DNA of 64,000 bases from Deltaproteobacteria bacterium RBG_16_49_23. GTDB taxonomy: Bacteria; Desulfobacterota; BSN033; UBA1163. Every line of letters starts with the position of its first letter. Positions within the stretch are counted from its first letter, which is position 1. The position numbers and the translations under genes are program-made. The notes beneath the pieces are model-generated. The model ran no database searches, was not told where the DNA came from, and saw only the letters and a list, made by a program, of their open reading frames with translations. Shown in pieces: positions 1-64,000 of this stretch. The DNA lies in NCBI GenBank assembly GCA_001798855.1, contig MGQQ01000089.1:1-64000 (forward strand), given 5' to 3'.

Positions 1-26
1 CAGGAAGATTATCTTAAGCCATTCAT

Positions 27-43
27 CCCCGCAAGCTGCGGGG
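27..43. repeat. Perfect 7-bp inverted repeat CCCCGCA-AGC-TGCGGGG downstream of the fumarate reductase-like gene
   Basis: Read directly; no T-run follows on either strand. Confidence 0.6.
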
Positions 44-88
44 TATTCTCGAAGGTGCTGGATAAAGGGACTACCGGATTGTACCCAC

Positions 89-1741
89 CTAGTGGGCAGT
101 TAATTGACGCTCTCTCACTTTGGGATTGGAGTAATCCGGCAGGAGCATGGGAGCTACACGGTCTGTCACGATTCCTGCTTCTTCCAGTTCTTTATGATAT
201 CTCCGGACATGGTCTAAACTCAATTTGCCATCTCTTGCTTTCTCTTTCACATAATCTGCGGCGCTCATTCCGGCAATTTTTCCGAAGACACAGACATCGA
301 GAAGGGAATTCCCCATGAGGCGGTTCTCCCCGTGAACCCCGCCGGATACTTCCCCTGAGGAGTAGAGGCCGGGGATGGCGGTCTCGCACCTGCTGTTGTA
401 TTCCAATCCGCCGTTCTGGTAGTGGACCGTCGGGTAAACCAGCATCGGCTCTTTTGAGATGTCGATGCCGAAACGTTTCAGCAGAATATACTTTCCCGGG
501 AACTCACGTTTGACAGCCCCTTTCCCCATCAGCATCTCGATCAGCGGGGAATCCAGCCAGATTCCCACCTTTCCTGAACCTGTAGGCACTCCCTTCCCTG
601 TCTCGACACATTCTCGGATAAAGCAGGCCGATTCCACATCCCTCGGCTCCCGTTCATTGACAAACTGCTCCCCTTCGATGTTGAGCACATTAGCGCCCGC
701 GCCTCTGAATTTCTCGGTGATGAGGATTCCCTCCGACTGCTCAGGGAAAACAATGCCTGTGGGATGATATTGATAGGTGTGGAGAAAACAGACTGGCAGA
801 CCGGCCCGGTAGCCAAGGACCACGCCATCTCCTGTTGCCCCATAATGATTGGTAGTCATGAATCCCTGATAGTGAAGTCTTCCGGACCCGCCGGTGGCCA
901 GAATCACTGCTTTCGCCTTTGCAATGAAATATTCTTCTGTCTCCAAATTATACAAAACAGCGCCGCCGCAGTGACCATGCTCGTTCAAGATCAGCTCCAC
1001 GGCGGGCATAAACTCGAGAACTTTGATATCGGGTCTGTTTCTGGCTTCGTCTCTCAGGGTTCGCATGATCTCGGCGCCGGTGATGTCCGCTGCATAGTGC
1101 ATCCGTTTCCGGCACGTCCCGCCCCCATGGAGCGTCCTGAGCCGGCCGTCCTCATTTTTGGTGAACATGCAGCCCAAACTCTCGAGCCAGGCGATCACCT
1201 TTGGCGCCCCAGTGACCAACGTATGAACCAATTCCGGATCATTCTTGAAGTGCCCGCCGCCGAGGACATCGAGATAGTGGTAATAAGGTGAATCCTTCGT
1301 CTCCTTGGTGGCAGCCTGAATCCCTCCTTCGGCCATCATTGTATTTGCATCGCCGTGTCTGAGTTTGGTAGCGATCATTACCCGAACGCCGCACTCCTGA
1401 GCCATCAGTGCGGCCGCTGTTCCTGCTCCCCCTCCGCCAAGAATGAGAACATCCGTGTCGAAGTCGACCTTGCTTAAATCGATCTTATCCGGATCGATGC
1501 GACTCCGAGCCTCCAGAAGATTGACCATTTCGGGCTGAATCGCATAACCCTTGCTGGGACCCACCCGGATCTCTGTTCTGGCGCCCGCCTTGTAATCCGG
1601 ATGAAACTTCTCCAGACGCTCCTGCCTCTCTTTGAGAGAAAGCAGGGGGAACTCCTCGCCCCGTTTCTTCCGCTCAAATCTTTCCGGCCGGGTCGCCTCA
1701 ACCCTCTTGATCAGTTGTTTTAATTCTGCTGTGTATGGCAT
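89..1741 (-). CDS. FAD-dependent fumarate reductase / succinate dehydrogenase flavoprotein (TfrA/SdhA-like)
   Basis: GGGGAGTAAALMA FAD motif, HGGGTCRKRMHYAADITG, HPTGI, SGEVSGGVHGENRLMGNSLLD active-site signatures. Confidence 0.9.
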   Translation of the reverse strand: MPYTAELKQLIKRVEATRPERFERKKRGEEFPLLSLKERQERLEKFHPDYKAGARTEIRVGPSKGYAIQPEMVNLLEARSRIDPDKIDLSKVDFDTDVLILGGGGAGTAAALMAQECGVRVMIATKLRHGDANTMMAEGGIQAATKETKDSPYYHYLDVLGGGHFKNDPELVHTLVTGAPKVIAWLESLGCMFTKNEDGRLRTLHGGGTCRKRMHYAADITGAEIMRTLRDEARNRPDIKVLEFMPAVELILNEHGHCGGAVLYNLETEEYFIAKAKAVILATGGSGRLHYQGFMTTNHYGATGDGVVLGYRAGLPVCFLHTYQYHPTGIVFPEQSEGILITEKFRGAGANVLNIEGEQFVNEREPRDVESACFIRECVETGKGVPTGSGKVGIWLDSPLIEMLMGKGAVKREFPGKYILLKRFGIDISKEPMLVYPTVHYQNGGLEYNSRCETAIPGLYSSGEVSGGVHGENRLMGNSLLDVCVFGKIAGMSAADYVKEKARDGKLSLDHVRRYHKELEEAGIVTDRVAPMLLPDYSNPKVRERQLTAH

Positions 1742-1829
1742 GATTCCTCCAAAACTTAGGGTACAGGGGGTTGGGTGTAGGGTTCAGCTACACCCTACAC
1801 CCTGTACCCGACACCCTAATTAACCATTT

Positions 1830-2597
1830 TCATAAATATGTTTTGTCTTTTGGTGTCCAGTCTTCATCCGCCTGCTCGGGTTCCATCTCCCTCGCCGTGT
1901 AGAGTGTTTTCAATGTTTCTTCATCGGCTTTCATCAGTTCTTTCAGCATCGAATCGAACTTACCGCTTTCAATTTCTCCCACCATCGAGGCCAGATGCTC
2001 GGCCCTGGGGGCAATGTACTTCCCGTATAGCCGCCTGCCCAGGATGGCGATGTTGTATTGACAGATCTCTGCGGGGCACCTCGAGGTGCACAAGCCGCAC
2101 ATCACGCAGTCGAAGGAGAGTTCTGCCAAACGGGCGATATCCCCACGCATTCCGGCAGCGATATAATCCATCACCTCAATATCCATCGGGCAGGACTTGG
2201 TGCAGGTATTGCACTGAAGGCACCGGAGGAGTTCAGGATAATTTTTTACCAGTGTCTCGATCGAAGGTTTGATCTTCTCCATATCGTAGACACTCTTGGT
2301 CGCTGGAAAGAAAGGGATCTGTGTAAGATACATGTTTGGCTGGACAACGGTCTGGCAGGCCAGCCCCACCTCGATCTTATAACTTCCAGGAAACCGGTAG
2401 ACCGTTCCACAAGCCCCGCATATCCCTCCGCGGCATCCGCATCCCCGGATCAGTTGATACCCGGCATACTCCATCGCCTTCTGAATGGTGAAGGAAGCAG
2501 GAACTTCATATCGCTTTCCCATGATGAAGATGGGAACCAGCTCCTCCTTCTCCTTCGTTTTACCTTCCATGGGCCTCTCCTCCTTATTGCCCGCCAA
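1830..2597 (-). CDS. Fe-S subunit: 2Fe-2S plus two 4Fe-4S motifs (TfrB/SdhB-like)
   Basis: CGCRGGICGACG...C and CLQCNTCTKSCP / CVMCGLCTSRCP motifs; adjacent to the flavoprotein. Confidence 0.85.
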   Translation of the reverse strand: MAGNKEERPMEGKTKEKEELVPIFIMGKRYEVPASFTIQKAMEYAGYQLIRGCGCRGGICGACGTVYRFPGSYKIEVGLACQTVVQPNMYLTQIPFFPATKSVYDMEKIKPSIETLVKNYPELLRCLQCNTCTKSCPMDIEVMDYIAAGMRGDIARLAELSFDCVMCGLCTSRCPAEICQYNIAILGRRLYGKYIAPRAEHLASMVGEIESGKFDSMLKELMKADEETLKTLYTAREMEPEQADEDWTPKDKTYL

Positions 2598-2798
2598 TAT
2601 TTGAGCCGGCGTTTTTCAATTTCAAATTTCAAAATTCAAATGTCAAATGAATATCAAATTTCAAAACGGAATCGTGCACGAAAAACAAAATATTTTTCGT
2701 CAACGTAGAATTCCAACGTTCTATCATTCCAATTTTCCTTTTTCGACATTTGGGCTTTGGATTTCATTTGGTATTTGAACTTTGACATTTGTCATTTA

Positions 2799-3947
2799 TT
2801 AAATACTTCCAGATTCGATCTTCAGTTCATCTTCTTTGAAGGTGGCTACAGGGGGCACCTCATTCACATCTCTCCCGGGAACATAGTTAAACATCTTCTG
2901 AATCTTCTCTCCCACACTCCGGAAAAGCGTGGCAACGGGCAGCCGGCTCGGGCAGGCGCTGTCGCAGAGCCCGCAACCGATGCAGGAGGTGACCATATGG
3001 GACATCCGGATGAGATGAAAAATGAGGGTATCGGTGGGCATCCGTATCCCTCCTTTCCGGTCGGCCCATCTCAAAAACTGGTCCCCCTCATGTTCGAAGA
3101 CGGCCGTCTTGAAGACACACTCCTTGCAATAACAGATCGGACAGGCCACCATGCAATTGTGGCATCGAATGCAGGTTGAGAACCGGTCCAGGAAGGACTG
3201 AAGGTCTTTGACTATTCCCCTGAATTCCTGAAAAACAGCGTCCCTCTTCTTCGTCCTCTCCGCAACAACCTTGCCCACGACTTCGTTTCTCGATGAAGGT
3301 TCATTTCCTGAAAAGGAGAGGAGTCCCTTCTCTTCCAGCTCTTTCCCCAGCTTTTCTTCGATCTCAAGACCGACCTCTTCCTCCGCTTTATACCCGAAGA
3401 GTTTGATGTGAATATCCGCCTTCGGAATAGGATATTCACACATCCGGCAGGCAGGCCGGAAAGTATATCCCTGCGGAGCAACCGTCTCGCCCCTCTCCAT
3501 TCCTGTGAGAATCTCTCCCGCCAGTTTCTCGCCCTCTTTTCCCTCCTGTACCATCTTTGAATAGTCGGAGACCTCGAATGTCCCCGGACAGTCCACCCCG
3601 ATAAGAAGGAGATTGTCCAGCTTGACCTGAAGAAATTTGGCGAGCTCCACAATGCCCCTGATCTCGCAGGCCTTCAATACGGCGGCGACTTTCTTATTTA
3701 AGTTTTTTATGGAAAGATGGGAGGCGACCTTTGCGGATTGAACCGGCATGGTAAGGGAAAGGGCGCACATGCCATCCATCTTTTCAGGGTCGTGGATCAA
3801 TGTTTGAGCAAACCCATCCCCGGAAGGAAGTCCTTTGGGGACGAGGATGGCTTCAACAACCTCCTTCTCCAAAAGAGATTTAAGAAAACCTTGAATGGCC
3901 TTCTCTGGCCTCCCTTCCGAAACCTTTAACACCGTCTGCTTTGCCAT
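2799..3947 (-). CDS. FrhB/FdhB-like coenzyme F420 hydrogenase beta-type Fe-S protein
   Basis: C-terminal CIRCHNCMVACPICYCKEC and CIGCGLCDSACPSRLP clusters; N-terminal FrhB-like region. Confidence 0.7.
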   Translation of the reverse strand: MAKQTVLKVSEGRPEKAIQGFLKSLLEKEVVEAILVPKGLPSGDGFAQTLIHDPEKMDGMCALSLTMPVQSAKVASHLSIKNLNKKVAAVLKACEIRGIVELAKFLQVKLDNLLLIGVDCPGTFEVSDYSKMVQEGKEGEKLAGEILTGMERGETVAPQGYTFRPACRMCEYPIPKADIHIKLFGYKAEEEVGLEIEEKLGKELEEKGLLSFSGNEPSSRNEVVGKVVAERTKKRDAVFQEFRGIVKDLQSFLDRFSTCIRCHNCMVACPICYCKECVFKTAVFEHEGDQFLRWADRKGGIRMPTDTLIFHLIRMSHMVTSCIGCGLCDSACPSRLPVATLFRSVGEKIQKMFNYVPGRDVNEVPPVATFKEDELKIESGSI

Positions 3948-4099
3948 CTTCGGAAATTCTCCTTTCGTGATATCATCTGCCCAATCGCAGGCTAATCCCG
4001 CGACGCGCGGGACTGCGGCTACATTTATAAAATCCCTCCTAACCTCCCTTTGCCAAAGGGAGGGATTTTCTCCCTTTTATAAAGGGGGAAAAAGGGGGA

Positions 4100-4522
4100 T
4101 TAGGCATTCCATAACTGTTTCATGGGATTGGGTCCCATTTTCTTCAAATCATTGGTCATCTTCGTCACCGTATCGGCAAAAAGCTTTCCCTCGCTGGCGC
4201 TGATCCATTTCAACAAGACACGATCTTCGGTAAAACCCATCTGGTTAAGAATGCCCTTTAGAATTGCCAATCTTCTCCGGGCCTTATAATTTCCCGTCTG
4301 GTAATGGCAGTCTCCGGGGTGGCATCCTCCGATCAGGACGCCATCCGCACCGTCGATCAGGGCCTTGAGCACATAGATTGAATCGACGGCTCCGGAGCAC
4401 ATCAGATGGATGACGCGGATACTGGGTGGGTACTGCTGCCGGGTGGTTCCGGCCAGATCCGCTCCGGTATAGGTGCACCAGTGACAAAGAAAGGCTACGA
4501 TTCTCGGTTCAAATTCAGACAT
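4100..4522 (-). CDS. mvhD: MvhD-like hydrogenase iron-sulfur subunit
   Basis: FLCHWCTYTGADLAGTTR, RVIHLMCSGAVD, GGCHPGDCHYQTGN motifs. Confidence 0.92.
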   Translation of the reverse strand: MSEFEPRIVAFLCHWCTYTGADLAGTTRQQYPPSIRVIHLMCSGAVDSIYVLKALIDGADGVLIGGCHPGDCHYQTGNYKARRRLAILKGILNQMGFTEDRVLLKWISASEGKLFADTVTKMTNDLKKMGPNPMKQLWNA

Positions 4523-4619
4523 GTCTTACCTCCGTTAGTCGTAAGTCGTGAGGCGTTAGGCGTTTAAACCTTTTTTGTTTCCATCCCCTTGCGCCTTACA
4601 CCTGACGCCTTACGTTGTA

Positions 4620-7600
4620 TTAGTCGATGGCTGCATCGAGAACAGCCAGATTTAATGCTTTATCAAAATTCCGCTGTTGCGAGGCCCCATTGCGACAGGC
4701 GACAACACAGTTCCCGCATCCCTGGCAGAGAGACTCCATCACCTCTGCCTTCACTTCCTCTTCATTGAGCGCCCTTGCGCCATAGGGACAGACCGTCACA
4801 CAGAGTCCGCACCCGCAGCAGAGTCTTTTGATCACATTGGCTAAGTAAGCCTTCTCCTCGACAGCCTCCTTGGATAAAAGCGCTCCTGCCCGGGCAGCCG
4901 ATGCATTCCCCTGGGAGATGGAGTCCTCGATGAAATTGGGCGAGTGGCAGAGACCGCAGAAGAATTTCCCCCGGTCCACCGAATCGAGGGGGGCCGATTT
5001 CGGATTGGCCTCCATAAAGAAACCATCCGGGTTAAGATCGACATCAAAGATCTTTGCCAGGTCCCGGTTATCATTTGGTTCGACGCCGGCGCTAAGGATA
5101 AGGCGATCCGCGGGAAGGCTCACCCGGCTTCCCATTGCAGGATCAAAAACCGAAACGGAAAGCCGGCCATTCTCAAGCGCCACCTCCGGTTTCTTCTCCA
5201 GATCGTAACGGATGAAGACTATTCCCTTGCCCCGTGCCTCGTGATAATAGGTTTCATAGAATCCATAGGTCCTCACATCCCGGTAGAGGACATAAACCTG
5301 GGCCGAATGGTTTTGCTCTTTTAGTTTAAGAGCATTCTTTACCGCATGGCCGCAACAGATCCGGCTGCAATAAGGATGCTCCTCATCCCTCGATCCCACG
5401 CACTGGATCATGACAGCCGAGCGGACTTCCTTCAATCCCTCATCCTTAAGGTGAATCATCTTTTCCAGTTGTCTCTGGGTGATGACCCTCGGATCTTTTC
5501 CGTAGAGATACTCTTTCGGAACAACCTCCCTTCCGCCGGTGGCAAGGATGAGGGCTCCGTGTTCGAGAGACTCCTCCCCATCCGGACGGAGGATCTTCGT
5601 CTTGTAATGGCCGTTTCTCTTTTCAAAACCGATGATCTCCGTCTCGAAATAGGGCCGGATGGAAGGATGGTTCTTCACTTTTTGAATGAGATCCTGCAAA
5701 AGAGACTGGGGATTGGATCCCCTCAACGTATAAAAGGAATCCCTCAGATTTCCTCCAAGCTCCCTCTCCTTCTCAATCAGACAGACTTCGTAACCCTGTT
5801 CGGCCAGCCTCAGGGAAGCTGTCATGCCGGCGACCCCTCCGCCCACGACCAATCCTCTCTTCTCAACCTTCTGGCTTCCTTTCCGGATGGGCTGAATTCT
5901 TCTCGCCCGTTCCACAGCCATCCTGATCAGGACCATTGCCTTTTCCGTCGCCAATTCTGGAAGGTCTCTATGAACAAAGGCGCACTGCTCCCGTATATTG
6001 GCATATTCGATCAGGTATGGATTGAAACCCATTCCTTTTGCCATCTCCTCCATTGGTTTCCGAATCTCCCGGTGGGAACAACCGGCGATCACGATTCGAT
6101 TGAGACCATGCTCCCCGATTCTCTTTTTGATCAGATCTAAATCTTCCGGAAGGCAAGCCAAACCTACCTCTTCAATATGAACCACTTCTCTCAGCAACTT
6201 TGTTCCCAGGATGAGATCAAAAAGAGAGAGGCTTTTCTTCAGCTCCTCGCCACAATGGCATATGAAGACCCCTATTTTAGGAATCTCCTCACCCAATGCC
6301 CCTTCCATGGGATACTCTTTCCTGGAAGGAGAAGATGCATTGGGAGCAAGGAAGGAAGCGGCGGCAGCCGCCGCACTTGAGCCTTCGACGACTGTCTCCG
6401 GGATATCCCTGGGGCCCCGGAATGCGCCTCCAACAAAAATGCCTTCAACCGATGTCTGGGCTGGATGAAACTCGTCGGTCTGGCAAAACCCCTGTTGGTT
6501 CAACAGGAGGCCCATCCCTCCGGCGATATCTTTAATGTTCTGTGGAGGCGTGAATCCTACAGAAAGAATGACGCTGTCGAATTCCCTCTCCTCAAAGATG
6601 CCATCCTCTTTCAAATAGGTGATGAAAAGGTTCTTCGTCTGCTGAAGCTCCTTCACCGAGGAGATGGCGCTCCGGATATATTCAATTCCGTATTCGGACT
6701 TCGCCCTCTCATAATACCGCTCGTAATCTTTCCCCATGGGCCGGATGTCCATATAAAAGAAGGTCACATTCAAGCCGGAGGCCCTCTCTTTGGCGATCAT
6801 GGCCTGCTTGGTGGCATACATGCAGCAGATCGTGGAACAGTGGTCCTGGCCGCAGGAGGGGTCTCTCGATCCGACGCACTGGATAAAGGCAATCTTCTCC
6901 ATCTTCTTTCCATCGGAGACCCGAACCGGAAATCCCTGTGTGGGGCTTGATGTGGAGATGAGCCTTTCGAACTGGACGCTGGTCAACACATTTTCGTACC
7001 GGCCAAAACCATACTCCCCTTTCTTCTGCGCCAGGAAGGGTTCAAATCCAAATCCGAGGAGAATGGCTCCTGCCCCGATCTCCTCCTCTTCCTCCTTCAT
7101 GTCGAGGTCGATGGCGCCCGGAGCGCAGGCTTTTACGCATTCTCCACATCGAGTGCATGTCCTGGGATCGATGACAAGACTGTGAGGGATGGCCTGAGGA
7201 TAGGGAAGATAGATCGCTTTTCTTTTTTCCAGGCCGCCTCCGAATTCCCTCTCCACCTCCACCGGACAGACTTTGATGCAGGCTTCGCAGAGGGTGCACC
7301 GCTTCGGATCCACGAATCTGGGCTTACGGACGATGGAGACCCTAAAATCCCCTCCTGTCCCTTCCACCTTCTTCACTTCCGAATAGGGCAACAGTTCGAT
7401 ATTGTCGTGCAGATGACATTCATAGATCGGGCAGAAGGCGGGAGGCGTGGGGCTCATGAAACAGACTCCGCACGAATTCGTTGGAAAGGTCTTGTCGAGG
7501 AGCGGAAAATAGCCTCCGATAGCCGGTCCCTGTTCCAGGAGAAAGACCTTCCTTCCCATCTCTGCCAGCAGCAGCGCGGACTGCATCCCCGCTATCCCTG

Positions 7601-7658
7601 CGCCGATCACCAACGCCGAACTTTTGTCACCCCTCATTTTTCCTTGTGCCATTGTCAT
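4620..7658 (-). CDS. hdrA: Fused HdrA'-HdrA heterodisulfide reductase subunit A-like protein (1012 aa)
   Basis: Two GxGxxG FAD domains, VFICHCGE at mid-protein, FIQCVGSRD twice, C-terminal CCGCGLCVTVCP/CQGCGNCVVAC ferredoxin. Confidence 0.92.
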   Translation of the reverse strand: MTMAQGKMRGDKSSALVIGAGIAGMQSALLLAEMGRKVFLLEQGPAIGGYFPLLDKTFPTNSCGVCFMSPTPPAFCPIYECHLHDNIELLPYSEVKKVEGTGGDFRVSIVRKPRFVDPKRCTLCEACIKVCPVEVEREFGGGLEKRKAIYLPYPQAIPHSLVIDPRTCTRCGECVKACAPGAIDLDMKEEEEEIGAGAILLGFGFEPFLAQKKGEYGFGRYENVLTSVQFERLISTSSPTQGFPVRVSDGKKMEKIAFIQCVGSRDPSCGQDHCSTICCMYATKQAMIAKERASGLNVTFFYMDIRPMGKDYERYYERAKSEYGIEYIRSAISSVKELQQTKNLFITYLKEDGIFEEREFDSVILSVGFTPPQNIKDIAGGMGLLLNQQGFCQTDEFHPAQTSVEGIFVGGAFRGPRDIPETVVEGSSAAAAAASFLAPNASSPSRKEYPMEGALGEEIPKIGVFICHCGEELKKSLSLFDLILGTKLLREVVHIEEVGLACLPEDLDLIKKRIGEHGLNRIVIAGCSHREIRKPMEEMAKGMGFNPYLIEYANIREQCAFVHRDLPELATEKAMVLIRMAVERARRIQPIRKGSQKVEKRGLVVGGGVAGMTASLRLAEQGYEVCLIEKERELGGNLRDSFYTLRGSNPQSLLQDLIQKVKNHPSIRPYFETEIIGFEKRNGHYKTKILRPDGEESLEHGALILATGGREVVPKEYLYGKDPRVITQRQLEKMIHLKDEGLKEVRSAVMIQCVGSRDEEHPYCSRICCGHAVKNALKLKEQNHSAQVYVLYRDVRTYGFYETYYHEARGKGIVFIRYDLEKKPEVALENGRLSVSVFDPAMGSRVSLPADRLILSAGVEPNDNRDLAKIFDVDLNPDGFFMEANPKSAPLDSVDRGKFFCGLCHSPNFIEDSISQGNASAARAGALLSKEAVEEKAYLANVIKRLCCGCGLCVTVCPYGARALNEEEVKAEVMESLCQGCGNCVVACRNGASQQRNFDKALNLAVLDAAID

Positions 7659-7770
7659 CCTCTGAAAATTGTTTGAGGTTGGAGGCGGTCTTTGTTAGAG
7701 GATTGAGGTTAGAGGAGCGCTTCGCTTTAGGCAAAATCTCTTGCCTCAACCCTAACGCGAATTTGATCCA

Positions 7771-8616
7771 CTATCCCAATCCCAGCGATTCCAGTAATCC
7801 TTTCGGAGAAATCATATGTTTCTTCCACCATGTGTTCTTCTTTTCAGAATCAAAGGCCACTCCCATCAGTTCGGTAAAGTAGAAGACAGGAAGGCCCGCA
7901 TCCTGCCTCATCTCAAGGTTCGCTTGACAGAGGCCGCAGGAGGTGACAATACACTGTGCTCCTGCCTCCTTAGCCATGGCGACGATCTTTCCCACCATCT
8001 TCTGGACCACATTCCCGTAGGTCAGAGCCAGGTCCGCCCCGCAACAGTCAATCTTATACGACCAATCGACCGGCTCTGCTCCGATGGCTTTCATGATCCG
8101 GTCCATATATTGAGGGTTCTCAGGATCATCCAGCCCGGTCACCTTGGGATGCCGGACCAGCGCGCATCCATAGTAGCAGGCAGCCTTCAACCCCGTTAAG
8201 GGCTTCTTCACTTTTTCACGAATCTGATCGAGTCCTACCCGGTTGAGGACCACATCGATCAAAGCCAGAATCTCTAATCCGGGATCGTAGTTAAATTGAA
8301 CGATATCTTCAATCTCTTTTCGCCTGGCTTCGTCATTTTTAAGCGCATACTCGGCCCGTTTCAGCATATTGAAACATCCGGCGCAGGGGATCACAAGAGG
8401 CCCCGCCTGAGCCGCTTGAGCCTTTGAGATGTTTCGGGCCGGAAGGGAGAGGGAGAGAAGGTGATTGATGCTGTGCGTGGCTGCTGCGCCGCAGCAGTTC
8501 CAGTCTTCGATCTCTACCAAATCTACTCCTAATGTTTTGAGGACAGCCTCCGTGGAACGCCCGTATTCATACGATGTGGAATGATCCGTACAACCCGGAA
8601 AATATGAGAATCTCAT
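7771..8616 (-). CDS. hdrB: HdrB-like subunit (two CCG domains)
   Basis: SYFPGCTDH start; CCGAAATHS...PCAGCFN and CCGADLALT...SCGLCQANL. Confidence 0.9.
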   Translation of the reverse strand: MRFSYFPGCTDHSTSYEYGRSTEAVLKTLGVDLVEIEDWNCCGAAATHSINHLLSLSLPARNISKAQAAQAGPLVIPCAGCFNMLKRAEYALKNDEARRKEIEDIVQFNYDPGLEILALIDVVLNRVGLDQIREKVKKPLTGLKAACYYGCALVRHPKVTGLDDPENPQYMDRIMKAIGAEPVDWSYKIDCCGADLALTYGNVVQKMVGKIVAMAKEAGAQCIVTSCGLCQANLEMRQDAGLPVFYFTELMGVAFDSEKKNTWWKKHMISPKGLLESLGLG

Positions 8617-8866
8617 TCTATGCCTCCAAAATGTAATTCACGGAATATTGGAATACTGGAAACCTGAGAACTGGAATAATGGAATGTTGGAACAATGGAA
8701 TAAAGGAGAAAACCTGGACCAGCGAAAAATCGATGCGAAGATTTTTGCCATTCTTCCAGTGTTCAAATATTTCATCATTACAGAGTGGTCTTAACCCATC
8801 ATTCCAATATTCCACCTTTCCAATATTCCATATTTTGATATTCCATTGTTCCATTATTCCTCGTTC

Positions 8867-9418
8867 TTATTTTTTACACCTTTCAAAGATTCTTTTGATT
8901 TCTCCTCTTCCTTTGACCAAACTGGGAAGGAGAGGAATCTTCCCCTTCATAAAGAGCATCATGCCGGGAACGAGGTCGGTCAGGAAGTCTTTGCTGCGAA
9001 GTTTATAATCGATCAGCATCGTCGCCTCATGGACCCTTCCGCCCCTCCGGATGCTATCGATAAATGCCTCGTGGAGGAGATGAATATTTTTCTCCTTTGC
9101 GTGGATTCCCTCATCAATGGCCATCTCTCTTAAGGCATCCATCAGGACGCCGATGTCGATCTTATTTGGACACCGGGTCCCGCAGGTCTCACAGGAGACA
9201 CAGAGCCAGATGGCGCTGCTTCCCAGGACTTCCTGCTTCATCCCCATCTGGATCATCCGGATGATATTGTTAGGCCGGATATCCATGATAGGGGCAGTGG
9301 GACACCCTGCCGTGCACTTCAGGCACTGGTAGCAAAGGCTGAGGTCTTCCCCGCTCCGTTTTTTGGCTTCCTCCAGAAAAGTGGCATCCATTTTATTCAT
9401 TTCGGTTATAGCTTCCAA
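8867..9418 (-). CDS. hdrC: HdrC-like 4Fe-4S subunit
   Basis: CYQCLKCTAGCPTAP and CVSCETCGTRCPNKIDI. Confidence 0.9.
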   Translation of the reverse strand: MEAITEMNKMDATFLEEAKKRSGEDLSLCYQCLKCTAGCPTAPIMDIRPNNIIRMIQMGMKQEVLGSSAIWLCVSCETCGTRCPNKIDIGVLMDALREMAIDEGIHAKEKNIHLLHEAFIDSIRRGGRVHEATMLIDYKLRSKDFLTDLVPGMMLFMKGKIPLLPSLVKGRGEIKRIFERCKK

Positions 9419-9496
9419 TTTTATCTCCTTTGTGTTTCACATTTCAGGGCTAAGGGTGTTGGGTGTAGGGTTTAAAAACCCCTTACCCCCTGTACC

Positions 9497-11464
9497 CTAC
9501 TCCCTCGCCCCTGCTGTTACAAACGTATCCAGCATCCGAAGGGTCTGGATCGACGAATTATTTCTTAACTCACAGGCAAAGTTTGGGCAAGCCGCAATGC
9601 AGGCGCCACACCCCTGACAGAGGGCGCTATGGACGACCGAAATCCCCCGCTGAGAATCCATCTCCCTCGCCTCATAGGGACAGATCTCAACGCAGATGCC
9701 GCATCCGCTGCAAATATTCTCATCCACAAAAGCAATCAAAGGGTCCTGAAGGAGCTTATCCGTCGAAAGCAGGGCCTGAATTTTGCTGGCCGTGGCCGAA
9801 GCCTGCGAGACCGTATCCGAGATATCCTTCGGGCTCTGACCGCAACCAGCCAGGTAGATTCCCTTGGTCGAGCTCTCCACAGGATAGAGTTTGATATGGG
9901 CCTCTGTCCAAAAGCCATGGCGATCAACGGTAGCCCTCAGTTTGGCGGCCAGATCTTTCACCCCGTCGCTTGGAACGACGGCTGTGGCCAATACAACCAT
10001 ATCTGCGGCCACTTCAACCATTCTTCCTGTGAGGGTGTCCACTCCTAATACCCTCACCTTCCCATCATCCTGAAAGACCCTGGAGACACGGCCCCTGAGG
10101 TAGAGAAGCCCTTTCTCCTCGATCGTCTTCTGCAAAAATTCTTCGTAGCCTTTGCCATCCGACCGGATATCCATGTAGAAGATATAGGGCTGTCCGTCCG
10201 GCACCTGCTCCTTATAAATCTTCGCCTGCTTGGCTGTGTACATGCAGCAGATGCGGGAACAGTAAGGCATATACCGGTCCGGGTCCCTGGAAGCCACGCA
10301 CTGGATGAAGACCATCTCCTTCGGGACTTTCCCGTCGGAGGGCCGGATGATCCTTCCCTTTGTAGGCCCATCGACTGAAAGCATCCGTTCCAGAGCCAGG
10401 CCGTCGATCACATCCGGAATCTCTCCATATCCATACTCTCCGAGCCGTTCCCTGGGATAGAGTTCAAATCCTGTGGCCACGACAATGGCTCCGACCTTCT
10501 TTCCGATTCGTTCATCCTCCTGCTCGAACCGGATGGCCTTCTCAGGGCAGACCTCTTCGCATCTTCTGCAACTTCCATCAATGAAATACCGGCAGTGGCT
10601 GCGATGGATAACCGGCTTATGGGGAACGCTCTGAGGATAGAGCAGATCGATCGCCTTTCGAACTCCCAAGCCTCTCTCAAACTGGGAAACATACTCCACG
10701 GGACAATCCCTGATGCAGAGGCCGCATTCATTACACTTCTCCCAATCCACATGGGTTGCTTTCTTCCGTATCGTCAGCTCGAAATTCCCCACATAGCCCT
10801 TCACATCCTCCATCTCCGAATAACAGTGGAGATCGATCCCTGGATGCTTCTCTATCTCCAATGCCTTTGTGAGAAGATCCGGAAGGGCGGGATGGAGGTC
10901 GGGAAACGTTCTTGAGAGCTGGGTCATATGTCCGCCCAGGGCCTGTTCCTTCTCGAGCAGGATGACCTCATAACCTCCCTCGGCCAGGTCGAGGGCCGCT
11001 GTCATTCCGGCGATCCCTCCGCCGATCACGAGGACGCTGCGGTTGATGGAAACGGAGATGGCCTCAAGCTTCTCGTTCTCTCTCACCTTTTCAAGCGTCG
11101 CCAGAATGATCTCCTCGGCCTTCTCTGTCGCCTTCTCCTTCTCCTTCTGGTGAACCCAGCTGCACTGTTCCCGGATATTGGCGATCTCACAGAGATAGGG
11201 GTTCATCCCTTCCGACTTGACCGCCTTCCTGAAGGTGTTCTCATGCATGCTCGGCGAACAGCAGGCAACGACGACCCCTTCCAACCCCTTCTCCCGAACC
11301 GCCTCCCTGATGAGCTGTTGCCCGGGTTCAGAGCACATGTAGATGTAGTCTGTGCTGTGGGCGACATCCCCGACGCTTCCCACCTTGCCGGCCACCGATT
11401 TGACATCGACGGTGCCCGCAATATTCACTCCGCAATGACAGATAAAAACACCCAGCTTCTTCAT
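9497..11464 (-). CDS. hdrA: HdrA-like subunit A (full-length type)
   Basis: MKKLGVFICHCGVNIAGTVDV; GGGIAGMTAALDLAEGG; C-terminal dicluster ferredoxin; internal Met chosen as start. Confidence 0.9.
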   Translation of the reverse strand: MKKLGVFICHCGVNIAGTVDVKSVAGKVGSVGDVAHSTDYIYMCSEPGQQLIREAVREKGLEGVVVACCSPSMHENTFRKAVKSEGMNPYLCEIANIREQCSWVHQKEKEKATEKAEEIILATLEKVRENEKLEAISVSINRSVLVIGGGIAGMTAALDLAEGGYEVILLEKEQALGGHMTQLSRTFPDLHPALPDLLTKALEIEKHPGIDLHCYSEMEDVKGYVGNFELTIRKKATHVDWEKCNECGLCIRDCPVEYVSQFERGLGVRKAIDLLYPQSVPHKPVIHRSHCRYFIDGSCRRCEEVCPEKAIRFEQEDERIGKKVGAIVVATGFELYPRERLGEYGYGEIPDVIDGLALERMLSVDGPTKGRIIRPSDGKVPKEMVFIQCVASRDPDRYMPYCSRICCMYTAKQAKIYKEQVPDGQPYIFYMDIRSDGKGYEEFLQKTIEEKGLLYLRGRVSRVFQDDGKVRVLGVDTLTGRMVEVAADMVVLATAVVPSDGVKDLAAKLRATVDRHGFWTEAHIKLYPVESSTKGIYLAGCGQSPKDISDTVSQASATASKIQALLSTDKLLQDPLIAFVDENICSGCGICVEICPYEAREMDSQRGISVVHSALCQGCGACIAACPNFACELRNNSSIQTLRMLDTFVTAGARE

Positions 11465-11547
11465 AATCCGTGAATCGTAAATCGTAAGGCGCAAGGGGTA
11501 AAACAACTCTTTTTCACCTCACGCTTTACGCCTGACGACTTACGCCG

Positions 11548-12858
11548 TTAGTGTTTTGCAAACAATCCCTGGACTTTGCTCGCGGCTCCATTGGCATGAG
11601 CCACGGCATCGGCAATATCCTTCGGTCCCTGGGCGCAGCCTGCGAGGTAGATTCCTTCCACATTGGTTTCCACGGGCCGGAGTTTCCTCTCCGCCTCCGT
11701 AAAGAACCCGTATTCATCCGTGTTGATTCCCAGTTTTTGAGCCAGCCCCTTCGTCCCCCCCTGCGGAATGATGGCAGTAGCCAGAACGACCATATCCGCA
11801 GAGATCTCCACCTTCTTGCCGGTCAGCGTATCCACACCCCAGACCACAACCCTTCCGTCATCCCTGAAGATCCGGGAAACCCTGCCGCGGAGATAGAGGA
11901 TCCCCTCCTCTTCCATCCCCTGCTGGATGAACTCCTCGTAACCCTTGCCTGTTGACCGGATATCCATATAGAAGATATAAGCCTGCCCGTCATGGACTTT
12001 ATGTTTGTAAAGCCTCGCATGTTTGGCCGTGTACATGCAGCAGACCCGTGAGCAGTAGGGCATATACCGTTCCGGATCTCGCGACCCTGTACACTGGATG
12101 AAAACAACTTCTTTCGGGACCTTCCCATCCGAAGGCCTTCTGATTGCACCCGTTGTCGGCCCGGATGCGGAATTGAGCCTCTCAAAGGCCAGGCCGTCGA
12201 TCACATCCGGAATCGTCCCATAACCATATTCCCCGAAAGTCTCCTTTGGAATCAGGTCAATACCCACGGCGGTGATGATGGCTCCGACTCTCTCTTCGAC
12301 AAACCGGTCCTGCTGTTCGTAATCGATGGCTCCAACCGGACAGACCTTCTCACAGACTCTGCATTTCTTCTCCAGGAAATAGCGGCAGTTGGAAGGGTTG
12401 ATGACAGGCTTGTTCGGAACGGCCTGAGGTGAAAGCGTATAGATCGCCTTTCCCATACCCATGCCCCGGTCAAACTCAGAGGGCTTTTTCGAAGGGCACT
12501 TCTCCTGACAGAGGCCGCACCCCGTGCATTTCTCCCAGTCCACATAGGCCGCTTTCCTGCGGATTTTCACGGTAAAGTTGCCGGCCTTCCCTTCCACTCT
12601 GTCCACTTCCGAATAGGTGAGAAGTTTAATATGAGGATGCTGGCCTGTCTCGACGGTTTTGGGAGTCAGGGTGCACTGGGCGCAATCAAGCGTCGGAAAG
12701 GTCTCTGAGAGCTGGAGCATCCTTCCTCCGATGGAGGGAAGTTTCTCCACCAGAACAACATCATAACCCGCATTTCCGATGTCAATGGATGCCGAGATGC
12801 CGGCAATGCCTCCGCCGATCACCATCGCCCTTTTGATGAATTTCCCATTCTCCTTCAT
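11548..12858 (-). CDS. HdrA'-like flavoprotein lacking the N-terminal CHCG domain and C-terminal ferredoxin (436 aa)
   Basis: VIGGGIAGISASIDIGNAGYDVVLVEK; CTGCGLCQEKCP; VFIQCTGSRDPERYMPYCSRVCCMY. Confidence 0.88.
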   Translation of the reverse strand: MKENGKFIKRAMVIGGGIAGISASIDIGNAGYDVVLVEKLPSIGGRMLQLSETFPTLDCAQCTLTPKTVETGQHPHIKLLTYSEVDRVEGKAGNFTVKIRRKAAYVDWEKCTGCGLCQEKCPSKKPSEFDRGMGMGKAIYTLSPQAVPNKPVINPSNCRYFLEKKCRVCEKVCPVGAIDYEQQDRFVEERVGAIITAVGIDLIPKETFGEYGYGTIPDVIDGLAFERLNSASGPTTGAIRRPSDGKVPKEVVFIQCTGSRDPERYMPYCSRVCCMYTAKHARLYKHKVHDGQAYIFYMDIRSTGKGYEEFIQQGMEEEGILYLRGRVSRIFRDDGRVVVWGVDTLTGKKVEISADMVVLATAIIPQGGTKGLAQKLGINTDEYGFFTEAERKLRPVETNVEGIYLAGCAQGPKDIADAVAHANGAASKVQGLFAKH

Positions 12859-12859
12859 C

Positions 12860-13741
12860 TTAGATAAAACCCTTTTCCTTTAGGAGCGGCAAAGGATCCA
12901 CAAAGTTCTGTTCAAACCCCAGGGTCTGATAATCGAGTCCCATGGCCATCCCGAGAAGCTGTGTGAAATAGAGGACCGGGATCGATTTGAAGTCCAGATA
13001 TTTCTGCTTGATGTCGGACTGTTTATGGTCGATGTTGAAGGTGCACATCGGACAGGTTGAAACAACGACCTCTGCTCCGTTCTTAATGGCGGAGCCCAGA
13101 ATCTTATAGCCGCATTCCGTGGCCACTTCCGGCGATCCCACGGATTGAAAAGACCCGCAGCATTCGATCTTGTAGGGAAAATCGACCGGTTCCGCGCCCA
13201 TGGCTTCCAGGAACTCTTCGAACAGGGTGGGCCTCTCCTTGTCGTCAAACCCCATCTCGTCAAACGGGCGAAGGAGCATGCATCCATAATAGGCTGCCGC
13301 CTTCAGCCCGGCCAGCGGCTTCCTCACCCTCTCTTTGATTTGAGGAAACCCGATCTCCTGTTTCAGGATCTCCAGGTAGTGGAGGACACGGAGGTCGCCC
13401 TGGTAGTTCATTTCGATAAAGTTATTGATCTTCTCCCTCTTCTCTCCGTCATTCTGAATCAACCGGTTCGTCCGCTTAATCACATTGAAGCAGATGGCGC
13501 AGAGGGTCGTCAGGGTGGTTCCTTCTTGCCTCGCCCTGGCTAAAATCCTCGAAGGCGGAAGAAGGGCCATGATATTGTCCGTGGCCAATGGAAAAGTTGC
13601 TCCGCAGCAGGTCCAGTTGGGAAGTTCCTTCAATTCGAACCCGAGGAGAAGGGAGCAGTTCCGGGCCGTCTGATCGAGATTTTTAGCCTTGGTGTAGAGC
13701 GTGCATCCGGGAAAGTAGAGATAATCCATGATCGACCCCAT
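12860..13741 (-). CDS. hdrB: HdrB-like subunit (second copy)
   Basis: YLYFPGCTLY; CCGATFPLA...LCAICFN; CCGSFQSVG...TCPMCTFN. Confidence 0.9.
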   Translation of the reverse strand: MGSIMDYLYFPGCTLYTKAKNLDQTARNCSLLLGFELKELPNWTCCGATFPLATDNIMALLPPSRILARARQEGTTLTTLCAICFNVIKRTNRLIQNDGEKREKINNFIEMNYQGDLRVLHYLEILKQEIGFPQIKERVRKPLAGLKAAAYYGCMLLRPFDEMGFDDKERPTLFEEFLEAMGAEPVDFPYKIECCGSFQSVGSPEVATECGYKILGSAIKNGAEVVVSTCPMCTFNIDHKQSDIKQKYLDFKSIPVLYFTQLLGMAMGLDYQTLGFEQNFVDPLPLLKEKGFI

Positions 13742-13848
13742 CCTTTTACCCCTCCCCCTTGACGGGGGAGGGTACGGGTGGGGGTGAATCAGTTCTTCAT
13801 CCCCCTCCCCTCCATCCCCTCCCGCCAGGGGGAGGGAAATTTTCTATT

Positions 13849-14262
13849 TTAAGATAAAAATTTCCTGAAGCCGCTGATGAATGCGATTTGCGGCACCCTC
13901 TCCAGAAACCCCTCCTGGAATTCGGAAATCTGAATATGATCCTTCCGGTCCTTCTTCCTCAGGATGACCATTCGCAATGCATCCATCACCCTGGCGATAT
14001 CGATCCCCTTCGGACACCTCGACGTGCACTGGAGGCACGAAGCGCAGAGCCAGAAGGTATTCACTCCGAGCGCCTCCTCTTCGAGGCCGAGAAGCGTATA
14101 ACGGATGACCTCATGAGGACCAACCTCCATGGCAAAAGCCACCGGGCAGCCGGCTGTGCAATTTCCGCACTGGTAACAGGCGAAGAGATTCTGCCCGCTG
14201 ATCAGCTCCACTTTCTTTGCAAATTCATTGTGGACCTTCTGTCTCGTCAGTTCGATCTTCAT
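13849..14262 (-). CDS. hdrC: HdrC-like subunit (second copy)
   Basis: CYQCGNCTAGCPVAF, CASCLQCTSRCPKGIDI; start MKIELTRQK. Confidence 0.9.
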   Translation of the reverse strand: MKIELTRQKVHNEFAKKVELISGQNLFACYQCGNCTAGCPVAFAMEVGPHEVIRYTLLGLEEEALGVNTFWLCASCLQCTSRCPKGIDIARVMDALRMVILRKKDRKDHIQISEFQEGFLERVPQIAFISGFRKFLS

Positions 14263-14294
14263 GATGAATCTCCAAAAAAACGCATTAAATATTT

Positions 14295-14353
14295 TGTAGG
14301 GCATGATCTCCGATCATGCCTTTAAACGGTGTGTTCGGGGAACACACCCTACA
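14295..14353. repeat. Three-way-junction palindrome: TGTAGGG...CCCTACA enclosing two hairpins
   Basis: GCATGATC-TCC-GATCATGC and GGTGTGTTC-GGG-GAACACACC inside the outer stem. Confidence 0.85.
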
Positions 14354-14428
14354 TTCCATATAAATTCATTTATTGCGTACATATTAATAATAAAACACCG
14401 TTGGTGATAAAACGAGTCTATCTTCCCC

Positions 14429-14986
14429 TCATCCTTGCCGGTATCTCTTCTCCCCTTCAATATAAAGGTCGTTTCCTCGAACATCATTGATGACGATCAC
14501 CGGAAGGTCTTCAACTTCCAGCCTCCGGATGGCCTCTGGGCCAAGATCCTCATAAGCCACTATCTCTGCCTTCTTCACCTTTTTGGCAAGAAGAGCCCCG
14601 GCGCCTCCGGTAGCTGCAAAGTATATAGCTTTATACTTCTTCATCGCTTCTTTAACCGCATCGGACCGCATGCCTTTTCCAACCATCCCTTTCAACCCCT
14701 TCTCAATCAAAGCGGGAGCATAGGCATCCATCCGGTAACTGGTTGTAGGGCCTGCTGACCCGAAGACCCGTCCCGGTCTGGCGGGTGTTGGGCCGACATA
14801 ATAGATGACCTGGCCCCGAATGTCAAAAGGGAGCTCTTTTCCCTCTTTCAAAAGATCGGAAAGCCTTTTATGTGCGGCATCCCTTCCCGTATAGATGACC
14901 CCATTGAGCAGAATGCGATCGCCGATCTTTAGCTTTTCCACATCTTCATCACTCAGGGGTGTCTTCAAACGAATAGGCTCAGCCAT
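14429..14986 (-). CDS. Class I fumarate hydratase, beta (C-terminal) subunit
   Basis: GDRILLNGVIYTGRDAAHKRL; YVGPTPARPGRVFGSAGPTTSYRMD. Confidence 0.92.
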   Translation of the reverse strand: MAEPIRLKTPLSDEDVEKLKIGDRILLNGVIYTGRDAAHKRLSDLLKEGKELPFDIRGQVIYYVGPTPARPGRVFGSAGPTTSYRMDAYAPALIEKGLKGMVGKGMRSDAVKEAMKKYKAIYFAATGGAGALLAKKVKKAEIVAYEDLGPEAIRRLEVEDLPVIVINDVRGNDLYIEGEKRYRQG

Positions 14987-15195
14987 AAATCCTCCGTTAA
15001 ACTAATGATGGGGAGATAGGGGGATTGGGTGATGGGGTGACAACAAATGTCACAATGAAAATTGCAAAGTTAACAATCCAAAATTAGCAATTAAAAAAGC
15101 TTATTTATTCTTTATTAGTTATTGGGAATTGGTCATTGATAATTGCTAATTGATCACTTTGCAATGATTATTTTTCTACCTATCTCCTCATCTCC

Positions 15196-16035
15196 CTATA
15201 GGATTACCTCTTTATGTCTCTGGGCGTGGCACTGAATGTTAACTGCCAGCGGGAAACTGGCGATGTGGCAGGGCATCATCAAAATGTGAACCGCCAGCGA
15301 GGTGGTCCGTCCTCCCAGACCCTGTGGTCCGATGCCCAGCCTGTTGATCTCCTCCAGAATCTCCGACTCCAGTCTGTCCAGCTCCGGGTCCTGATTCCTG
15401 CTTCCGAGAGGACGGAGAAGGCTCTTCTTCGCAAGAAGCGCGGCCAGCTCAAATGTCCCTCCGATTCCGACTCCGATAATGGTCGGTGGACAGGGATTGG
15501 AGCCCGACTCCTTCACCCTCTGGACGACATAGCGTTTGATTCCCTCAATCCCATCGGATGGCGTCAGCATCACCACTCGGCTCATATTCTCACTGCCGCC
15601 CCCTTTCGGAGCCACGGTAATCTTAACTTTATCTCCCTGAACGATCTCCGTATGGATGATGGCGGGAGTATTGTCCCCGGTATTTTTCCGGGTGAAAGGA
15701 TGACAGATCGACTTCCTGAGATACCCGTCCCGGTATCCCTGGCGAACCCCTTCAAAGATCGCCTCCTTCAGGTCCCCCCCGGCCAGATGAACATCCTGTC
15801 CCAATTCGAGGAAGACCACTGCAAATCCCGTATCCTGACAGAGGGCCACCTTTTCGTCCTTTGCAATCCGGGCATTCTCTTTCAATTCCCTCAGTATTTC
15901 CAGTCCCAGAGAAGATTCTTCCTTTTCGATGGCCCGGTCAAACGCTTGAAGCACATCCTCTCCCAGATCGGTGTTTGCCTCCATACAGAGGTCTCTCACC
16001 TTCTCGGTGATCAACTTGACATCGATCTCTCGCAT
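15196..16035 (-). CDS. Class I fumarate hydratase, alpha subunit
   Basis: CQDTGFAVVFLELGQDVH; PKGGGSENMSR; GIGGTFELAA. Confidence 0.93.
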   Translation of the reverse strand: MREIDVKLITEKVRDLCMEANTDLGEDVLQAFDRAIEKEESSLGLEILRELKENARIAKDEKVALCQDTGFAVVFLELGQDVHLAGGDLKEAIFEGVRQGYRDGYLRKSICHPFTRKNTGDNTPAIIHTEIVQGDKVKITVAPKGGGSENMSRVVMLTPSDGIEGIKRYVVQRVKESGSNPCPPTIIGVGIGGTFELAALLAKKSLLRPLGSRNQDPELDRLESEILEEINRLGIGPQGLGGRTTSLAVHILMMPCHIASFPLAVNIQCHAQRHKEVIL

Positions 16036-16050
16036 TTCTTCATCCCCATT

Positions 16051-16110
16051 CAGGGCTAAAGCCCTGAGTTACAAATTTTTAAGAATATGTAACTCAACCC
16101 TTTAGGGTTG
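16051..16110. repeat. Twin-palindrome element, copy 1, 15 bp upstream of the fumarase alpha start
   Basis: CAGGGCTAAAGCCCTG / AGTTACA...TGTAACT / CAACCCTTTAGGGTTG; second copy at 46178-46236. Confidence 0.85.
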
Positions 16111-16121
16111 ATTCATTACAA

Positions 16122-17084
<963 letters not shown>

Positions 17085-17090
17085 TCACCT

Positions 17091-18182
17091 TCATCCTCTC
17101 CCCTCAGGGGAGAGGGTCGGGGGTGAGGGGTTTGTTGATTCGATTTGATAACCCTTCAAATGAAATCCGCAGGTCTTCCGGATGATCAGTTCGGGCATGA
17201 GAAGAACCTCTTTCGCGGAAGTCCTCTCCTCACCCTTCTCAATCTTTTCCACCAGCATCTCAACGGCGATGGCTCCCATCTCAAACTTTTTCTGGCCAAT
17301 CGTGGTCAGTTCGATCCCTTGCATGGATGAAAATTCGATGTCGTTGAATCCGATCAGCGCCACATCCTCCGGTATCCTGAGCCCCTCTTCAAGGATCGCC
17401 TGACAGACTCCCAATGCCATGTAGTCACTGGCGGCAAAGATGGCAGTGGGCAGTTCTGCCATTTTAAGAAACTGTTTTCCCCTCTCATAACCCGACTTCT
17501 TTAAAAAATTTCCTTCGAGAAAATAGTCGTTTCTCTGCTCCAGTCCATAGGTCGAAAGCGCTTTTTTCCCCCCCTCGAGACGTTCAAGGCCGACGGAGGA
17601 TTCCGCAGACCCGCCGATCACCCCTATTCTTTCATGGCCGAGTCTGATCAGATGTTCCACAGCTAAAAACCCTCCGAGGATATTATCCACGCCGACATAA
17701 TTGACCTTCTCCTTGACAACCGGATGGTAGGTCCTTCGATTGACCAGGGTAATAGGAAATTCCTCCTCGGCTAATGCAACGATATTGGGATCCTCCATAT
17801 GGGCGGAGGAAAAAACGATTCCATCCACCCCCTTACTTCGTAGCATTTCAATATACTGCTTTTCAGTCGAGATGTCAGACTGGGTGCTGCAGAGGATGAT
17901 ACTATATCCCAACTTTGTAGCTGTCTTCTCTATCCCCTGAGCTAATTCGGTATAGAAAGGATTGGCAATATTCGTAATGACAAGGCCGAGAGTCCGGGTC
18001 CGCTTCAATACCAAACTTCTTGCTATGAAATTAGGCCGGTAACCTAACTCTTTTGCAATTGAGAGGATCTTCTCTTTGGTTTCTTGACGAATCCGGGATT
18101 TATCATTGAGGGCTCTTGAAACAGTTGTGTGTGATACCTGGGCAATTCTCGCTATATCTTTAATATTGATCTTTTTATACAT
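17091..18182 (-). CDS. LacI family transcriptional regulator
   Basis: N-terminal HTH INIKDIARIAQVSHTTVSRALN; periplasmic-binding-like domain. Confidence 0.94.
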   Translation of the reverse strand: MYKKINIKDIARIAQVSHTTVSRALNDKSRIRQETKEKILSIAKELGYRPNFIARSLVLKRTRTLGLVITNIANPFYTELAQGIEKTATKLGYSIILCSTQSDISTEKQYIEMLRSKGVDGIVFSSAHMEDPNIVALAEEEFPITLVNRRTYHPVVKEKVNYVGVDNILGGFLAVEHLIRLGHERIGVIGGSAESSVGLERLEGGKKALSTYGLEQRNDYFLEGNFLKKSGYERGKQFLKMAELPTAIFAASDYMALGVCQAILEEGLRIPEDVALIGFNDIEFSSMQGIELTTIGQKKFEMGAIAVEMLVEKIEKGEERTSAKEVLLMPELIIRKTCGFHLKGYQIESTNPSPPTLSPEGRG

Positions 18183-18188
18183 TCTTTT

Positions 18189-18197
18189 GCGTTAACG
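18189..18197. promoter_or_regulatory. Half-site GCGTTAACG just upstream of the lacI-type gene (candidate autoregulatory site)
   Basis: Matches one half of the 16-bp palindrome at 20006-20021. Confidence 0.45.
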
Positions 18198-18213
18198 GAA
18201 AATACGAAATTCT

Positions 18214-18400
18214 GTAACAATTTAGTTGTTTGAAAAAACTTTCAAAATCCCTCCCCTGCCTTCGCCGAAGCGGCTTCGCGCAGGCAGGCAACCTCCCTTT
18301 GCCAAAGGGAGGAGTAATTAATCCCCCTTTGTAAAAGGGGGATTGCCGCCAGCCCATAGGGCCTCTGGCCCGGAGGGAGGGGGATTTTCATGGTTTGAGC
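18214..18400. repeat. MITE-like element, copy A
   Basis: taacaatttagttgtttgaaa end, CCTGCCTTCGCCGAAGCGGCTTCGCGCAGGCAGG module, CCTCCCTTTGCCAAAGGGAGG core; right end degraded. Confidence 0.65.
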
Positions 18401-18461
18401 CTGTCCCGTATAAACGGGAGATGACGCTCCGTCATGAAAGATTGCCAAGGAGCCATCAGGC

Positions 18462-19985
18462 TTACTTCTTCTGAGCCTCTGCCTTGGCTTTAGTGATTGC
18501 CTCATCCTCTCTCTTCACATCCTCCAGTGTCTTTGGCTTCACCTTATCCGGCACAGGCTCCAGGCCATACTTCCACTTCAAGAACTGCGCCCCGGTCTGC
18601 GGAAAAAGTGCATAGATCAAAGCATCATAAAGGTCTTTGGCCAGCTCTTTCGACTCCCCCTTCACCTTCTCTAACTCCGGTTCAATAACATCCGCTGGAC
18701 GGCAGGTGATTGGCTCCTTCCCTTTCTTATATCCTTTGAGCACCACATTCTTGACTTCATCTGAAATCGGCACAGGAGGCCTTCCATAGAGACCGTAGAC
18801 ATAGTCCTGCGTCTCCTTTGACACCATCTTATAACGACCGAAAAGAACATTGAGCACCGCTTGAACTCCCACAATCTGTGACGTCGGCGTCACCAGTGGA
18901 GGATATCCCAGGTCCTTTCTGGCCTTAGGCAGCTCCGCATAGACCTCTGAAATTCTATGGATGGCATTTTGCTGCCTTAGCTGGCTAACCATGTTTGAGA
19001 TCATCCCACCGGGGATCTGGTGTTTTAGCACTCCCGTGTCGATCACGGACATCTTCGTGGTATCCAGAAAGTCACGATATTTAGGCGCAACCGACTCCAG
19101 ATATTCTCCTAACTTCAGGAGCTTCGAAAGGTCGAGCTTCGGATCCCAGGGCGTTCCCTGAACAGCCACGAGGATGGGTTCCACAGCGGGCTGGGAAGAA
19201 CGGAGCGCGAAAGGGGCGAGCGCTGTATCAACGACATCCACCCCTGCCTCAATCGCCTTCAGATAGGTCATCGTGCCCATCCCGCTCGTATAATGTGTGT
19301 GAAGTTGAATGGGAATTTTCACCGTTTTCTTCAATCCCTTGACCAGCTCATAGGCGTCATAAGGCGCAAGAAGTGCGGCCATATCCTTGATGCAGAGCGA
19401 ATCGGCGCCCATCCCTTCCAGGACCTTTGCCTTTTCAAGATAATAATTGAGATTATAGATTGGCCCGCCCATTCGTGTCTCAGTCAGTGAATAACAGATC
19501 GTTCCTTGAATATGCTTCTTGCAGCGCTTGATCACTTTGAAGGCTGTCTCAAAGTTACGCTCATCATTGACGGCGTCAAAAACCCGAAAGATGTCAATGC
19601 CCACTTCAGCGCATTTCTCTACAAATGCCTCTACCAGGTCATCGGCATAATGACGATAACCCACCAGATTTTGACCACGGAGAAGCATCTGAAAGGGCGT
19701 TCTCGGCATCAGCTTCTTTAAAATCCTTACCCTTTCCCAGGGATCCTCTCCTAAAAAGCGATGGCAGACATCATAAGTCGCCCCTCCCCACACTTCAACA
19801 GAATGAAATCCCACCTGATCCATTTCCTCGGCAATGGGAACCATATCCTCAACCCGCATTCTCGTGGCTAAATTGGATTGATGACCATCGCGTAGAGTCG
19901 TATCCGTTATGCCGATTGGCTTTTTCGCCACCTTCTCCATACCTTCCATTCTTGTAGCCTCCTTTCCATCCTCAAAAGGGATCAT
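18462..19985 (-). CDS. Pyruvate/oxaloacetate carboxyltransferase (transcarboxylase 5S / oxaloacetate decarboxylase alpha-like), no C-terminal biotinyl domain
   Basis: ITDTTLRDGHQSNLATRMR; EVWGGATYDVCHRFLGEDPWER; LHTHYTSGMG; no AMKM biotinylation motif. Confidence 0.92.
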   Translation of the reverse strand: MIPFEDGKEATRMEGMEKVAKKPIGITDTTLRDGHQSNLATRMRVEDMVPIAEEMDQVGFHSVEVWGGATYDVCHRFLGEDPWERVRILKKLMPRTPFQMLLRGQNLVGYRHYADDLVEAFVEKCAEVGIDIFRVFDAVNDERNFETAFKVIKRCKKHIQGTICYSLTETRMGGPIYNLNYYLEKAKVLEGMGADSLCIKDMAALLAPYDAYELVKGLKKTVKIPIQLHTHYTSGMGTMTYLKAIEAGVDVVDTALAPFALRSSQPAVEPILVAVQGTPWDPKLDLSKLLKLGEYLESVAPKYRDFLDTTKMSVIDTGVLKHQIPGGMISNMVSQLRQQNAIHRISEVYAELPKARKDLGYPPLVTPTSQIVGVQAVLNVLFGRYKMVSKETQDYVYGLYGRPPVPISDEVKNVVLKGYKKGKEPITCRPADVIEPELEKVKGESKELAKDLYDALIYALFPQTGAQFLKWKYGLEPVPDKVKPKTLEDVKREDEAITKAKAEAQKK

Positions 19986-20005
19986 TTAATTAATGTTAAT
20001 TTTAT

Positions 20006-20021
20006 GCGTTAACGTTAACGC
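20006..20021. promoter_or_regulatory. Perfect palindrome GCGTTAACGTTAACGC, candidate LacI-family operator
   Basis: 16-bp perfect dyad about 20 bp upstream of the carboxyltransferase start. Confidence 0.7.
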
Positions 20022-20129
20022 CTACGGAAAAATTTGTCAAGCTTAAAATTTGGAAGGATTTATCTTTCCGGGAAGAAAATCGACGGGGAGAGGAAAGATC
20101 GTTCCTCTCCCCTTGCGTTCGAATTGGAT

Positions 20130-20210
20130 TCAAGGTGAGATCAATTTGTCCGGAATTGTAATTCCCTTCTCCCTGTAATATCTAACCGCCCATGGATGAA
20201 TAAGAAAGCA
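20130..20210 (-). pseudogene. Remnant of a TAXI-family TRAP substrate-binding protein C-terminus
   Basis: Minus-strand frame reads ..CFLIHPWAVRYYREKGITIPDKLISP*. Confidence 0.45.
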
Positions 20211-20401
20211 TTTGTTCTGAACATCCCCCCTCGCCCCCCTTTGCCAAAGGGGGGATGTTAGTGTTTGCCATTTGCTAAAAGGGGATCATAAGAATGATAG
20301 TCATATTTTATGAGGTTTTTACCCACCCACTTACACGAAGAGCCCTTTATTATTCCCCTCTGTCTCACTCTGTTTATATTGAAGTTGTCAATGACCTCCT
20401 T

Positions 20402-21130
20402 TCACGGATTTTCATCGGAAACCAGTAGGCTCTTCATCTCCCCCGGACTGCCGAACTCCATCTTCATCAGCCGCTGATAATAGGATCGTGAGGTGTAGAG
20501 GGCAGCCAGCGGATTATGCCCTGTGACCCGGTCTTTCACGGCAAAGACGGTGGTCAGGCCATTAATAAATTTCAAAAAGAGGGAATCATGGCCGATACAG
20601 AGTCCCAGCATGACATTAAAATCGGTCCCGGCCTGATTCAAGATTTTTGCCTGGGCAATCGGATTACACATTGACTCAAATTCCCCGATACAGATCTTCT
20701 CCTCATCCTTCACACCGATCCTCTCCTTTGGAATCCCTCCCACCTTGCACGAAACCGAAATAACCTCGAAGCCATGCTTTTCCAGAATCTCTGAGAGAAC
20801 GGCAGCCTCATGGGTCAGGCCGCCACAGAAGGCCAAACCAAGCTTCTTATAGCCCATCCTCTGAGAGAATTCGATCAACTCCTCCATTCTGCTTTTTGTG
20901 GGAATCATCACAAACGGTCTGGCTTCACGCAGTGCGTAACAGGAACCCTCCTGAACCGAGGCCGTCCGTGCAAACTCTTTTATCTCCGGATCGTCATATC
21001 TCTCCATGGCTTCCGTCAGGGCTGACTCTCCTTTCTTTGTTGGACACCAGGAAGGCCCCCTGCCCTTCTCCAGCCGGCAGATCTTCTCTACCACCGCACA
21101 CTTTGCGCAATTGCATCCGATGTCTTCCAT
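20402..21130 (-). CDS. DUF1847-like Cys-rich metal-binding protein
   Basis: CNCAKCAVVEKICRLEKGRGPSWCP; LGLCIGHDSLFLK. Confidence 0.75.
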   Translation of the reverse strand: MEDIGCNCAKCAVVEKICRLEKGRGPSWCPTKKGESALTEAMERYDDPEIKEFARTASVQEGSCYALREARPFVMIPTKSRMEELIEFSQRMGYKKLGLAFCGGLTHEAAVLSEILEKHGFEVISVSCKVGGIPKERIGVKDEEKICIGEFESMCNPIAQAKILNQAGTDFNVMLGLCIGHDSLFLKFINGLTTVFAVKDRVTGHNPLAALYTSRSYYQRLMKMEFGSPGEMKSLLVSDENP

Positions 21131-21374
21131 ATCTCTTTCTCCTTATGATTGGAGCTTGTTGCACAAATGCTAAAAATACTCTTCGACAAGCTCAGTGTGA
21201 ACGGAGTTTAAATTAAAACCATTGACTTTTCAAGTTCGTCCTGAGCCCTTCCTTCGACTTCGCTCAGGACATTCGGAAAAAACCGTTCGCCCTGAGGTTC
21301 TCGAAGGGCATATAGTTCGCTTAGGACAGACTTGTCGAAGAACGGAAAGTGGCTTTCTGCAACAGGCTCATTGG

Positions 21375-21548
21375 CTATCTATTTCGTAACAATAAAGAGG
21401 ACCATTTCCGCAGGTCTCGAATCTTTTCAACGTTTCTAACTTGTTCAACAATCTTAACTCGTCGTTCTCTTGTCCAGAGACGATTGCTCAGATCGTGGAA
21501 CTTCTCAATCAACTCTTCCCAGGAGAGAGGATTCTCAGGATCGCCTTT
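21375..21548 (-). pseudogene. MmgE/PrpD-family C-terminal remnant
   Basis: Minus-strand frame: FCKGDPENPLSWEELIEKFHDLSNRLWTRERRVKIVEQVRNVEKIRDLRKWSSLL..*; upstream part replaced by a repeat element. Confidence 0.65.
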
Positions 21549-21765
21549 GCAAAATCCTTCCCCTGCCTTCGCCGAAGCGGCTTCGCGCAGGCAGGCAACC
21601 TCCCTTTTCCCTCCGGGTCGGAGACCGCTCTGGGTCGGAGACCAAAGGGGGATTCACCCTGTTAGATAAATTTTTTTCACTTTCAATAATTGGATATAGA
21701 CCTGCTATCTAACAGGGTGAAGGGGGATTAGATCAGGTTTTTCAAAGCGCTAAACTATTGCCATT
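21546..21765. repeat. MITE-like element, copy B, carrying a nested 16-bp perfect inverted repeat
   Basis: CTGCCTTCGCC module, GGGTCGGAGACC module; TTCACCCTGTTAGATA (21653-21668) / TATCTAACAGGGTGAA (21706-21721). Confidence 0.65.
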
Positions 21766-21912
21766 AATGAATAATAATAGTTTATTGTATGCAAGATAAC
21801 ATGAATATTCAAACAAATTATATCATCCTCAAACGGTGTTCAAACACAATCTTTCTAAAAAAAGAAAAAACTGCTATATTACTGCTATATTAAGGCAATC
21901 AGAAAGGATGCT

Positions 21913-22878
21913 ATGGAAAGAAAAGGACACATGACCAGAGATCGGAATATATCGGAGATCGTGCGAGCGCTTCTCCACTCCCAGATCGCTTTTCAGGAAA
22001 TATTCAAAAGGTACAGAAAGGGCCGGCTCCGCTTCCCTGACATTGGAAACTGGGTGGATGACAAGGGTCAGAGCCCTCTCTACAATCTGAAAGAACAATC
22101 CCATTCCCTTTTCCGCAATAAGGGAAAAGAGCCTTTCCAGAAAAAAGAGTGGCTCCTTGACCTGGTCATTGGATCCATCTTTCACGAAGCCATGAAGTTA
22201 AGGGAAAATATTTATCAACTCGAAATCTATCGCCCCAAATATCATAAATATAAACTCCATATTGGAAGATCGGCTTATGAAAGGGATTATTCGCAACAAT
22301 TTGAGCGGATCATCTCAAAGGCGGAAAAGGGAGTGCTTCTGGGAGTATCGGAAATGCGATCCCTTTTCCATGATGCCATGGAGCAGTTGATCGACCTCTT
22401 TAAAGAGAATGGCCGGAATCCCTATCTGGTCCGATTCCTTCTGGAACATCACGCCCTTCTTCAGAAAGCTTACGGTTCTCAAAGAGGGAAGGAGGTTTTC
22501 GGTCTCATCTTTGAAGGTGGAATGCAGGAGGCTTATGACCGGGCGGGCCGCAGTTATCTTTCGAGCGGGTATTATGATCTCTCATCCCGCCACTTTGCAA
22601 AAGCGTTGAAGCTGGGGCCTCCCCATCATGAACTTCGTTTTCTGCTTTACTTCAGCCTCGGGATGAATGCCTATTATAAAAATGCTTACCCGGAGGCCCT
22701 GTCCTCCTGGGGAAAACTGATCTCCATCCGGTTAAAGAAAAATTTTAAGAAACATTATGCCAGGCAACTCGAGGAGGTCTGCCATAAGATGGCTTCGGAA
22801 TTAAACGAGGAGGGAAAACCCAAGCTGGCCCAAAAGGCGCATCTCCTTGCCGATCAGATTAAAAAAATGTTAGGATGA
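21913..22878 (+). CDS. Uncharacterised protein with TPR-like C-terminal half
   Basis: Long ORF; helical YLSSGYYDLSSRHFAKALKLGP repeat-like segment. Confidence 0.7.
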   Translation: MERKGHMTRDRNISEIVRALLHSQIAFQEIFKRYRKGRLRFPDIGNWVDDKGQSPLYNLKEQSHSLFRNKGKEPFQKKEWLLDLVIGSIFHEAMKLRENIYQLEIYRPKYHKYKLHIGRSAYERDYSQQFERIISKAEKGVLLGVSEMRSLFHDAMEQLIDLFKENGRNPYLVRFLLEHHALLQKAYGSQRGKEVFGLIFEGGMQEAYDRAGRSYLSSGYYDLSSRHFAKALKLGPPHHELRFLLYFSLGMNAYYKNAYPEALSSWGKLISIRLKKNFKKHYARQLEEVCHKMASELNEEGKPKLAQKAHLLADQIKKMLG

Positions 22879-22897
22879 ATTAAGAGGGGTCTGTGAG

Positions 22898-23116
22898 ATG
22901 CCAATCTATGAATATCGTTGCAGTCATTGTAAACACGAGTTTGAAAAGCTGGTTTTCAACTCTTCTGAAAAGATCATCTGCCCCGAATGCAAAGGCAAAA
23001 AAGTGAGCCGGATGATGTCGGCCTTCGCCTTTTCGAGCGGTGGAAAGTTCAAGAGCGCCGCCAGTCCCTCCTGCAGCGGCTGTTCCTCCAGCAGCTGTTC
23101 CACCTGTGGCTCTTAA
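22898..23116 (+). CDS. FmdB-type zinc ribbon protein
   Basis: MPIYEYRCSHCKHEFEKLV...CPECKGKKVSRMMSAFAF; Ser/Cys-rich tail. Confidence 0.9.
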   Translation: MPIYEYRCSHCKHEFEKLVFNSSEKIICPECKGKKVSRMMSAFAFSSGGKFKSAASPSCSGCSSSSCSTCGS

Positions 23117-23238
23117 TCACGGAATGATGGAATACCGGAATACTGGAACAATGGGGGATTAAAAAAGAAGACATCGAATGAATGATTTGTTTTTTCTTTG
23201 ACCCATCATTCCATTTATCCATTATTCCCTTATTCCCT

Positions 23239-24162
23239 TTAGAGGTTCGTCAGATGCCTTCTTGCCTCCATCTCCTCCCTCAACGAGACATCTTCCTGAA
23301 GCCCTTTTAAAACCTCATCGATCAAGCGAATCATCTCCTCCTTCTCCTCCGGCAGTTTCCCGTGGAGGGGAACCAGATTCGAGATATGATCGCTTAAAAA
23401 TTGGGAGGTGACCTGGAGTTCTTTCAGAAGGAGCCTGGTCTCTTTTAAAATCGTCTCCGGCGATGCCGGCTGGAACCGGCCTTCCTCCATGGCTTCATAA
23501 AGAAGGGAGTTGGGTTGGGGGATGAAGGTCCGGACGCGTATGAAATGGGGATCGATCTGATTCAGAACGTCCGCTGTCCCTCTCGCATGTTGCTCCCACT
23601 TTTTTTCTCCGCCGATGCCCAGCAAAACATATAAAGAGTATTCAAAACCTGCCTGCTTTCCCCTCTTCCCCGCTTCGACCATCTCCTCCGGAGTGGCTCC
23701 TTTTTCAATTTCCTCGAGCAGTTCACGGTCACCCGTCTCAAGACCGACATGAAGCCGATTCAATCCTGCTTTGAAGAGCTTTTCCAGCTCCTCGACAGGC
23801 TTCTTGGCCAGTGTCTTTGCCCTTGCGTAACTGGTTACCCTTTCAATATGGGGGAAAGAAGAATACAAAGCATTTAAAATCTTGATCAACTCATCGGTCT
23901 TGTAAACCAGGCTGTTCGAATCCCCGATAAAGACTGTGCGGACTCTATCGCTGTAGAGTTCCCTTGCCATGGAGATATCCTCAAGCACCTCCTCCGGTTC
24001 TCTTCGCTCGAATTTGATATTTTTATACATGGAACAGAAGGTGCACCGGTTCCAGGGACATCCTCTCGTCACCCTCAACAGGAGGCTGTTTGCTTCACTC
24101 GGCGGCCGAAAAGGGGGAAAGTCATACTCTCTTCTTCTCAATCCGAATCGTCCAATCGTCAT
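23239..24162 (-). CDS. Radical SAM protein
   Basis: RGCPWNRCTFCSMY; FIGDSNSL; HVGLETGDRELL. Confidence 0.88.
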   Translation of the reverse strand: MTIGRFGLRRREYDFPPFRPPSEANSLLLRVTRGCPWNRCTFCSMYKNIKFERREPEEVLEDISMARELYSDRVRTVFIGDSNSLVYKTDELIKILNALYSSFPHIERVTSYARAKTLAKKPVEELEKLFKAGLNRLHVGLETGDRELLEEIEKGATPEEMVEAGKRGKQAGFEYSLYVLLGIGGEKKWEQHARGTADVLNQIDPHFIRVRTFIPQPNSLLYEAMEEGRFQPASPETILKETRLLLKELQVTSQFLSDHISNLVPLHGKLPEEKEEMIRLIDEVLKGLQEDVSLREEMEARRHLTNL

Positions 24163-24202
24163 AACTGACCTCGCTGAAAAAGATAATTGAACTAAAATGA
24201 TC

Positions 24203-24409
24203 GTACCAATTTAGCTGTTTGAAATCGTCTTGTAAAATCCCTCCCCTGCCTTCGCCGAAGCGGCTTCGCGCAGGCAGGCCACCTCCCTTTTCCAAAGGGA
24301 GGAAAAATATTTCCCCCTTTTGCCCTCCGGGTCAGAGACCGCTTCGGGTCGGAGACCAAAGGGGGATGGAGGGGGATTAGATCATTTTCTAAAAGCGATA
24401 AAGTGTTAC
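24203..24409. repeat. MITE-like element, copy C
   Basis: gtaccaatttagctgtttgaaa ... gcgataaagtgttac; both internal modules present. Confidence 0.75.
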
Positions 24410-24431
24410 AAGTAATTTAAAGTGACTAAAG

Positions 24432-25193
24432 TTAAAAGATCATCGTTACCGGAATCCCTTTTTTCTCAAAACGTTCCTTTAGATCGATTCCAATGACATT
24501 AAAATAATCCTCTTTTAGATAGTCGTCCAGTCCATGTTTATGGTAGAGCCCCTTTACTTTATTGGGATAATTCATCTTATCAATGAGGACCTCATCAACC
24601 GCTCCTTCCAGCATTTGAACCAATGTTTTTGAATCCATGGGAAGCAGCGGGCCGACAAAGGCATAGGTCTTCACTTTTTCCAGATGCAGGGTTCTCAATG
24701 CCTTTGCTCTGGATTCAATTGCAGGAGAGCCCGGTTCGAAGATCCTTTTTATATTTTCGTCATGGGTGCTCATGGTGAGGCCTACTTTAATATGATTGAA
24801 CCGTTTAAACAGATCCATATCTCTCAGACAGAGCGGTGAACGGGTCAACAGGTTAACCGGGAACTGTTTGTCCAGAAGGGCTTCCAGGCATCTCCGGGTA
24901 ATCTCATATTTTTTTTCAAGGGGCTGGTAGGGGTCGGTCACCGTGCTGATGGCAACCATTCCCAGTTTTGCCCTTTGCAACTGCTTCTTCAGGAGAGAGG
25001 GGGCGTTCACTTTGACATCAATAAATTCACCCCATGGCTCTTTATGGCCGGTGAACCGCTTCATAAAACTGGCGTAACAGTACTTACATCCATGCCCGCA
25101 TCCCACATAAGGGTTGAGGCAATAATCAAACCCAACGATAGCCGTTCTCGTGAGAACGGTCTTTGCAAAGACCTCTTTCACTTTCATTGACAT
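24432..25193 (-). CDS. SPL-type radical SAM protein (SplB-like)
   Basis: CLNPYVGCGHGCKYCYASFMKRF; TVTDPYQPLEKKYEITRRCLE. Confidence 0.88.
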   Translation of the reverse strand: MSMKVKEVFAKTVLTRTAIVGFDYCLNPYVGCGHGCKYCYASFMKRFTGHKEPWGEFIDVKVNAPSLLKKQLQRAKLGMVAISTVTDPYQPLEKKYEITRRCLEALLDKQFPVNLLTRSPLCLRDMDLFKRFNHIKVGLTMSTHDENIKRIFEPGSPAIESRAKALRTLHLEKVKTYAFVGPLLPMDSKTLVQMLEGAVDEVLIDKMNYPNKVKGLYHKHGLDDYLKEDYFNVIGIDLKERFEKKGIPVTMIF

Positions 25194-25261
25194 AATTATA
25201 ACGGAGTCTCAGATTAAATCAAAAGATTCCTGGAATGGCGGAGGATGATTAAGTCCGGGAC

Positions 25262-26020
25262 TTACTGGATGGGTATTTCAGGGAAATGGGAAAAAAGATT
25301 TTCGATTCCTTTCTGAGGATAGATTCCGCTCCGCTGGAAATAGATCTTCTGAAAGAATTTGAAGATGTCAATCTCCCCCTTTTTCGCCTTCTGCCAGAGG
25401 CTGTAAAGATGGTGGGCGGTAATAAAACTGATCTGTTGCCGGATCAGGAGATCGATCAGGTCCTTTGAGATATGGCTCATCTCGTTTCTCTCCGAAAGGG
25501 GAAGGCGGATATGCGTGCTTGCAATGATAAGGGTTTTTTCATTCTCCTTCTTATCTGTCTCAAATTGAAGGAGCCGGGTGATCTTGGGATGACTTTTTTC
25601 AGCCTCTCCTTGGCACATCATTACCTGCAGACCAAAAGATTTCTGGGCATTCGGAATCTTTACAATGCGGTCTACGGATTGATAATGAATTCCAGGCGAA
25701 ATCATGAATCCCAGATCTTTGAAGATGGCGTGGACCGCATCGAGGAGAAGCAATTCACTTTTAGGCCAGAGAAGGGTCTCAATGGTGAAAAAGTCCTGTT
25801 CTTTAATCGTTGCCGAATCTTTTTGAGAAATCTTATCAATCTCTGCTTTTAAAAAATTCTTTCGTGCCCTCTCTTTTTCAGTGTTCTTTCTATCTGCCCG
25901 GCCTACAATAAACATAAAAATAAGGCAGACCAGCGGTATGATGAGTCGTGCTTCCTCCTCAAAGGTTAGAGCGCTATAGATAGCAAAAGCGGCCAGAAAA
26001 AGCTGGAATAAAACTAACAT
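25262..26020 (-). CDS. Hypothetical protein with N-terminal transmembrane helices
   Basis: LVLFQLFLAAFAIYSALTF / LIIPLVCLIFMFIVG hydrophobic segments; intact ORF. Confidence 0.6.
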   Translation of the reverse strand: MLVLFQLFLAAFAIYSALTFEEEARLIIPLVCLIFMFIVGRADRKNTEKERARKNFLKAEIDKISQKDSATIKEQDFFTIETLLWPKSELLLLDAVHAIFKDLGFMISPGIHYQSVDRIVKIPNAQKSFGLQVMMCQGEAEKSHPKITRLLQFETDKKENEKTLIIASTHIRLPLSERNEMSHISKDLIDLLIRQQISFITAHHLYSLWQKAKKGEIDIFKFFQKIYFQRSGIYPQKGIENLFSHFPEIPIQ

Positions 26021-26241
26021 TTTTGAATCCTTTTTAAAAATAGAGTGAAAACAATAAGTTAAACAAAAGCTATTTACAGCAAATATTATACCAATGCGAG
26101 ATAATTAAAATTCAATAATATTATCAAAATGTTAGGTTAATAACCCGGATGTTTGTCTAAAAATGACTCTATAAATATTGCCCAATCCGAACAAAAAATG
26201 TCATTTTATTCATATATGAAATTTACAACGACTTCATCAGC

Positions 26242-26418
26242 CTATTCAAAACAACCCAGCTGGCACTGGCCGATTTTGATCTTCATCTCATTCAAGACCT
26301 TTGTTAACTCCTTCTTGGGTATTCCAAAATCATCAGCGATCTTAAAACAGATAGCGCATGGGATCTTGCCATCTTTCGCCTTCTCTTTTATAGCCATCTC
26401 TATTTTCTCACGGTCCAT
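26242..26418 (-). CDS. Small Cys-containing protein ending GQCQLGCFE
   Basis: Start MDREKIEMAIKEKAKDGKIPCAIC; four conserved-looking Cys. Confidence 0.55.
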   Translation of the reverse strand: MDREKIEMAIKEKAKDGKIPCAICFKIADDFGIPKKELTKVLNEMKIKIGQCQLGCFE

Positions 26419-26438
26419 ACCCAACTCCTTCCCATTGG

Positions 26439-26487
26439 CCCCCTCACCCCACCCTCTCCCCATAGGGGAGAGGGTGGGGTGAGGGGG
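26439..26487. repeat. Near-maximal hairpin: 23-bp perfect stem, 3-nt loop (ATA)
   Basis: CCCCCTCACCCCACCCTCTCCCC-ATA-GGGGAGAGGGTGGGGTGAGGGGG. Confidence 0.9.
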
Positions 26488-26493
26488 GATCTT

Positions 26494-26958
26494 TCATCCT
26501 TCTTTCCTTTTTTCTTCCTTTGATATATAAATCCCATATTCAAACCCGTCGACCAGGGCCAGAAAGGAGGCCTTATTAATATTTTCTGAAAAAGCTTTGA
26601 CCTTCCATGCATCTTTTCCATTGCCGAAGAGAATCTCCACCTCCACGCCTGCTGCAGTTCCAGCGCCTGGATCAAAAATCCTGGAACTGAAATCAATCAA
26701 TTTTATCTGGGCGACCTCAGGGAAAATAGATTTGAGTGACTTCTTTAAAACCTTTGCCAGGGCATCTACGGGTCCCACCCCCGTATCCGCCTCATGCATC
26801 TCTTTTCCACTCGCACGGATGGTGATGGTGGCTTCAGGCTGGATGCCATCGTCGATCAGACGATAATTTCCGATAATCTCAAAGTGGGGTTTATAATCGG
26901 ACATGGAGCGTAAAAGGTTTAAGATCTTCGTCGCATCCTTGACTCTTTCTTCAACCAA
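26494..26958 (-). CDS. Stand-alone LeuA-type allosteric (dimerisation/regulatory) domain protein
   Basis: GNYRLIDDGIQPEATITIRASGKEMHEADTGVGPVDAL resembles the C-terminal regulatory domain of 2-isopropylmalate synthase; no catalytic barrel. Confidence 0.75.
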   Translation of the reverse strand: MVEERVKDATKILNLLRSMSDYKPHFEIIGNYRLIDDGIQPEATITIRASGKEMHEADTGVGPVDALAKVLKKSLKSIFPEVAQIKLIDFSSRIFDPGAGTAAGVEVEILFGNGKDAWKVKAFSENINKASFLALVDGFEYGIYISKEEKRKEG

Positions 26959-27076
26959 GGCTCCCCTCCTCCTTTGTGATTGAATGATATTAGATTAATA
27001 TTCTTTAAAATTGTCAAGAGAAAATATATTCAACCGGTCCATCTCACTTATTCATAGGATCATGGGAAAAAAAGAC

Positions 27077-27105
27077 TTGACAAAATATGGTAGTGTGTTA
27101 ACATT
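27077..27105 (+). promoter_or_regulatory. Candidate sigma70-type promoter TTGACA-17-AACATT
   Basis: Read directly; upstream of the DUF362 gene. Confidence 0.35.
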
Positions 27106-27312
27106 TTTTTACTCCAAACAAGCACTCACCGTCCATATAAGATCATCGAGGGGAAAAGCCGGGGGGATTTCTCTCGGGCTTGGATCCTACTCCAGGCAGA
27201 TTTAAAAAAACTAAAAAGAAAAACGAAGGAGGTGAAAAAATAGCTTCAGGCTTCTGGTTAAATTAATGGTGACCTATCTCTATCCTAACCTTAACCGAAA
27301 GGAGGCAAAACT

Positions 27313-28497
27313 ATGAGCTCTAAGGAAGTTACCAGAAGAAAATTTTTCGGAGATGTGGCTAAATACTGTGGAGCGGGAGTGGCCGCCTTGGGCATGATGG
27401 GGCCTGGCCGGGTCCATGGGGTCGATGACCTGGATACACCAGCCCATGAAGGGGTTTGGAGGATGAGGGATACACAGCTCAAGCAGTATGGAGAATTTGT
27501 CAAAAATGCACCTCTCCCCAAGGACTATTTTGAAAAGAAGCCTGAAAATCTGGTGGACGGAGGAAAGCCGGTAAATTGGTCTCACCTCCATCCGAATTGG
27601 TATGGAGAAGGCAATAAATCTTCGCTTGGCCTCACCATGGCCACTCCCCTCGATAAAGAACTTAAGGGTGATATTAAAAAGGCCGTTAAGCTCATCGGAG
27701 GCTTTGAAAAATCTCTTAAAAAAACTGACAAGATCCTTATCAAACCAAACATGAATACTGGAGACCCCTGGCCGCAAGGAGGGACTGACCCTGCCTTTCT
27801 TGAAGCCCTTATTCTCGTTCTCAAGGATGAAGGTTATACAAACTTAACTGTAGCCGACACTTGTGGACCTTGGGGACCCACAGAACGCGTCATGAAGAAA
27901 ATGGGCTATGACTCTGTATCCAGCCGGACGGGCACGCCCCTCAAGACCTGGGAAAACGAGAAATGGATGAACATCCGCAATGCCAAGGCTGAATTTCTTG
28001 GCCGTTTCGGAGGCGGAGATGGCACGATAGCCTATCCCGATGACCTCAGAAATTATGATAAAGTGATTTATACCCCGGTTATGAAAACCCACTTCCTTGG
28101 TGGAATCACCATGAGTTTGAAGCTCTCCGTTGGGATTTTGCATCGGGCTGATCGTGGGGCACATCTCCACACTTTCAATCACCTCTTCGTGGCCGAGCAA
28201 GCCGCTGAGATCAATCTTCCCTTCCAACCCGATCTGATCATCATGGATGGAAGAAGATCCCTGATCAGCGGAGGACCCTCCCATGGGGAGCAGGTCAAAC
28301 CCGGGGTGATCCTCGCCTCCGGAGACCAGGTTGCCACCGATGTTATAGGAATAAGGATACTTCAGGAGTGGTACCCGAACATGGCCCAGAATAAGATCGG
28401 AATGTATGCCTGGTATCAAAAGCAGATTGCTCAGGCTGTAAAGGTCGGAGTGGGATTTGCAAGGAAGCAAGATGATATCAAGCTGGTATTGGGTTAA
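27313..28497 (+). CDS. DUF362 domain protein with Tat-like signal
   Basis: VTRRKFFGDVAKYCGAGVAALGMMG; KILIKPNMNTGDPWPQGGTDPAFLEAL. Confidence 0.85.
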   Translation: MSSKEVTRRKFFGDVAKYCGAGVAALGMMGPGRVHGVDDLDTPAHEGVWRMRDTQLKQYGEFVKNAPLPKDYFEKKPENLVDGGKPVNWSHLHPNWYGEGNKSSLGLTMATPLDKELKGDIKKAVKLIGGFEKSLKKTDKILIKPNMNTGDPWPQGGTDPAFLEALILVLKDEGYTNLTVADTCGPWGPTERVMKKMGYDSVSSRTGTPLKTWENEKWMNIRNAKAEFLGRFGGGDGTIAYPDDLRNYDKVIYTPVMKTHFLGGITMSLKLSVGILHRADRGAHLHTFNHLFVAEQAAEINLPFQPDLIIMDGRRSLISGGPSHGEQVKPGVILASGDQVATDVIGIRILQEWYPNMAQNKIGMYAWYQKQIAQAVKVGVGFARKQDDIKLVLG

Positions 28498-28519
28498 TCT
28501 CTCGATGTTAGGTTTAAAA

Positions 28520-28556
28520 TTCCCCCTTCCCGATGTTCTGGGAAGGGGGAATTTTT
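28520..28556 (+). terminator. Rho-independent terminator
   Basis: TTCCCCCTTCCC-gatgttct-GGGAAGGGGGAA followed by TTTTT. Confidence 0.85.
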
Positions 28557-28580
28557 GATGGAAAATTGGGAGAACGGTCG

Positions 28581-29036
28581 ATGAATAAATTTACAATCTT
28601 TTTCCCCATCTTAATCCTTCTTTTCCCCATCATCGCCTTATCTCAAAAATCAGACTCCGCCATTGTGGATTTCAAAGTTCAGGCGCTATACCGGGCAGCC
28701 AAGCTGACCTGGAAGGCAAAGGAGGGCTTGAAAAGTCCTATCACGGTTCAGATCTTCCGAGCAGATACTTTTGAAGAGGGCCCCTACAAGGAAGTGGACG
28801 CTGTCGCTCTTGCCCCCGATAAGAGCGCCTATGAGTATATAGATAAAACCATGGGGGCAGAAGCAAAATACTATTACAAACTCATCATTAAAGAAACGAA
28901 TGAATCTTTCGGTCCGATTCCTACGAGGCCCTTCTTTTCTCCTCCTGCAACTCATTGGAAGCCGCCAACCCCGAAGCAACAGCATGGTAACATCTTGGGC
29001 TCAGATTTCCGCCCATCCGTGAGGAAAGAATCCTAA
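28581..29036 (+). CDS. Secreted hypothetical protein, FN3-like
   Basis: Signal peptide MNKFTIFFPILILLFPIIALSQ; stop abuts the next start (TAAATG). Confidence 0.6.
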   Translation: MNKFTIFFPILILLFPIIALSQKSDSAIVDFKVQALYRAAKLTWKAKEGLKSPITVQIFRADTFEEGPYKEVDAVALAPDKSAYEYIDKTMGAEAKYYYKLIIKETNESFGPIPTRPFFSPPATHWKPPTPKQQHGNILGSDFRPSVRKES

Positions 29037-29642
29037 ATGAACGGAGAAGTAAATCGACGAACCATCCTCAAGGGATTCACTGTCGGGATATTCGGTCTCG
29101 GAGGTGTCATCAGCTTGGGTAACTTCCTTGAAGTCCTCACCTTTCCAAATGGGCAAAAAGTGGCGTTGGCCAAAGGGGTGATCCTTGTGGATAAATCCCT
29201 CTGCTCAGGCTGTCGCATCTGTGAGATGGTCTGTGCTAATTTCAACAGTGCCGGACGGAACGCGGCTTCTCTCTCAAGGATTCTACTGGAAAAAGAATAT
29301 CTTGGTGGAGACTACCAACCGAAGGTATGTCATCAGTGTGCCGATCCTCCCTGTCTGAAAGTCTGTCCAGTAACCGCTCTCCAAGTGGATCGACAAAAAG
29401 GCACCTATGCCCGTGTCATTGATGAGAGAGCCTGCATCGGTTGTCAGAAATGCGTCGAGGCTTGCCGACAATATTTCCGTCCTTCCCGGCCAAGGTTTGA
29501 TGTTCAAAAAAACAGGGCGGTGAAATGTCACCTTTGTTTCGGAGATCCTCAATGCGTCAAATTTTGCCCCCTCGGCGTTTTGCGAGTGGAAAGGTCAGAA
29601 AAGGGACTGCTTGTCGGTTATCCCGTGATCAAAGAGGATTGA
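29037..29642 (+). CDS. Poly-4Fe-4S ferredoxin with Tat-like N-terminus
   Basis: RRTILKGFTVGIFGLGG; CSGCRICEMVC, CHQCADPPCLKVCP, CIGCQKCVEAC, CHLCFGDPQCVKFCP. Confidence 0.88.
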   Translation: MNGEVNRRTILKGFTVGIFGLGGVISLGNFLEVLTFPNGQKVALAKGVILVDKSLCSGCRICEMVCANFNSAGRNAASLSRILLEKEYLGGDYQPKVCHQCADPPCLKVCPVTALQVDRQKGTYARVIDERACIGCQKCVEACRQYFRPSRPRFDVQKNRAVKCHLCFGDPQCVKFCPLGVLRVERSEKGLLVGYPVIKED

Positions 29643-29643
29643 A

Positions 29644-31680
29644 ATGGCTCCATCAGGCGGATGGGTTGGAAAAATTCTTCGAGTAGACCTGACAAATTGG
29701 AAAATTTCAGAGATCTCTACTTTTGACTATGTGCCCAAATTCTTAGGGGGTCGGGGGTTGGGGGCTAAAATCTACTGGGACGAAGTGCCGCCAGAAGTTG
29801 GAGCCCTCGACCCTGAAAATCGACTCATTTTTGCCACCGGTCCTCTTCAGGGTACGATGGCCCCTACATCCGGAAGGTTTATGGTCCTCGGAAAATCCCC
29901 TCAGACCGCCCCCACGGAATCTTTCTGCCGTTCGGGAGTAGGAGGCCATTGGGCTCCTGAATTGAAATGGGCGGGCTATGATGCCCTCATTATCCAAGGA
30001 AAATCTCCGAAGCCGGTCTATCTCTGGATAACCGATCAAAAAGCAGAGATTCTCGATGCCACCCGTCTCTGGGGTTTGGATACCTATCGAACCCAGCAAA
30101 TGATTTGGAAGCTTCATGGCCCTAAGACGAGAGTGATGGTCATTGGAAAGGCTGGAGAGAATCGAAGCCGGATCGCCTGTATTTTGACGGATTCCGGGGA
30201 TGCATCGGGCCAAGGCGGATTCGGTGGGGTGATGGGCTCGAAAAATTTGAAGGCGATTGCGGTTCGAGGCACAGGGAGTGTAATTGTTGCAAGGCCAAAA
30301 GAACTGATGGAGATTACCCATCGCATCCAGAGTCTTTTCTCCCGCAAATCCCTTAAGAGCAATCCTTATCAGCCAGAAGAGAAAGGGTTCAAATATAATA
30401 TTTGGGGAGGAGGCTACGGCCGGGGAAGCCTTTCGCTTCTTCAGGGTGAACTTCTCGACCTCTGTCAGGACCCATCCTCTGGCTATTCCCAGACTCCGGA
30501 GGGTTGTTTCGCCTGTCCGGTCTCCTGCCGGTCCCATGTAAAAGGTCCAGATATTATCAAAGGGGTTGCCTTTTGTGCCCAATCCTATATGTACCTCGAA
30601 TCTCTGGTCCATCAGCCTGAAAAAGGCTACAGCAAAATCACCTGGCAGGCTGCCAAATTAGCTGACCTCTATGGGATCAATGCTTATGAACTGATGGCGA
30701 TCATCCCCTGGCTGGCGGATTGCTTTCGGGAGAAGCTAATCACTGAAGAGGGGACCGGACTTCCTCTCAAGGAGATCGGATCCTGGAACTTCATCTCAAA
30801 GCTTCTGCATCAGATGGCTGAACGGGAAGGTTTTGGTGATCTCCTGGCTGAAGGTGGCCAGCGAGCGGCTGCGAAGCTCGGCGGTAAGGCGGAAAAACTT
30901 TCTCAGATGTATTATCCCCGTGCCGGAAAGTTCGGTGGGTATCGTGAGCACTGGGTCTATTTAGGGGGCTTTCCAACAGGATATGCAGTCCCTCCGCTCG
31001 CATTGATGTGGGTTCTTGACAACCGGGACGCACTCGTTTCCCACAGTTTCATCTCTATGCTCTGGGGAGCGGCTTTTACGATCGGACAGAATGCCCTGAC
31101 CGCAGTCCCGGAGAAGATTTTCCCCATTCTCAAACCTGTCATGAAGGCCGCTTATGGTTCAGCCGAGGCTGCGGAATTCTTCCGTGCCGACGGAAAGAGT
31201 CTCAACTGGAAATGGACTGCTCCTGTTGTGAAAAGGTATCATGAACACTCACTTCTGAAGGATAGCTACATTGTCTGCGACATCCTCTTCCCATACCTTT
31301 TTAATGCAAATTCCTCAGATCACGTTGGAGACTCAACCCTCGAATCCCGTCTCTATTCCGCAGTTACCGGAATGGAGATGAGTTTGGAGGAATCCTACAA
31401 AAAAGGAGAGATGCTCTGTACATTAGAAAGGGCATTGGCCGTGCGGGATGGTCGCACTCGCAAGGATGATATCCTCCATGACCTCTATTTCGAAAAGGAG
31501 GATGCTGGGGGTAGGAAATATCTGCGGGAAGATCTGGAGCGTTCCAAAAGTGAATACTACAGTCGGATGGGATGGGACGTAAAGACCGGCATTCCAACCG
31601 CTTCGACCTTAGAGCAGTGGGACCTTAAAGAGGTGGCTGAGGATTTTCAGAGAAGAAAAATTCTGGGACAACGATCATGA
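29644..31680 (+). CDS. Aldehyde:ferredoxin oxidoreductase family protein
   Basis: GKILRVDLTNWKISEI; RLIFATGPLQGTMAPTSGR; GGFGGVMGSKNLKAIAVRGTG; CFACPVSCR. Confidence 0.93.
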   Translation: MAPSGGWVGKILRVDLTNWKISEISTFDYVPKFLGGRGLGAKIYWDEVPPEVGALDPENRLIFATGPLQGTMAPTSGRFMVLGKSPQTAPTESFCRSGVGGHWAPELKWAGYDALIIQGKSPKPVYLWITDQKAEILDATRLWGLDTYRTQQMIWKLHGPKTRVMVIGKAGENRSRIACILTDSGDASGQGGFGGVMGSKNLKAIAVRGTGSVIVARPKELMEITHRIQSLFSRKSLKSNPYQPEEKGFKYNIWGGGYGRGSLSLLQGELLDLCQDPSSGYSQTPEGCFACPVSCRSHVKGPDIIKGVAFCAQSYMYLESLVHQPEKGYSKITWQAAKLADLYGINAYELMAIIPWLADCFREKLITEEGTGLPLKEIGSWNFISKLLHQMAEREGFGDLLAEGGQRAAAKLGGKAEKLSQMYYPRAGKFGGYREHWVYLGGFPTGYAVPPLALMWVLDNRDALVSHSFISMLWGAAFTIGQNALTAVPEKIFPILKPVMKAAYGSAEAAEFFRADGKSLNWKWTAPVVKRYHEHSLLKDSYIVCDILFPYLFNANSSDHVGDSTLESRLYSAVTGMEMSLEESYKKGEMLCTLERALAVRDGRTRKDDILHDLYFEKEDAGGRKYLREDLERSKSEYYSRMGWDVKTGIPTASTLEQWDLKEVAEDFQRRKILGQRS

Positions 31681-32498
31681 CTGAAGAACCCTTCTCCCTG
31701 CCAACCTTCACCATGGCTGAATATGACTTCTACCGCGTTGATGAGCGAATCTTCTGGGCTCTCATTTTTGCCGCACTGATCTTCTGTGCAGTCCATGCGG
31801 CGCGCAGGGCCTTTCGTCAACCCCGATCCATAGAAACTCCTGAGACTCCTACAAACGCAAAGGGAGAAGAGCTTCAGAGGCACACCCTTTCTCAGAGAGT
31901 CTTCCATTGGACAAACGCAGGTGCCGTCATTTTACTAACCCTCTCTGGCTGGATGATCTATCAACCCAAAAAAATTCTTCTTTTTTCAGGAACGACCCCC
32001 CTATGGTTTATCTTCCACCGATGGGGAGTGGCGCTCTTTCTTGTGGGATTCATCTTTCATCTCATCTACGAAAGTTTCATTGCCCAAGGTTCGAATCCGC
32101 TGACGGTGAGTCGAGGAGAAATGAAAAGATTTCTGGACATCCTTAAAAATTTCTTCGGTCTTTCCAAATTCTACCCCTACTCAACCAAATACCATCCAGG
32201 TCAAATCTTCTTCCATTGGGCAGTAGCGGGGAACCTTTTCTTTCTGACGATCACCGGATTTGTAATTTGGAAACCTTTCCGCGATCTCCTTCCCCTTTTC
32301 CTTTTGGGCCTGGGTTGGGATTTCATCTTTTACTGCCGTCTTCTTCATGGATTTTTTTCAGCCACCCTTATCCCCAGCCTCATCGGCCATATCTACTTTG
32401 CCCTTCTGATTAAAAAGAACTGGGCAGAGACAAAATCGATGATCACCGGCCGTGTTTCCCTCCACGACTATCCGAGGAGCCATTCCTCCAATCGTTGA
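31677..32498 (+). CDS. Membrane cytochrome b (formate dehydrogenase gamma-like)
   Basis: Repeated RVFHWTNAG / FFHWAVAG, multiple TM helices; 4-bp overlap with the AOR gene. Confidence 0.8.
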   Translation: MTEEPFSLPTFTMAEYDFYRVDERIFWALIFAALIFCAVHAARRAFRQPRSIETPETPTNAKGEELQRHTLSQRVFHWTNAGAVILLTLSGWMIYQPKKILLFSGTTPLWFIFHRWGVALFLVGFIFHLIYESFIAQGSNPLTVSRGEMKRFLDILKNFFGLSKFYPYSTKYHPGQIFFHWAVAGNLFFLTITGFVIWKPFRDLLPLFLLGLGWDFIFYCRLLHGFFSATLIPSLIGHIYFALLIKKNWAETKSMITGRVSLHDYPRSHSSNR

Positions 32499-32600
32499 AA
32501 ATCACCATTTGACCACACCCCAGAGGAAATGCTATCTTTTGGGCTGCGGGGTTCTAATTTTTAAGAATTATATTAATTCCACAATTCGCATTCCCTGCCC

Positions 32601-32634
32601 GCGCCTGCCTGCGGTAGGCAGGGCAGGCAGGCGC
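32601..32634. repeat. Hairpin GCGCCTGCCTGC...GCAGGCAGGCGC
   Basis: 12-bp perfect stem, 10-nt loop. Confidence 0.8.
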
Positions 32635-32667
32635 ACTCCACAATGAGTTAGAGAAAGGAGCATCAAA

Positions 32668-33549
32668 ATGAAATTGAGCGGCGTTATGCCCCCTATCAGC
32701 ACTCCTTTTCAAAAAGGAAATCTTGCCCTGGACAGGTTGAAAGAGAATTTTAACAGATGGAACAAGACCGGACTCTCCGGCTATCTTGTCCTGGGATCCA
32801 ACGGAGAGGCAGTCTATTTAAACGAAAAAGAGAAGATGAAAGTCATGGAAGTCTCCAGGGAATCGATTCCCAAAACAAAGGTAATGATCGTCGGAACAGG
32901 GACGGAATCGACACAGGAGACGATTCGTTTTACCCATCAGGCAGCAAAAGTTGGGGCCGATTTTGCTCTTGTCGTAACCCCTTGTTACTTTAAGGGATCG
33001 ATGAGACCCCAGGTCCTTTACGACCACTTCATCGCAGTTGCAGACTCCTCCAGAATCGGCATCCTCCTCTACAATGTCCCCCAATTTACCGGGATCAATC
33101 TGGACTCTGAACTGGTAGCAAAATTATCCTTTCATCGCAATATCCTTGGAATCAAAGACAGCTCAGGAAACATCGGCCAGTTGAATGAAATCATCCACCT
33201 TTCCCGGAAAGGGTTTGCTGTCTTTGTGGGGTCGGCCCCTGTCTTCTACCCTGCTCTTTGTGTGGGAGCAACCGGAGGAATCCTGGCTGTGGCGAATGTG
33301 GCGCCGGAAGAATGTGTCAGAATTCAGAGCCTTTTCCATCAGGGTAAAATAGCCGAGGCAATGGCCTTGCAGAACCAATTGAATCCGCTTGCCAAAGCGG
33401 TGACGGTGAAATATGGGATTGGCGGCTTAAAGACGGCTATGGACCTTGCCGGTTACTTCGGTGGAGATCCGAGACTCCCATTAAAAAAACCCGGAAAGGA
33501 CGTTGAAGAGGAATTAAAACGGCTATGGCTCAACTTCAAAAAAGTCTGA
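32668..33549 (+). CDS. Dihydrodipicolinate synthase / N-acetylneuraminate lyase family aldolase
   Basis: GVMPPISTPF; GSNGEAVYLNEKEK; YNVPQFTGINL; GIKDSSGN. Confidence 0.9.
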   Translation: MKLSGVMPPISTPFQKGNLALDRLKENFNRWNKTGLSGYLVLGSNGEAVYLNEKEKMKVMEVSRESIPKTKVMIVGTGTESTQETIRFTHQAAKVGADFALVVTPCYFKGSMRPQVLYDHFIAVADSSRIGILLYNVPQFTGINLDSELVAKLSFHRNILGIKDSSGNIGQLNEIIHLSRKGFAVFVGSAPVFYPALCVGATGGILAVANVAPEECVRIQSLFHQGKIAEAMALQNQLNPLAKAVTVKYGIGGLKTAMDLAGYFGGDPRLPLKKPGKDVEEELKRLWLNFKKV

Positions 33550-33567
33550 AATGGCCTGGAGGACAGG

Positions 33568-34236
33568 CTAAAAATTTAAGAACAATTCCTGGGTCACTTC
33601 CTGACCCGGTTTTATGATAATAAAATCCTCATTCCACCATCCTCGAAGCATCTTCTCAAAAAATGCTAACGATCCTGCCATCTCTTCATACCTGAGATGA
33701 AGAAACCGGGCGTTCTCCCTGGCATGTTCCCGATGGGTTTCTGATAAATCAGTCCCCACATCCACCAGGGCGATTCTCGTATAGTTCTTCAATTCCTCCT
33801 TGATCGCCCATTCCGCAGTCTCCTGACCGTAGCGTTGGCAGTATTCCTTGTAGATTCCAAGCGGAGATTTTCCTTCCTCTATCCATCCTTTGGTGAGATA
33901 GTAGGTTCCTGGCTCTTTTTTTTGTTCTTCCATATATCTGTTACAGGACCCGAGGAAAAGAGCGATGCAATCATGGACCTTTGGAATAACCATGGGATGC
34001 CGGTTGGCCTTGACACCTAATATCCCGTTACTACAAAGTCCATAGCTTAAAATAATATAATCTAATTCCTGCTCTGCAGCCCTATCGATCTCTTCCTGAA
34101 TAATCGGCTTCATCTTTTGAGGAGTCCGATGAAGGGATTGTTCTAGAAAAACGAAAGAGATTCCGTTGGTCTGGAAACGGAGGATCTCATCTTTCATGAT
34201 GTTGCAGGCAATTACGAGGTATTTTGTGTTTGCCAT
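33568..34236 (-). CDS. DUF1638 family protein
   Basis: LDYIILSYGLCSNGILGVKA; HDCIALFLGS. Confidence 0.75.
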   Translation of the reverse strand: MANTKYLVIACNIMKDEILRFQTNGISFVFLEQSLHRTPQKMKPIIQEEIDRAAEQELDYIILSYGLCSNGILGVKANRHPMVIPKVHDCIALFLGSCNRYMEEQKKEPGTYYLTKGWIEEGKSPLGIYKEYCQRYGQETAEWAIKEELKNYTRIALVDVGTDLSETHREHARENARFLHLRYEEMAGSLAFFEKMLRGWWNEDFIIIKPGQEVTQELFLNF

Positions 34237-34269
34237 CTGCTATCAGCTATAAGCTACCTGCTAAGAAAT

Positions 34270-35076
34270 TTATTCCAATCTTCCTTCCCTAAATCCGGCA
34301 ATATATTGCATACAGAATTCATCTTTTCCGGCGATCGTGAGGGCCGCTTTGAGCGCTCCGAAAAGCTGTTTGTCCGTTGGGTCTAAAATAACGGAATCCA
34401 AACCACGGCCAATAGCGGCTACAAGAAAGGCCCGATTCACAAGCTTCCGGTTGGGCAGACCGTAAGACACATTGGTGAGACCGCAGGTCGTATGAACGCC
34501 TGGGAACTCTTTCATGATTGTCTCAATAGCATCCAACGTTGCTAACGCTGACCGGTCATCGGTCGCAAGAGGATAGACGAGGGGATCGATGTACAGGTGA
34601 TCCAGGGGAACACCCGAAGCTTCCACCTTTTTCACGAGTTGCCCGGCCATTTTCACCTTTGCTTCGGCTGTATCTGCGATAGAGTCCCCTGATTGACAGA
34701 GACCAATGACCTTTGCCTTGTGTTCAGCCACCAACGGGAGAATGCCTTCCAAACGGGAAGCTTCCAGGGTGATGGAATTAATCATAGGAGTTTTCTTCAC
34801 CAACGGAATCATCGCTTTGATCACCGCCGGATCCGGACTGTCAATGGAGAGGGGAAGATCTACGGCTTCCTGGATGGTCTCAATAACCCACTGGAGATGC
34901 TTCGCCTCCTCACCGACAAAAGTCCCCGCATTGGCATCAATATAATCAGCGCCGGCCGCGGCCTGTATTTTTGCCTCATTCCGAATAAAAGCTGCATTCC
35001 TGGAGGAAATAGCATCGGCAATAGACTTTCGAGAAGCGTTGATTCGTTCACCGATGATCAGCATGGGGCCTTTCAC
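34270..35076 (-). CDS. Methyltetrahydrofolate:corrinoid methyltransferase (pterin-binding)
   Basis: IIGERINASRKSIADAI; GADYIDANAGT; LSIDSPDPAVIKA; GLTNVSYGLPNRKLVNRAFL. Confidence 0.9.
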   Translation of the reverse strand: MKGPMLIIGERINASRKSIADAISSRNAAFIRNEAKIQAAAGADYIDANAGTFVGEEAKHLQWVIETIQEAVDLPLSIDSPDPAVIKAMIPLVKKTPMINSITLEASRLEGILPLVAEHKAKVIGLCQSGDSIADTAEAKVKMAGQLVKKVEASGVPLDHLYIDPLVYPLATDDRSALATLDAIETIMKEFPGVHTTCGLTNVSYGLPNRKLVNRAFLVAAIGRGLDSVILDPTDKQLFGALKAALTIAGKDEFCMQYIAGFREGRLE

Positions 35077-35188
35077 AAAGTGAGTTACAGGATCGCTCTA
35101 CGCTTAAGGTTGGAGGAGCGCTTCGCTTGAGGTAAAATCTTTTACCTCTATCCTCAAGTTCTGCTGCGGCAGAACGATCCTCAAACCT

Positions 35189-36298
35189 CTAACGATTTTC
35201 ACCTTTGTCCAATGGATACTTCCCGTATTTCTTGATGGCATGGGCCATCGCCCAGACATTTTCAGTCTTGCAATAATCTGTCAGGCTGTTCGCACTCGTG
35301 ACGATATAGCCCCCTCCAGGTCCTGCCGCGGCAATCCTTTCCCTGACCTCCTTATCCACTTCATCTGGAGTCCCTAAGGTAAGGGTATAATCGAGATCAA
35401 TATTGCCCAGAATGCAAACCCGATTCCCATATCTTTCCTTTATTTGTTTGATGTCCATAGCGGAAGGCTGGATAGGGTGAAGACCGTTCATCCCCAATGT
35501 CAGCAGATCATCTAAAATGGGCAGGAGGTTTCCATCGCTATGGAAAACCCAGGGTTTCTTAATCGCCTGGGCCACAATTTTTTGGTACGGGAGAAAAAAT
35601 TCCTGGTACTGTTCACGACTCATCCAGGTTGATTTCGTATCGGCATGGTCATCATTAACCCAATAATAATCAAAATCCATCCGGTTCAGATGTTCCACCA
35701 CTTTCGCCGACCATTCCGAAAACCTTCGATGAATCTCTTTGATCAGACCCGGGTTGTCATAAACATTATAGGCAAACTCCACAATGCCCATGCTCTCTAA
35801 CATCGAAGCAGATCCCAAGCGGATTCTGGCAAAAACGGCGTAATCCCCTTTGAATTGGGCAATCCATTTAGACACCTGCTCGTAACGAGCCGGATGATCC
35901 GGATCAGGAAGATATTCTTCGAAGAGTTTTAATGAGTCATTGGAGGTGAGCAGGCCCCGCTTAACAAATGTCCGGCCTGTTTCGGGGATGACCCCCATCT
36001 CTGCAATCCAGGGAGGGACAAAATCAAATGTGATTTTTTTCGGGTAATAATAACTCTCCTTAAAACCCACAGCAGCCTGCATGGCCTGGCCTGCAGTGGC
36101 TTGCCCCCCCATCGGGAAGTGATAACCGAAGCCGTCCATTCCGAGTTTATCGCAGAGCTGACCCGGAGTAAATTCGGTCGTCTCCATGATCCTCGCCTGG
36201 AGCCCCTCCTCAATATCATTCTCTATCCATGGAACCCGGTCTGGAACCCCTCTTTTTAATGCGGTCAAAATCCTATCCCTCGGTTTCATCCCCTTCAT
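35189..36298 (-). CDS. Uroporphyrinogen decarboxylase-like methyltransferase
   Basis: PRDRILTALKRGVPDRVPW; HSDGNLLPILDDLLTLGMNGLHPIQPSAMDI. Confidence 0.88.
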   Translation of the reverse strand: MKGMKPRDRILTALKRGVPDRVPWIENDIEEGLQARIMETTEFTPGQLCDKLGMDGFGYHFPMGGQATAGQAMQAAVGFKESYYYPKKITFDFVPPWIAEMGVIPETGRTFVKRGLLTSNDSLKLFEEYLPDPDHPARYEQVSKWIAQFKGDYAVFARIRLGSASMLESMGIVEFAYNVYDNPGLIKEIHRRFSEWSAKVVEHLNRMDFDYYWVNDDHADTKSTWMSREQYQEFFLPYQKIVAQAIKKPWVFHSDGNLLPILDDLLTLGMNGLHPIQPSAMDIKQIKERYGNRVCILGNIDLDYTLTLGTPDEVDKEVRERIAAAGPGGGYIVTSANSLTDYCKTENVWAMAHAIKKYGKYPLDKGENR

Positions 36299-36326
36299 AA
36301 ATCCCTCCTCCTCAGGAGTTGACTCT

Positions 36327-36968
36327 TCAAATCAATGTATTACACTTGATCACCGCTGCGCGGGCATCCTTTCCATAAAAGTCCGCCCCGATTTGGTCCG
36401 CAAATTTCTGAGTAAGAGGCGCTCCTCCGACTCCTATCTTAACTTTCTCTCTTACCCCGGCCTTTTTAAAAGTCCAAATCGTTTCATCCATCATCGACAT
36501 GGTTAAGGTAATGAGCGCAGACATCAGAACAAACTTGGGCTGATGTTGGTGAATGGCCTCGATAAATTTCTCCGGCGCGACATCAATTCCTAAATCGATC
36601 ACCTCATAACCTGCGCCCTGGAGAACCATGGAGACAATGTTCTTCCCGACATCATGAATGTCGCCTTTGACGGACCCGATCACCACTTTGCCCTTGCCCA
36701 ATGCCCCTTGCGCTGTAAGCATGGGACGGAGGATATCCAGGCCAATGTTCATCGCTCTTGCGGCAATCATCATCTCCGGCAGGAAGATCTCGTTTCGAGA
36801 ATATTGATCTCCCACCACATCCATGGCCGGAATCATGACATCATTCATGATCGCCTCAGGATTTAAACCATCGAACAAAAGTTTACGGACCAATGGTTCG
36901 ACCGCATCCCGTTTCCCTTTGATGATGGCTTGTTGAAGCTCCTCTTTCAGGGTTGTTATCTCAGGCAT
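36327..36968 (-). CDS. B12-binding corrinoid protein (MtbC/MtvC-like)
   Basis: GKVVIGSVKGDIHDVGKNIVSMVLQGAGYEVIDLGIDV; start MPEITTL. Confidence 0.93.
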   Translation of the reverse strand: MPEITTLKEELQQAIIKGKRDAVEPLVRKLLFDGLNPEAIMNDVMIPAMDVVGDQYSRNEIFLPEMMIAARAMNIGLDILRPMLTAQGALGKGKVVIGSVKGDIHDVGKNIVSMVLQGAGYEVIDLGIDVAPEKFIEAIHQHQPKFVLMSALITLTMSMMDETIWTFKKAGVREKVKIGVGGAPLTQKFADQIGADFYGKDARAAVIKCNTLI

Positions 36969-37088
36969 ATTAGACCTCCCCAAGAAATCCTCCCCACCCT
37001 TTTCTTCCCCTCTCCGAGCCAGAGGCTCTTCTGAGCCGGAGGCCTCGAGGGGGAAGGGTGAGGGAGGGGGGGATATCAATAATATTGG

Positions 37089-37799
37089 TTACGTTGCTCC
37101 TGCGACAATCTTCAGGACAGCTTTATCCTTCATCAGCCCTTCAGGTTTTCCCGAGAAGATGATCTCCCCTCTTTCAATGACATAAAGCCTGTCTGTAAAA
37201 TCGGGAACATGATAAATGTTCGATTCAGCGAGGAGGATGGAGTGACCCATTTTAGCAATCTCATGGATACTCTCTGCGATCTGCGGGATGATGGCCGGTG
37301 AGAGCCCTTCGAAGGATTCATCGAGCAATAGCATATGAGGATCCATGGCCAACGCTCTTGCGATCGAGAGCATTTTCCTCTCCCCACCACTGATCTGTGT
37401 CCCCTTTCTCGCCTTATACCTCTCCAGGGGTGGAAATACAGAATAAGCGAGCCGGACCCTCTCTTCTGCGGAACGCGAGGTTTTTCGGGTCCAGGTCGCG
37501 ATCTCAATATTTTCTAAGGTGGTTAAATCGGCAAATATTTCACTTTCTTCCGGAGCAAAGCCTATTCCCAAAAGAGCAATCTCGTGAGGAAAAAACTCGG
37601 TAATCTCTTTTCCCATGAACTTGATGCTGCCGGACTCGGGTTTAAGAAATCCCATAATGCTCCTGAGAGTAGTGGTCTTGCCTGCCCCATTCCTTCCGAT
37701 GAGACAGACGACTTCTTTCTCCCCCACCTCGATATTCACATTTTGCAGGATATGGCTGGCCTTGATAAAAACATTGATGTCTTTTAATTCGAGCATCAT
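37089..37799 (-). CDS. livF: Branched-chain amino acid-type ABC transporter ATPase
   Basis: GRNGAGKTTT, ISGGERKMLSIARALAMDPHMLLLDES. Confidence 0.93.
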   Translation of the reverse strand: MMLELKDINVFIKASHILQNVNIEVGEKEVVCLIGRNGAGKTTTLRSIMGFLKPESGSIKFMGKEITEFFPHEIALLGIGFAPEESEIFADLTTLENIEIATWTRKTSRSAEERVRLAYSVFPPLERYKARKGTQISGGERKMLSIARALAMDPHMLLLDESFEGLSPAIIPQIAESIHEIAKMGHSILLAESNIYHVPDFTDRLYVIERGEIIFSGKPEGLMKDKAVLKIVAGAT

Positions 37800-38605
37800 G
37801 CTTTACCGCCCTTTCCGGTATGTTCATGCATCAGGGCGCTGAAAATCTTGAAACATTCCTTTTGCCCTAAGACGGTGCAAACCACTTCTTCATTCTTCTC
37901 GATTTCTCCCGGGGCGCTATCCGATAAGATCTTCCCCTGGTGTAAGGCGATGATGCGATCCGAAAAGGAGAAAACGATATCCATATCATGCTCCACTTGA
38001 ATGATCGATTTGATCCCGATCTTTTTCGAAGCCGATACAAGGGTTTCCATAATCTTGTTCTTATCGCTGGTGCTCACGCCACTCGTGGGTTCATCCAGCA
38101 AAATAACCTCGGGGTGAAGGGCAAAAGCGGAGGCGACATCGAGCATCTTTTTGTCGCCCTGAGGTAAATTCTTTGTTAGCACATCTCTCTTTCCAACTAA
38201 TCCAAAGAGCATTGCCACCTCCAACGCCTCACTCGTCACCTTCTGGTCTCGGAGAAGTGAGGAGTAGAAGTTGGTTCCTTTCCCCAATCGTGAAACCACA
38301 GCGACCATTAAGAACTCAAGGACGGTAAAATTTGGGAAAATATTGACCAGTTGAAAACTCCGGGCAACCCCCAGTTTTGAAAGCTTTTCAGGACCGATTC
38401 CGGTAATCTCTTTATCCTTGTAAAAAACTTTCCCCGTATTCGGTGTAAGCAATCCGGTCAAGACATTGATTAATGTGGTCTTGCCCGCCCCATTCGGTCC
38501 AATGATGGACACAAACTCCCCTTCATTAATCTTAAAGCTTACCCCATCCAGGGCACAGAACTCTCCATAATATTTACGAAGATCACTCGCAGAGAGAATC
38601 ACCAT
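37796..38605 (-). CDS. livG: Branched-chain amino acid-type ABC transporter ATPase
   Basis: GPNGAGKTTLINVLTG; VILLDEPTSGV. Confidence 0.93.
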   Translation of the reverse strand: MVILSASDLRKYYGEFCALDGVSFKINEGEFVSIIGPNGAGKTTLINVLTGLLTPNTGKVFYKDKEITGIGPEKLSKLGVARSFQLVNIFPNFTVLEFLMVAVVSRLGKGTNFYSSLLRDQKVTSEALEVAMLFGLVGKRDVLTKNLPQGDKKMLDVASAFALHPEVILLDEPTSGVSTSDKNKIMETLVSASKKIGIKSIIQVEHDMDIVFSFSDRIIALHQGKILSDSAPGEIEKNEEVVCTVLGQKECFKIFSALMHEHTGKGGKA

Positions 38606-38615
38606 CTCTATCTCC

Positions 38616-39608
38616 TCATTCGCCGCCTTTCTCTTTTTTCACCAGAGAGCTGATCACTCCAGCAATACCACCCGGCGCAACGATAACGAGAAAGGCCAAA
38701 ATGGCCCCAAAGATAAACCTCCAATAAGTCGTGAGAGACATAACCTTGTCTTGAAGGAAAATATAGACGACACCGCCGATCAAGGGGCCAAAAAAGTTTT
38801 CGAAACCTCCGAGGAGGGTCATAAACACGAGTGTTCCAGAGTGTGTCCAGTAAGTCAGCCCAGGATCCACTTGGCCGATGGCAGGAGCCAATAACGCTCC
38901 TCCGATCGCAGCATAGGCTCCGGATATAATAAAGGCATACCATCTGTATCTCTTTACGCTCACCCCCAGATATTCAGCTTTCTCAGGGTTGTCCCTGATC
39001 GCCTTCAGGCAGAGCCCGAACGGTGATGAGACGATCTTCCACATGACGAAGGTAAGGATCGCTAAAATAACAAGAGTATAGATATAATAGCTTCTTGTGA
39101 GGTACTGCATTTTTGGAATCTCAGAAAGGTTAAACCCCAGGAGATAAGGCCTTAAAACTCGCATTCCTTCGTCGCCCCCGGTCAGATAATAGAACTTCAG
39201 CAAGAACGTGTAGAAGAGCATCCCAAAGGCGAGGGTAAGCATTGCAAAGTAAATTTTGATGTATCGCACACAGATGGCCCCGATCAATGCAGCCAGAATA
39301 GAAGAGATGATGACCGCAACAACAAGTATGACTTCCATATAAAGAATAGAAAATTTGCCTGTGAGGAAAGCGGCTGTATAAGCTCCAATCGCCATAAAAA
39401 AAGCATGGCCAAAGGAGAGGAGGCCGGTGTATCCAAAGAGAAGATTAAGACCAAGCACCATGACGGCATAGGCGAAAAAAGTTAACATTAGATAACTGAC
39501 ATATTGGCTGGCGAACAGGGGTAACCCTAAAAACAGTAGACCGACAACGATGAGGATCAATACTTTCGTGCTCTTGAGAGACAAGATCTCCTGCCATGGT
39601 TTCATCAA
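38616..39608 (-). CDS. livM: Branched-chain amino acid-type ABC permease
   Basis: Multi-TM; GYTGLLSFGHAFFMAIGAY. Confidence 0.92.
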   Translation of the reverse strand: MMKPWQEILSLKSTKVLILIVVGLLFLGLPLFASQYVSYLMLTFFAYAVMVLGLNLLFGYTGLLSFGHAFFMAIGAYTAAFLTGKFSILYMEVILVVAVIISSILAALIGAICVRYIKIYFAMLTLAFGMLFYTFLLKFYYLTGGDEGMRVLRPYLLGFNLSEIPKMQYLTRSYYIYTLVILAILTFVMWKIVSSPFGLCLKAIRDNPEKAEYLGVSVKRYRWYAFIISGAYAAIGGALLAPAIGQVDPGLTYWTHSGTLVFMTLLGGFENFFGPLIGGVVYIFLQDKVMSLTTYWRFIFGAILAFLVIVAPGGIAGVISSLVKKEKGGE

Positions 39609-40489
39609 ACTTTACTCCCTCCGAATAACCCTTGCGGCTTAATCACTAGAACAGCAATCACGATGATATAGATGGTGAGCATTTCCAATTCTGGATAAGT
39701 GGAAATGGCGACCGATTTTAACACGCCTACGATCAGAGCGCCGATAAAGGCTCCCTTCATGCTTCCGAGGCCGCCAATGACCACCACGGCAAAAGCTAAC
39801 ACGATAAGTTCTACACCCATTTCTGAAACAACCGCGGTGGCAGGAATCACCAGAGCGCCGCCAAGAGTTCCAAGCACCGTTCCGAGTGTGAAAACTTTAA
39901 TGTAAACCATCTTCATATTGATCCCGAGGGCTTCACCCATCTCTTTTTTGTCCGCCGTCGCTCGAATAATCCTGCCGAACTTTGTGTTCAAAAGAATGTA
40001 ACCGATCAGGGCGGCAATGATTAAGCTGCATAAGATGACAATGAGGTTGTAAACGGGTAACGTGGCCCCGAATAGATTGATCCGACCGTAAATCAGGTCA
40101 ATTCCTCCTGTGGTTTGTGGGGAGGTTCCCCAAATAAACTTGATGACATCCTCGATCATCATTACGAGCGCAAAGGTTAATAGGAGTTGAAAAGTTTCAT
40201 CCCGGTCGTAAACAAACTTGATCAGTCCTCGTTCGACAATAGGACCGATAAATCCCAGCAATAATCCAGCCCCAATCAATGGAACGATAAAAAGTGGCTT
40301 GGGAAAACCTCCAGCAACAAAACTCTTTACTACCACGATGCCAAAATACGCCCCGAGGGCATAGAAGCTGCCACAGGCCAAATTAAATACTTTCTGGACA
40401 CCGAAAACGACCTGAAGCCCTGCAGCAACTAAAAAAAGCGTCGAGGCATTAAAAACGCCGCTGAAAATTATACTGACAATGGTTTCCAT
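39605..40489 (-). CDS. livH: Branched-chain amino acid-type ABC permease
   Basis: Multi-TM; FGVQKVFNLACGSFYALGAY; VVIGGLGSMKGAFIGALIVG. Confidence 0.92.
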   Translation of the reverse strand: METIVSIIFSGVFNASTLFLVAAGLQVVFGVQKVFNLACGSFYALGAYFGIVVVKSFVAGGFPKPLFIVPLIGAGLLLGFIGPIVERGLIKFVYDRDETFQLLLTFALVMMIEDVIKFIWGTSPQTTGGIDLIYGRINLFGATLPVYNLIVILCSLIIAALIGYILLNTKFGRIIRATADKKEMGEALGINMKMVYIKVFTLGTVLGTLGGALVIPATAVVSEMGVELIVLAFAVVVIGGLGSMKGAFIGALIVGVLKSVAISTYPELEMLTIYIIVIAVLVIKPQGLFGGSKV

Positions 40490-40551
40490 TCATTTGCCCC
40501 AAACAGCGAGGCGGCCTCAAGGTTTCTGAGGCCGCCCGATTCAAAATCTCT

Positions 40552-41847
40552 TTACGACTTCCAACCCTTAATCCATTCGTATAACTTTGTTTCCGCAGTG
40601 GGTTTAATGATCTGTGAAGGGGTGAGGACCTCCACCGGATCAATCGTCACAAAGTCATAGGGGTTCTTGTGAGTGGTAATCCCCATAAAAAAATTGCAGG
40701 TCATAATGTTGTCCTCCCTGTATCCGCGATATCCGGACAGAGAAGGAACCTGGATGCCGCTCAGGGCTTTTCCAACCTCTTCCTTGGTCGGCCATTTTCC
40801 CAAAATCGAATAACACTTCTCAACGGCCGTCTTGTAAGCCTGAAGGACAAAATAGGCGTGATCGCATTCATAGACAGGATATTCCTTATATTTATCAAAG
40901 TACGTTTTTACAAATTTTGTAAGCAATGGCCAGGTGTCCGTCCATTTGAAATACATGCTGTTATATCCGAGGATGAGCCCTTCCGGAGTAAATTCTTTCT
41001 TGAGGGTATAGTGGACTCCGCCTCCTGTTGTAAAACAGCCTTTCGTGGTCTTGAAAAGGCCTACAGCCGCTGCCTGCTTCATTAAAATGGGGACATCTCC
41101 TGACCAAAAACTGGTCATGATTAAATCCGGTTTCGCCTTTTTAAGGGCGGCGATGTGAGAAGTAAAATCTGTTTCGCCAAGCTTCGGCCATAGGGCCTCC
41201 ACGGCCTTCACATTCGGATGGAAGTGTTTCAGGACGGCTTGAAAGGATTCCCAGCAATCTCGGCCATAGGAATAATCGTTATTGATGCCCGCGATGGTCT
41301 TGATCTTAGGAAAATACTTGGCTGTCAGGATCGCCCCTCCAATTGCTTCCGCTTCGTTATCGATGCTTTTAAAAGCAAATTTCGTCTTGGGCATGGTCTC
41401 TTCAACGCCTTTTTGGGTTGTGCCATCCCAGGCAAGCCACAATTGACCTAACTCCTCAGCCAGAGGACCAACGGCAAGTCCGTTTCCGGTAGACATGAGA
41501 CCGACAATCACGTCAACCTTCTTCTCCAGGGTAAGTTTTTTAAATCTCTCTACGCACTCTTTGGCGGTCGTTTCCTCCTCCATGTGGAGCTCAACTTTCC
41601 TTCCTAAGATTCCGCCCGACGCATTGACCTCGTCTGCCCAGATCTGGGTCGTACGCCAGGCGGCTGTGCCGGGAACTCCGATCACACCCGTTAAACCGGG
41701 CATGACTCCAATCCTTATCGGCTCTGAAGGCGCCCCTTTTGCAGGTATGGTCTGCGCGCTTGCTCTGCCCTTGCCTGCAAGAATAACTCCTGCACCCAGG
41801 GCAGCCCCACCCACCAACTTCACAAATTCACGTCGGGTCTTTTCCAT
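40552..41847 (-). CDS. ABC transporter substrate-binding protein (Leu/Ile/Val-type) with Tat-like signal
   Basis: TRREFVKLVGGAALGAGVILAG; PIRIGVMPGLTG. Confidence 0.9.
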   Translation of the reverse strand: MEKTRREFVKLVGGAALGAGVILAGKGRASAQTIPAKGAPSEPIRIGVMPGLTGVIGVPGTAAWRTTQIWADEVNASGGILGRKVELHMEEETTAKECVERFKKLTLEKKVDVIVGLMSTGNGLAVGPLAEELGQLWLAWDGTTQKGVEETMPKTKFAFKSIDNEAEAIGGAILTAKYFPKIKTIAGINNDYSYGRDCWESFQAVLKHFHPNVKAVEALWPKLGETDFTSHIAALKKAKPDLIMTSFWSGDVPILMKQAAAVGLFKTTKGCFTTGGGVHYTLKKEFTPEGLILGYNSMYFKWTDTWPLLTKFVKTYFDKYKEYPVYECDHAYFVLQAYKTAVEKCYSILGKWPTKEEVGKALSGIQVPSLSGYRGYREDNIMTCNFFMGITTHKNPYDFVTIDPVEVLTPSQIIKPTAETKLYEWIKGWKS

Positions 41848-41918
41848 ATCTTTCCTCCTTTTTAAAAAAGTTAGATGCCTCAAAATGAGTTATAAAGATT
41901 GACGGTGCCGAATTGCCT

Positions 41919-43073
41919 TTACAATGGCGATCCCATCGCCTCCAGAACGACCTCTGTAATATCCCTTACCTTCAATTTGATCTTATGCTTTCTTGCATAA
42001 CCTGAGATGGTCCGGATGCACTGCTGGCAGGAAGTCACAACCTCCCCGGCTCCCGTTCTCTGAATCTCTTCGATCTTTCTCTGTGCAATGGCAGCGGAGA
42101 GCGCCGGATCAATCATCTCAAGGTCTCCTCCTCCGCCGCAGCATACGCTCAACTGGCGGTTTCCCTCTAACTCAACCAGGTTCAATCCGGGGATTCGCTT
42201 TAAAATATTTCTGGGGGCGTCGAAAACTTTGCTGTTCCTCCCCAGATCGCAGGGATCATGATAGGTGACGGCTCTGTCAGCTCCATTCTGGAAAGTGATC
42301 TTCCCTTCTCCGATCAGCCTTTCTATGAATTGAGTCGAATGAAGCAGTTCAGCATTCGTTTGATACTTCTCCTTCCAGGTATGGAAGCAGGAGGGGCACG
42401 CAAAGACAACCGTTTCAGCTCCTATTTCCTTTACCTTCTCCTGATTGTGTTCGACCAGCTTCTGCATCTTCTCCTTCATGCCCGCCTGGATGAGTGGAAA
42501 TCCGCAGCACCATTCCTCCCCTCCTAGAATGGTGAAGTCGACATCCGCCTTATGCAGAATCTGAACAAAGGTCTGCGGGATCTTATGGGCCATCGGGTAA
42601 AAAGCCGCCACACATCCCACAAAGTAGATCACTCTCGCTTTCTCCTTCTGGAACCTGTGATCCGGGATGTCTTCCAATTTCTCCATCCACAGGGTGCGGT
42701 TAGCATTCGGCTCATTAGAAATATTGAAATGAGTTTCCAGCGCTTCGACCACCCGGTCAACCACCTTTGGGTATTGTTTCCGGTCAACCAGACATTCCCG
42801 TCCTGCCAGAACAGCCTGATTGGTTTCGACCGCCGGGAAACAGGTCTGCGTGCAGAGCTTGCAGCCCGTGCACCGGAAGAGTGTCTCTTCAATTTCAGGT
42901 GTCCAGTCGATCTTGCCCTCTATGATCGCCTTCACAAGCACATTCTTTCCGCGGGGGGTGGCCCATTCCCTTCCTGTAACTGTATAAACAGGACAGTGGG
43001 CCAGACAGAAGCCGCAATGGTTGCATTTGGCAACCTCGTCATAGAACAGGGTTTTGAGTTGTTCGGTCTTCAT
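41919..43073 (-). CDS. GlcF-like Fe-S / CCG-domain protein
   Basis: CNHCGFCLAHCPVY; CTGCKLCTQTCFP; CCGFPLI, CCGGGGDLEM. Confidence 0.9.
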   Translation of the reverse strand: MKTEQLKTLFYDEVAKCNHCGFCLAHCPVYTVTGREWATPRGKNVLVKAIIEGKIDWTPEIEETLFRCTGCKLCTQTCFPAVETNQAVLAGRECLVDRKQYPKVVDRVVEALETHFNISNEPNANRTLWMEKLEDIPDHRFQKEKARVIYFVGCVAAFYPMAHKIPQTFVQILHKADVDFTILGGEEWCCGFPLIQAGMKEKMQKLVEHNQEKVKEIGAETVVFACPSCFHTWKEKYQTNAELLHSTQFIERLIGEGKITFQNGADRAVTYHDPCDLGRNSKVFDAPRNILKRIPGLNLVELEGNRQLSVCCGGGGDLEMIDPALSAAIAQRKIEEIQRTGAGEVVTSCQQCIRTISGYARKHKIKLKVRDITEVVLEAMGSPL

Positions 43074-43232
43074 ACTTAGCTCCATTTTCTTGAGAAACCA
43101 TTGCAAAATTAGCCACGCCTTGGCGTGGCAAAATTAGCAATTAGCAATGATCTTGACTAATTCGACTTATTCACGTCTAATCTTTCAATTGCTAACTGAT
43201 AATTGTTAATTGACCAATTTGCATTGATCCTT

Positions 43233-44597
43233 TCAGATTCCTCCCGCAAACCTTCCCGGGTTGAGGATTCCTTTCGGATCGATCTCTTTCTTCAATCGCC
43301 GCATGATCTCGTAATCACCTCTGGGTTCCCCCCAGACATCGATCCTCTTTTTGATGTCAGGAGGAGCCGACTCCACAACGGGGTGACCTTCGTTTTTGAC
43401 GGCGACTAAGGAGAACTCTCTTATGAGGTTGAGCAAGGATTCTTTTTTGGATCGCACGCCTTTGCCGCCGAAGACATAGGAGTAAAGTATTCCGTTTCCC
43501 GAATGGCAGATGAGTCCACAATCGACTCCGGACTCTTTTGCGATTTTTTCATAGCTGCCCATCACCTCTCCACATCTCGAGATCAAAATATTGGATTTGA
43601 AGGAGATAAAATTTAACCCCTCTTCCGCCAGTCCCTCTGAAAAGTCTCGTATCGCCTTCCAGAAGGAGGAGTGAGATTCCGAACGGAGAACCGCTATTTC
43701 AAGGGCGCTTTTCTTCTTCGCCCTTTCTCCTATCTCCGAGACCTGCCGCTCAATGCTTTCAGCCACACCTTCCAACCCTATGGCAACGAGATAATTCCCC
43801 TGCTGGGCTATTGGAGGGTTGATCTTCTTCACAGCCATTCCGTTGAGGATCTCAATGGATGAAGGAAGGTATTGGGATTGGAGGATTTCACGTCCAAATT
43901 GAGCAGCCTCCTCCAGTCTGACAAAAGGGAGGAGCAAGGTTGCCTCTCTCTCCGGAAGGGGGAGGAGTTTAAAGGTGATCTCACAGAGGATTCCCAGTGT
44001 CCCGTAAGAACCGATCAGGAGCTTGCACATGTCGTAGCCCGAGACATTCTTCACTGTTTTTCCACCCGAGGCAACAATATCCCCGTTGGGAAAAACAGCT
44101 TTTATCCCGATGATTAAATCCCTCGCCGTGCCGTAAATTAGTCTTCCGGGCCCGCTCGAATTGGTCGCTACGATCCCGCCCAGCGTCGCCTTCAAAGTGT
44201 GGGGTGGATCAAGGGGTAGAAAATATCCTTTTCCTTCCTGCCCCAATTTTTTCTGAACCTCGCCCAGTGTGATTCCGCTTTCTGCGGAAAGGGTAAGATT
44301 ATCACAATCACAATCCGTCATTCGGTTGAGTCGGAGAGTGGAGAGGACGACATCCATCTTTCCGGGTATCGTCCCTATCCCCATCTTCGTCCCATTCCCC
44401 ATGGGAAGAATGGTCAGAGATTGCTCGTTGGCATAGGCGACGACTTTTGAAACCTCGGCGATCGTGCCCGGGAAGACAACAACCTTGGGTCGCTTTCCAT
44501 CAACGGAACACGCTTTTAGTTTTTCCGGATCTTGAATGAGATTGGTTTCCCCTACGATCTCTTTTAACTTGGGAATTAGTTTTTCAATTCTGGACAT
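43233..44597 (-). CDS. FAD-linked oxidase, GlcE/GlcD-like
   Basis: PGTIAEVSKVVAYANEQSLTILPMGNGTKMGIG; DPKGILNPGRF; start MSRIEKL. Confidence 0.88.
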   Translation of the reverse strand: MSRIEKLIPKLKEIVGETNLIQDPEKLKACSVDGKRPKVVVFPGTIAEVSKVVAYANEQSLTILPMGNGTKMGIGTIPGKMDVVLSTLRLNRMTDCDCDNLTLSAESGITLGEVQKKLGQEGKGYFLPLDPPHTLKATLGGIVATNSSGPGRLIYGTARDLIIGIKAVFPNGDIVASGGKTVKNVSGYDMCKLLIGSYGTLGILCEITFKLLPLPEREATLLLPFVRLEEAAQFGREILQSQYLPSSIEILNGMAVKKINPPIAQQGNYLVAIGLEGVAESIERQVSEIGERAKKKSALEIAVLRSESHSSFWKAIRDFSEGLAEEGLNFISFKSNILISRCGEVMGSYEKIAKESGVDCGLICHSGNGILYSYVFGGKGVRSKKESLLNLIREFSLVAVKNEGHPVVESAPPDIKKRIDVWGEPRGDYEIMRRLKKEIDPKGILNPGRFAGGI

Positions 44598-44776
44598 ATA
44601 AATCTCCTCGAATATTACAATTCGGAAAAACAATAACCAATCACCAAATTCCAAGCTCGAACATAATAACACCTCCCAACCCCCTCTTAACTTAAGAGGG
44701 GGAGTTATTGTTTGAAATTTAGCGTTTGGTTATTTTTCCATTATTTAACGCATTCGCATTACCATCCATGATTGTA

Positions 44777-46162
44777 TTACGCTTGAACTTCCGGCAAGAT
44801 CTTTCCGGGGTTACAGATATCTTCCGGATCGAAAGCCTTCTTCACCTTTCTCATTGCGGCAATATCCTGAGGGGAGAAGATAAAGAACATCTCCTTCATC
44901 TTCTCCGTGCCAATCCCATGCTCCCCGCTTATGGTCCCGCCTGCATCGGCGCATAATTTCATGATCTCGGAGCCTGCCAGATGCACCTTCCTCAGCTCCT
45001 CCTCGTCCCTTTCGTCAAAGAGGATGAGGGGATGGAGATTTCCATCTCCCGCATGAAAGACATTCGCGATGGTAAGGCCATACTTCTTGCTCACCTCCAT
45101 TACCTGGACCAACACCTCGGGTAGTTTGGTCCTCGGCACCGTTCCATCACAGACAAGATAGTTGGGACGAAGTCTCGAAAGGGCGCCGAATGCCCCTTTC
45201 CGGCCTGCCCAGAGCTGTGTTCTTTCGGCCTCCGTCTTGGCGGATTTTACCTCACGGGCGTTATTCTTCCTGCAGATCTCCATGATTCGTTCCGCCAGCC
45301 TCTCCATCCCGTCTTTGAGCCCATCGATCTCGATGAGAAGAACAGCTTCTGCGTCGAGAGGAAAACCCGCATGGACCGATTCCTCAACCGCCTTGATCGT
45401 CAGTTTATCGAGGATTTCGAGCGTAGCCGGAACGATTCCATCGGCAATGATGGCAGAGACCGTTCTGCCTGCATCCTCCAGAGAATTGTAGATGGCCAGC
45501 ATCGTTTTAACCGCTTCGGATTTGGGCATGATCCGGAGAGTTAATTGAGTGGCGATTCCCAGCGTCCCTTCTGAACCCACCAGGAGCCCTGTCAGATCAT
45601 ATCCGGGATTATCCAGCGCTTTGCCACCGACCTGAATCACCTCGCCATCCGGAAGAACAACCTCAGCTCCCAGGATGTGGTTCGTCGTCACACCGTATTT
45701 GAGACAGTGAGGACCTCCCGAATTCTCTGCAAAATTTCCTCCGAAGGTGGAGACCTTCTCACTTGCAGGGTCCGGTTGATAGACAAATCCATATCGGGCC
45801 AACTGATTTTTTAAAGCAAGGGTGAACAGGCCCGGTTCAACTACAGCCCTCTGATTTTCGATATCGATCTCGAGAATCTTGTTCATCCTGGAAAAGTGAA
45901 GGATAATCCCGCCCCGGGTGGGAATCGTCCCGCCGCTCAGATTCGTTCCAGAACCTCTTGCAATGACAGGAATGTGCTCACGGTGGCAGAACTTGACGAT
46001 TTGAGAAACCTCTTCCGTTGAACCCGGAAACAGAATGCAATCGGGTTTTGCCTTAAAAAGGGAGGCATCATACCCATAGAGGAACAGGTCTGTCTCCGAG
46101 GAAAGCACATTCTCTTTTCCGACGATCTTCGATAACTCTTCAACCATTCTCTCGCGTTCCAT
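44777..46162 (-). CDS. FAD-linked oxidase, GlcD-like
   Basis: RGSGTNLSGGTIPTRGGIILH; GEHGIGTEK; FDPEDICNPGKI; start MERERMVEEL. Confidence 0.92.
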   Translation of the reverse strand: MERERMVEELSKIVGKENVLSSETDLFLYGYDASLFKAKPDCILFPGSTEEVSQIVKFCHREHIPVIARGSGTNLSGGTIPTRGGIILHFSRMNKILEIDIENQRAVVEPGLFTLALKNQLARYGFVYQPDPASEKVSTFGGNFAENSGGPHCLKYGVTTNHILGAEVVLPDGEVIQVGGKALDNPGYDLTGLLVGSEGTLGIATQLTLRIMPKSEAVKTMLAIYNSLEDAGRTVSAIIADGIVPATLEILDKLTIKAVEESVHAGFPLDAEAVLLIEIDGLKDGMERLAERIMEICRKNNAREVKSAKTEAERTQLWAGRKGAFGALSRLRPNYLVCDGTVPRTKLPEVLVQVMEVSKKYGLTIANVFHAGDGNLHPLILFDERDEEELRKVHLAGSEIMKLCADAGGTISGEHGIGTEKMKEMFFIFSPQDIAAMRKVKKAFDPEDICNPGKILPEVQA

Positions 46163-46177
46163 GGATCCTCCTTCAAT

Positions 46178-46236
46178 CAAGGCTAAAGCCTTGAGTTACA
46201 GACTTCGTCTTTCTGTAACTCAACCCTTTAGGGTTG
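46178..46236. repeat. Twin-palindrome element, copy 2, 15 bp upstream of the glcD-like start
   Basis: CAAGGCTAAAGCCTTG / AGTTACA...TGTAACT / CAACCCTTTAGGGTTG. Confidence 0.85.
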
Positions 46237-46238
46237 AT

Positions 46239-47150
46239 TCAATTTCCGAATCGGTCACCCACCTTCACGCCAACCGATTGGGTAAATTCAATCGGTCCCA
46301 TTTTCTCGCCTTTATCCACCCTCAACTTGCCAACGGTGATTATCCCCCCTTGAACAGCAATTTCAATGCCTCCCCTTTCAATGGCCACAACTTGTCCTGC
46401 CCCCTCTTTTGCCGGCAGACTCTTTTTTCTTGTATCGTAGAATCTGATTCTTTTTCCTCTATACATTATAAAAGCCCCTGGCTGGGGATCACAACCCCTT
46501 ATCAAATTATAAACCTCATTAACCGGTTTTGAAGAATCAATGGAGGCAACCCGATCATCACAGGGAGGTTCGTAGGTGGCTTTCGATTCATCCTGAGGAA
46601 CCCTTGGAGCAACGCCCTGTTTGATCAGATTGACCGCTTCGGTCATAGCCTCGATGCCCATGGGAAAGAGGGTATTGAAGTAGAGGGACCCCGTCGTTTC
46701 ATCAGGGCCAATTTCTACTTTTTTTTGGAGCAGAATGGGACCCGTATCGATCCCCCTGTCCGCCCAGAAGATTGTTAAACCGGTGCGGGTGTCTCCCTGG
46801 ATAATGGCCCAGTTGACGGCGCTGGCTCCCCGATGCCGTGGTAATAGTGAAGGATGGTAGCAGATCGTTCCAAGGGAGGGAATATTCAGGATCTTCTCCG
46901 GGATGATATCCGTCACAAAGGCAAGTATGGCAAGATCGGGCTTCAATGCAAGATAATCGTCATAGACCTGAGGATTTTTCATCAGAGCAGGACGGAAGGC
47001 AGGAATCCCCGTCTTTTGAGCAAGAGAGGCTATCGGTTCTCCCCTCTTATCCGGAGGGGAGAAGATTCCCACCACTTCCTCTCCCTTTTGAGTCAACGAT
47101 TCCAGTGCTTTTTCACCGAAAGGGCCCTGACCAACAATGATGATTCTCAT
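46239..47150 (-). CDS. Formyltransferase-family protein (Fmt / 10-formyl-THF hydrolase domain-like)
   Basis: CYHPSLLPRHRGASAVNWAIIQGDTRTGLTIFWADRGIDTGPILLQ. Confidence 0.9.
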   Translation of the reverse strand: MRIIIVGQGPFGEKALESLTQKGEEVVGIFSPPDKRGEPIASLAQKTGIPAFRPALMKNPQVYDDYLALKPDLAILAFVTDIIPEKILNIPSLGTICYHPSLLPRHRGASAVNWAIIQGDTRTGLTIFWADRGIDTGPILLQKKVEIGPDETTGSLYFNTLFPMGIEAMTEAVNLIKQGVAPRVPQDESKATYEPPCDDRVASIDSSKPVNEVYNLIRGCDPQPGAFIMYRGKRIRFYDTRKKSLPAKEGAGQVVAIERGGIEIAVQGGIITVGKLRVDKGEKMGPIEFTQSVGVKVGDRFGN

Positions 47151-47173
47151 TGCTCATCCTTATTAAAATGAAG

Positions 47174-47314
47174 GTATCAATTTAGTTGTTTGAAATCCTC
47201 TTGTAAAATCCCTCCCAACCTCCCTTTGGCAAAGGGAGGAGAAAAATTTCCCCCCTTTGCCAAAGGGGGATGAAGGGGGATTAGATCAGTTTCTTCAAAG
47301 CACTAAAGTGTTGT
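47174..47314. repeat. MITE-like element, copy D
   Basis: gtatcaatttagttgtttgaaa ... cttcaaagcactaaagtgttg; 8-bp flanks aaatgaag/agattaag. Confidence 0.75.
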
Positions 47315-47379
47315 AGATTAAGAAGGGAAAGGCTCATCAGACTTGGGTGGGTCGAAGGTGGGAGATGAGCTTTGCCCTT

Positions 47380-47523
47380 CTAGTGTAGTGCCTCAATAAC
47401 GGCTTTACAATGATTTGAAAGCTGTCATTCCCGCGAAAGCGGGAATCCAGATTGAAAACACTGGATTCCGGATCAAGTCCAGAATGACAACATTGTTAAG
47501 TCATTGCTGATACACCACACTAG
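47380..47523. repeat. Second MITE-like family: CTAGTGTAGTG...CACCACACTAG termini with GTCATTCCCGCGAAAGCGGGAATCCA core
   Basis: About 33-bp imperfect terminal inverted repeats around a known-looking CCCGCGAAAGCGGG core. Confidence 0.8.
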
Positions 47524-47537
47524 CATCTTATAAAGTT

Positions 47538-48431
47538 TTATTTCTTTCTTTTGGCATCAAAGGCGGCGATCTCATCTACGGTGGCAAGGATCGTCCTTGC
47601 ATTATCATAGACCGGGGTATCCACCATCTTCCCCAGATAGGAGACGGCGGCCGCGCCCTTTGCAATTCCCTCTTCCTCAAAGACCTTTACCACCCCTTTC
47701 GCCCATTCCACATCCTCCGGCGCCGGAGTGTAGATTCGATGGGCCGGCTCGATCTGGCTGGGATGAATGAGCATTCTTCCCTCATATCCCAACTGCCGGC
47801 CGAAGCGGGTGTTCTTCTCAAAGGCTTCCGTATCTTTAAAGGCTACGAAGGGACAGTCAATGGCAATGCAACCCGCTGCCCTGGCAGCGACAGCGTTATG
47901 AGCCCGTGCATAGAATTGCTCGTCCCCCTCGGTGGTGAGTTTCACCCTCATGTCTTTCGTATAATCCACGGCGCCAAAGATAAGGGAGCTGACCCGCTTG
48001 CTCGCAGTGGCTGATGGATAGGCATTGATAACGCCTTTGGCTGTTTCAATAAGAAGCTGAATCGCAATGCTTCCAACCTTCAACCCTCTTCTTCGCTCTA
48101 ATTCCTCCAGTTTCCAGTCGAGACGCTGGACATGATCCGCACCACCCGTCTTGGCCAGACAGACCCCAGAAAGCCCCTCATAGACGATGGCCTCCAGGTC
48201 ATCGTTCGTCATCAAGGTCTCCCAGTTATTGATCCTTACATAGATTGTGGACCCTCCCGATCCGGCGAATTTCAGGTTCTCCCGGACCATCTCGCGAGCC
48301 CTTGCCTTCTCGGCCGGCGGGACAGAGTCTTCCAGGTCGAGCGTGATAATATCGGCCGGTGTCTCAGGGGCCTTCGAAACCATTTTCTCATTGTTTCCCG
48401 GAATGTAAAACACAGATCGCATGACAGTCAT
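47538..48431 (-). CDS. HpcH/HpaI / CitE-like lyase (malyl-CoA lyase / citryl-CoA lyase family)
   Basis: RSVFYIPGNNEKMVSKAPETPADIITLDLEDSVPPAEKARAR; MLIHPSQIEPAHRIYTP. Confidence 0.88.
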   Translation of the reverse strand: MTVMRSVFYIPGNNEKMVSKAPETPADIITLDLEDSVPPAEKARAREMVRENLKFAGSGGSTIYVRINNWETLMTNDDLEAIVYEGLSGVCLAKTGGADHVQRLDWKLEELERRRGLKVGSIAIQLLIETAKGVINAYPSATASKRVSSLIFGAVDYTKDMRVKLTTEGDEQFYARAHNAVAARAAGCIAIDCPFVAFKDTEAFEKNTRFGRQLGYEGRMLIHPSQIEPAHRIYTPAPEDVEWAKGVVKVFEEEGIAKGAAAVSYLGKMVDTPVYDNARTILATVDEIAAFDAKRKK

Positions 48432-48565
48432 AACCACACCTCCTCTTTAATTTTGGCTATTCTATAGAATTCGAATCCAAACTCGAAGTAGCCAATCGTG
48501 AGGCGTAAAGGGTTAGGGGTAAGGTGTAAACCCCTTCCGCCTAACGACTCCCGCCTTACGTCATT

Positions 48566-49462
48566 TCAGCTTTTCAGCAATTTTTTGAGGGTTGGGGCGA
48601 TTTCATCGGGCCGGTCGACCACATGGACTCCGGCCTCCTTCAGGGATTTGATTTTGTCTTTGGCCGACCCCTTCCCTCTTTCGATGATGCTGCTCGCATG
48701 GGAGAACCGCATTCCCTCCGGGGCCCAGGCGCCAGCGACATAGACCACAAGGGGCTTTGTGAATTTCTTCGTCCTTACCGCCTCGGCTGCCTCCTCTTCG
48801 TAGGGACCTCCGATTTCCCCGAAGACGGCAACAGCCTTTGTATCCGGATCAGCTTCAAAAAGAGGCAGGAGGTCGCCCATGGACTGCCCCAGAACCGGCT
48901 CTGTTCCGATATGGACAACCGTGGTCACACCAAGGCCGGCCTGCTGAATGGCCCACGGCACCGTGCCGGACTGCCCGCCACTTCTCGAAATGACGCCTAT
49001 GGGGCCTGGCACGAAGACCTTCTTTGCAAACTCCGGCGTCCCTCCGAGCCAGCCCGCGGCTGCAATTCCGGGGCTGATAATGCCAATCGATCCTGGCCCT
49101 AACAACCGTGCGCCCTTCTGTTTCCCATAGGCCATCATCTCAAGGATGTCATAAAGAGGAACGCGTTCCACAGGCATGACAATGAACTTAATGCCGGAAT
49201 CCAGCGCTTCGAGAACCGCATCCCTCAGACCCGGACCGGGAACAAAGGTCACGCTTGCATCAATTGGACCTTTCGCCCGAACGGCCTCTTCAACCGTGTT
49301 AAAGACAGGGATTCCCGTTACTTCTTCTCCCCCTCTTCCAGGTGTCACTCCTGCCACCACCTTCGTCCCGTAACCTTTCATAAAGGCGGCCCGCACTGAG
49401 CCTTCCCTTCCGGTAATCCCCTGAACTAAAATCGTCGTATTCTTTTCAAGTAGAATCGCCAT
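48566..49462 (-). CDS. Succinate/malate-CoA ligase alpha-like subunit (SucD/MtkB-like)
   Basis: [65 protein letters not shown]. Confidence 0.9.
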
Positions 49463-49495
49463 CTCCCATATCCTCCTAATATCCCCCCTCACCCT

Positions 49496-49665
49496 CTCCC
49501 TCTCCCCCAAGGGAGAGGGGTTTAAGAGGTTTCCCTCTCCCCCAAGGGAGAGGGGTTTAAGGGGTTTCCCTCTCCCCCAAAGGAGAGGGGTTTAAGGGGT
49601 TTCCCTCTCCCCCAAAGGAGAGGGGTTTAAAGGGTTCCCCTCTCCCCGCTGGGGAGAGGGGAAAG
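49496..49665. repeat. Five-copy tandem array of a 35-bp self-complementary unit
   Basis: TCTCCCCC repeats begin near 49501, 49536, 49571, 49606, 49641; each unit folds CCCTCTCCC..GGGAGAGGG. Confidence 0.85.
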
Positions 49666-49744
49666 GTGAAGGAAAATTTTAAATATTTTTGTTAAGATCC
49701 CAAATTTTTCATTTTTCAATTTGAAATTTGAAATCTGAAATTTG

Positions 49745-49919
49745 GTATCACTTTAGCTGTTTGAAAATTTCCTTGCAAAATCCCTCCCGACCTCCCTTTG
49801 CCAAGGGAGGAGATAAGGGTTTCCCCCTTTGGAAAAGGGGGATTAAGGGGGATTTTATGATGATTCTTTTGACCAATTGACTCATGAAACTCTTCTTTTC
49901 ATAAGGCTAAAGTGATACG
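49745..49919. repeat. MITE-like element, copy E (best-preserved ends)
   Basis: GTATCACTTTAGC ... GCTAAAGTGATAC perfect 13-bp terminal inverted repeats, flanked by GAAATTTG on both sides. Confidence 0.85.
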
Positions 49920-49929
49920 AAATTTGAAA

Positions 49930-50214
49930 TTATAATACTCCATGTTTCCTTTTATATTCTTCCAACCCGGGAATCGGGGCTTCAATCGTAATCGCTTTGT
50001 TCCCCCTGAACCAGCATTCATACTCGCAGGCTAAACACTCTGTCCCAATACGCTGGGCGAATTCGGCGTCTCCTCCCAGGGCGGGCTTCCCATCCTTCAA
50101 CACCAAAATACCCCGGTCAAAAAGTTTGCATCCGGCAACGCAGGCGTGGGTCGTGCAGCCGGCGCATTTGCTCTCGTCGATAACCACCTTGATTGTCCTC
50201 TCTTCAAAATGCAT
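49930..50214 (-). CDS. FixX-like small ferredoxin
   Basis: KVVIDESKCAGCTTHACVAGCKLFDRG...ECLACEYECWF. Confidence 0.65.
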   Translation of the reverse strand: MHFEERTIKVVIDESKCAGCTTHACVAGCKLFDRGILVLKDGKPALGGDAEFAQRIGTECLACEYECWFRGNKAITIEAPIPGLEEYKRKHGVL

Positions 50215-50245
50215 AAACCTTCCTCCTTAATGATCTAAGAGTTGT

Positions 50246-50396
50246 CATTCACGCCCCGTATCAGGTACGGGGTAAACTCCAGCGGGAATCCAGACCTCGT
50301 CTCTGCGAAAGCAGGGATCTTTCTTCGAAAAGACTGGATTCCGGATCAAGTCCGGAATGGCAAGATTTGTAAAATCATTTCTGAGACAGTAGTTTA
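50246..50396. repeat. GTCATTCCCGC-type palindromic repeat (diverged copy of the 47380-47523 family)
   Basis: gttgtcattcacgccccgtatcaggtacgggg...ctggattccggatcaagtccggaatggcaa... Confidence 0.65.
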
Positions 50397-51653
50397 GCCC
50401 TTTATCTCTCTTTTCTTCCGATATTCATCGATGAGGGCTCTCATGCGTTTTGCAAGAAACTCCGTCTCGTAGACTTTCTCGCTTCCATAGATTTCGATCG
50501 GGTTCTGACCCAGCAAGTCCGTTGTCCCCTCCTTCAGAATCTCCATGGATTCCTTTTCCTTATTCCCGCAGAGTAGAATCACACTGGGAAATCCGGGTCT
50601 CTTGGGGAGCTCCTCCCTCAGGGCCTTCACGACCCCATGAGCATGGTGCCACTGTTCCTGGTTTGCGACAATAAAGCCGCCGAGCATATATCCTTCAATA
50701 TCCGGCTGGGAAAGAATCACCTTCGCAGCCCGGTAAACTTTCGCGGCCGTTGGATTGCCGCTCGTATCGGCATAGTTGGCGATTTTCAAACCCTGCCGGT
50801 TCAAGGCATCCACTCCGAGAATGGCGCCTCCTCCCCCGATTCCATGGTAACCCACATAACCCGGTCCCTTTTTATCCGGCGCCATCTGGGCGATGTAACA
50901 GGTTCCCCGGAGATCGCCTTCCTCAATCCACCATGCAATCCGGTCGAACTCGGTGGGAGGCGTGGGGGCTTCGCGAGCGACGTCGATGCCCAGCTCGGGG
51001 TGGCGAAATACGGAAGAGTCATCAATGGAGATTCGGCAATCCGCAGCAAGTATCTTCCCGGCCTTCGTCAACACAAGAGGGTTGATCTCTGCCGTCCGGC
51101 AATTGTATCCCTTAAATGTCTGGTACAAACCCATGATGGCTTGGGCAATGGAAGGAAGCACCCGGGTAGGAACCTTCAATGCCACACAAAGGTTGAGAGC
51201 ATCATATAGACGAAAGCCGCGGAGAACGTCCACGGTCACCCGGGCAATCTTTTCCGAATCCACCGATTCGATGTCCATTCCCCCTTCCGTGCTGAACATC
51301 ACCACCGGGGCTCTCGCCTCTTTTGAAGCATCGATGATGACGCCGACGTAGTATTCCTTTTCAATATCTAACTTCTCCTCCACCAGTACCTTTTCTACCT
51401 TCAGATTCTTGATTTCCATCCCCAGGAGCTGGTTTGCAGTGATCTCTGCATCGAGAGGATGTTCAGCAAACTTAATCCCTCCTGCCTTTCCACGGCCCCC
51501 GGCCCAAACCTGCGATTTGATCACCACGGGTTTCCCTATCTTCTCAGCAATCTTCTTCGCCTCCTGGGGAGTGGCGGCCACTTCCCCCTGCGGGACCGGC
51601 ACCTTCGCCGCCTTGAGCAGCTGTTTCCCCTGATATTCATACAATCGAGCCAT
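50394..51653 (-). CDS. Succinate/malate-CoA ligase beta-like subunit (SucC/MtkA-like)
   Basis: ARLYEYQGKQLLKAAKVPVPQGEVA; IKSQVWAGGRGKAGGIKFA; AEINPLVLTKAGKILAADCRISIDDSS. Confidence 0.92.
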   Translation of the reverse strand: MARLYEYQGKQLLKAAKVPVPQGEVAATPQEAKKIAEKIGKPVVIKSQVWAGGRGKAGGIKFAEHPLDAEITANQLLGMEIKNLKVEKVLVEEKLDIEKEYYVGVIIDASKEARAPVVMFSTEGGMDIESVDSEKIARVTVDVLRGFRLYDALNLCVALKVPTRVLPSIAQAIMGLYQTFKGYNCRTAEINPLVLTKAGKILAADCRISIDDSSVFRHPELGIDVAREAPTPPTEFDRIAWWIEEGDLRGTCYIAQMAPDKKGPGYVGYHGIGGGGAILGVDALNRQGLKIANYADTSGNPTAAKVYRAAKVILSQPDIEGYMLGGFIVANQEQWHHAHGVVKALREELPKRPGFPSVILLCGNKEKESMEILKEGTTDLLGQNPIEIYGSEKVYETEFLAKRMRALIDEYRKKREIKG

Positions 51654-51742
51654 AACGACCTCCCAATCTCTTCTTCAGCCTTTGGGGATTAAAATTTTTT
51701 CTCTTATAACAAATGGCAAACGCCTTGTCAATAAAATTAAAA

Positions 51743-51753
51743 TGGTAAGACCA
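51743..51753. promoter_or_regulatory. TGGTAAGACCA, candidate FadR/PdhR-type operator
   Basis: Dyad TGGTnnnACCA about 90 bp upstream of the CoA ligase beta start. Confidence 0.5.
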
Positions 51754-52041
51754 ATAGACCAACCCGCTCTTGATAGTGATAGAGTCAATGGGTTGGGGAG
51801 TCCCCTTTTGAAAATGGGAGCGGGACAGGTTTGAAAGGGTTCCACTCTTTGCCAAAGGGAGGAGCGCCCCAGAGAATCTTGAGGAACCAAATAGAACTCT
51901 TCGTTTGTATCACATTAGTTTTTTAAAAAAGAAGTCTGATCAAGATATCGAAAAATCCCGAATCCCCCTCAAACCCCCTTTTTCAAACTGATCCTTACCC
52001 ATAAATAGGGGCGCTGGACACAAGGGGCACTCCGATAGATT

Positions 52042-52130
52042 CCCCATCCCCCTCCTGACCTCCCCCTTGAAGGGGGAGGACCATAACGATTACCCTCCTC
52101 TTCAGGGGGAGGGTCGGGGTGGGGGTGGGG
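52042..52130. repeat. CCTCCCCCTTGAAGGGGGAGG double-hairpin repeat, copy 1
   Basis: CCCATCCCCCTCCTGACCTCCCCCTTGAAGGGGGAGG...GGGTCGGGGTGGGGGTGGGG. Confidence 0.75.
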
Positions 52131-52208
52131 TATGCCAAAGCCTCAATTGCACCAGTCGTACGTTCCATACTTGTGTCCAGCCCCCCAACTTATGGGACAC
52201 GGTCAGTT

Positions 52209-52295
52209 TTTCAAAGGGGAAGTCTTTCTCCTCCCTTTAGCAAAGGGAGGTGGGGAGGGATTTTATGAAGCCTTTTTCAAAGAGCTAAAGTGTTA
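52209..52295. repeat. MITE-like element, truncated copy F (opposite orientation)
   Basis: ...TTTTTCAAAGAGCTAAAGTGTTA end. Confidence 0.6.
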
Positions 52296-52504
52296 TTCCT
52301 TTTTCATGTTCCCCTATTTAAATTTTCATCTTGACAAAGATTAATTACGATGTTATGGAGTTTTGCAGAATTATTACAAATTTTCTTAAGAAGAAGTTAA
52401 TGGTCTGTCCAGTTTTCAGCCCCGCACACTTTATACCGACCCTTTCACGGATTCAGCCTCTGAATGTGTGCTTAACATTTTTATGGGAACCTCTACTAAT
52501 TATC

Positions 52505-52640
52505 AATTTGTCACTCCCGCCCCGTATCAAGCGCGGGGTAAACTCCGGCGGGAGTCCAGTGATGTCAAGAGCTCCTGGATTCCTGCTTTCACAGGCCTGC
52601 CCGCCAAAGGGCGGTTCGGCCCGCAGGCAGGAATGACATT
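52505..52640. repeat. GTCACTCCCGCC-type palindromic repeat (third copy of the GTCATTCCCGC type)
   Basis: tgtcactcccgccccgtatcaagcgcgggg...gcaggcaggaatgaca. Confidence 0.6.
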
Positions 52641-52822
52641 TTTAGATGTAACCTAATATACATAATGAGCCGGGCTTTGATGTGAATGTATTTAATGTAA
52701 TAAGGAAAGGAGGTGATTTCTTAATTCAATCGGGAAGCTTTCCAGTCTTTAAAGCCAGGGAGATCAGACTTTTAAAAAAGAGAGTTTATTAACCTAAGTC
52801 TATTATTAAGGAGGAGGAAGGA

Positions 52823-54010
52823 ATGATGAAAAAAGTGAAAGAGAATAAGACAAAAGAAGAAAAAGTTTCACGACGCAATTTTTTGAAAACTGCAGCCGTG
52901 ACGGCAGGAGCAGCGGCCACAATGGGCTTTCCAACGATCGTCAAAGCGCAGGGACCGATTTCGATGCGCTGGCAGTCCACCTGGCCGACCAAGGACATTT
53001 TCCACGAATTCGCCCTCGACTTCGCCAAGAAGGTGAATGACATGACCGGCGGGGACCTCAAAATCGAGGTGCTGCCGGCGGGCGCCGTGGTGCCGGCCTT
53101 CGGCCTGCTCGACGCGGTGTCCAAGGGCACGCTTGACGGCGGCCACGGCGTGGTGGTCTACCACTACGGCAAACAGAATGCCCTGGCGCTCTTTGGGTCT
53201 GGCCCTGGCTATGGCATGGACGCCAACATGCTTCTCGCCTGGTATAAATACGGCGGTGGGAGGGAGCTGCATGCGAAGCTCTATGCGTCCATCGGCGCGA
53301 ACGTGGTATCGTTCCTTTACGGACCGATGGCGACTCAGCCCTTCGGCTGGTTTAAGAAGCCGATCAGCAAGCTGGAGGACCTCAAGGGCCAGAAGTTCCG
53401 GACCGTGGGGCTTTCCGTTGATCTATACACGGCGATGGGCTTGGCGGTGAACGCATTGCCCGGCGGCGAGATCGTCCCGGCGCTGGATCGCGGCCTGCTT
53501 GACGGAGCGGAATTTAACAACGCCTCCTCCGACCGCCTCCTCGGCTTCGCCGACGTGTCGAAGGTGTGCATGCTGCAGAGCTTCCACCAGAACGCCGAGC
53601 AGTTCGAGATTCTGTTCAACAAGGACAAATATAATGCGCTGCCAGAAAAGATGAAAGCAATCATTTATTACGCCGTGGAAGCGGCCTCTGCAGACATGTG
53701 GTGGAAGTCTATCGATCGTTACTCAAAGGACTACATCGGGCTGCAGACCGTGGACAAGGTAAAGTTCTACAAGACCCCGGATGCGATCCTCATGAAGCAG
53801 CTCGAACTCTTCGACCAGATCGTGGCAAAAAAGTCGGCGGAGAACCCCCTGTTCAAAGAGATCATCGAATCGCAGATAGCATTCGCCAAGCGGGCGGTGG
53901 CATGGGACATGGATACCAATGTCGGCCGTCGCATGGCTTATAACTATTACTTTGGACCCAAAAAGGCTCCAGCAAAGGCTCCAGAGAAAGCTCCAGCGAA
54001 GAAAGGCTAA
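52823..54010 (+). CDS. dctP: TRAP transporter substrate-binding protein, DctP-like, Tat-like signal
   Basis: SRRNFLKTAAVTAGAAATMGFPTIVKAQGPISMRWQSTWPTKDIFHEFALDFAKKV. Confidence 0.92.
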   Translation: MMKKVKENKTKEEKVSRRNFLKTAAVTAGAAATMGFPTIVKAQGPISMRWQSTWPTKDIFHEFALDFAKKVNDMTGGDLKIEVLPAGAVVPAFGLLDAVSKGTLDGGHGVVVYHYGKQNALALFGSGPGYGMDANMLLAWYKYGGGRELHAKLYASIGANVVSFLYGPMATQPFGWFKKPISKLEDLKGQKFRTVGLSVDLYTAMGLAVNALPGGEIVPALDRGLLDGAEFNNASSDRLLGFADVSKVCMLQSFHQNAEQFEILFNKDKYNALPEKMKAIIYYAVEAASADMWWKSIDRYSKDYIGLQTVDKVKFYKTPDAILMKQLELFDQIVAKKSAENPLFKEIIESQIAFAKRAVAWDMDTNVGRRMAYNYYFGPKKAPAKAPEKAPAKKG

Positions 54011-54183
54011 CCAAAGATATTTGAAATTTTCCTCCACCCCCTCCCTCTCCCTGCTGGGGAGAGGGGAAGGTCGGTTCGACTCGCAACCGAGGTGAGGGGG
54101 CATAAAAAGTTTCTCCCTATCATCGAGTAGCTACCCGGGGGCTCTTAGCGTTCGGGTAGCTAAATTTTTAAAAAGGTTCGAAT

Positions 54184-54810
54184 ATGCAGAAATTACTCCT
54201 TACCATTGACAAAATCAGCACGTTTGTGGGCCAGGCGTTCTCCTGGCTCATCGTGGGGCTCACCTTTCTGATCGCCTACGAGGTGTACGCCCGCTACGCC
54301 ATGGACGCACCGCACCCCTGGGCCTTCGATATCATGCTCCAGATGTACGGGACCCTGTTCATGATGGCGGGCGCCTACACCCTCTCGAAGAACGGCATGG
54401 TCCGCGGCGATGTCCTCTACGGTTTCTTCCCGCAGCGTGTGCAGGCCGCCCTCGACCTGACGCTCTATATCCTCTTCTTCCTCCCCGGGGTGACCGCCCT
54501 CTGCTGGGCCGGCTACTACTATGCCGGCGACTCCTGGCGGATAACGGAGCATTCGAGCATCACCGCCGACGGCCCGCCGCTCTATCACTTCAAGACGATC
54601 ATTCCGATCGCCGGGGCGTTCATCCTCGTGCAGGGCTTCGTCGAGATATACCGCTGCATCCTGTGCCTGAAGGATGGGAAGTGGCCCTCGCGCATCCAGG
54701 ACGTCGAGGAGGTCGACGTCGAGAAACTGAAGGCGACGGTGCACGTCACCGACGAGGATATCGCGAAGCTCGATGAGTATGTGACACACACGAAAGGGGG
54801 CAACAAGTGA
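54184..54810 (+). CDS. dctQ: TRAP transporter small permease, DctQ-like
   Basis: Four hydrophobic segments; VGLTFLIAYEVYARYAM; overlaps dctM by 4 bp. Confidence 0.88.
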   Translation: MQKLLLTIDKISTFVGQAFSWLIVGLTFLIAYEVYARYAMDAPHPWAFDIMLQMYGTLFMMAGAYTLSKNGMVRGDVLYGFFPQRVQAALDLTLYILFFLPGVTALCWAGYYYAGDSWRITEHSSITADGPPLYHFKTIIPIAGAFILVQGFVEIYRCILCLKDGKWPSRIQDVEEVDVEKLKATVHVTDEDIAKLDEYVTHTKGGNK

Positions 54811-56735
54811 GAAAAGGAGCCTGGTTCGGATTATCTATCATGGCCCTGGTGGTGATCGGGGTCTTCTGGATGATGCCCTCGCCGTCGCTGATGACCAACG
54901 GCCACCTGGGCCTCCTGATGCTGGCGATGATCGTGGTGGCGATCATGCTCGGGTTTCCCACCGCCTTCACACTGATGGGAATGGGATCAATGTTCGCCTT
55001 TTTCGCCTATTACAGCCAAAACCCGAATACAGCGGTGGTGCACGTGTTCGATCTGGTGTCGCAGCGGGCCTATGCCGTCATGAACAACGACGTACTGATC
55101 TCGATACCGCTCTTCGTCTTCATGGGGTACCTGGTCGAGCGGGCCAACCTGATCGGCAGGCTCTTCAAGAGTCTCCACCTGGCGACCTCCCGGATCCCCG
55201 GGTCGCTCGCCGTCGCGACGGTCATCACCTGCGCGATCTTCGCCACCGCCACCGGGATCATCGGGGCGTGCGTGACGCTCATGGGCCTTCTCGCCTTTCC
55301 GGCGATGCTCAAGGCCGGATACAGCACCCGCATCTCGGCGGGGGTCGTGACCGCGGGGGGAACCCTCGGCATCTTGATCCCGCCTTCGGTCCTTTTGATC
55401 CTCTACGGCGCGACCGCGGGCGTCTCGGTCGTCCAGCTTTACGCCGGGGCGTTTTTACCCGGCTTCATGCTGACCAGCCTCTATATCGGCTACATCATCA
55501 TCTCCGCAAAGCTCAATCCGAAAACCGCCCCGCCGCTCTCCGAGGAGGAGCAGATCGTCGAGCTGCCCAAGTTCGCGGAGGTGATCTCGAAGAAATCCAA
55601 CAACGTCATGGTCGGACTGATCGGTGCGATCAAGGGGAAACGGAACGCCGACGTCCCGATGAAGACGCTCCTCACCCACCTGGTGATCGCCATACTTCCC
55701 CTAATGGCGGCCTCTCTCCTCGTTCTGATTGTCTACCTCTGGACGACGGCCCCCACGCTGGTGGATACATCGGGCCTGCAGACGATGGGCATGGAGTCGA
55801 CGGAGACCACTGAAGTCTCGACCGACACGGGGGGTCTCCAGGAACCGGAGGGGTCGGTCGGCCTGGCGGAGCCCCCGGCCGAACCCGGTCAGACTGCTCA
55901 GGTTGCCCCGGCCGAGGCCCCGAAACCGCCCGCTGAGGTAAAGCCAGCGACACCAGTGGTACCAGCCGCACCCGGACGCAATCCCGCCCCCCTGGTGTTC
56001 TGGATCACCTTCGGCATTTTCGCGGCGGGGACAACGATCTTCTATGTGATCTTCACCTTTGCACGTCTCGAGATCTTCAAGATGCTCCTCGGATCGTTCT
56101 TCCCGCTAGCCCTGATCATCCTCGGGGTTCTCGGGACGATCGTCGTGGGGCTCGCGACCCCGACCGAGGCGGCGGCGATGGGGTCCTTCGGGGGATTTGT
56201 TCTGGCGGCCGCGTACAAACAGCTCAATTTCACCGTCGTCAAGGAATCAGTCTTCCTTACCGCGAAGACAAGCGCGATGGTCTGCTGGCTCTTCGTCGGC
56301 TCGAGTATCTTCGCAGCGGCCTTCGCCCTCCTCGGCGGTCAGGAGCTCATCAACGACTGGGTTAAATCGATGGACATGACGCCGACCCAGTTCATGCTCC
56401 TGGCGCAGCTCATCATCTTCCTCCTCGGCTGGCCGTTGGAGTGGACCGAGATCATCGTCATCTTCATGCCGATCTTCATCCCGCTGTTGGCCCACTTTCA
56501 AATCGATCCACTCTTCTTCGGCCTGATAGTGGCGTTGAACCTCCAGACGGCGTTCCTCTCGCCACCGGTCGCGATGGCCGCCTTCTACCTGAAGGGCGTG
56601 GCGCCGCCGCACGTGACTCTGAACCAGATCTTCATCGGGATGATGCCCTTCATGGCGATCCAGGCTCTGGCGATCTTTTTACTCTACATGTTCCCCCAGA
56701 TCGGTCTGTGGGTGCCGGGCTTGGTGTATAAGTGA
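54807..56735 (+). CDS. dctM: TRAP transporter large permease, DctM-like, with long internal insertion
   Basis: SIPLFVFMGYLVERANLIGRLF; AGGTLGILIPPSVLLILYG; Pro/Ala-rich insertion around 55770-55980. Confidence 0.92.
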   Translation: MRKGAWFGLSIMALVVIGVFWMMPSPSLMTNGHLGLLMLAMIVVAIMLGFPTAFTLMGMGSMFAFFAYYSQNPNTAVVHVFDLVSQRAYAVMNNDVLISIPLFVFMGYLVERANLIGRLFKSLHLATSRIPGSLAVATVITCAIFATATGIIGACVTLMGLLAFPAMLKAGYSTRISAGVVTAGGTLGILIPPSVLLILYGATAGVSVVQLYAGAFLPGFMLTSLYIGYIIISAKLNPKTAPPLSEEEQIVELPKFAEVISKKSNNVMVGLIGAIKGKRNADVPMKTLLTHLVIAILPLMAASLLVLIVYLWTTAPTLVDTSGLQTMGMESTETTEVSTDTGGLQEPEGSVGLAEPPAEPGQTAQVAPAEAPKPPAEVKPATPVVPAAPGRNPAPLVFWITFGIFAAGTTIFYVIFTFARLEIFKMLLGSFFPLALIILGVLGTIVVGLATPTEAAAMGSFGGFVLAAAYKQLNFTVVKESVFLTAKTSAMVCWLFVGSSIFAAAFALLGGQELINDWVKSMDMTPTQFMLLAQLIIFLLGWPLEWTEIIVIFMPIFIPLLAHFQIDPLFFGLIVALNLQTAFLSPPVAMAAFYLKGVAPPHVTLNQIFIGMMPFMAIQALAIFLLYMFPQIGLWVPGLVYK

Positions 56736-56821
56736 TGGCAGAGGCTTCTGCGCCGGGATCTCAGCGCCCGGCGGGGGGGTAAATTGCCTGATTCACGAAA
56801 ACCTACATCAGGAGGAGAAAG

Positions 56822-57007
56822 ATGCGACATTTTTTGTCTGTGGTCGGCGCCGTCGTCGGTAATTTCATTCTGTGGTCGTTGATCACCAAACTGCCCGTGC
56901 ATTCAATGATCATTTTTTGTCTTGTGATTGCCGTGGGCTGTCTTATGCTTTACAGCATCGTGCATTTCGGGAAAGCAGCGGATAATAATCCGTCCGCTAA
57001 GGGTTGA
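56822..57007 (+). CDS. Small membrane protein (61 aa)
   Basis: Two hydrophobic segments; follows dctM; gaggagaaag RBS. Confidence 0.5.
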   Translation: MRHFLSVVGAVVGNFILWSLITKLPVHSMIIFCLVIAVGCLMLYSIVHFGKAADNNPSAKG

Positions 57008-57127
57008 TCTGAACAAACTGAATACGGTGAACAAATAGATTCACACTTACCTGTTTCTAGTGTTCCGCGTCCGTTGTAGGAGCAGATTAGCTCAATTTTC
57101 TGAATCACGTATGCAGGGAGGTTACAT

Positions 57128-57337
57128 ATGTGGGAAAAGCTGGGTGGGCTCGCTACCATAGTTGTTGCAGTTATGGTGTTATATCTTATAAGTGTTTATA
57201 GACCACCGACATTCATCCAAATTATCTGTGCGTTAGCCGGCAGCATTATCTGTCTTATCGGCGTTGTGTTTCTGTTCGCTGAAGGGCAGATTCTTACAAA
57301 AGACCGCCGGGTCAAGAAGGCTCCCAAGGTTGGTTAG
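57128..57337 (+). CDS. Small membrane protein (69 aa)
   Basis: Two hydrophobic segments; upstream ggagg. Confidence 0.5.
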   Translation: MWEKLGGLATIVVAVMVLYLISVYRPPTFIQIICALAGSIICLIGVVFLFAEGQILTKDRRVKKAPKVG

Positions 57338-57349
57338 ACCACTGAAGTT

Positions 57350-57374
57350 ACGGCATCATTGGGAATGATGCCGT
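57350..57374. repeat. Perfect 11-bp hairpin ACGGCATCATT-GGG-AATGATGCCGT
   Basis: Read directly. Confidence 0.85.
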
Positions 57375-57451
57375 TCCAGGTGATCGCGATATTCCTGCTG
57401 TACTTGTTCCTGCAGATTTGGTTATGGGTGCCGAGTTTGGTATATAAATAA
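57362..57451 (+). pseudogene. DctM C-terminal remnant
   Basis: Reads GMMPFQVIAIFLLYLFLQIWLWVPSLVYK*, cf. intact DctM ...GMMPFMAIQALAIFLLYMFPQIGLWVPGLVYK*. Confidence 0.75.
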
Positions 57452-57471
57452 TGACCGGGACCCCACGCAAT

Positions 57472-57557
57472 CCCATCCCCCTCCCAACCTCCCCCTTGAA
57501 GGGGGAGAAGCCTATATTTTCCTCCCCTTCAAGGGGAGGGTTAGGGTAGGGATGGGG
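57472..57557. repeat. CCTCCCCCTTGAAGGGGGAGG double-hairpin repeat, copy 2
   Basis: CCCATCCCCCTCCCAACCTCCCCCTTGAAGGGGGAG...GGGTTAGGGTAGGGATGGGG. Confidence 0.75.
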
Positions 57558-57611
57558 TTAGAAAGATAGCACAGTGAAAAAATGTAATAAAGAAAAGGTA
57601 GAAACAAAGCC

Positions 57612-58577
57612 ATGAAACCCAAAATACTGGTGACCCGGGAAGTATTTGATGATGTGCTTGAATATCTCTCCCAATATTTTGAAGTAACCTCAAATCAATC
57701 GGATATCCCATTTGATTCTGAAACCCTCGCTTCCAAGCTCTCTGACAAGCAGGGCGCCATGATAACCCTTACGGATAGAATTGACACACTGCTTTTAACA
57801 CGCTGTCCGAACCTAAAAGCGGTCTGTAATATCGCTGTCGGTTATAATAACATTGACCTTGAAGCCTGCCGTAAAGCAAACGTCATGGCAACCAACACCC
57901 CCGGTGTATTGGATGATACCACCGGAGATTTTACCTGGACATTGATTCTTGCCACTGCGCGCAGGCTTACCGAGGCGGAAGCCTACCTTCGTGCAGGGCA
58001 GTGGGATAGGTGGAAACTGAAACAGTTTCTTGGCCTGGATATCCATCATGCCACATTAGGAATCTTTGGCCTGGGACGGATCGGTCAGGTGGTGGCACGC
58101 CGTGCGACTGGCTTTGAGATGAAGGTAATTTATCATGATGTCCATCGGGCTACTCCAGAAATTGAACAGGCATGCCGGGCAAGATTTGTGAGCAAGGAAG
58201 AATTGCTATCACTCGCAGATATTGTGACGATTCACGTCCCCTACTCCCCTGAGACCCATCATCTCATTGGCAAACGGGAACTCGAACAGATGAAACCAAC
58301 GGCGATCCTTATCAACGCCTCCCGTGGCGGTGTAGTGGACGATGCGGCGCTGATTGAGGCGCTTCGTTCAGGAACGATTGCCGGCGCAGGCCTCGATGTT
58401 TTTGAAAATGAGCCGAAATTCAATCCTGGGTTTCTTGAGCTAAAAAATGTCGTTCTCGCGCCCCACATCGCAAGTTCGTCAAAGGCAACACGTCACAAAA
58501 TGGCCATGCTTGCTGCAGAGAACCTTGTAGCCGCCCTCACCACCGGTAAACCGCCCAACCTCCTTAATCCTTTTTGA
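57612..58577 (+). CDS. D-2-hydroxyacid dehydrogenase (glyoxylate/hydroxypyruvate reductase-like)
   Basis: TLGIFGLGRIGQVVARRATGF; NASRGGVVDDAALIEAL; GAGLDVFENEP. Confidence 0.92.
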   Translation: MKPKILVTREVFDDVLEYLSQYFEVTSNQSDIPFDSETLASKLSDKQGAMITLTDRIDTLLLTRCPNLKAVCNIAVGYNNIDLEACRKANVMATNTPGVLDDTTGDFTWTLILATARRLTEAEAYLRAGQWDRWKLKQFLGLDIHHATLGIFGLGRIGQVVARRATGFEMKVIYHDVHRATPEIEQACRARFVSKEELLSLADIVTIHVPYSPETHHLIGKRELEQMKPTAILINASRGGVVDDAALIEALRSGTIAGAGLDVFENEPKFNPGFLELKNVVLAPHIASSSKATRHKMAMLAAENLVAALTTGKPPNLLNPF

Positions 58578-58590
58578 CCCCCTGGATTAC

Positions 58591-58766
58591 GTATCATTTT
58601 AGTTTTTTGAAAAGGTTTTTCTAATCCCCCTTAATCCCCCTTCGTCAAAAGGGGGATATGTTTTTCCTCCCTTTGGCAAAGGGAGGTGGCCTGCCTGCGC
58701 GAAGCCGCTCCGGCGAAGGCAGGGGAGGGATTTTAAAAAGTTTAATTCAAACCGCCAAATTGATAC
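58591..58766. repeat. MITE-like element, copy G (opposite orientation)
   Basis: GTATCATTTTAGTTTTTTGAAA ... TTCAAACCGCCAAATTGATAC; flanks tggattac/cggattat. Confidence 0.8.
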
Positions 58767-58936
58767 CGGATTATTTATGGTCCAAAATTGACATATTGTT
58801 CTTAAAATCTCCCCTATCCCCTGGTTGCCCTCCGGGCCAGAGGCCCTATGGGCCGGCGGCCAAAGAGGGGAATTCCTCAGAAAATTCTGAAGATCCTTTT
58901 CCCATCTTGACAAAGAAGTGGAATTTAATTTAAAAG

Positions 58937-58947
58937 AGGTAAGACCA
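58937..58947. promoter_or_regulatory. AGGTAAGACCA, candidate FadR-type operator upstream of the regulator gene
   Basis: 10/11 identical to the site at 51743-51753. Confidence 0.5.
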
Positions 58948-58960
58948 TTGGAGCATTTAT

Positions 58961-59659
58961 ATGTTTAATTCCATCAAGCACACCAAAATCTCTGAGGACA
59001 TTGCCAATCAGATCAAACGCCTCATCATCGATGGGAAGTTAAAACCCGGAGACCAGCTTCCCCCTGAACGGGAACTCATCAAACAGTTGGGCGTAAGCCG
59101 GCCCTCTCTCAGGGAGGCTCTGAATGCTCTGGCGGCGATGGGATTTCTGGATGTCAGGCAGGCCAAGAGGACCTTTGTCAAATCCGTCTCCTCGAAACTG
59201 ATCGAGGATCCTCTCTCCCTGCTCATTAAGGCGGACGATCAGAAGATTTTTGACCTCATCGAAGTGCGAAAGGCCATCGAAACCTGGGCCGCCTACCATG
59301 CGGCGCAGAAAGCTTCAAGGGAAGACATTAAGCAACTCGACACCATCATCGGGGAGATGAAGAGAGCTTTTGAAGAGGGCCGGTCCTGGGAAAAACAGGA
59401 TGCTGATTTCCACCTGGCCATCGCCCAGGCTACCCATAATACCATCCATATGCATATCATGTCAGGGATTTATGATCTTCTCAGAGAATCGGTAGGAAGA
59501 GTTTTTAGGGATCGTGTAAAAATAAAAAAATTGCTTGATCAACATTATAGAATATTCAATGCGATTAAGAATCACTCTCCTGATAAAGCCAGGGAGAGAA
59601 CCCTTGAACACCTGAATTATGTGGAGTCCGAGGTCAAAAAAGCGACCGGCCACGGATGA
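58961..59659 (+). CDS. GntR/FadR family regulator
   Basis: IANQIKRLIIDGKLKPGDQLPPERELIKQLGVSRPSLREALNALAAMGFLDVRQ. Confidence 0.94.
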   Translation: MFNSIKHTKISEDIANQIKRLIIDGKLKPGDQLPPERELIKQLGVSRPSLREALNALAAMGFLDVRQAKRTFVKSVSSKLIEDPLSLLIKADDQKIFDLIEVRKAIETWAAYHAAQKASREDIKQLDTIIGEMKRAFEEGRSWEKQDADFHLAIAQATHNTIHMHIMSGIYDLLRESVGRVFRDRVKIKKLLDQHYRIFNAIKNHSPDKARERTLEHLNYVESEVKKATGHG

Positions 59660-59868
59660 GTAGCCGCACCCTTAAGGGTGCGTTCTTTTGAAGAACAAAT
59701 TATTAACAGTCTCAAAATGGTAAAGACATTAATTTGTAAAATCCCTCCTGACCTCCCTTTGTCTAAGGGAGGGATTACCCCTCTTTGGAAAAGAGGGGCG
59801 AGGGGAGATTTTCCAATGTTTATTTCAATTTAATTTTAGACTGTTATTAATTCACGAGAGGGTGTTCC

Positions 59869-61236
59869 GTGATTAAGAAACTGATCGAGATTGTGGGTCA
59901 GGAGAATTTCACCGACCAATTAGAAGAGTTAGTGCCCTATAGCTACGATGCCTCGATGAATATCCACCGGCCTGATGCGGCTGTCTGGCCTGAAACGGCA
60001 GAACAGGTATTGGCCATTGTCAAATTTGCCAATGAGCATAAGATACCGGTCATTCCCCGGGGGGCAGGAACCAGCCTCAGCGGAGGGGTGGTTCCGATAA
60101 GGGGCGGGGTGATCATCGACCTCTCCAAAATGAACAGGATCCTTGAGATCAGCATTGAAAACCGTTATGCCCGCGTGGAGGCAGGCGTGGTTTGTGACGA
60201 CCTTAACAGGGAACTCGCAAAACATGGCTTCGTATTTCCTCCGGACCCAGCAAGCAGCACGGTTTCAACGATCGGAGGAAATGTGGCCACCAATGCGGGT
60301 GGTATCAAGGGCGCCAAATATGGCACCACCCGCGATTATGTCCTGGGCCTTCAGGTCGCCCTGCCCACCGGAGAGTTGATGCGGACAGGCTCCTATACGA
60401 TGAAATGCGTCTCGGGCTATGATCTGGCTAAACTCTTTGTCGGAGCAGAGGGGACACTTGGGGTGATCACGGAGGTCACATTAAAAATCAACCCCCTTCC
60501 CCGCCATGCCATGACCGCTGTCGCCACCTATGCCAGGCTCGAAGATGCGGGGAAAGCCATTTTCCAGACAATGACCAGCGGAGTCATTCCCAGCGTGATG
60601 GAGATCCTGGACAAAGTCACTCTTAAATCGATCAGGGAAAATACAGACATCGATTTGCCGGATGCGGAGGCCATGATCCTGACAGAAACCGATGGTTTCA
60701 CCTGGGAAGAGGTCGAGGCTCAGATGGAGGTGGTTCTCAGCATTTTGAAAAAGAATCATCCCATCGAGATAAAGACAGCAAAGGATGAAAAAGAGCGGCT
60801 CAATCTCTGGAAGGCCCGCAAGTCCGCCTATGCGACGCTTGCCAGGGTAAGCAGCAGTTTTACGCTGGACGATGTGACCGTCCCCATCTCCCGAATACCC
60901 GAGTTGCTGGTTGGCATTCAGGAGATTTCTAAAAAATACAATATCGTCGTTGCCACGTTTGGCCACGCCGGCGATGGAAACCTCCATCCTCAGATTCTTT
61001 ACGATGAATATGATTCCGATCAAGTCGAAAGAACCAAAAAGGTTGAGGAAGAGATTTTCAAGCTTACTATCTCTCTCAAAGGCACCCTGAGCGGAGAACA
61101 TGGCATCGGCCTCTCCAAAGCTAGCTATATGACATTGGAGCATGACCCGGTTGAAATGGATTTGATGAGAAGGGTTAAGAAGACACTGGATCCGAATAAC
61201 ATCATGAACCCAGGGAAAAGAGCTCTCGATAGCTAA
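59869..61236 (+). CDS. glcD: FAD-linked oxidase, GlcD-like
   Basis: PRGAGTSLSGGVVPIRGGVIIDLSKMNRI; FGHAGDGNLHPQILYDEYD; GEHGIGLSKA; DPNNIMNPGK. Confidence 0.94.
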   Translation: MIKKLIEIVGQENFTDQLEELVPYSYDASMNIHRPDAAVWPETAEQVLAIVKFANEHKIPVIPRGAGTSLSGGVVPIRGGVIIDLSKMNRILEISIENRYARVEAGVVCDDLNRELAKHGFVFPPDPASSTVSTIGGNVATNAGGIKGAKYGTTRDYVLGLQVALPTGELMRTGSYTMKCVSGYDLAKLFVGAEGTLGVITEVTLKINPLPRHAMTAVATYARLEDAGKAIFQTMTSGVIPSVMEILDKVTLKSIRENTDIDLPDAEAMILTETDGFTWEEVEAQMEVVLSILKKNHPIEIKTAKDEKERLNLWKARKSAYATLARVSSSFTLDDVTVPISRIPELLVGIQEISKKYNIVVATFGHAGDGNLHPQILYDEYDSDQVERTKKVEEEIFKLTISLKGTLSGEHGIGLSKASYMTLEHDPVEMDLMRRVKKTLDPNNIMNPGKRALDS

Positions 61237-61461
61237 GGCTATCGAGAATGTCAAATGTCAAAATCCAAATTCCAAATGAATGTCAAATTTCAAAATTCAA
61301 GCATAAAATTACGGGATAAAGGTGTGAGGAACGAGAATTTTTCCAAAAATCTATTCTTTCCGATGTCCCCACTTTATATTCTTCTTTGACATTTGTGATT
61401 TGAACTTCCTTTGAACTTTGAGCTTTGACATTTTATATTTTTTTAAGCAGCCGGAGGCTAA

Positions 61462-62577
61462 ATGCCCACTCAACTCCAATTCGATGAAAAACGTCGCAAA
61501 GCGATCACTCAGTGCTCCCGGTGCGGCTTCTGCCGGGCGGTTTGCCCTATCTTCGACCTGACAAAGAGGCCCATCACCAATGCCCACGGAAAGATCATCC
61601 TCCTCAAAGAGGTGTTGGAAGGAAAACTTCCCGCCACCGAAGAAGTGGCAAAGGCAATGCTTCGTTGTACCGCCTGTATGAACTGCACGGTCAATTGTCC
61701 CTCGGGTGTTGATCCTCAAGAGATTATCAAAGCGGCGCGAAGGGATATGGTGGGAATGGGTTTTGACAACCTCTTCAAGGCAATGGGCGAGGTGGTCGAA
61801 AAGTATGGGAATATCTATGGAGAGGAGAAGAGGTCCGACTGGGGTCATCGAAAAGGAAAGGCTCCTTATGCCCTTTTTTTAGGCTGTGCAGGGGCTTACC
61901 GGGAAGAAGAGAGTGTAAAAGAGACCCTTCAACTCCTCGATATTCTGAAGGTTGATTTCACCCTGATCGATGAGGTCTGTTGCAGTGGGGTACTCGAAGA
62001 TGTGGGGTATAAGATCAAGGAAGATTTAGTCTGGCGAAATATCCAGGAAATTCAGAAAACCGGAGCCAAGACGCTGATCACAACCTGCCCTTATTGTTAT
62101 CGAGTCTTCAAGGAACATCCCGCTTATAAAGACTTAGGAATGGAAGTCAAACATATCACGCAGTTTCTCAAGGATTTTGATTTTGGGGTTAAAACAGATA
62201 AAAAAGTCACCTATCATGACCCCTGTGATTTAGGTCGCCATGCTGGAATCTATGATGAGCCAAGACAGATCATCCAAAAGATTGCACCCAATTTTGTGGA
62301 ACCACGAAGAACACGAGAGAATGCTATGTGCTGTGGGGCTGGAAGCGGGTTCAGGGGAGCCTTTCCCAAAGAGTCCGTCAAAATTGCGAGAAATCGTTTA
62401 AGTCAAATCATCGAGGATACAGGAGCTGAAATTCTTCTCACCGAATGTCCTTCCTGCCTTCACAATTTCAGGAACGCCAAAAGGCAAAAACAGAAGATCG
62501 AAATCTACAACCTCACCGAATTCCTCGCCCGCCTTTACCGGGAAAGGGAACGACCCTCCACCAAAGAAGCAGCTTGA
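61462..62577 (+). CDS. glcF: GlcF-like Fe-S / CCG-domain protein
   Basis: CSRCGFCRAVCPIF; CTACMNCTVNCPSGVDP; CCSGVLED; CCGAGSGFRG. Confidence 0.92.
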   Translation: MPTQLQFDEKRRKAITQCSRCGFCRAVCPIFDLTKRPITNAHGKIILLKEVLEGKLPATEEVAKAMLRCTACMNCTVNCPSGVDPQEIIKAARRDMVGMGFDNLFKAMGEVVEKYGNIYGEEKRSDWGHRKGKAPYALFLGCAGAYREEESVKETLQLLDILKVDFTLIDEVCCSGVLEDVGYKIKEDLVWRNIQEIQKTGAKTLITTCPYCYRVFKEHPAYKDLGMEVKHITQFLKDFDFGVKTDKKVTYHDPCDLGRHAGIYDEPRQIIQKIAPNFVEPRRTRENAMCCGAGSGFRGAFPKESVKIARNRLSQIIEDTGAEILLTECPSCLHNFRNAKRQKQKIEIYNLTEFLARLYRERERPSTKEAA

Positions 62578-62804
62578 TATTCATTCGACCCTCTTTCATT
62601 TGAAAAATTCTTTTCGACATGTTTAGTATTTGCACATCCGATCTTCAAAATAGATTGAAGCATCATAATATCAGCAGAAGAAATGGATTCCATTCACCAC
62701 CTATTCAATCTATCCATCCTGATCCAAATACTGAGATTAGAGACCTGAGCCTGGCCGCTTGATTACAGTAGATTCCAATTTTTGTTATCCAATTTTTGTT
62801 ATCC

Positions 62805-62832
62805 TTGACATCGTCATCTTACATGGTAAGAT
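62805..62832 (+). promoter_or_regulatory. Candidate promoter TTGACA-16-TAAGAT with dyad ATCTTAC-ATG-GTAAGAT over the -10
   Basis: Read directly; preceded by a 14-bp tandem repeat CCAATTTTTGTTAT x2. Confidence 0.55.
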
Positions 62833-62878
62833 TTAGCGAGTAATGATCTGATAAAATGATAACAGAAAAGGCCGTATA

Positions 62879-63163
62879 TTGAATATCCGTTATTATATCG
62901 ACCCGGAAACAGAACTACCCCATATCTATCGACATGATGTTGAAGAAACAGAGGTGGAGGAAGTTCTCTCCGATCCTGGAGAAGATCGACCGGGCCGAGA
63001 AGGATCAAGAGTTGCAATGGGACGAACGTCAGACGGACGCTATCTTAGAGTAATCTATGTTCCTGATCCGGCCCCAAATAGTGTTTTTGTAATCACAGCT
63101 TATGAGTTACAAGGCAAGCCATTAATCGCATATCGTCGCCGTAGGAGGAGAAAGAAAAAATGA
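62879..63163 (+). CDS. DUF4258/BrnT-like candidate toxin (TTG start)
   Basis: VEEVLSDPGEDRPGREGSRVAMGRTSDGRYLRVIYVPDP...VFVITAYEL; overlaps the next ORF by 4 bp. Confidence 0.6.
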   Translation: MNIRYYIDPETELPHIYRHDVEETEVEEVLSDPGEDRPGREGSRVAMGRTSDGRYLRVIYVPDPAPNSVFVITAYELQGKPLIAYRRRRRRKKK

Positions 63164-63360
63164 AACAAAGTGAATTTCCACCAGGATGGGACGCTGACCG
63201 TGTGAAAAGGGTGTTAGCCCATTATGAATCACAGTCGGAAGAAGAAGCTGTCGCTGAAGACGAAGCAGCATTTGAAGCATTGGGTCAAACGGTCATGGAA
63301 GTCCCGACAGAGATAGTACCAGCAATACGCGAGCTAATTGCAAAACACAAAGCCGCATGA
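63160..63360 (+). CDS. Small acidic protein, candidate antitoxin partner
   Basis: 66 aa, translationally coupled, acidic (EEEAVAEDEAAFEAL). Confidence 0.55.
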   Translation: MKQSEFPPGWDADRVKRVLAHYESQSEEEAVAEDEAAFEALGQTVMEVPTEIVPAIRELIAKHKAA

Positions 63361-63395
63361 TAGCGGCTAAGTCGCTACACCTGACTACCATTTTA

Positions 63396-63435
63396 CCCCG
63401 TTAGAAATAATGCCCCGCTGGAATTTCTAACGGGG
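63396..63435. repeat. 13-bp perfect hairpin CCCCGTTAGAAAT...ATTTCTAACGGGG
   Basis: Followed by tttacttc; terminator or palindromic repeat. Confidence 0.75.
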
Positions 63436-63513
63436 TTTACTTCATAACGTCAGGTGAGGTTTGGCGTCCCAATCCATATTTCGATTGATTGTGGGCCGTT
63501 TATTGGATAGACC

Positions 63514-63834
63514 ATGATAGACACATATATCAACAAAATCGCATCGATCACCAAGCGAGGAGATGCTCGTGAGGAATCTTACTATTCTGCCCTTGCGGCC
63601 CTTCTCGAAGAGTTCTCCGAAATCAAGCGAAAAAAGAAAGTCCATGTCACTGTACTGCCAAAGAAGACCGAAGCAGGCAATCCGGACTTTCGAGTCTGGG
63701 ACGGCAAGCACTCACAAGTCGGCTACGTTGAAGCAAAGCCGCCCAAAGCTAATCTGGATGAAATCGAGATTGCCGTTCCATGGCCCGGGTCAGACCAAAT
63801 TAACCAATTGATATTACAGATGAGCAACGAATAA
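63514..63834 (+). pseudogene. Truncated N-terminal fragment of a restriction-modification methyltransferase-type protein
   Basis: HVTVLPKKTEAGNPDFRVWDGKHSQVGYVEAKPPKANLDEIE matches the usual N-terminal domain, then reading frame diverges and stops. Confidence 0.6.
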
Positions 63835-63925
63835 CTGACTCAGATTTGACATGTCCTCCTGATCTTGGGTAAATTACTTCCTCAAGTAGCACTTCGTATC
63901 CGAGAGAGGATAAGGTAACAACGCG

Positions 63926-64000
63926 ATGCCTATAGAGCGAAACATTGTGAAGCGCACAAAATTCAATAAGGTGGCCCAACTGCCATACGAGTTGAGGCTC
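63926..64000 (+). CDS. Start of an ORF running off the window: MPIERNIVKRTKFNKVAQLPYELRL...
   Basis: 25 open codons to the window end. Confidence 0.35.
   Translation, partial: MPIERNIVKRTKFNKVAQLPYELRL

Follow-up and report, generated by a model that had tools for sequence, protein, structure and literature searches.

Gene organization of the two Hdr modules

The window, that is, the whole stretch of 64,000 nucleotides analysed from contig MGQQ01000089.1 of Deltaproteobacteria bacterium RBG_16_49_23, an anaerobe, encodes two Hdr modules in one operon, which raises the questions of whether they are copies of one block and what reaction they would serve together. In the direction of transcription, the genes read hdrC-hdrB-hdrA′ (436 aa)-hdrA (669 aa), followed by hdrC-hdrB-hdrA′A (1012 aa); this order, the protein lengths and the motifs given in a preliminary description were all confirmed. 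The operon exceeds the 4620–14262 span assigned to it there, as mvhD, FdhB-like, SdhB-like and SdhA-like genes continue downstream to position 89, and fumarase and malate dehydrogenase genes form an upstream part reaching 17051. The features are:

16122..17051 (-), malate dehydrogenase, TIGR01763 above cut-off
15196..16035 (-), fumarase alpha subunit, NF004885 above cut-off
14429..14986 (-), fumarase beta subunit, NF005310 and TIGR00723 above cut-off
13849..14304 (-), hdrC1, 151 aa, HdrC-like dicluster Fe-S protein, TIGR03290 73.5 bits; second ATG at 14262
12860..13741 (-), hdrB1, 293 aa, two complete CCG motifs, TIGR03288 192 bits
11548..12858 (-), hdrA′, 436 aa, TrxR/FAD domain with inserted ferredoxin and Cys194/Cys197
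9497..11506 (-), hdrA, 669 aa, N-terminal domain, TrxR/FAD domain, inserted ferredoxin and C-terminal ferredoxin; Cys194/Cys197 lost
8867..9418 (-), hdrC2, 183 aa, TIGR03290 76 bits
7771..8616 (-), hdrB2, 281 aa, two complete CCG motifs; best model SdhE/HdrB (NF042965, 165 bits), TIGR03288 147 bits
4620..7658 (-), hdrA′A fusion, 1012 aa, A′-like first half and HdrA-like second half
4100..4522 (-), mvhD/flpD, 140 aa, [2Fe-2S] electron-entry subunit, PF02662 E 8e-51
2799..3947 (-), FdhB/FrhB-like Fe-S protein, 382 aa, putative electron input
1830..2597 (-), SdhB/TfrB-like Fe-S subunit, 255 aa, without a CCG domain
89..1741 (-), SdhA/TfrA-like fumarate reductase flavoprotein, 550 aa, catalytic motifs conserved

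HdrC1 and HdrC2 share 38% identity. For hdrA, the more probable start is the ATG of 'MKKLGVFICHCG', which shortens the protein from 669 to 655 aa. Besides malate dehydrogenase and fumarase, an OadA-like carboxylase gene also adjoins.

Domain architecture of the HdrA proteins

The 436-aa HdrA′ has neither the N-terminal domain nor the C-terminal ferredoxin. In the fusion, the first half is a TrxR domain with inserted ferredoxin (residues about 13–440), and the second half comprises the HdrA N-terminal domain (about 458–590), a TrxR domain without inserted ferredoxin (about 597–930) and the C-terminal dicluster ferredoxin. The internal 4Fe-4S pair had been described as lost from this second half, and indeed none of the eight inserted-ferredoxin cysteines was present (0/8); Cys197 is also gone. 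An AlphaFold2 model of the fusion as one chain reached a pLDDT of 83 and a pTM of 0.83, and Foldseek matched it to HdrA chains. The proposed correspondence of the two halves with the split pair holds for the architecture, but the identity of A′ or A to the matching half is only 35–37%, compared with 60% between A′ and A. The NCBIfam models of methanogen HdrA scored 839, 722 and 484 bits, all below the curated cut-off of 1100 for HdrA2, suggesting that the HdrA proteins of the window are homologues of methanogen HdrA rather than those equivalogs.

Separate origins of the two modules

The two modules had been interpreted as a tandem duplication of one hdrC-hdrB-hdrA′-hdrA module, the second copy of which had its hdrA′ and hdrA fused, in line with the C-B-A′-A order common to both and the architectural match of the halves. 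On this interpretation, A′ must pair as sister with the fusion's first half, and A with its second. However, A′ and A formed one clade (UFBoot 100) nested among single HdrAs of Flx-Hdr operons, and each fused half fell into its own 100% clade with fused proteins from elsewhere, placing the fused protein in a separate, widespread fused HdrA family. The duplication topology was rejected by the AU test (p = 0.014) and again when either fused half was dropped (p = 0.0012 and p = 0.009); long-branch attraction was therefore discarded as the source of the rejection. Consistently, HdrB1 joined the HdrB proteins encoded in simple Flx-Hdr fumarate-reductase operons (support 100), and HdrB2 those from operons with a fused HdrA (support 95). 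The gene order also varies, being AA-D-F-C2-B2 in genome G033 and, strand-reversed, in G091. With the tree, the AU tests and the HdrB phylogeny all showing that the modules are not sisters, and with pervasive A′/A gene conversion in every lineage needed to rescue it, a duplication is very improbable: the two Hdr units resemble a duplicated block but have separate origins. In the families of G033 and G091, A′ and A cluster by family, which implies two duplications or gene conversion.

Conservation of the double unit in relatives

As far as the contigs reach, a further 25 genomes from at least 10 families of the phylum conserve the block with fumarase and SdhA/SdhB. Wherever A′ occurred and the locus was long enough to judge, module 2 stood beside it (25/25). 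This constant pairing supports the earlier view of two non-redundant units in one operon, which would be putative electron bifurcators.

Some relatives carry a simple operon, MDH-fumarase-HdrC-HdrB-HdrA-MvhD-FlxC-FlxB-FlxA-SdhB-SdhA, in which FlxA is NAD-binding. In the window-type operon, HdrA is duplicated into A′ and A, and HdrC2-HdrB2-HdrA′A(fused)-MvhD-FdhB-like occupies the place of MvhD-Flx; no NAD-binding FlxA or FlxB gene was found between mvhD and sdhB in the window.

Complementary cysteine losses in the HdrA partners

Cys197 ligates the N-terminal cluster of the partner HdrA, and complementary loss marks heterodimeric HdrA (PMC9012536). This trait, a Cys197-bearing partner without the N-terminal domain, occurs both in A′/A and in the fused halves. 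Cys194, Cys197 and all eight inserted-ferredoxin cysteines were kept in A′ (17/17) and in the fused first half (21/21), and all were lost from every fused second half (21/21). Among the 16 A sequences, Cys194 was lost in all, Cys197 in 13 and the inserted ferredoxin in five, and these losses were nested, as the five without inserted ferredoxin also lacked Cys197. Single HdrAs retained all these cysteines in 16 of 17 cases, and the alignment showed the N-terminal and C-terminal cluster cysteines to be retained in A and the fused second half.

These patterns suggest that both HdrA units are asymmetric dimers, with Cys197 and the inserted ferredoxin in one partner and the N-terminal cluster domain in the other, and that the same lopsided pairing of flavin subunits evolved independently in the two units. 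Since the N-terminal domain is absent from A′ and from the fusion's first half, there would be only one low-potential route per dimer. Each HdrA unit would then be a one-way dimer, and in A and the fused second half Cys197 and the inserted ferredoxin would be dead ends that decay. The nested losses thus explain the missing 4Fe-4S pair of the fused second half. Asymmetric HdrA dimers would accordingly have arisen more than once, the fused form earlier and the split pair later, with visible intermediates, and the nested series predicts which HdrA half hands electrons to ferredoxin, of which the symmetric methanogen structures give no direct view.

The SdhA- and SdhB-like subunits

The SdhA-like protein has the FAD-binding fold and the fumarate-site motifs HPTG, TE..RG.G, HY..GG and HG.NRL, and in all 23 homologues read, the position of the covalent-FAD His is occupied by Asn. 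A non-covalently bound FAD favours fumarate reduction. An assignment to the methanogen thiol:fumarate reductase TfrAB was rejected, as the 255-aa subunit lacks the HdrB-like CCG domain carried by TfrB, and the scores were 339 bits against a cut-off of 718 for TfrA and 21 against 385 for TfrB. Two other SdhA-like genes (about 35% identity) occur in the genome, so the operon is not the sole candidate for a fumarate/succinate enzyme. A second intact operon-type SdhA paralogue on contig C145 was dismissed because its 59% match ends after about 116 residues; the frame continues into an apparent IS66-type transposase.

A candidate bifurcating fumarate reductase

Fumarase, HdrABC, MvhD and SdhA/SdhB-like genes stand together in one conserved operon. 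Its probable product is a soluble flavin-based electron-bifurcating fumarate reductase, which may instead operate backwards as a confurcating succinate dehydrogenase; it would combine two Hdr modules of different ancestry, the second of which would replace the NADH (Flx) input. Electrons would enter through the FdhB-like protein and MvhD, be taken up by the C-terminal ferredoxin in one HdrA half and travel on to FAD. The high-potential branch would run from the TrxR Fe-S cluster through HdrC and HdrB to SdhB/SdhA, reducing fumarate, and the low-potential branch would use the cluster that one HdrA half binds with its N-terminal domain and the other with Cys197, from which electrons would reach the inserted ferredoxin of the Cys197-bearing half and then free ferredoxin. 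Gene linkage suggests a putative complex of all subunits; both Hdr modules share a single mvhD, so how they are wired together is a guess. An extension to two-stage bifurcation is unlikely; here, the fused HdrA′A module and the HdrA′/HdrA module would work in series and use the drop to fumarate (about +33 mV) twice, yielding more than one low-potential electron pair per fumarate.

As to the donor, residues 12–374 of the FdhB-like protein match FdhB of PDB 7bkb_E (E 1.9e-35), but F420 was rejected, as CofD of F420 synthesis was not found in the 93% complete genome. The operon has no formate dehydrogenase catalytic subunit. NADH via Flx was also set aside, since FlxA of G109 had no match in the genome, a weak negative from a single FlxA query.

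Two other readings of the operon appear doubtful, to about the same degree. In the first, a ferredoxin-driven or confurcating succinate dehydrogenase would pass electrons from succinate (about +33 mV) uphill, together with reduced ferredoxin, onto a mid-potential carrier, in a syntrophic or complete-oxidising metabolism. The nearby malate dehydrogenase, fumarase and OadA-like carboxylase suit either direction, and an oxidative syntrophic lifestyle is possible given that DsrA was not found in the genome and CODH/ACS is present. Against this stand the Asn at the covalent-FAD His, and the closest operons, which belong to succinate formation in Pseudoclostridium thermosuccinogenes (PMC7282089) and to a reductive TCA cluster (PMC6315080).

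In the second, the operon would hold two independent enzymes, module 1 with SdhA/SdhB and fumarase reducing fumarate, and module 2 with MvhD and the FdhB-like protein exchanging electrons between other carriers. Module 2-like sets (fused HdrA, MvhD, FdhB/FlxC-like) do occur without module 1 at three loci (L110, L112 and L115), and the CCG motifs are complete in both HdrBs. However, module 1 has no MvhD or Flx input of its own here, MvhD-Flx fills the position of module 2 in the simple operons, and A′ was found solely with module 2 in the sufficiently long loci.

Comparison with known systems

For the bifurcating fumarate reductase favoured here, the nearest counterpart is the 'succinate operon' of P. 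thermosuccinogenes, for which coupling of fumarate reduction to ferredoxin reduction was proposed (PMC7282089, citing the preprint of Koendjbiharie and van Kranenburg, 2019). It likewise unites fumarase, an HdrABC-type bifurcation complex and fumarate reductase, has the gene content of the simple operon of the relatives, and is described with a Flx NADH dehydrogenase input and one Hdr complex. The window differs in its two Hdr units, FdhB-like input, lack of FlxA/FlxB, and HdrA heterodimer pair plus fusion. A related tfrAB-flxABCD-hdrABC cluster is known from tubeworm symbionts (PMC6315080). Fused and heterodimeric HdrA are already published and the simple Flx-Hdr fumarate reductase operon is already proposed, while the linked double Hdr unit is a new variant and would extend the proposed class by a conserved member with two units. 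Such bifurcating fumarate reductases would give anaerobes reduced ferredoxin from succinate formation.

Tandem or fused HdrAs of ANME archaea have likewise divided the N-terminal domain and Cys197 between two halves by complementary loss, in separate genes or one fusion, but their fusions place the N-terminal-domain half first (PMC9012536), whereas the Cys197 half comes first in the window, where split and fused forms also share one operon with a fumarate reductase. In the Methanospirillum Fdh-Hdr-Fmd complex (PDB 7bkb), HdrABC is combined with FdhB, to which the FdhB-like subunit is clearly homologous; the window differs in that its operon has no FdhA, F420 synthesis was not found in the genome, and fumarate reductase subunits take the place of formylmethanofuran dehydrogenase. 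The benzoyl-CoA reductase complex of Geobacter metallireducens, discussed in PMC9430772, has an HdrA homologue with two flavin sites, and two tandem bifurcations were proposed for it; the catalytic subunits there are others, and the two HdrA units of the window lie in separate modules.

Fused HdrAs linked to MetVF-HdrBC-MvhD are known from Sporomusa ovata (942 aa) and Moorella thermoacetica (1487 aa) (PMC9430772). They resemble the window fusion in a C-terminal half without inserted ferredoxin, an extra TrxR-like half before it and an MvhD partner, but their partner enzyme is methylene-THF reductase, and no second HdrA pair is described there. A 1532-aa protein on contig C93 of the same genome is a better match to the GltD-containing form of Moorella.

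Gene organization of the Hdr cluster

The gene order and sizes of the preliminary description, hdrC-hdrB-hdrA'-hdrA followed by hdrC-hdrB and a gene for a 1012-aa fusion, were confirmed on the minus strand at 4620-14304, although the borders given there are too narrow. The genes, separated by gaps of 1-250 bases, are as follows.

Hdr cluster (4620-14304) in transcription order
hdrC1, minus strand, 151 aa
hdrB1, minus strand, 293 aa
hdrA', minus strand, 436 aa (A')
hdrA, minus strand, 669 aa, probably 655 aa from the ATG of MKKLG (A)
hdrC2, minus strand, 183 aa
hdrB2, minus strand, 281 aa
fused hdrA'A, minus strand, 1012 aa

The first four genes are referred to as module 1 and the last three as module 2. 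Genes for fumarase beta, fumarase alpha and malate dehydrogenase lie upstream of hdrC1, while mvhD and genes for a 382-aa FdhB-like protein, an SdhB-like Fe-S protein and an SdhA-like flavoprotein directly follow the fusion gene. Along its full length, the 382-aa protein shows homology to FdhB from the Fdh-Hdr-Fmd complex (7bkb_E, E 1.9e-35). Since the contig starts at window base 1, the operon may extend beyond the contig end.

Ancestry of the two modules

The modules had been proposed to be sister copies from a tandem duplication. The pairwise identities count against this, as A' and A share 60%, whereas A' and the first fused half share 37%, A and the second half 35-36%, HdrC1 and HdrC2 38%, and HdrB1 and HdrB2 33%. 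In a tree of 92 TrxR domains, the fused first halves and the second halves each formed one clade (support 100 for both), and A' and A formed another (100), nested among single HdrAs of Flx-Hdr and Flx-Hdr fumarate-reductase operons; an earlier 122-domain tree separated the three groups likewise. The enforced duplication topology was 59 log units worse (AU p = 0.014), and it was 117 units worse with the second halves left out (p = 0.0012) and 66 units worse with the first halves left out (p = 0.009). The HdrB proteins fall into different clades, HdrB1 with those from simple fumarate-reductase operons (support 100) and HdrB2 with those from operons that contain a fused HdrA (95). The trees, AU tests and HdrB clades indicate that the two modules differ in ancestry and reject tandem duplication of one Hdr module. 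In the families of G033 and G091, A' and A pair with each other, which suggests either gene conversion or a second duplication.

Asymmetry of the HdrA pairs

Aligned with solved HdrA, fusion residues 13-379 correspond to the TrxR domain with its inserted ferredoxin, 458-637 to the N-terminal domain and TrxR start, and 866-999 to the TrxR end and C-terminal ferredoxin. The internal 4Fe-4S pair is indeed absent from the fused HdrA half, as previously suggested: the inserted ferredoxin and all eight cysteines are missing. The top fold matches of the AlphaFold2 model of the fusion (21 sequences; mean pLDDT 83, pTM 0.83) were HdrA chains, with TM by target of 0.93 over a 438-column stretch and 0.77 over 664 columns.

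In a methanogen structure, Cys197 of one HdrA ligates the partner's N-terminal cluster, and HdrA heterodimers, encoded as separate genes or fusions, are marked by complementary loss of Cys197 and the N-terminal domain (PMC9012536). A' and the first fused half carry Cys194, Cys197 (193 and 196 in the residue tables, numbered one lower) and the inserted ferredoxin but have no N-terminal domain; A and the second half retain the N-terminal domain and C-terminal ferredoxin and lack Cys197. By these features, both HdrA units show the heterodimer-marking pattern.

The losses across the sampled HdrAs are nested. Both cysteines and the inserted ferredoxin were present in all 17 A' and all 21 first halves, and all these features were retained in 16 of 17 single HdrAs. 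Among 16 A sequences, Cys194 was lost from all, Cys197 from 13 and the inserted ferredoxin from 5, the last only in sequences without Cys197; the second halves had lost all three (21/21). Where one partner lacks the N-terminal domain, Cys197 and the inserted ferredoxin of the other would lie off the electron route and, for that reason, would decay. The split A'/A pair is a younger, unfinished repeat of the asymmetry that the fused family completed earlier.

Predicted function and electron input

In relatives such as G109, a simple operon reads MDH-fumarase-HdrC-HdrB-HdrA-MvhD-FlxC-FlxB-FlxA-SdhB-SdhA, with some small extra frames, a single complete HdrA, and an FlxA with NAD-binding and DHODB-type Fe-S domains. 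The window-type operon has A' and A, and carries HdrC2-HdrB2-fused HdrA'A-MvhD-FdhB-like where the simple type has MvhD-Flx; in G033 and G091, HdrC2-HdrB2 follow the FdhB-like gene.

Fumarate-binding and catalytic motifs are conserved in the SdhA-like subunit; a catalytic motif was not found in three homologues, two of them cut by a contig end. Asn takes the place of the His to which succinate dehydrogenases attach FAD, here and in every one of the 23 homologues examined; FAD that is not covalently bound favours fumarate reduction. The simple operon matches in content the P. thermosuccinogenes 'succinate operon', for which fumarate reduction coupled to ferredoxin reduction was proposed (PMC7282089), and resembles the tubeworm-symbiont tfrAB-flxABCD-hdrABC cluster (PMC6315080). 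From the SdhA-like features and this likeness, the window operon is read as a putative bifurcating fumarate reductase with altered input.

Of the indicators of an electron donor, FdhA is absent from the operon, CofD was not found in the source genome, and FlxA gave no match there with the G109 query (a weak negative). In the same genome DsrA gave no match and RnfC none above the cut-off; two CdhC-family matches were present. Two more SdhA-like genes (about 35% identity) occur elsewhere; one SdhA-like paralogue (contig C145, 11102-12778) ends after about 116 residues, its frame continuing into an apparent IS66-type transposase.

Distribution and related loci

Fused HdrA from Sporomusa and Moorella with a second half lacking the inserted ferredoxin (PMC9430772), heterodimeric HdrA from ANME (PMC9012536) and a bifurcating Flx-Hdr fumarate reductase (PMC7282089) were already known or proposed. 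In the open-access literature, no description was found of a conserved operon joining split and fused heterodimeric HdrA with fumarate reductase, or of independent stepwise asymmetry of a split pair, which is weak evidence of novelty.

Of 99 relatives, 81 had fusion matches at E<=1e-100, frequently more than one each. A single in-frame TGA in many of the phylum's fused genes points to selenocysteine; the gene in the window lacks it. A'-type matches, counted from the match listing, occurred in about 44 of the 396 genomes sampled from the phylum. Where contigs were long enough (25 genomes, 10 families), the fused module always accompanied A'; loci of G315, G019 and G021, which end too early to show it, are outside this count.

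The source genome encodes a second near-full-length fusion homologue (44% identity) on contig C93. C93 (4103-8698 and 1-3066) encodes a fused HdrA'A of 1532 aa whose first half contains an inserted GltD/NfnB-like NAD(P)H oxidoreductase domain, an architecture akin to Moorella HdrA and ANME-1 HdrA-NfnB proteins. Its neighbours are HdrB, HdrC, MvhD and another fused HdrA'A, and a CdhC-family gene is on the same contig. A further split pair (contig C41, 5881-9990) comprises a 650-aa HdrA without Cys194/Cys197 and, beside it, a partner that is truncated at the contig end (at least 703 aa) and has a GltD/NfnB-like insertion.

Elsewhere in the window, genes for a DUF362 protein, an Fe-S protein, aldehyde:ferredoxin oxidoreductase and a cytochrome b561-type protein are consecutive at 27313-32498 (plus strand). 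Those for pterin-binding methyltransferase-like, uroporphyrinogen-decarboxylase-like and B12-binding proteins are consecutive at 34270-37079, adjoining a branched-chain amino acid type ABC transporter, and a DUF1847 protein is encoded at 20402-21130, upstream of an OadA-like gene.
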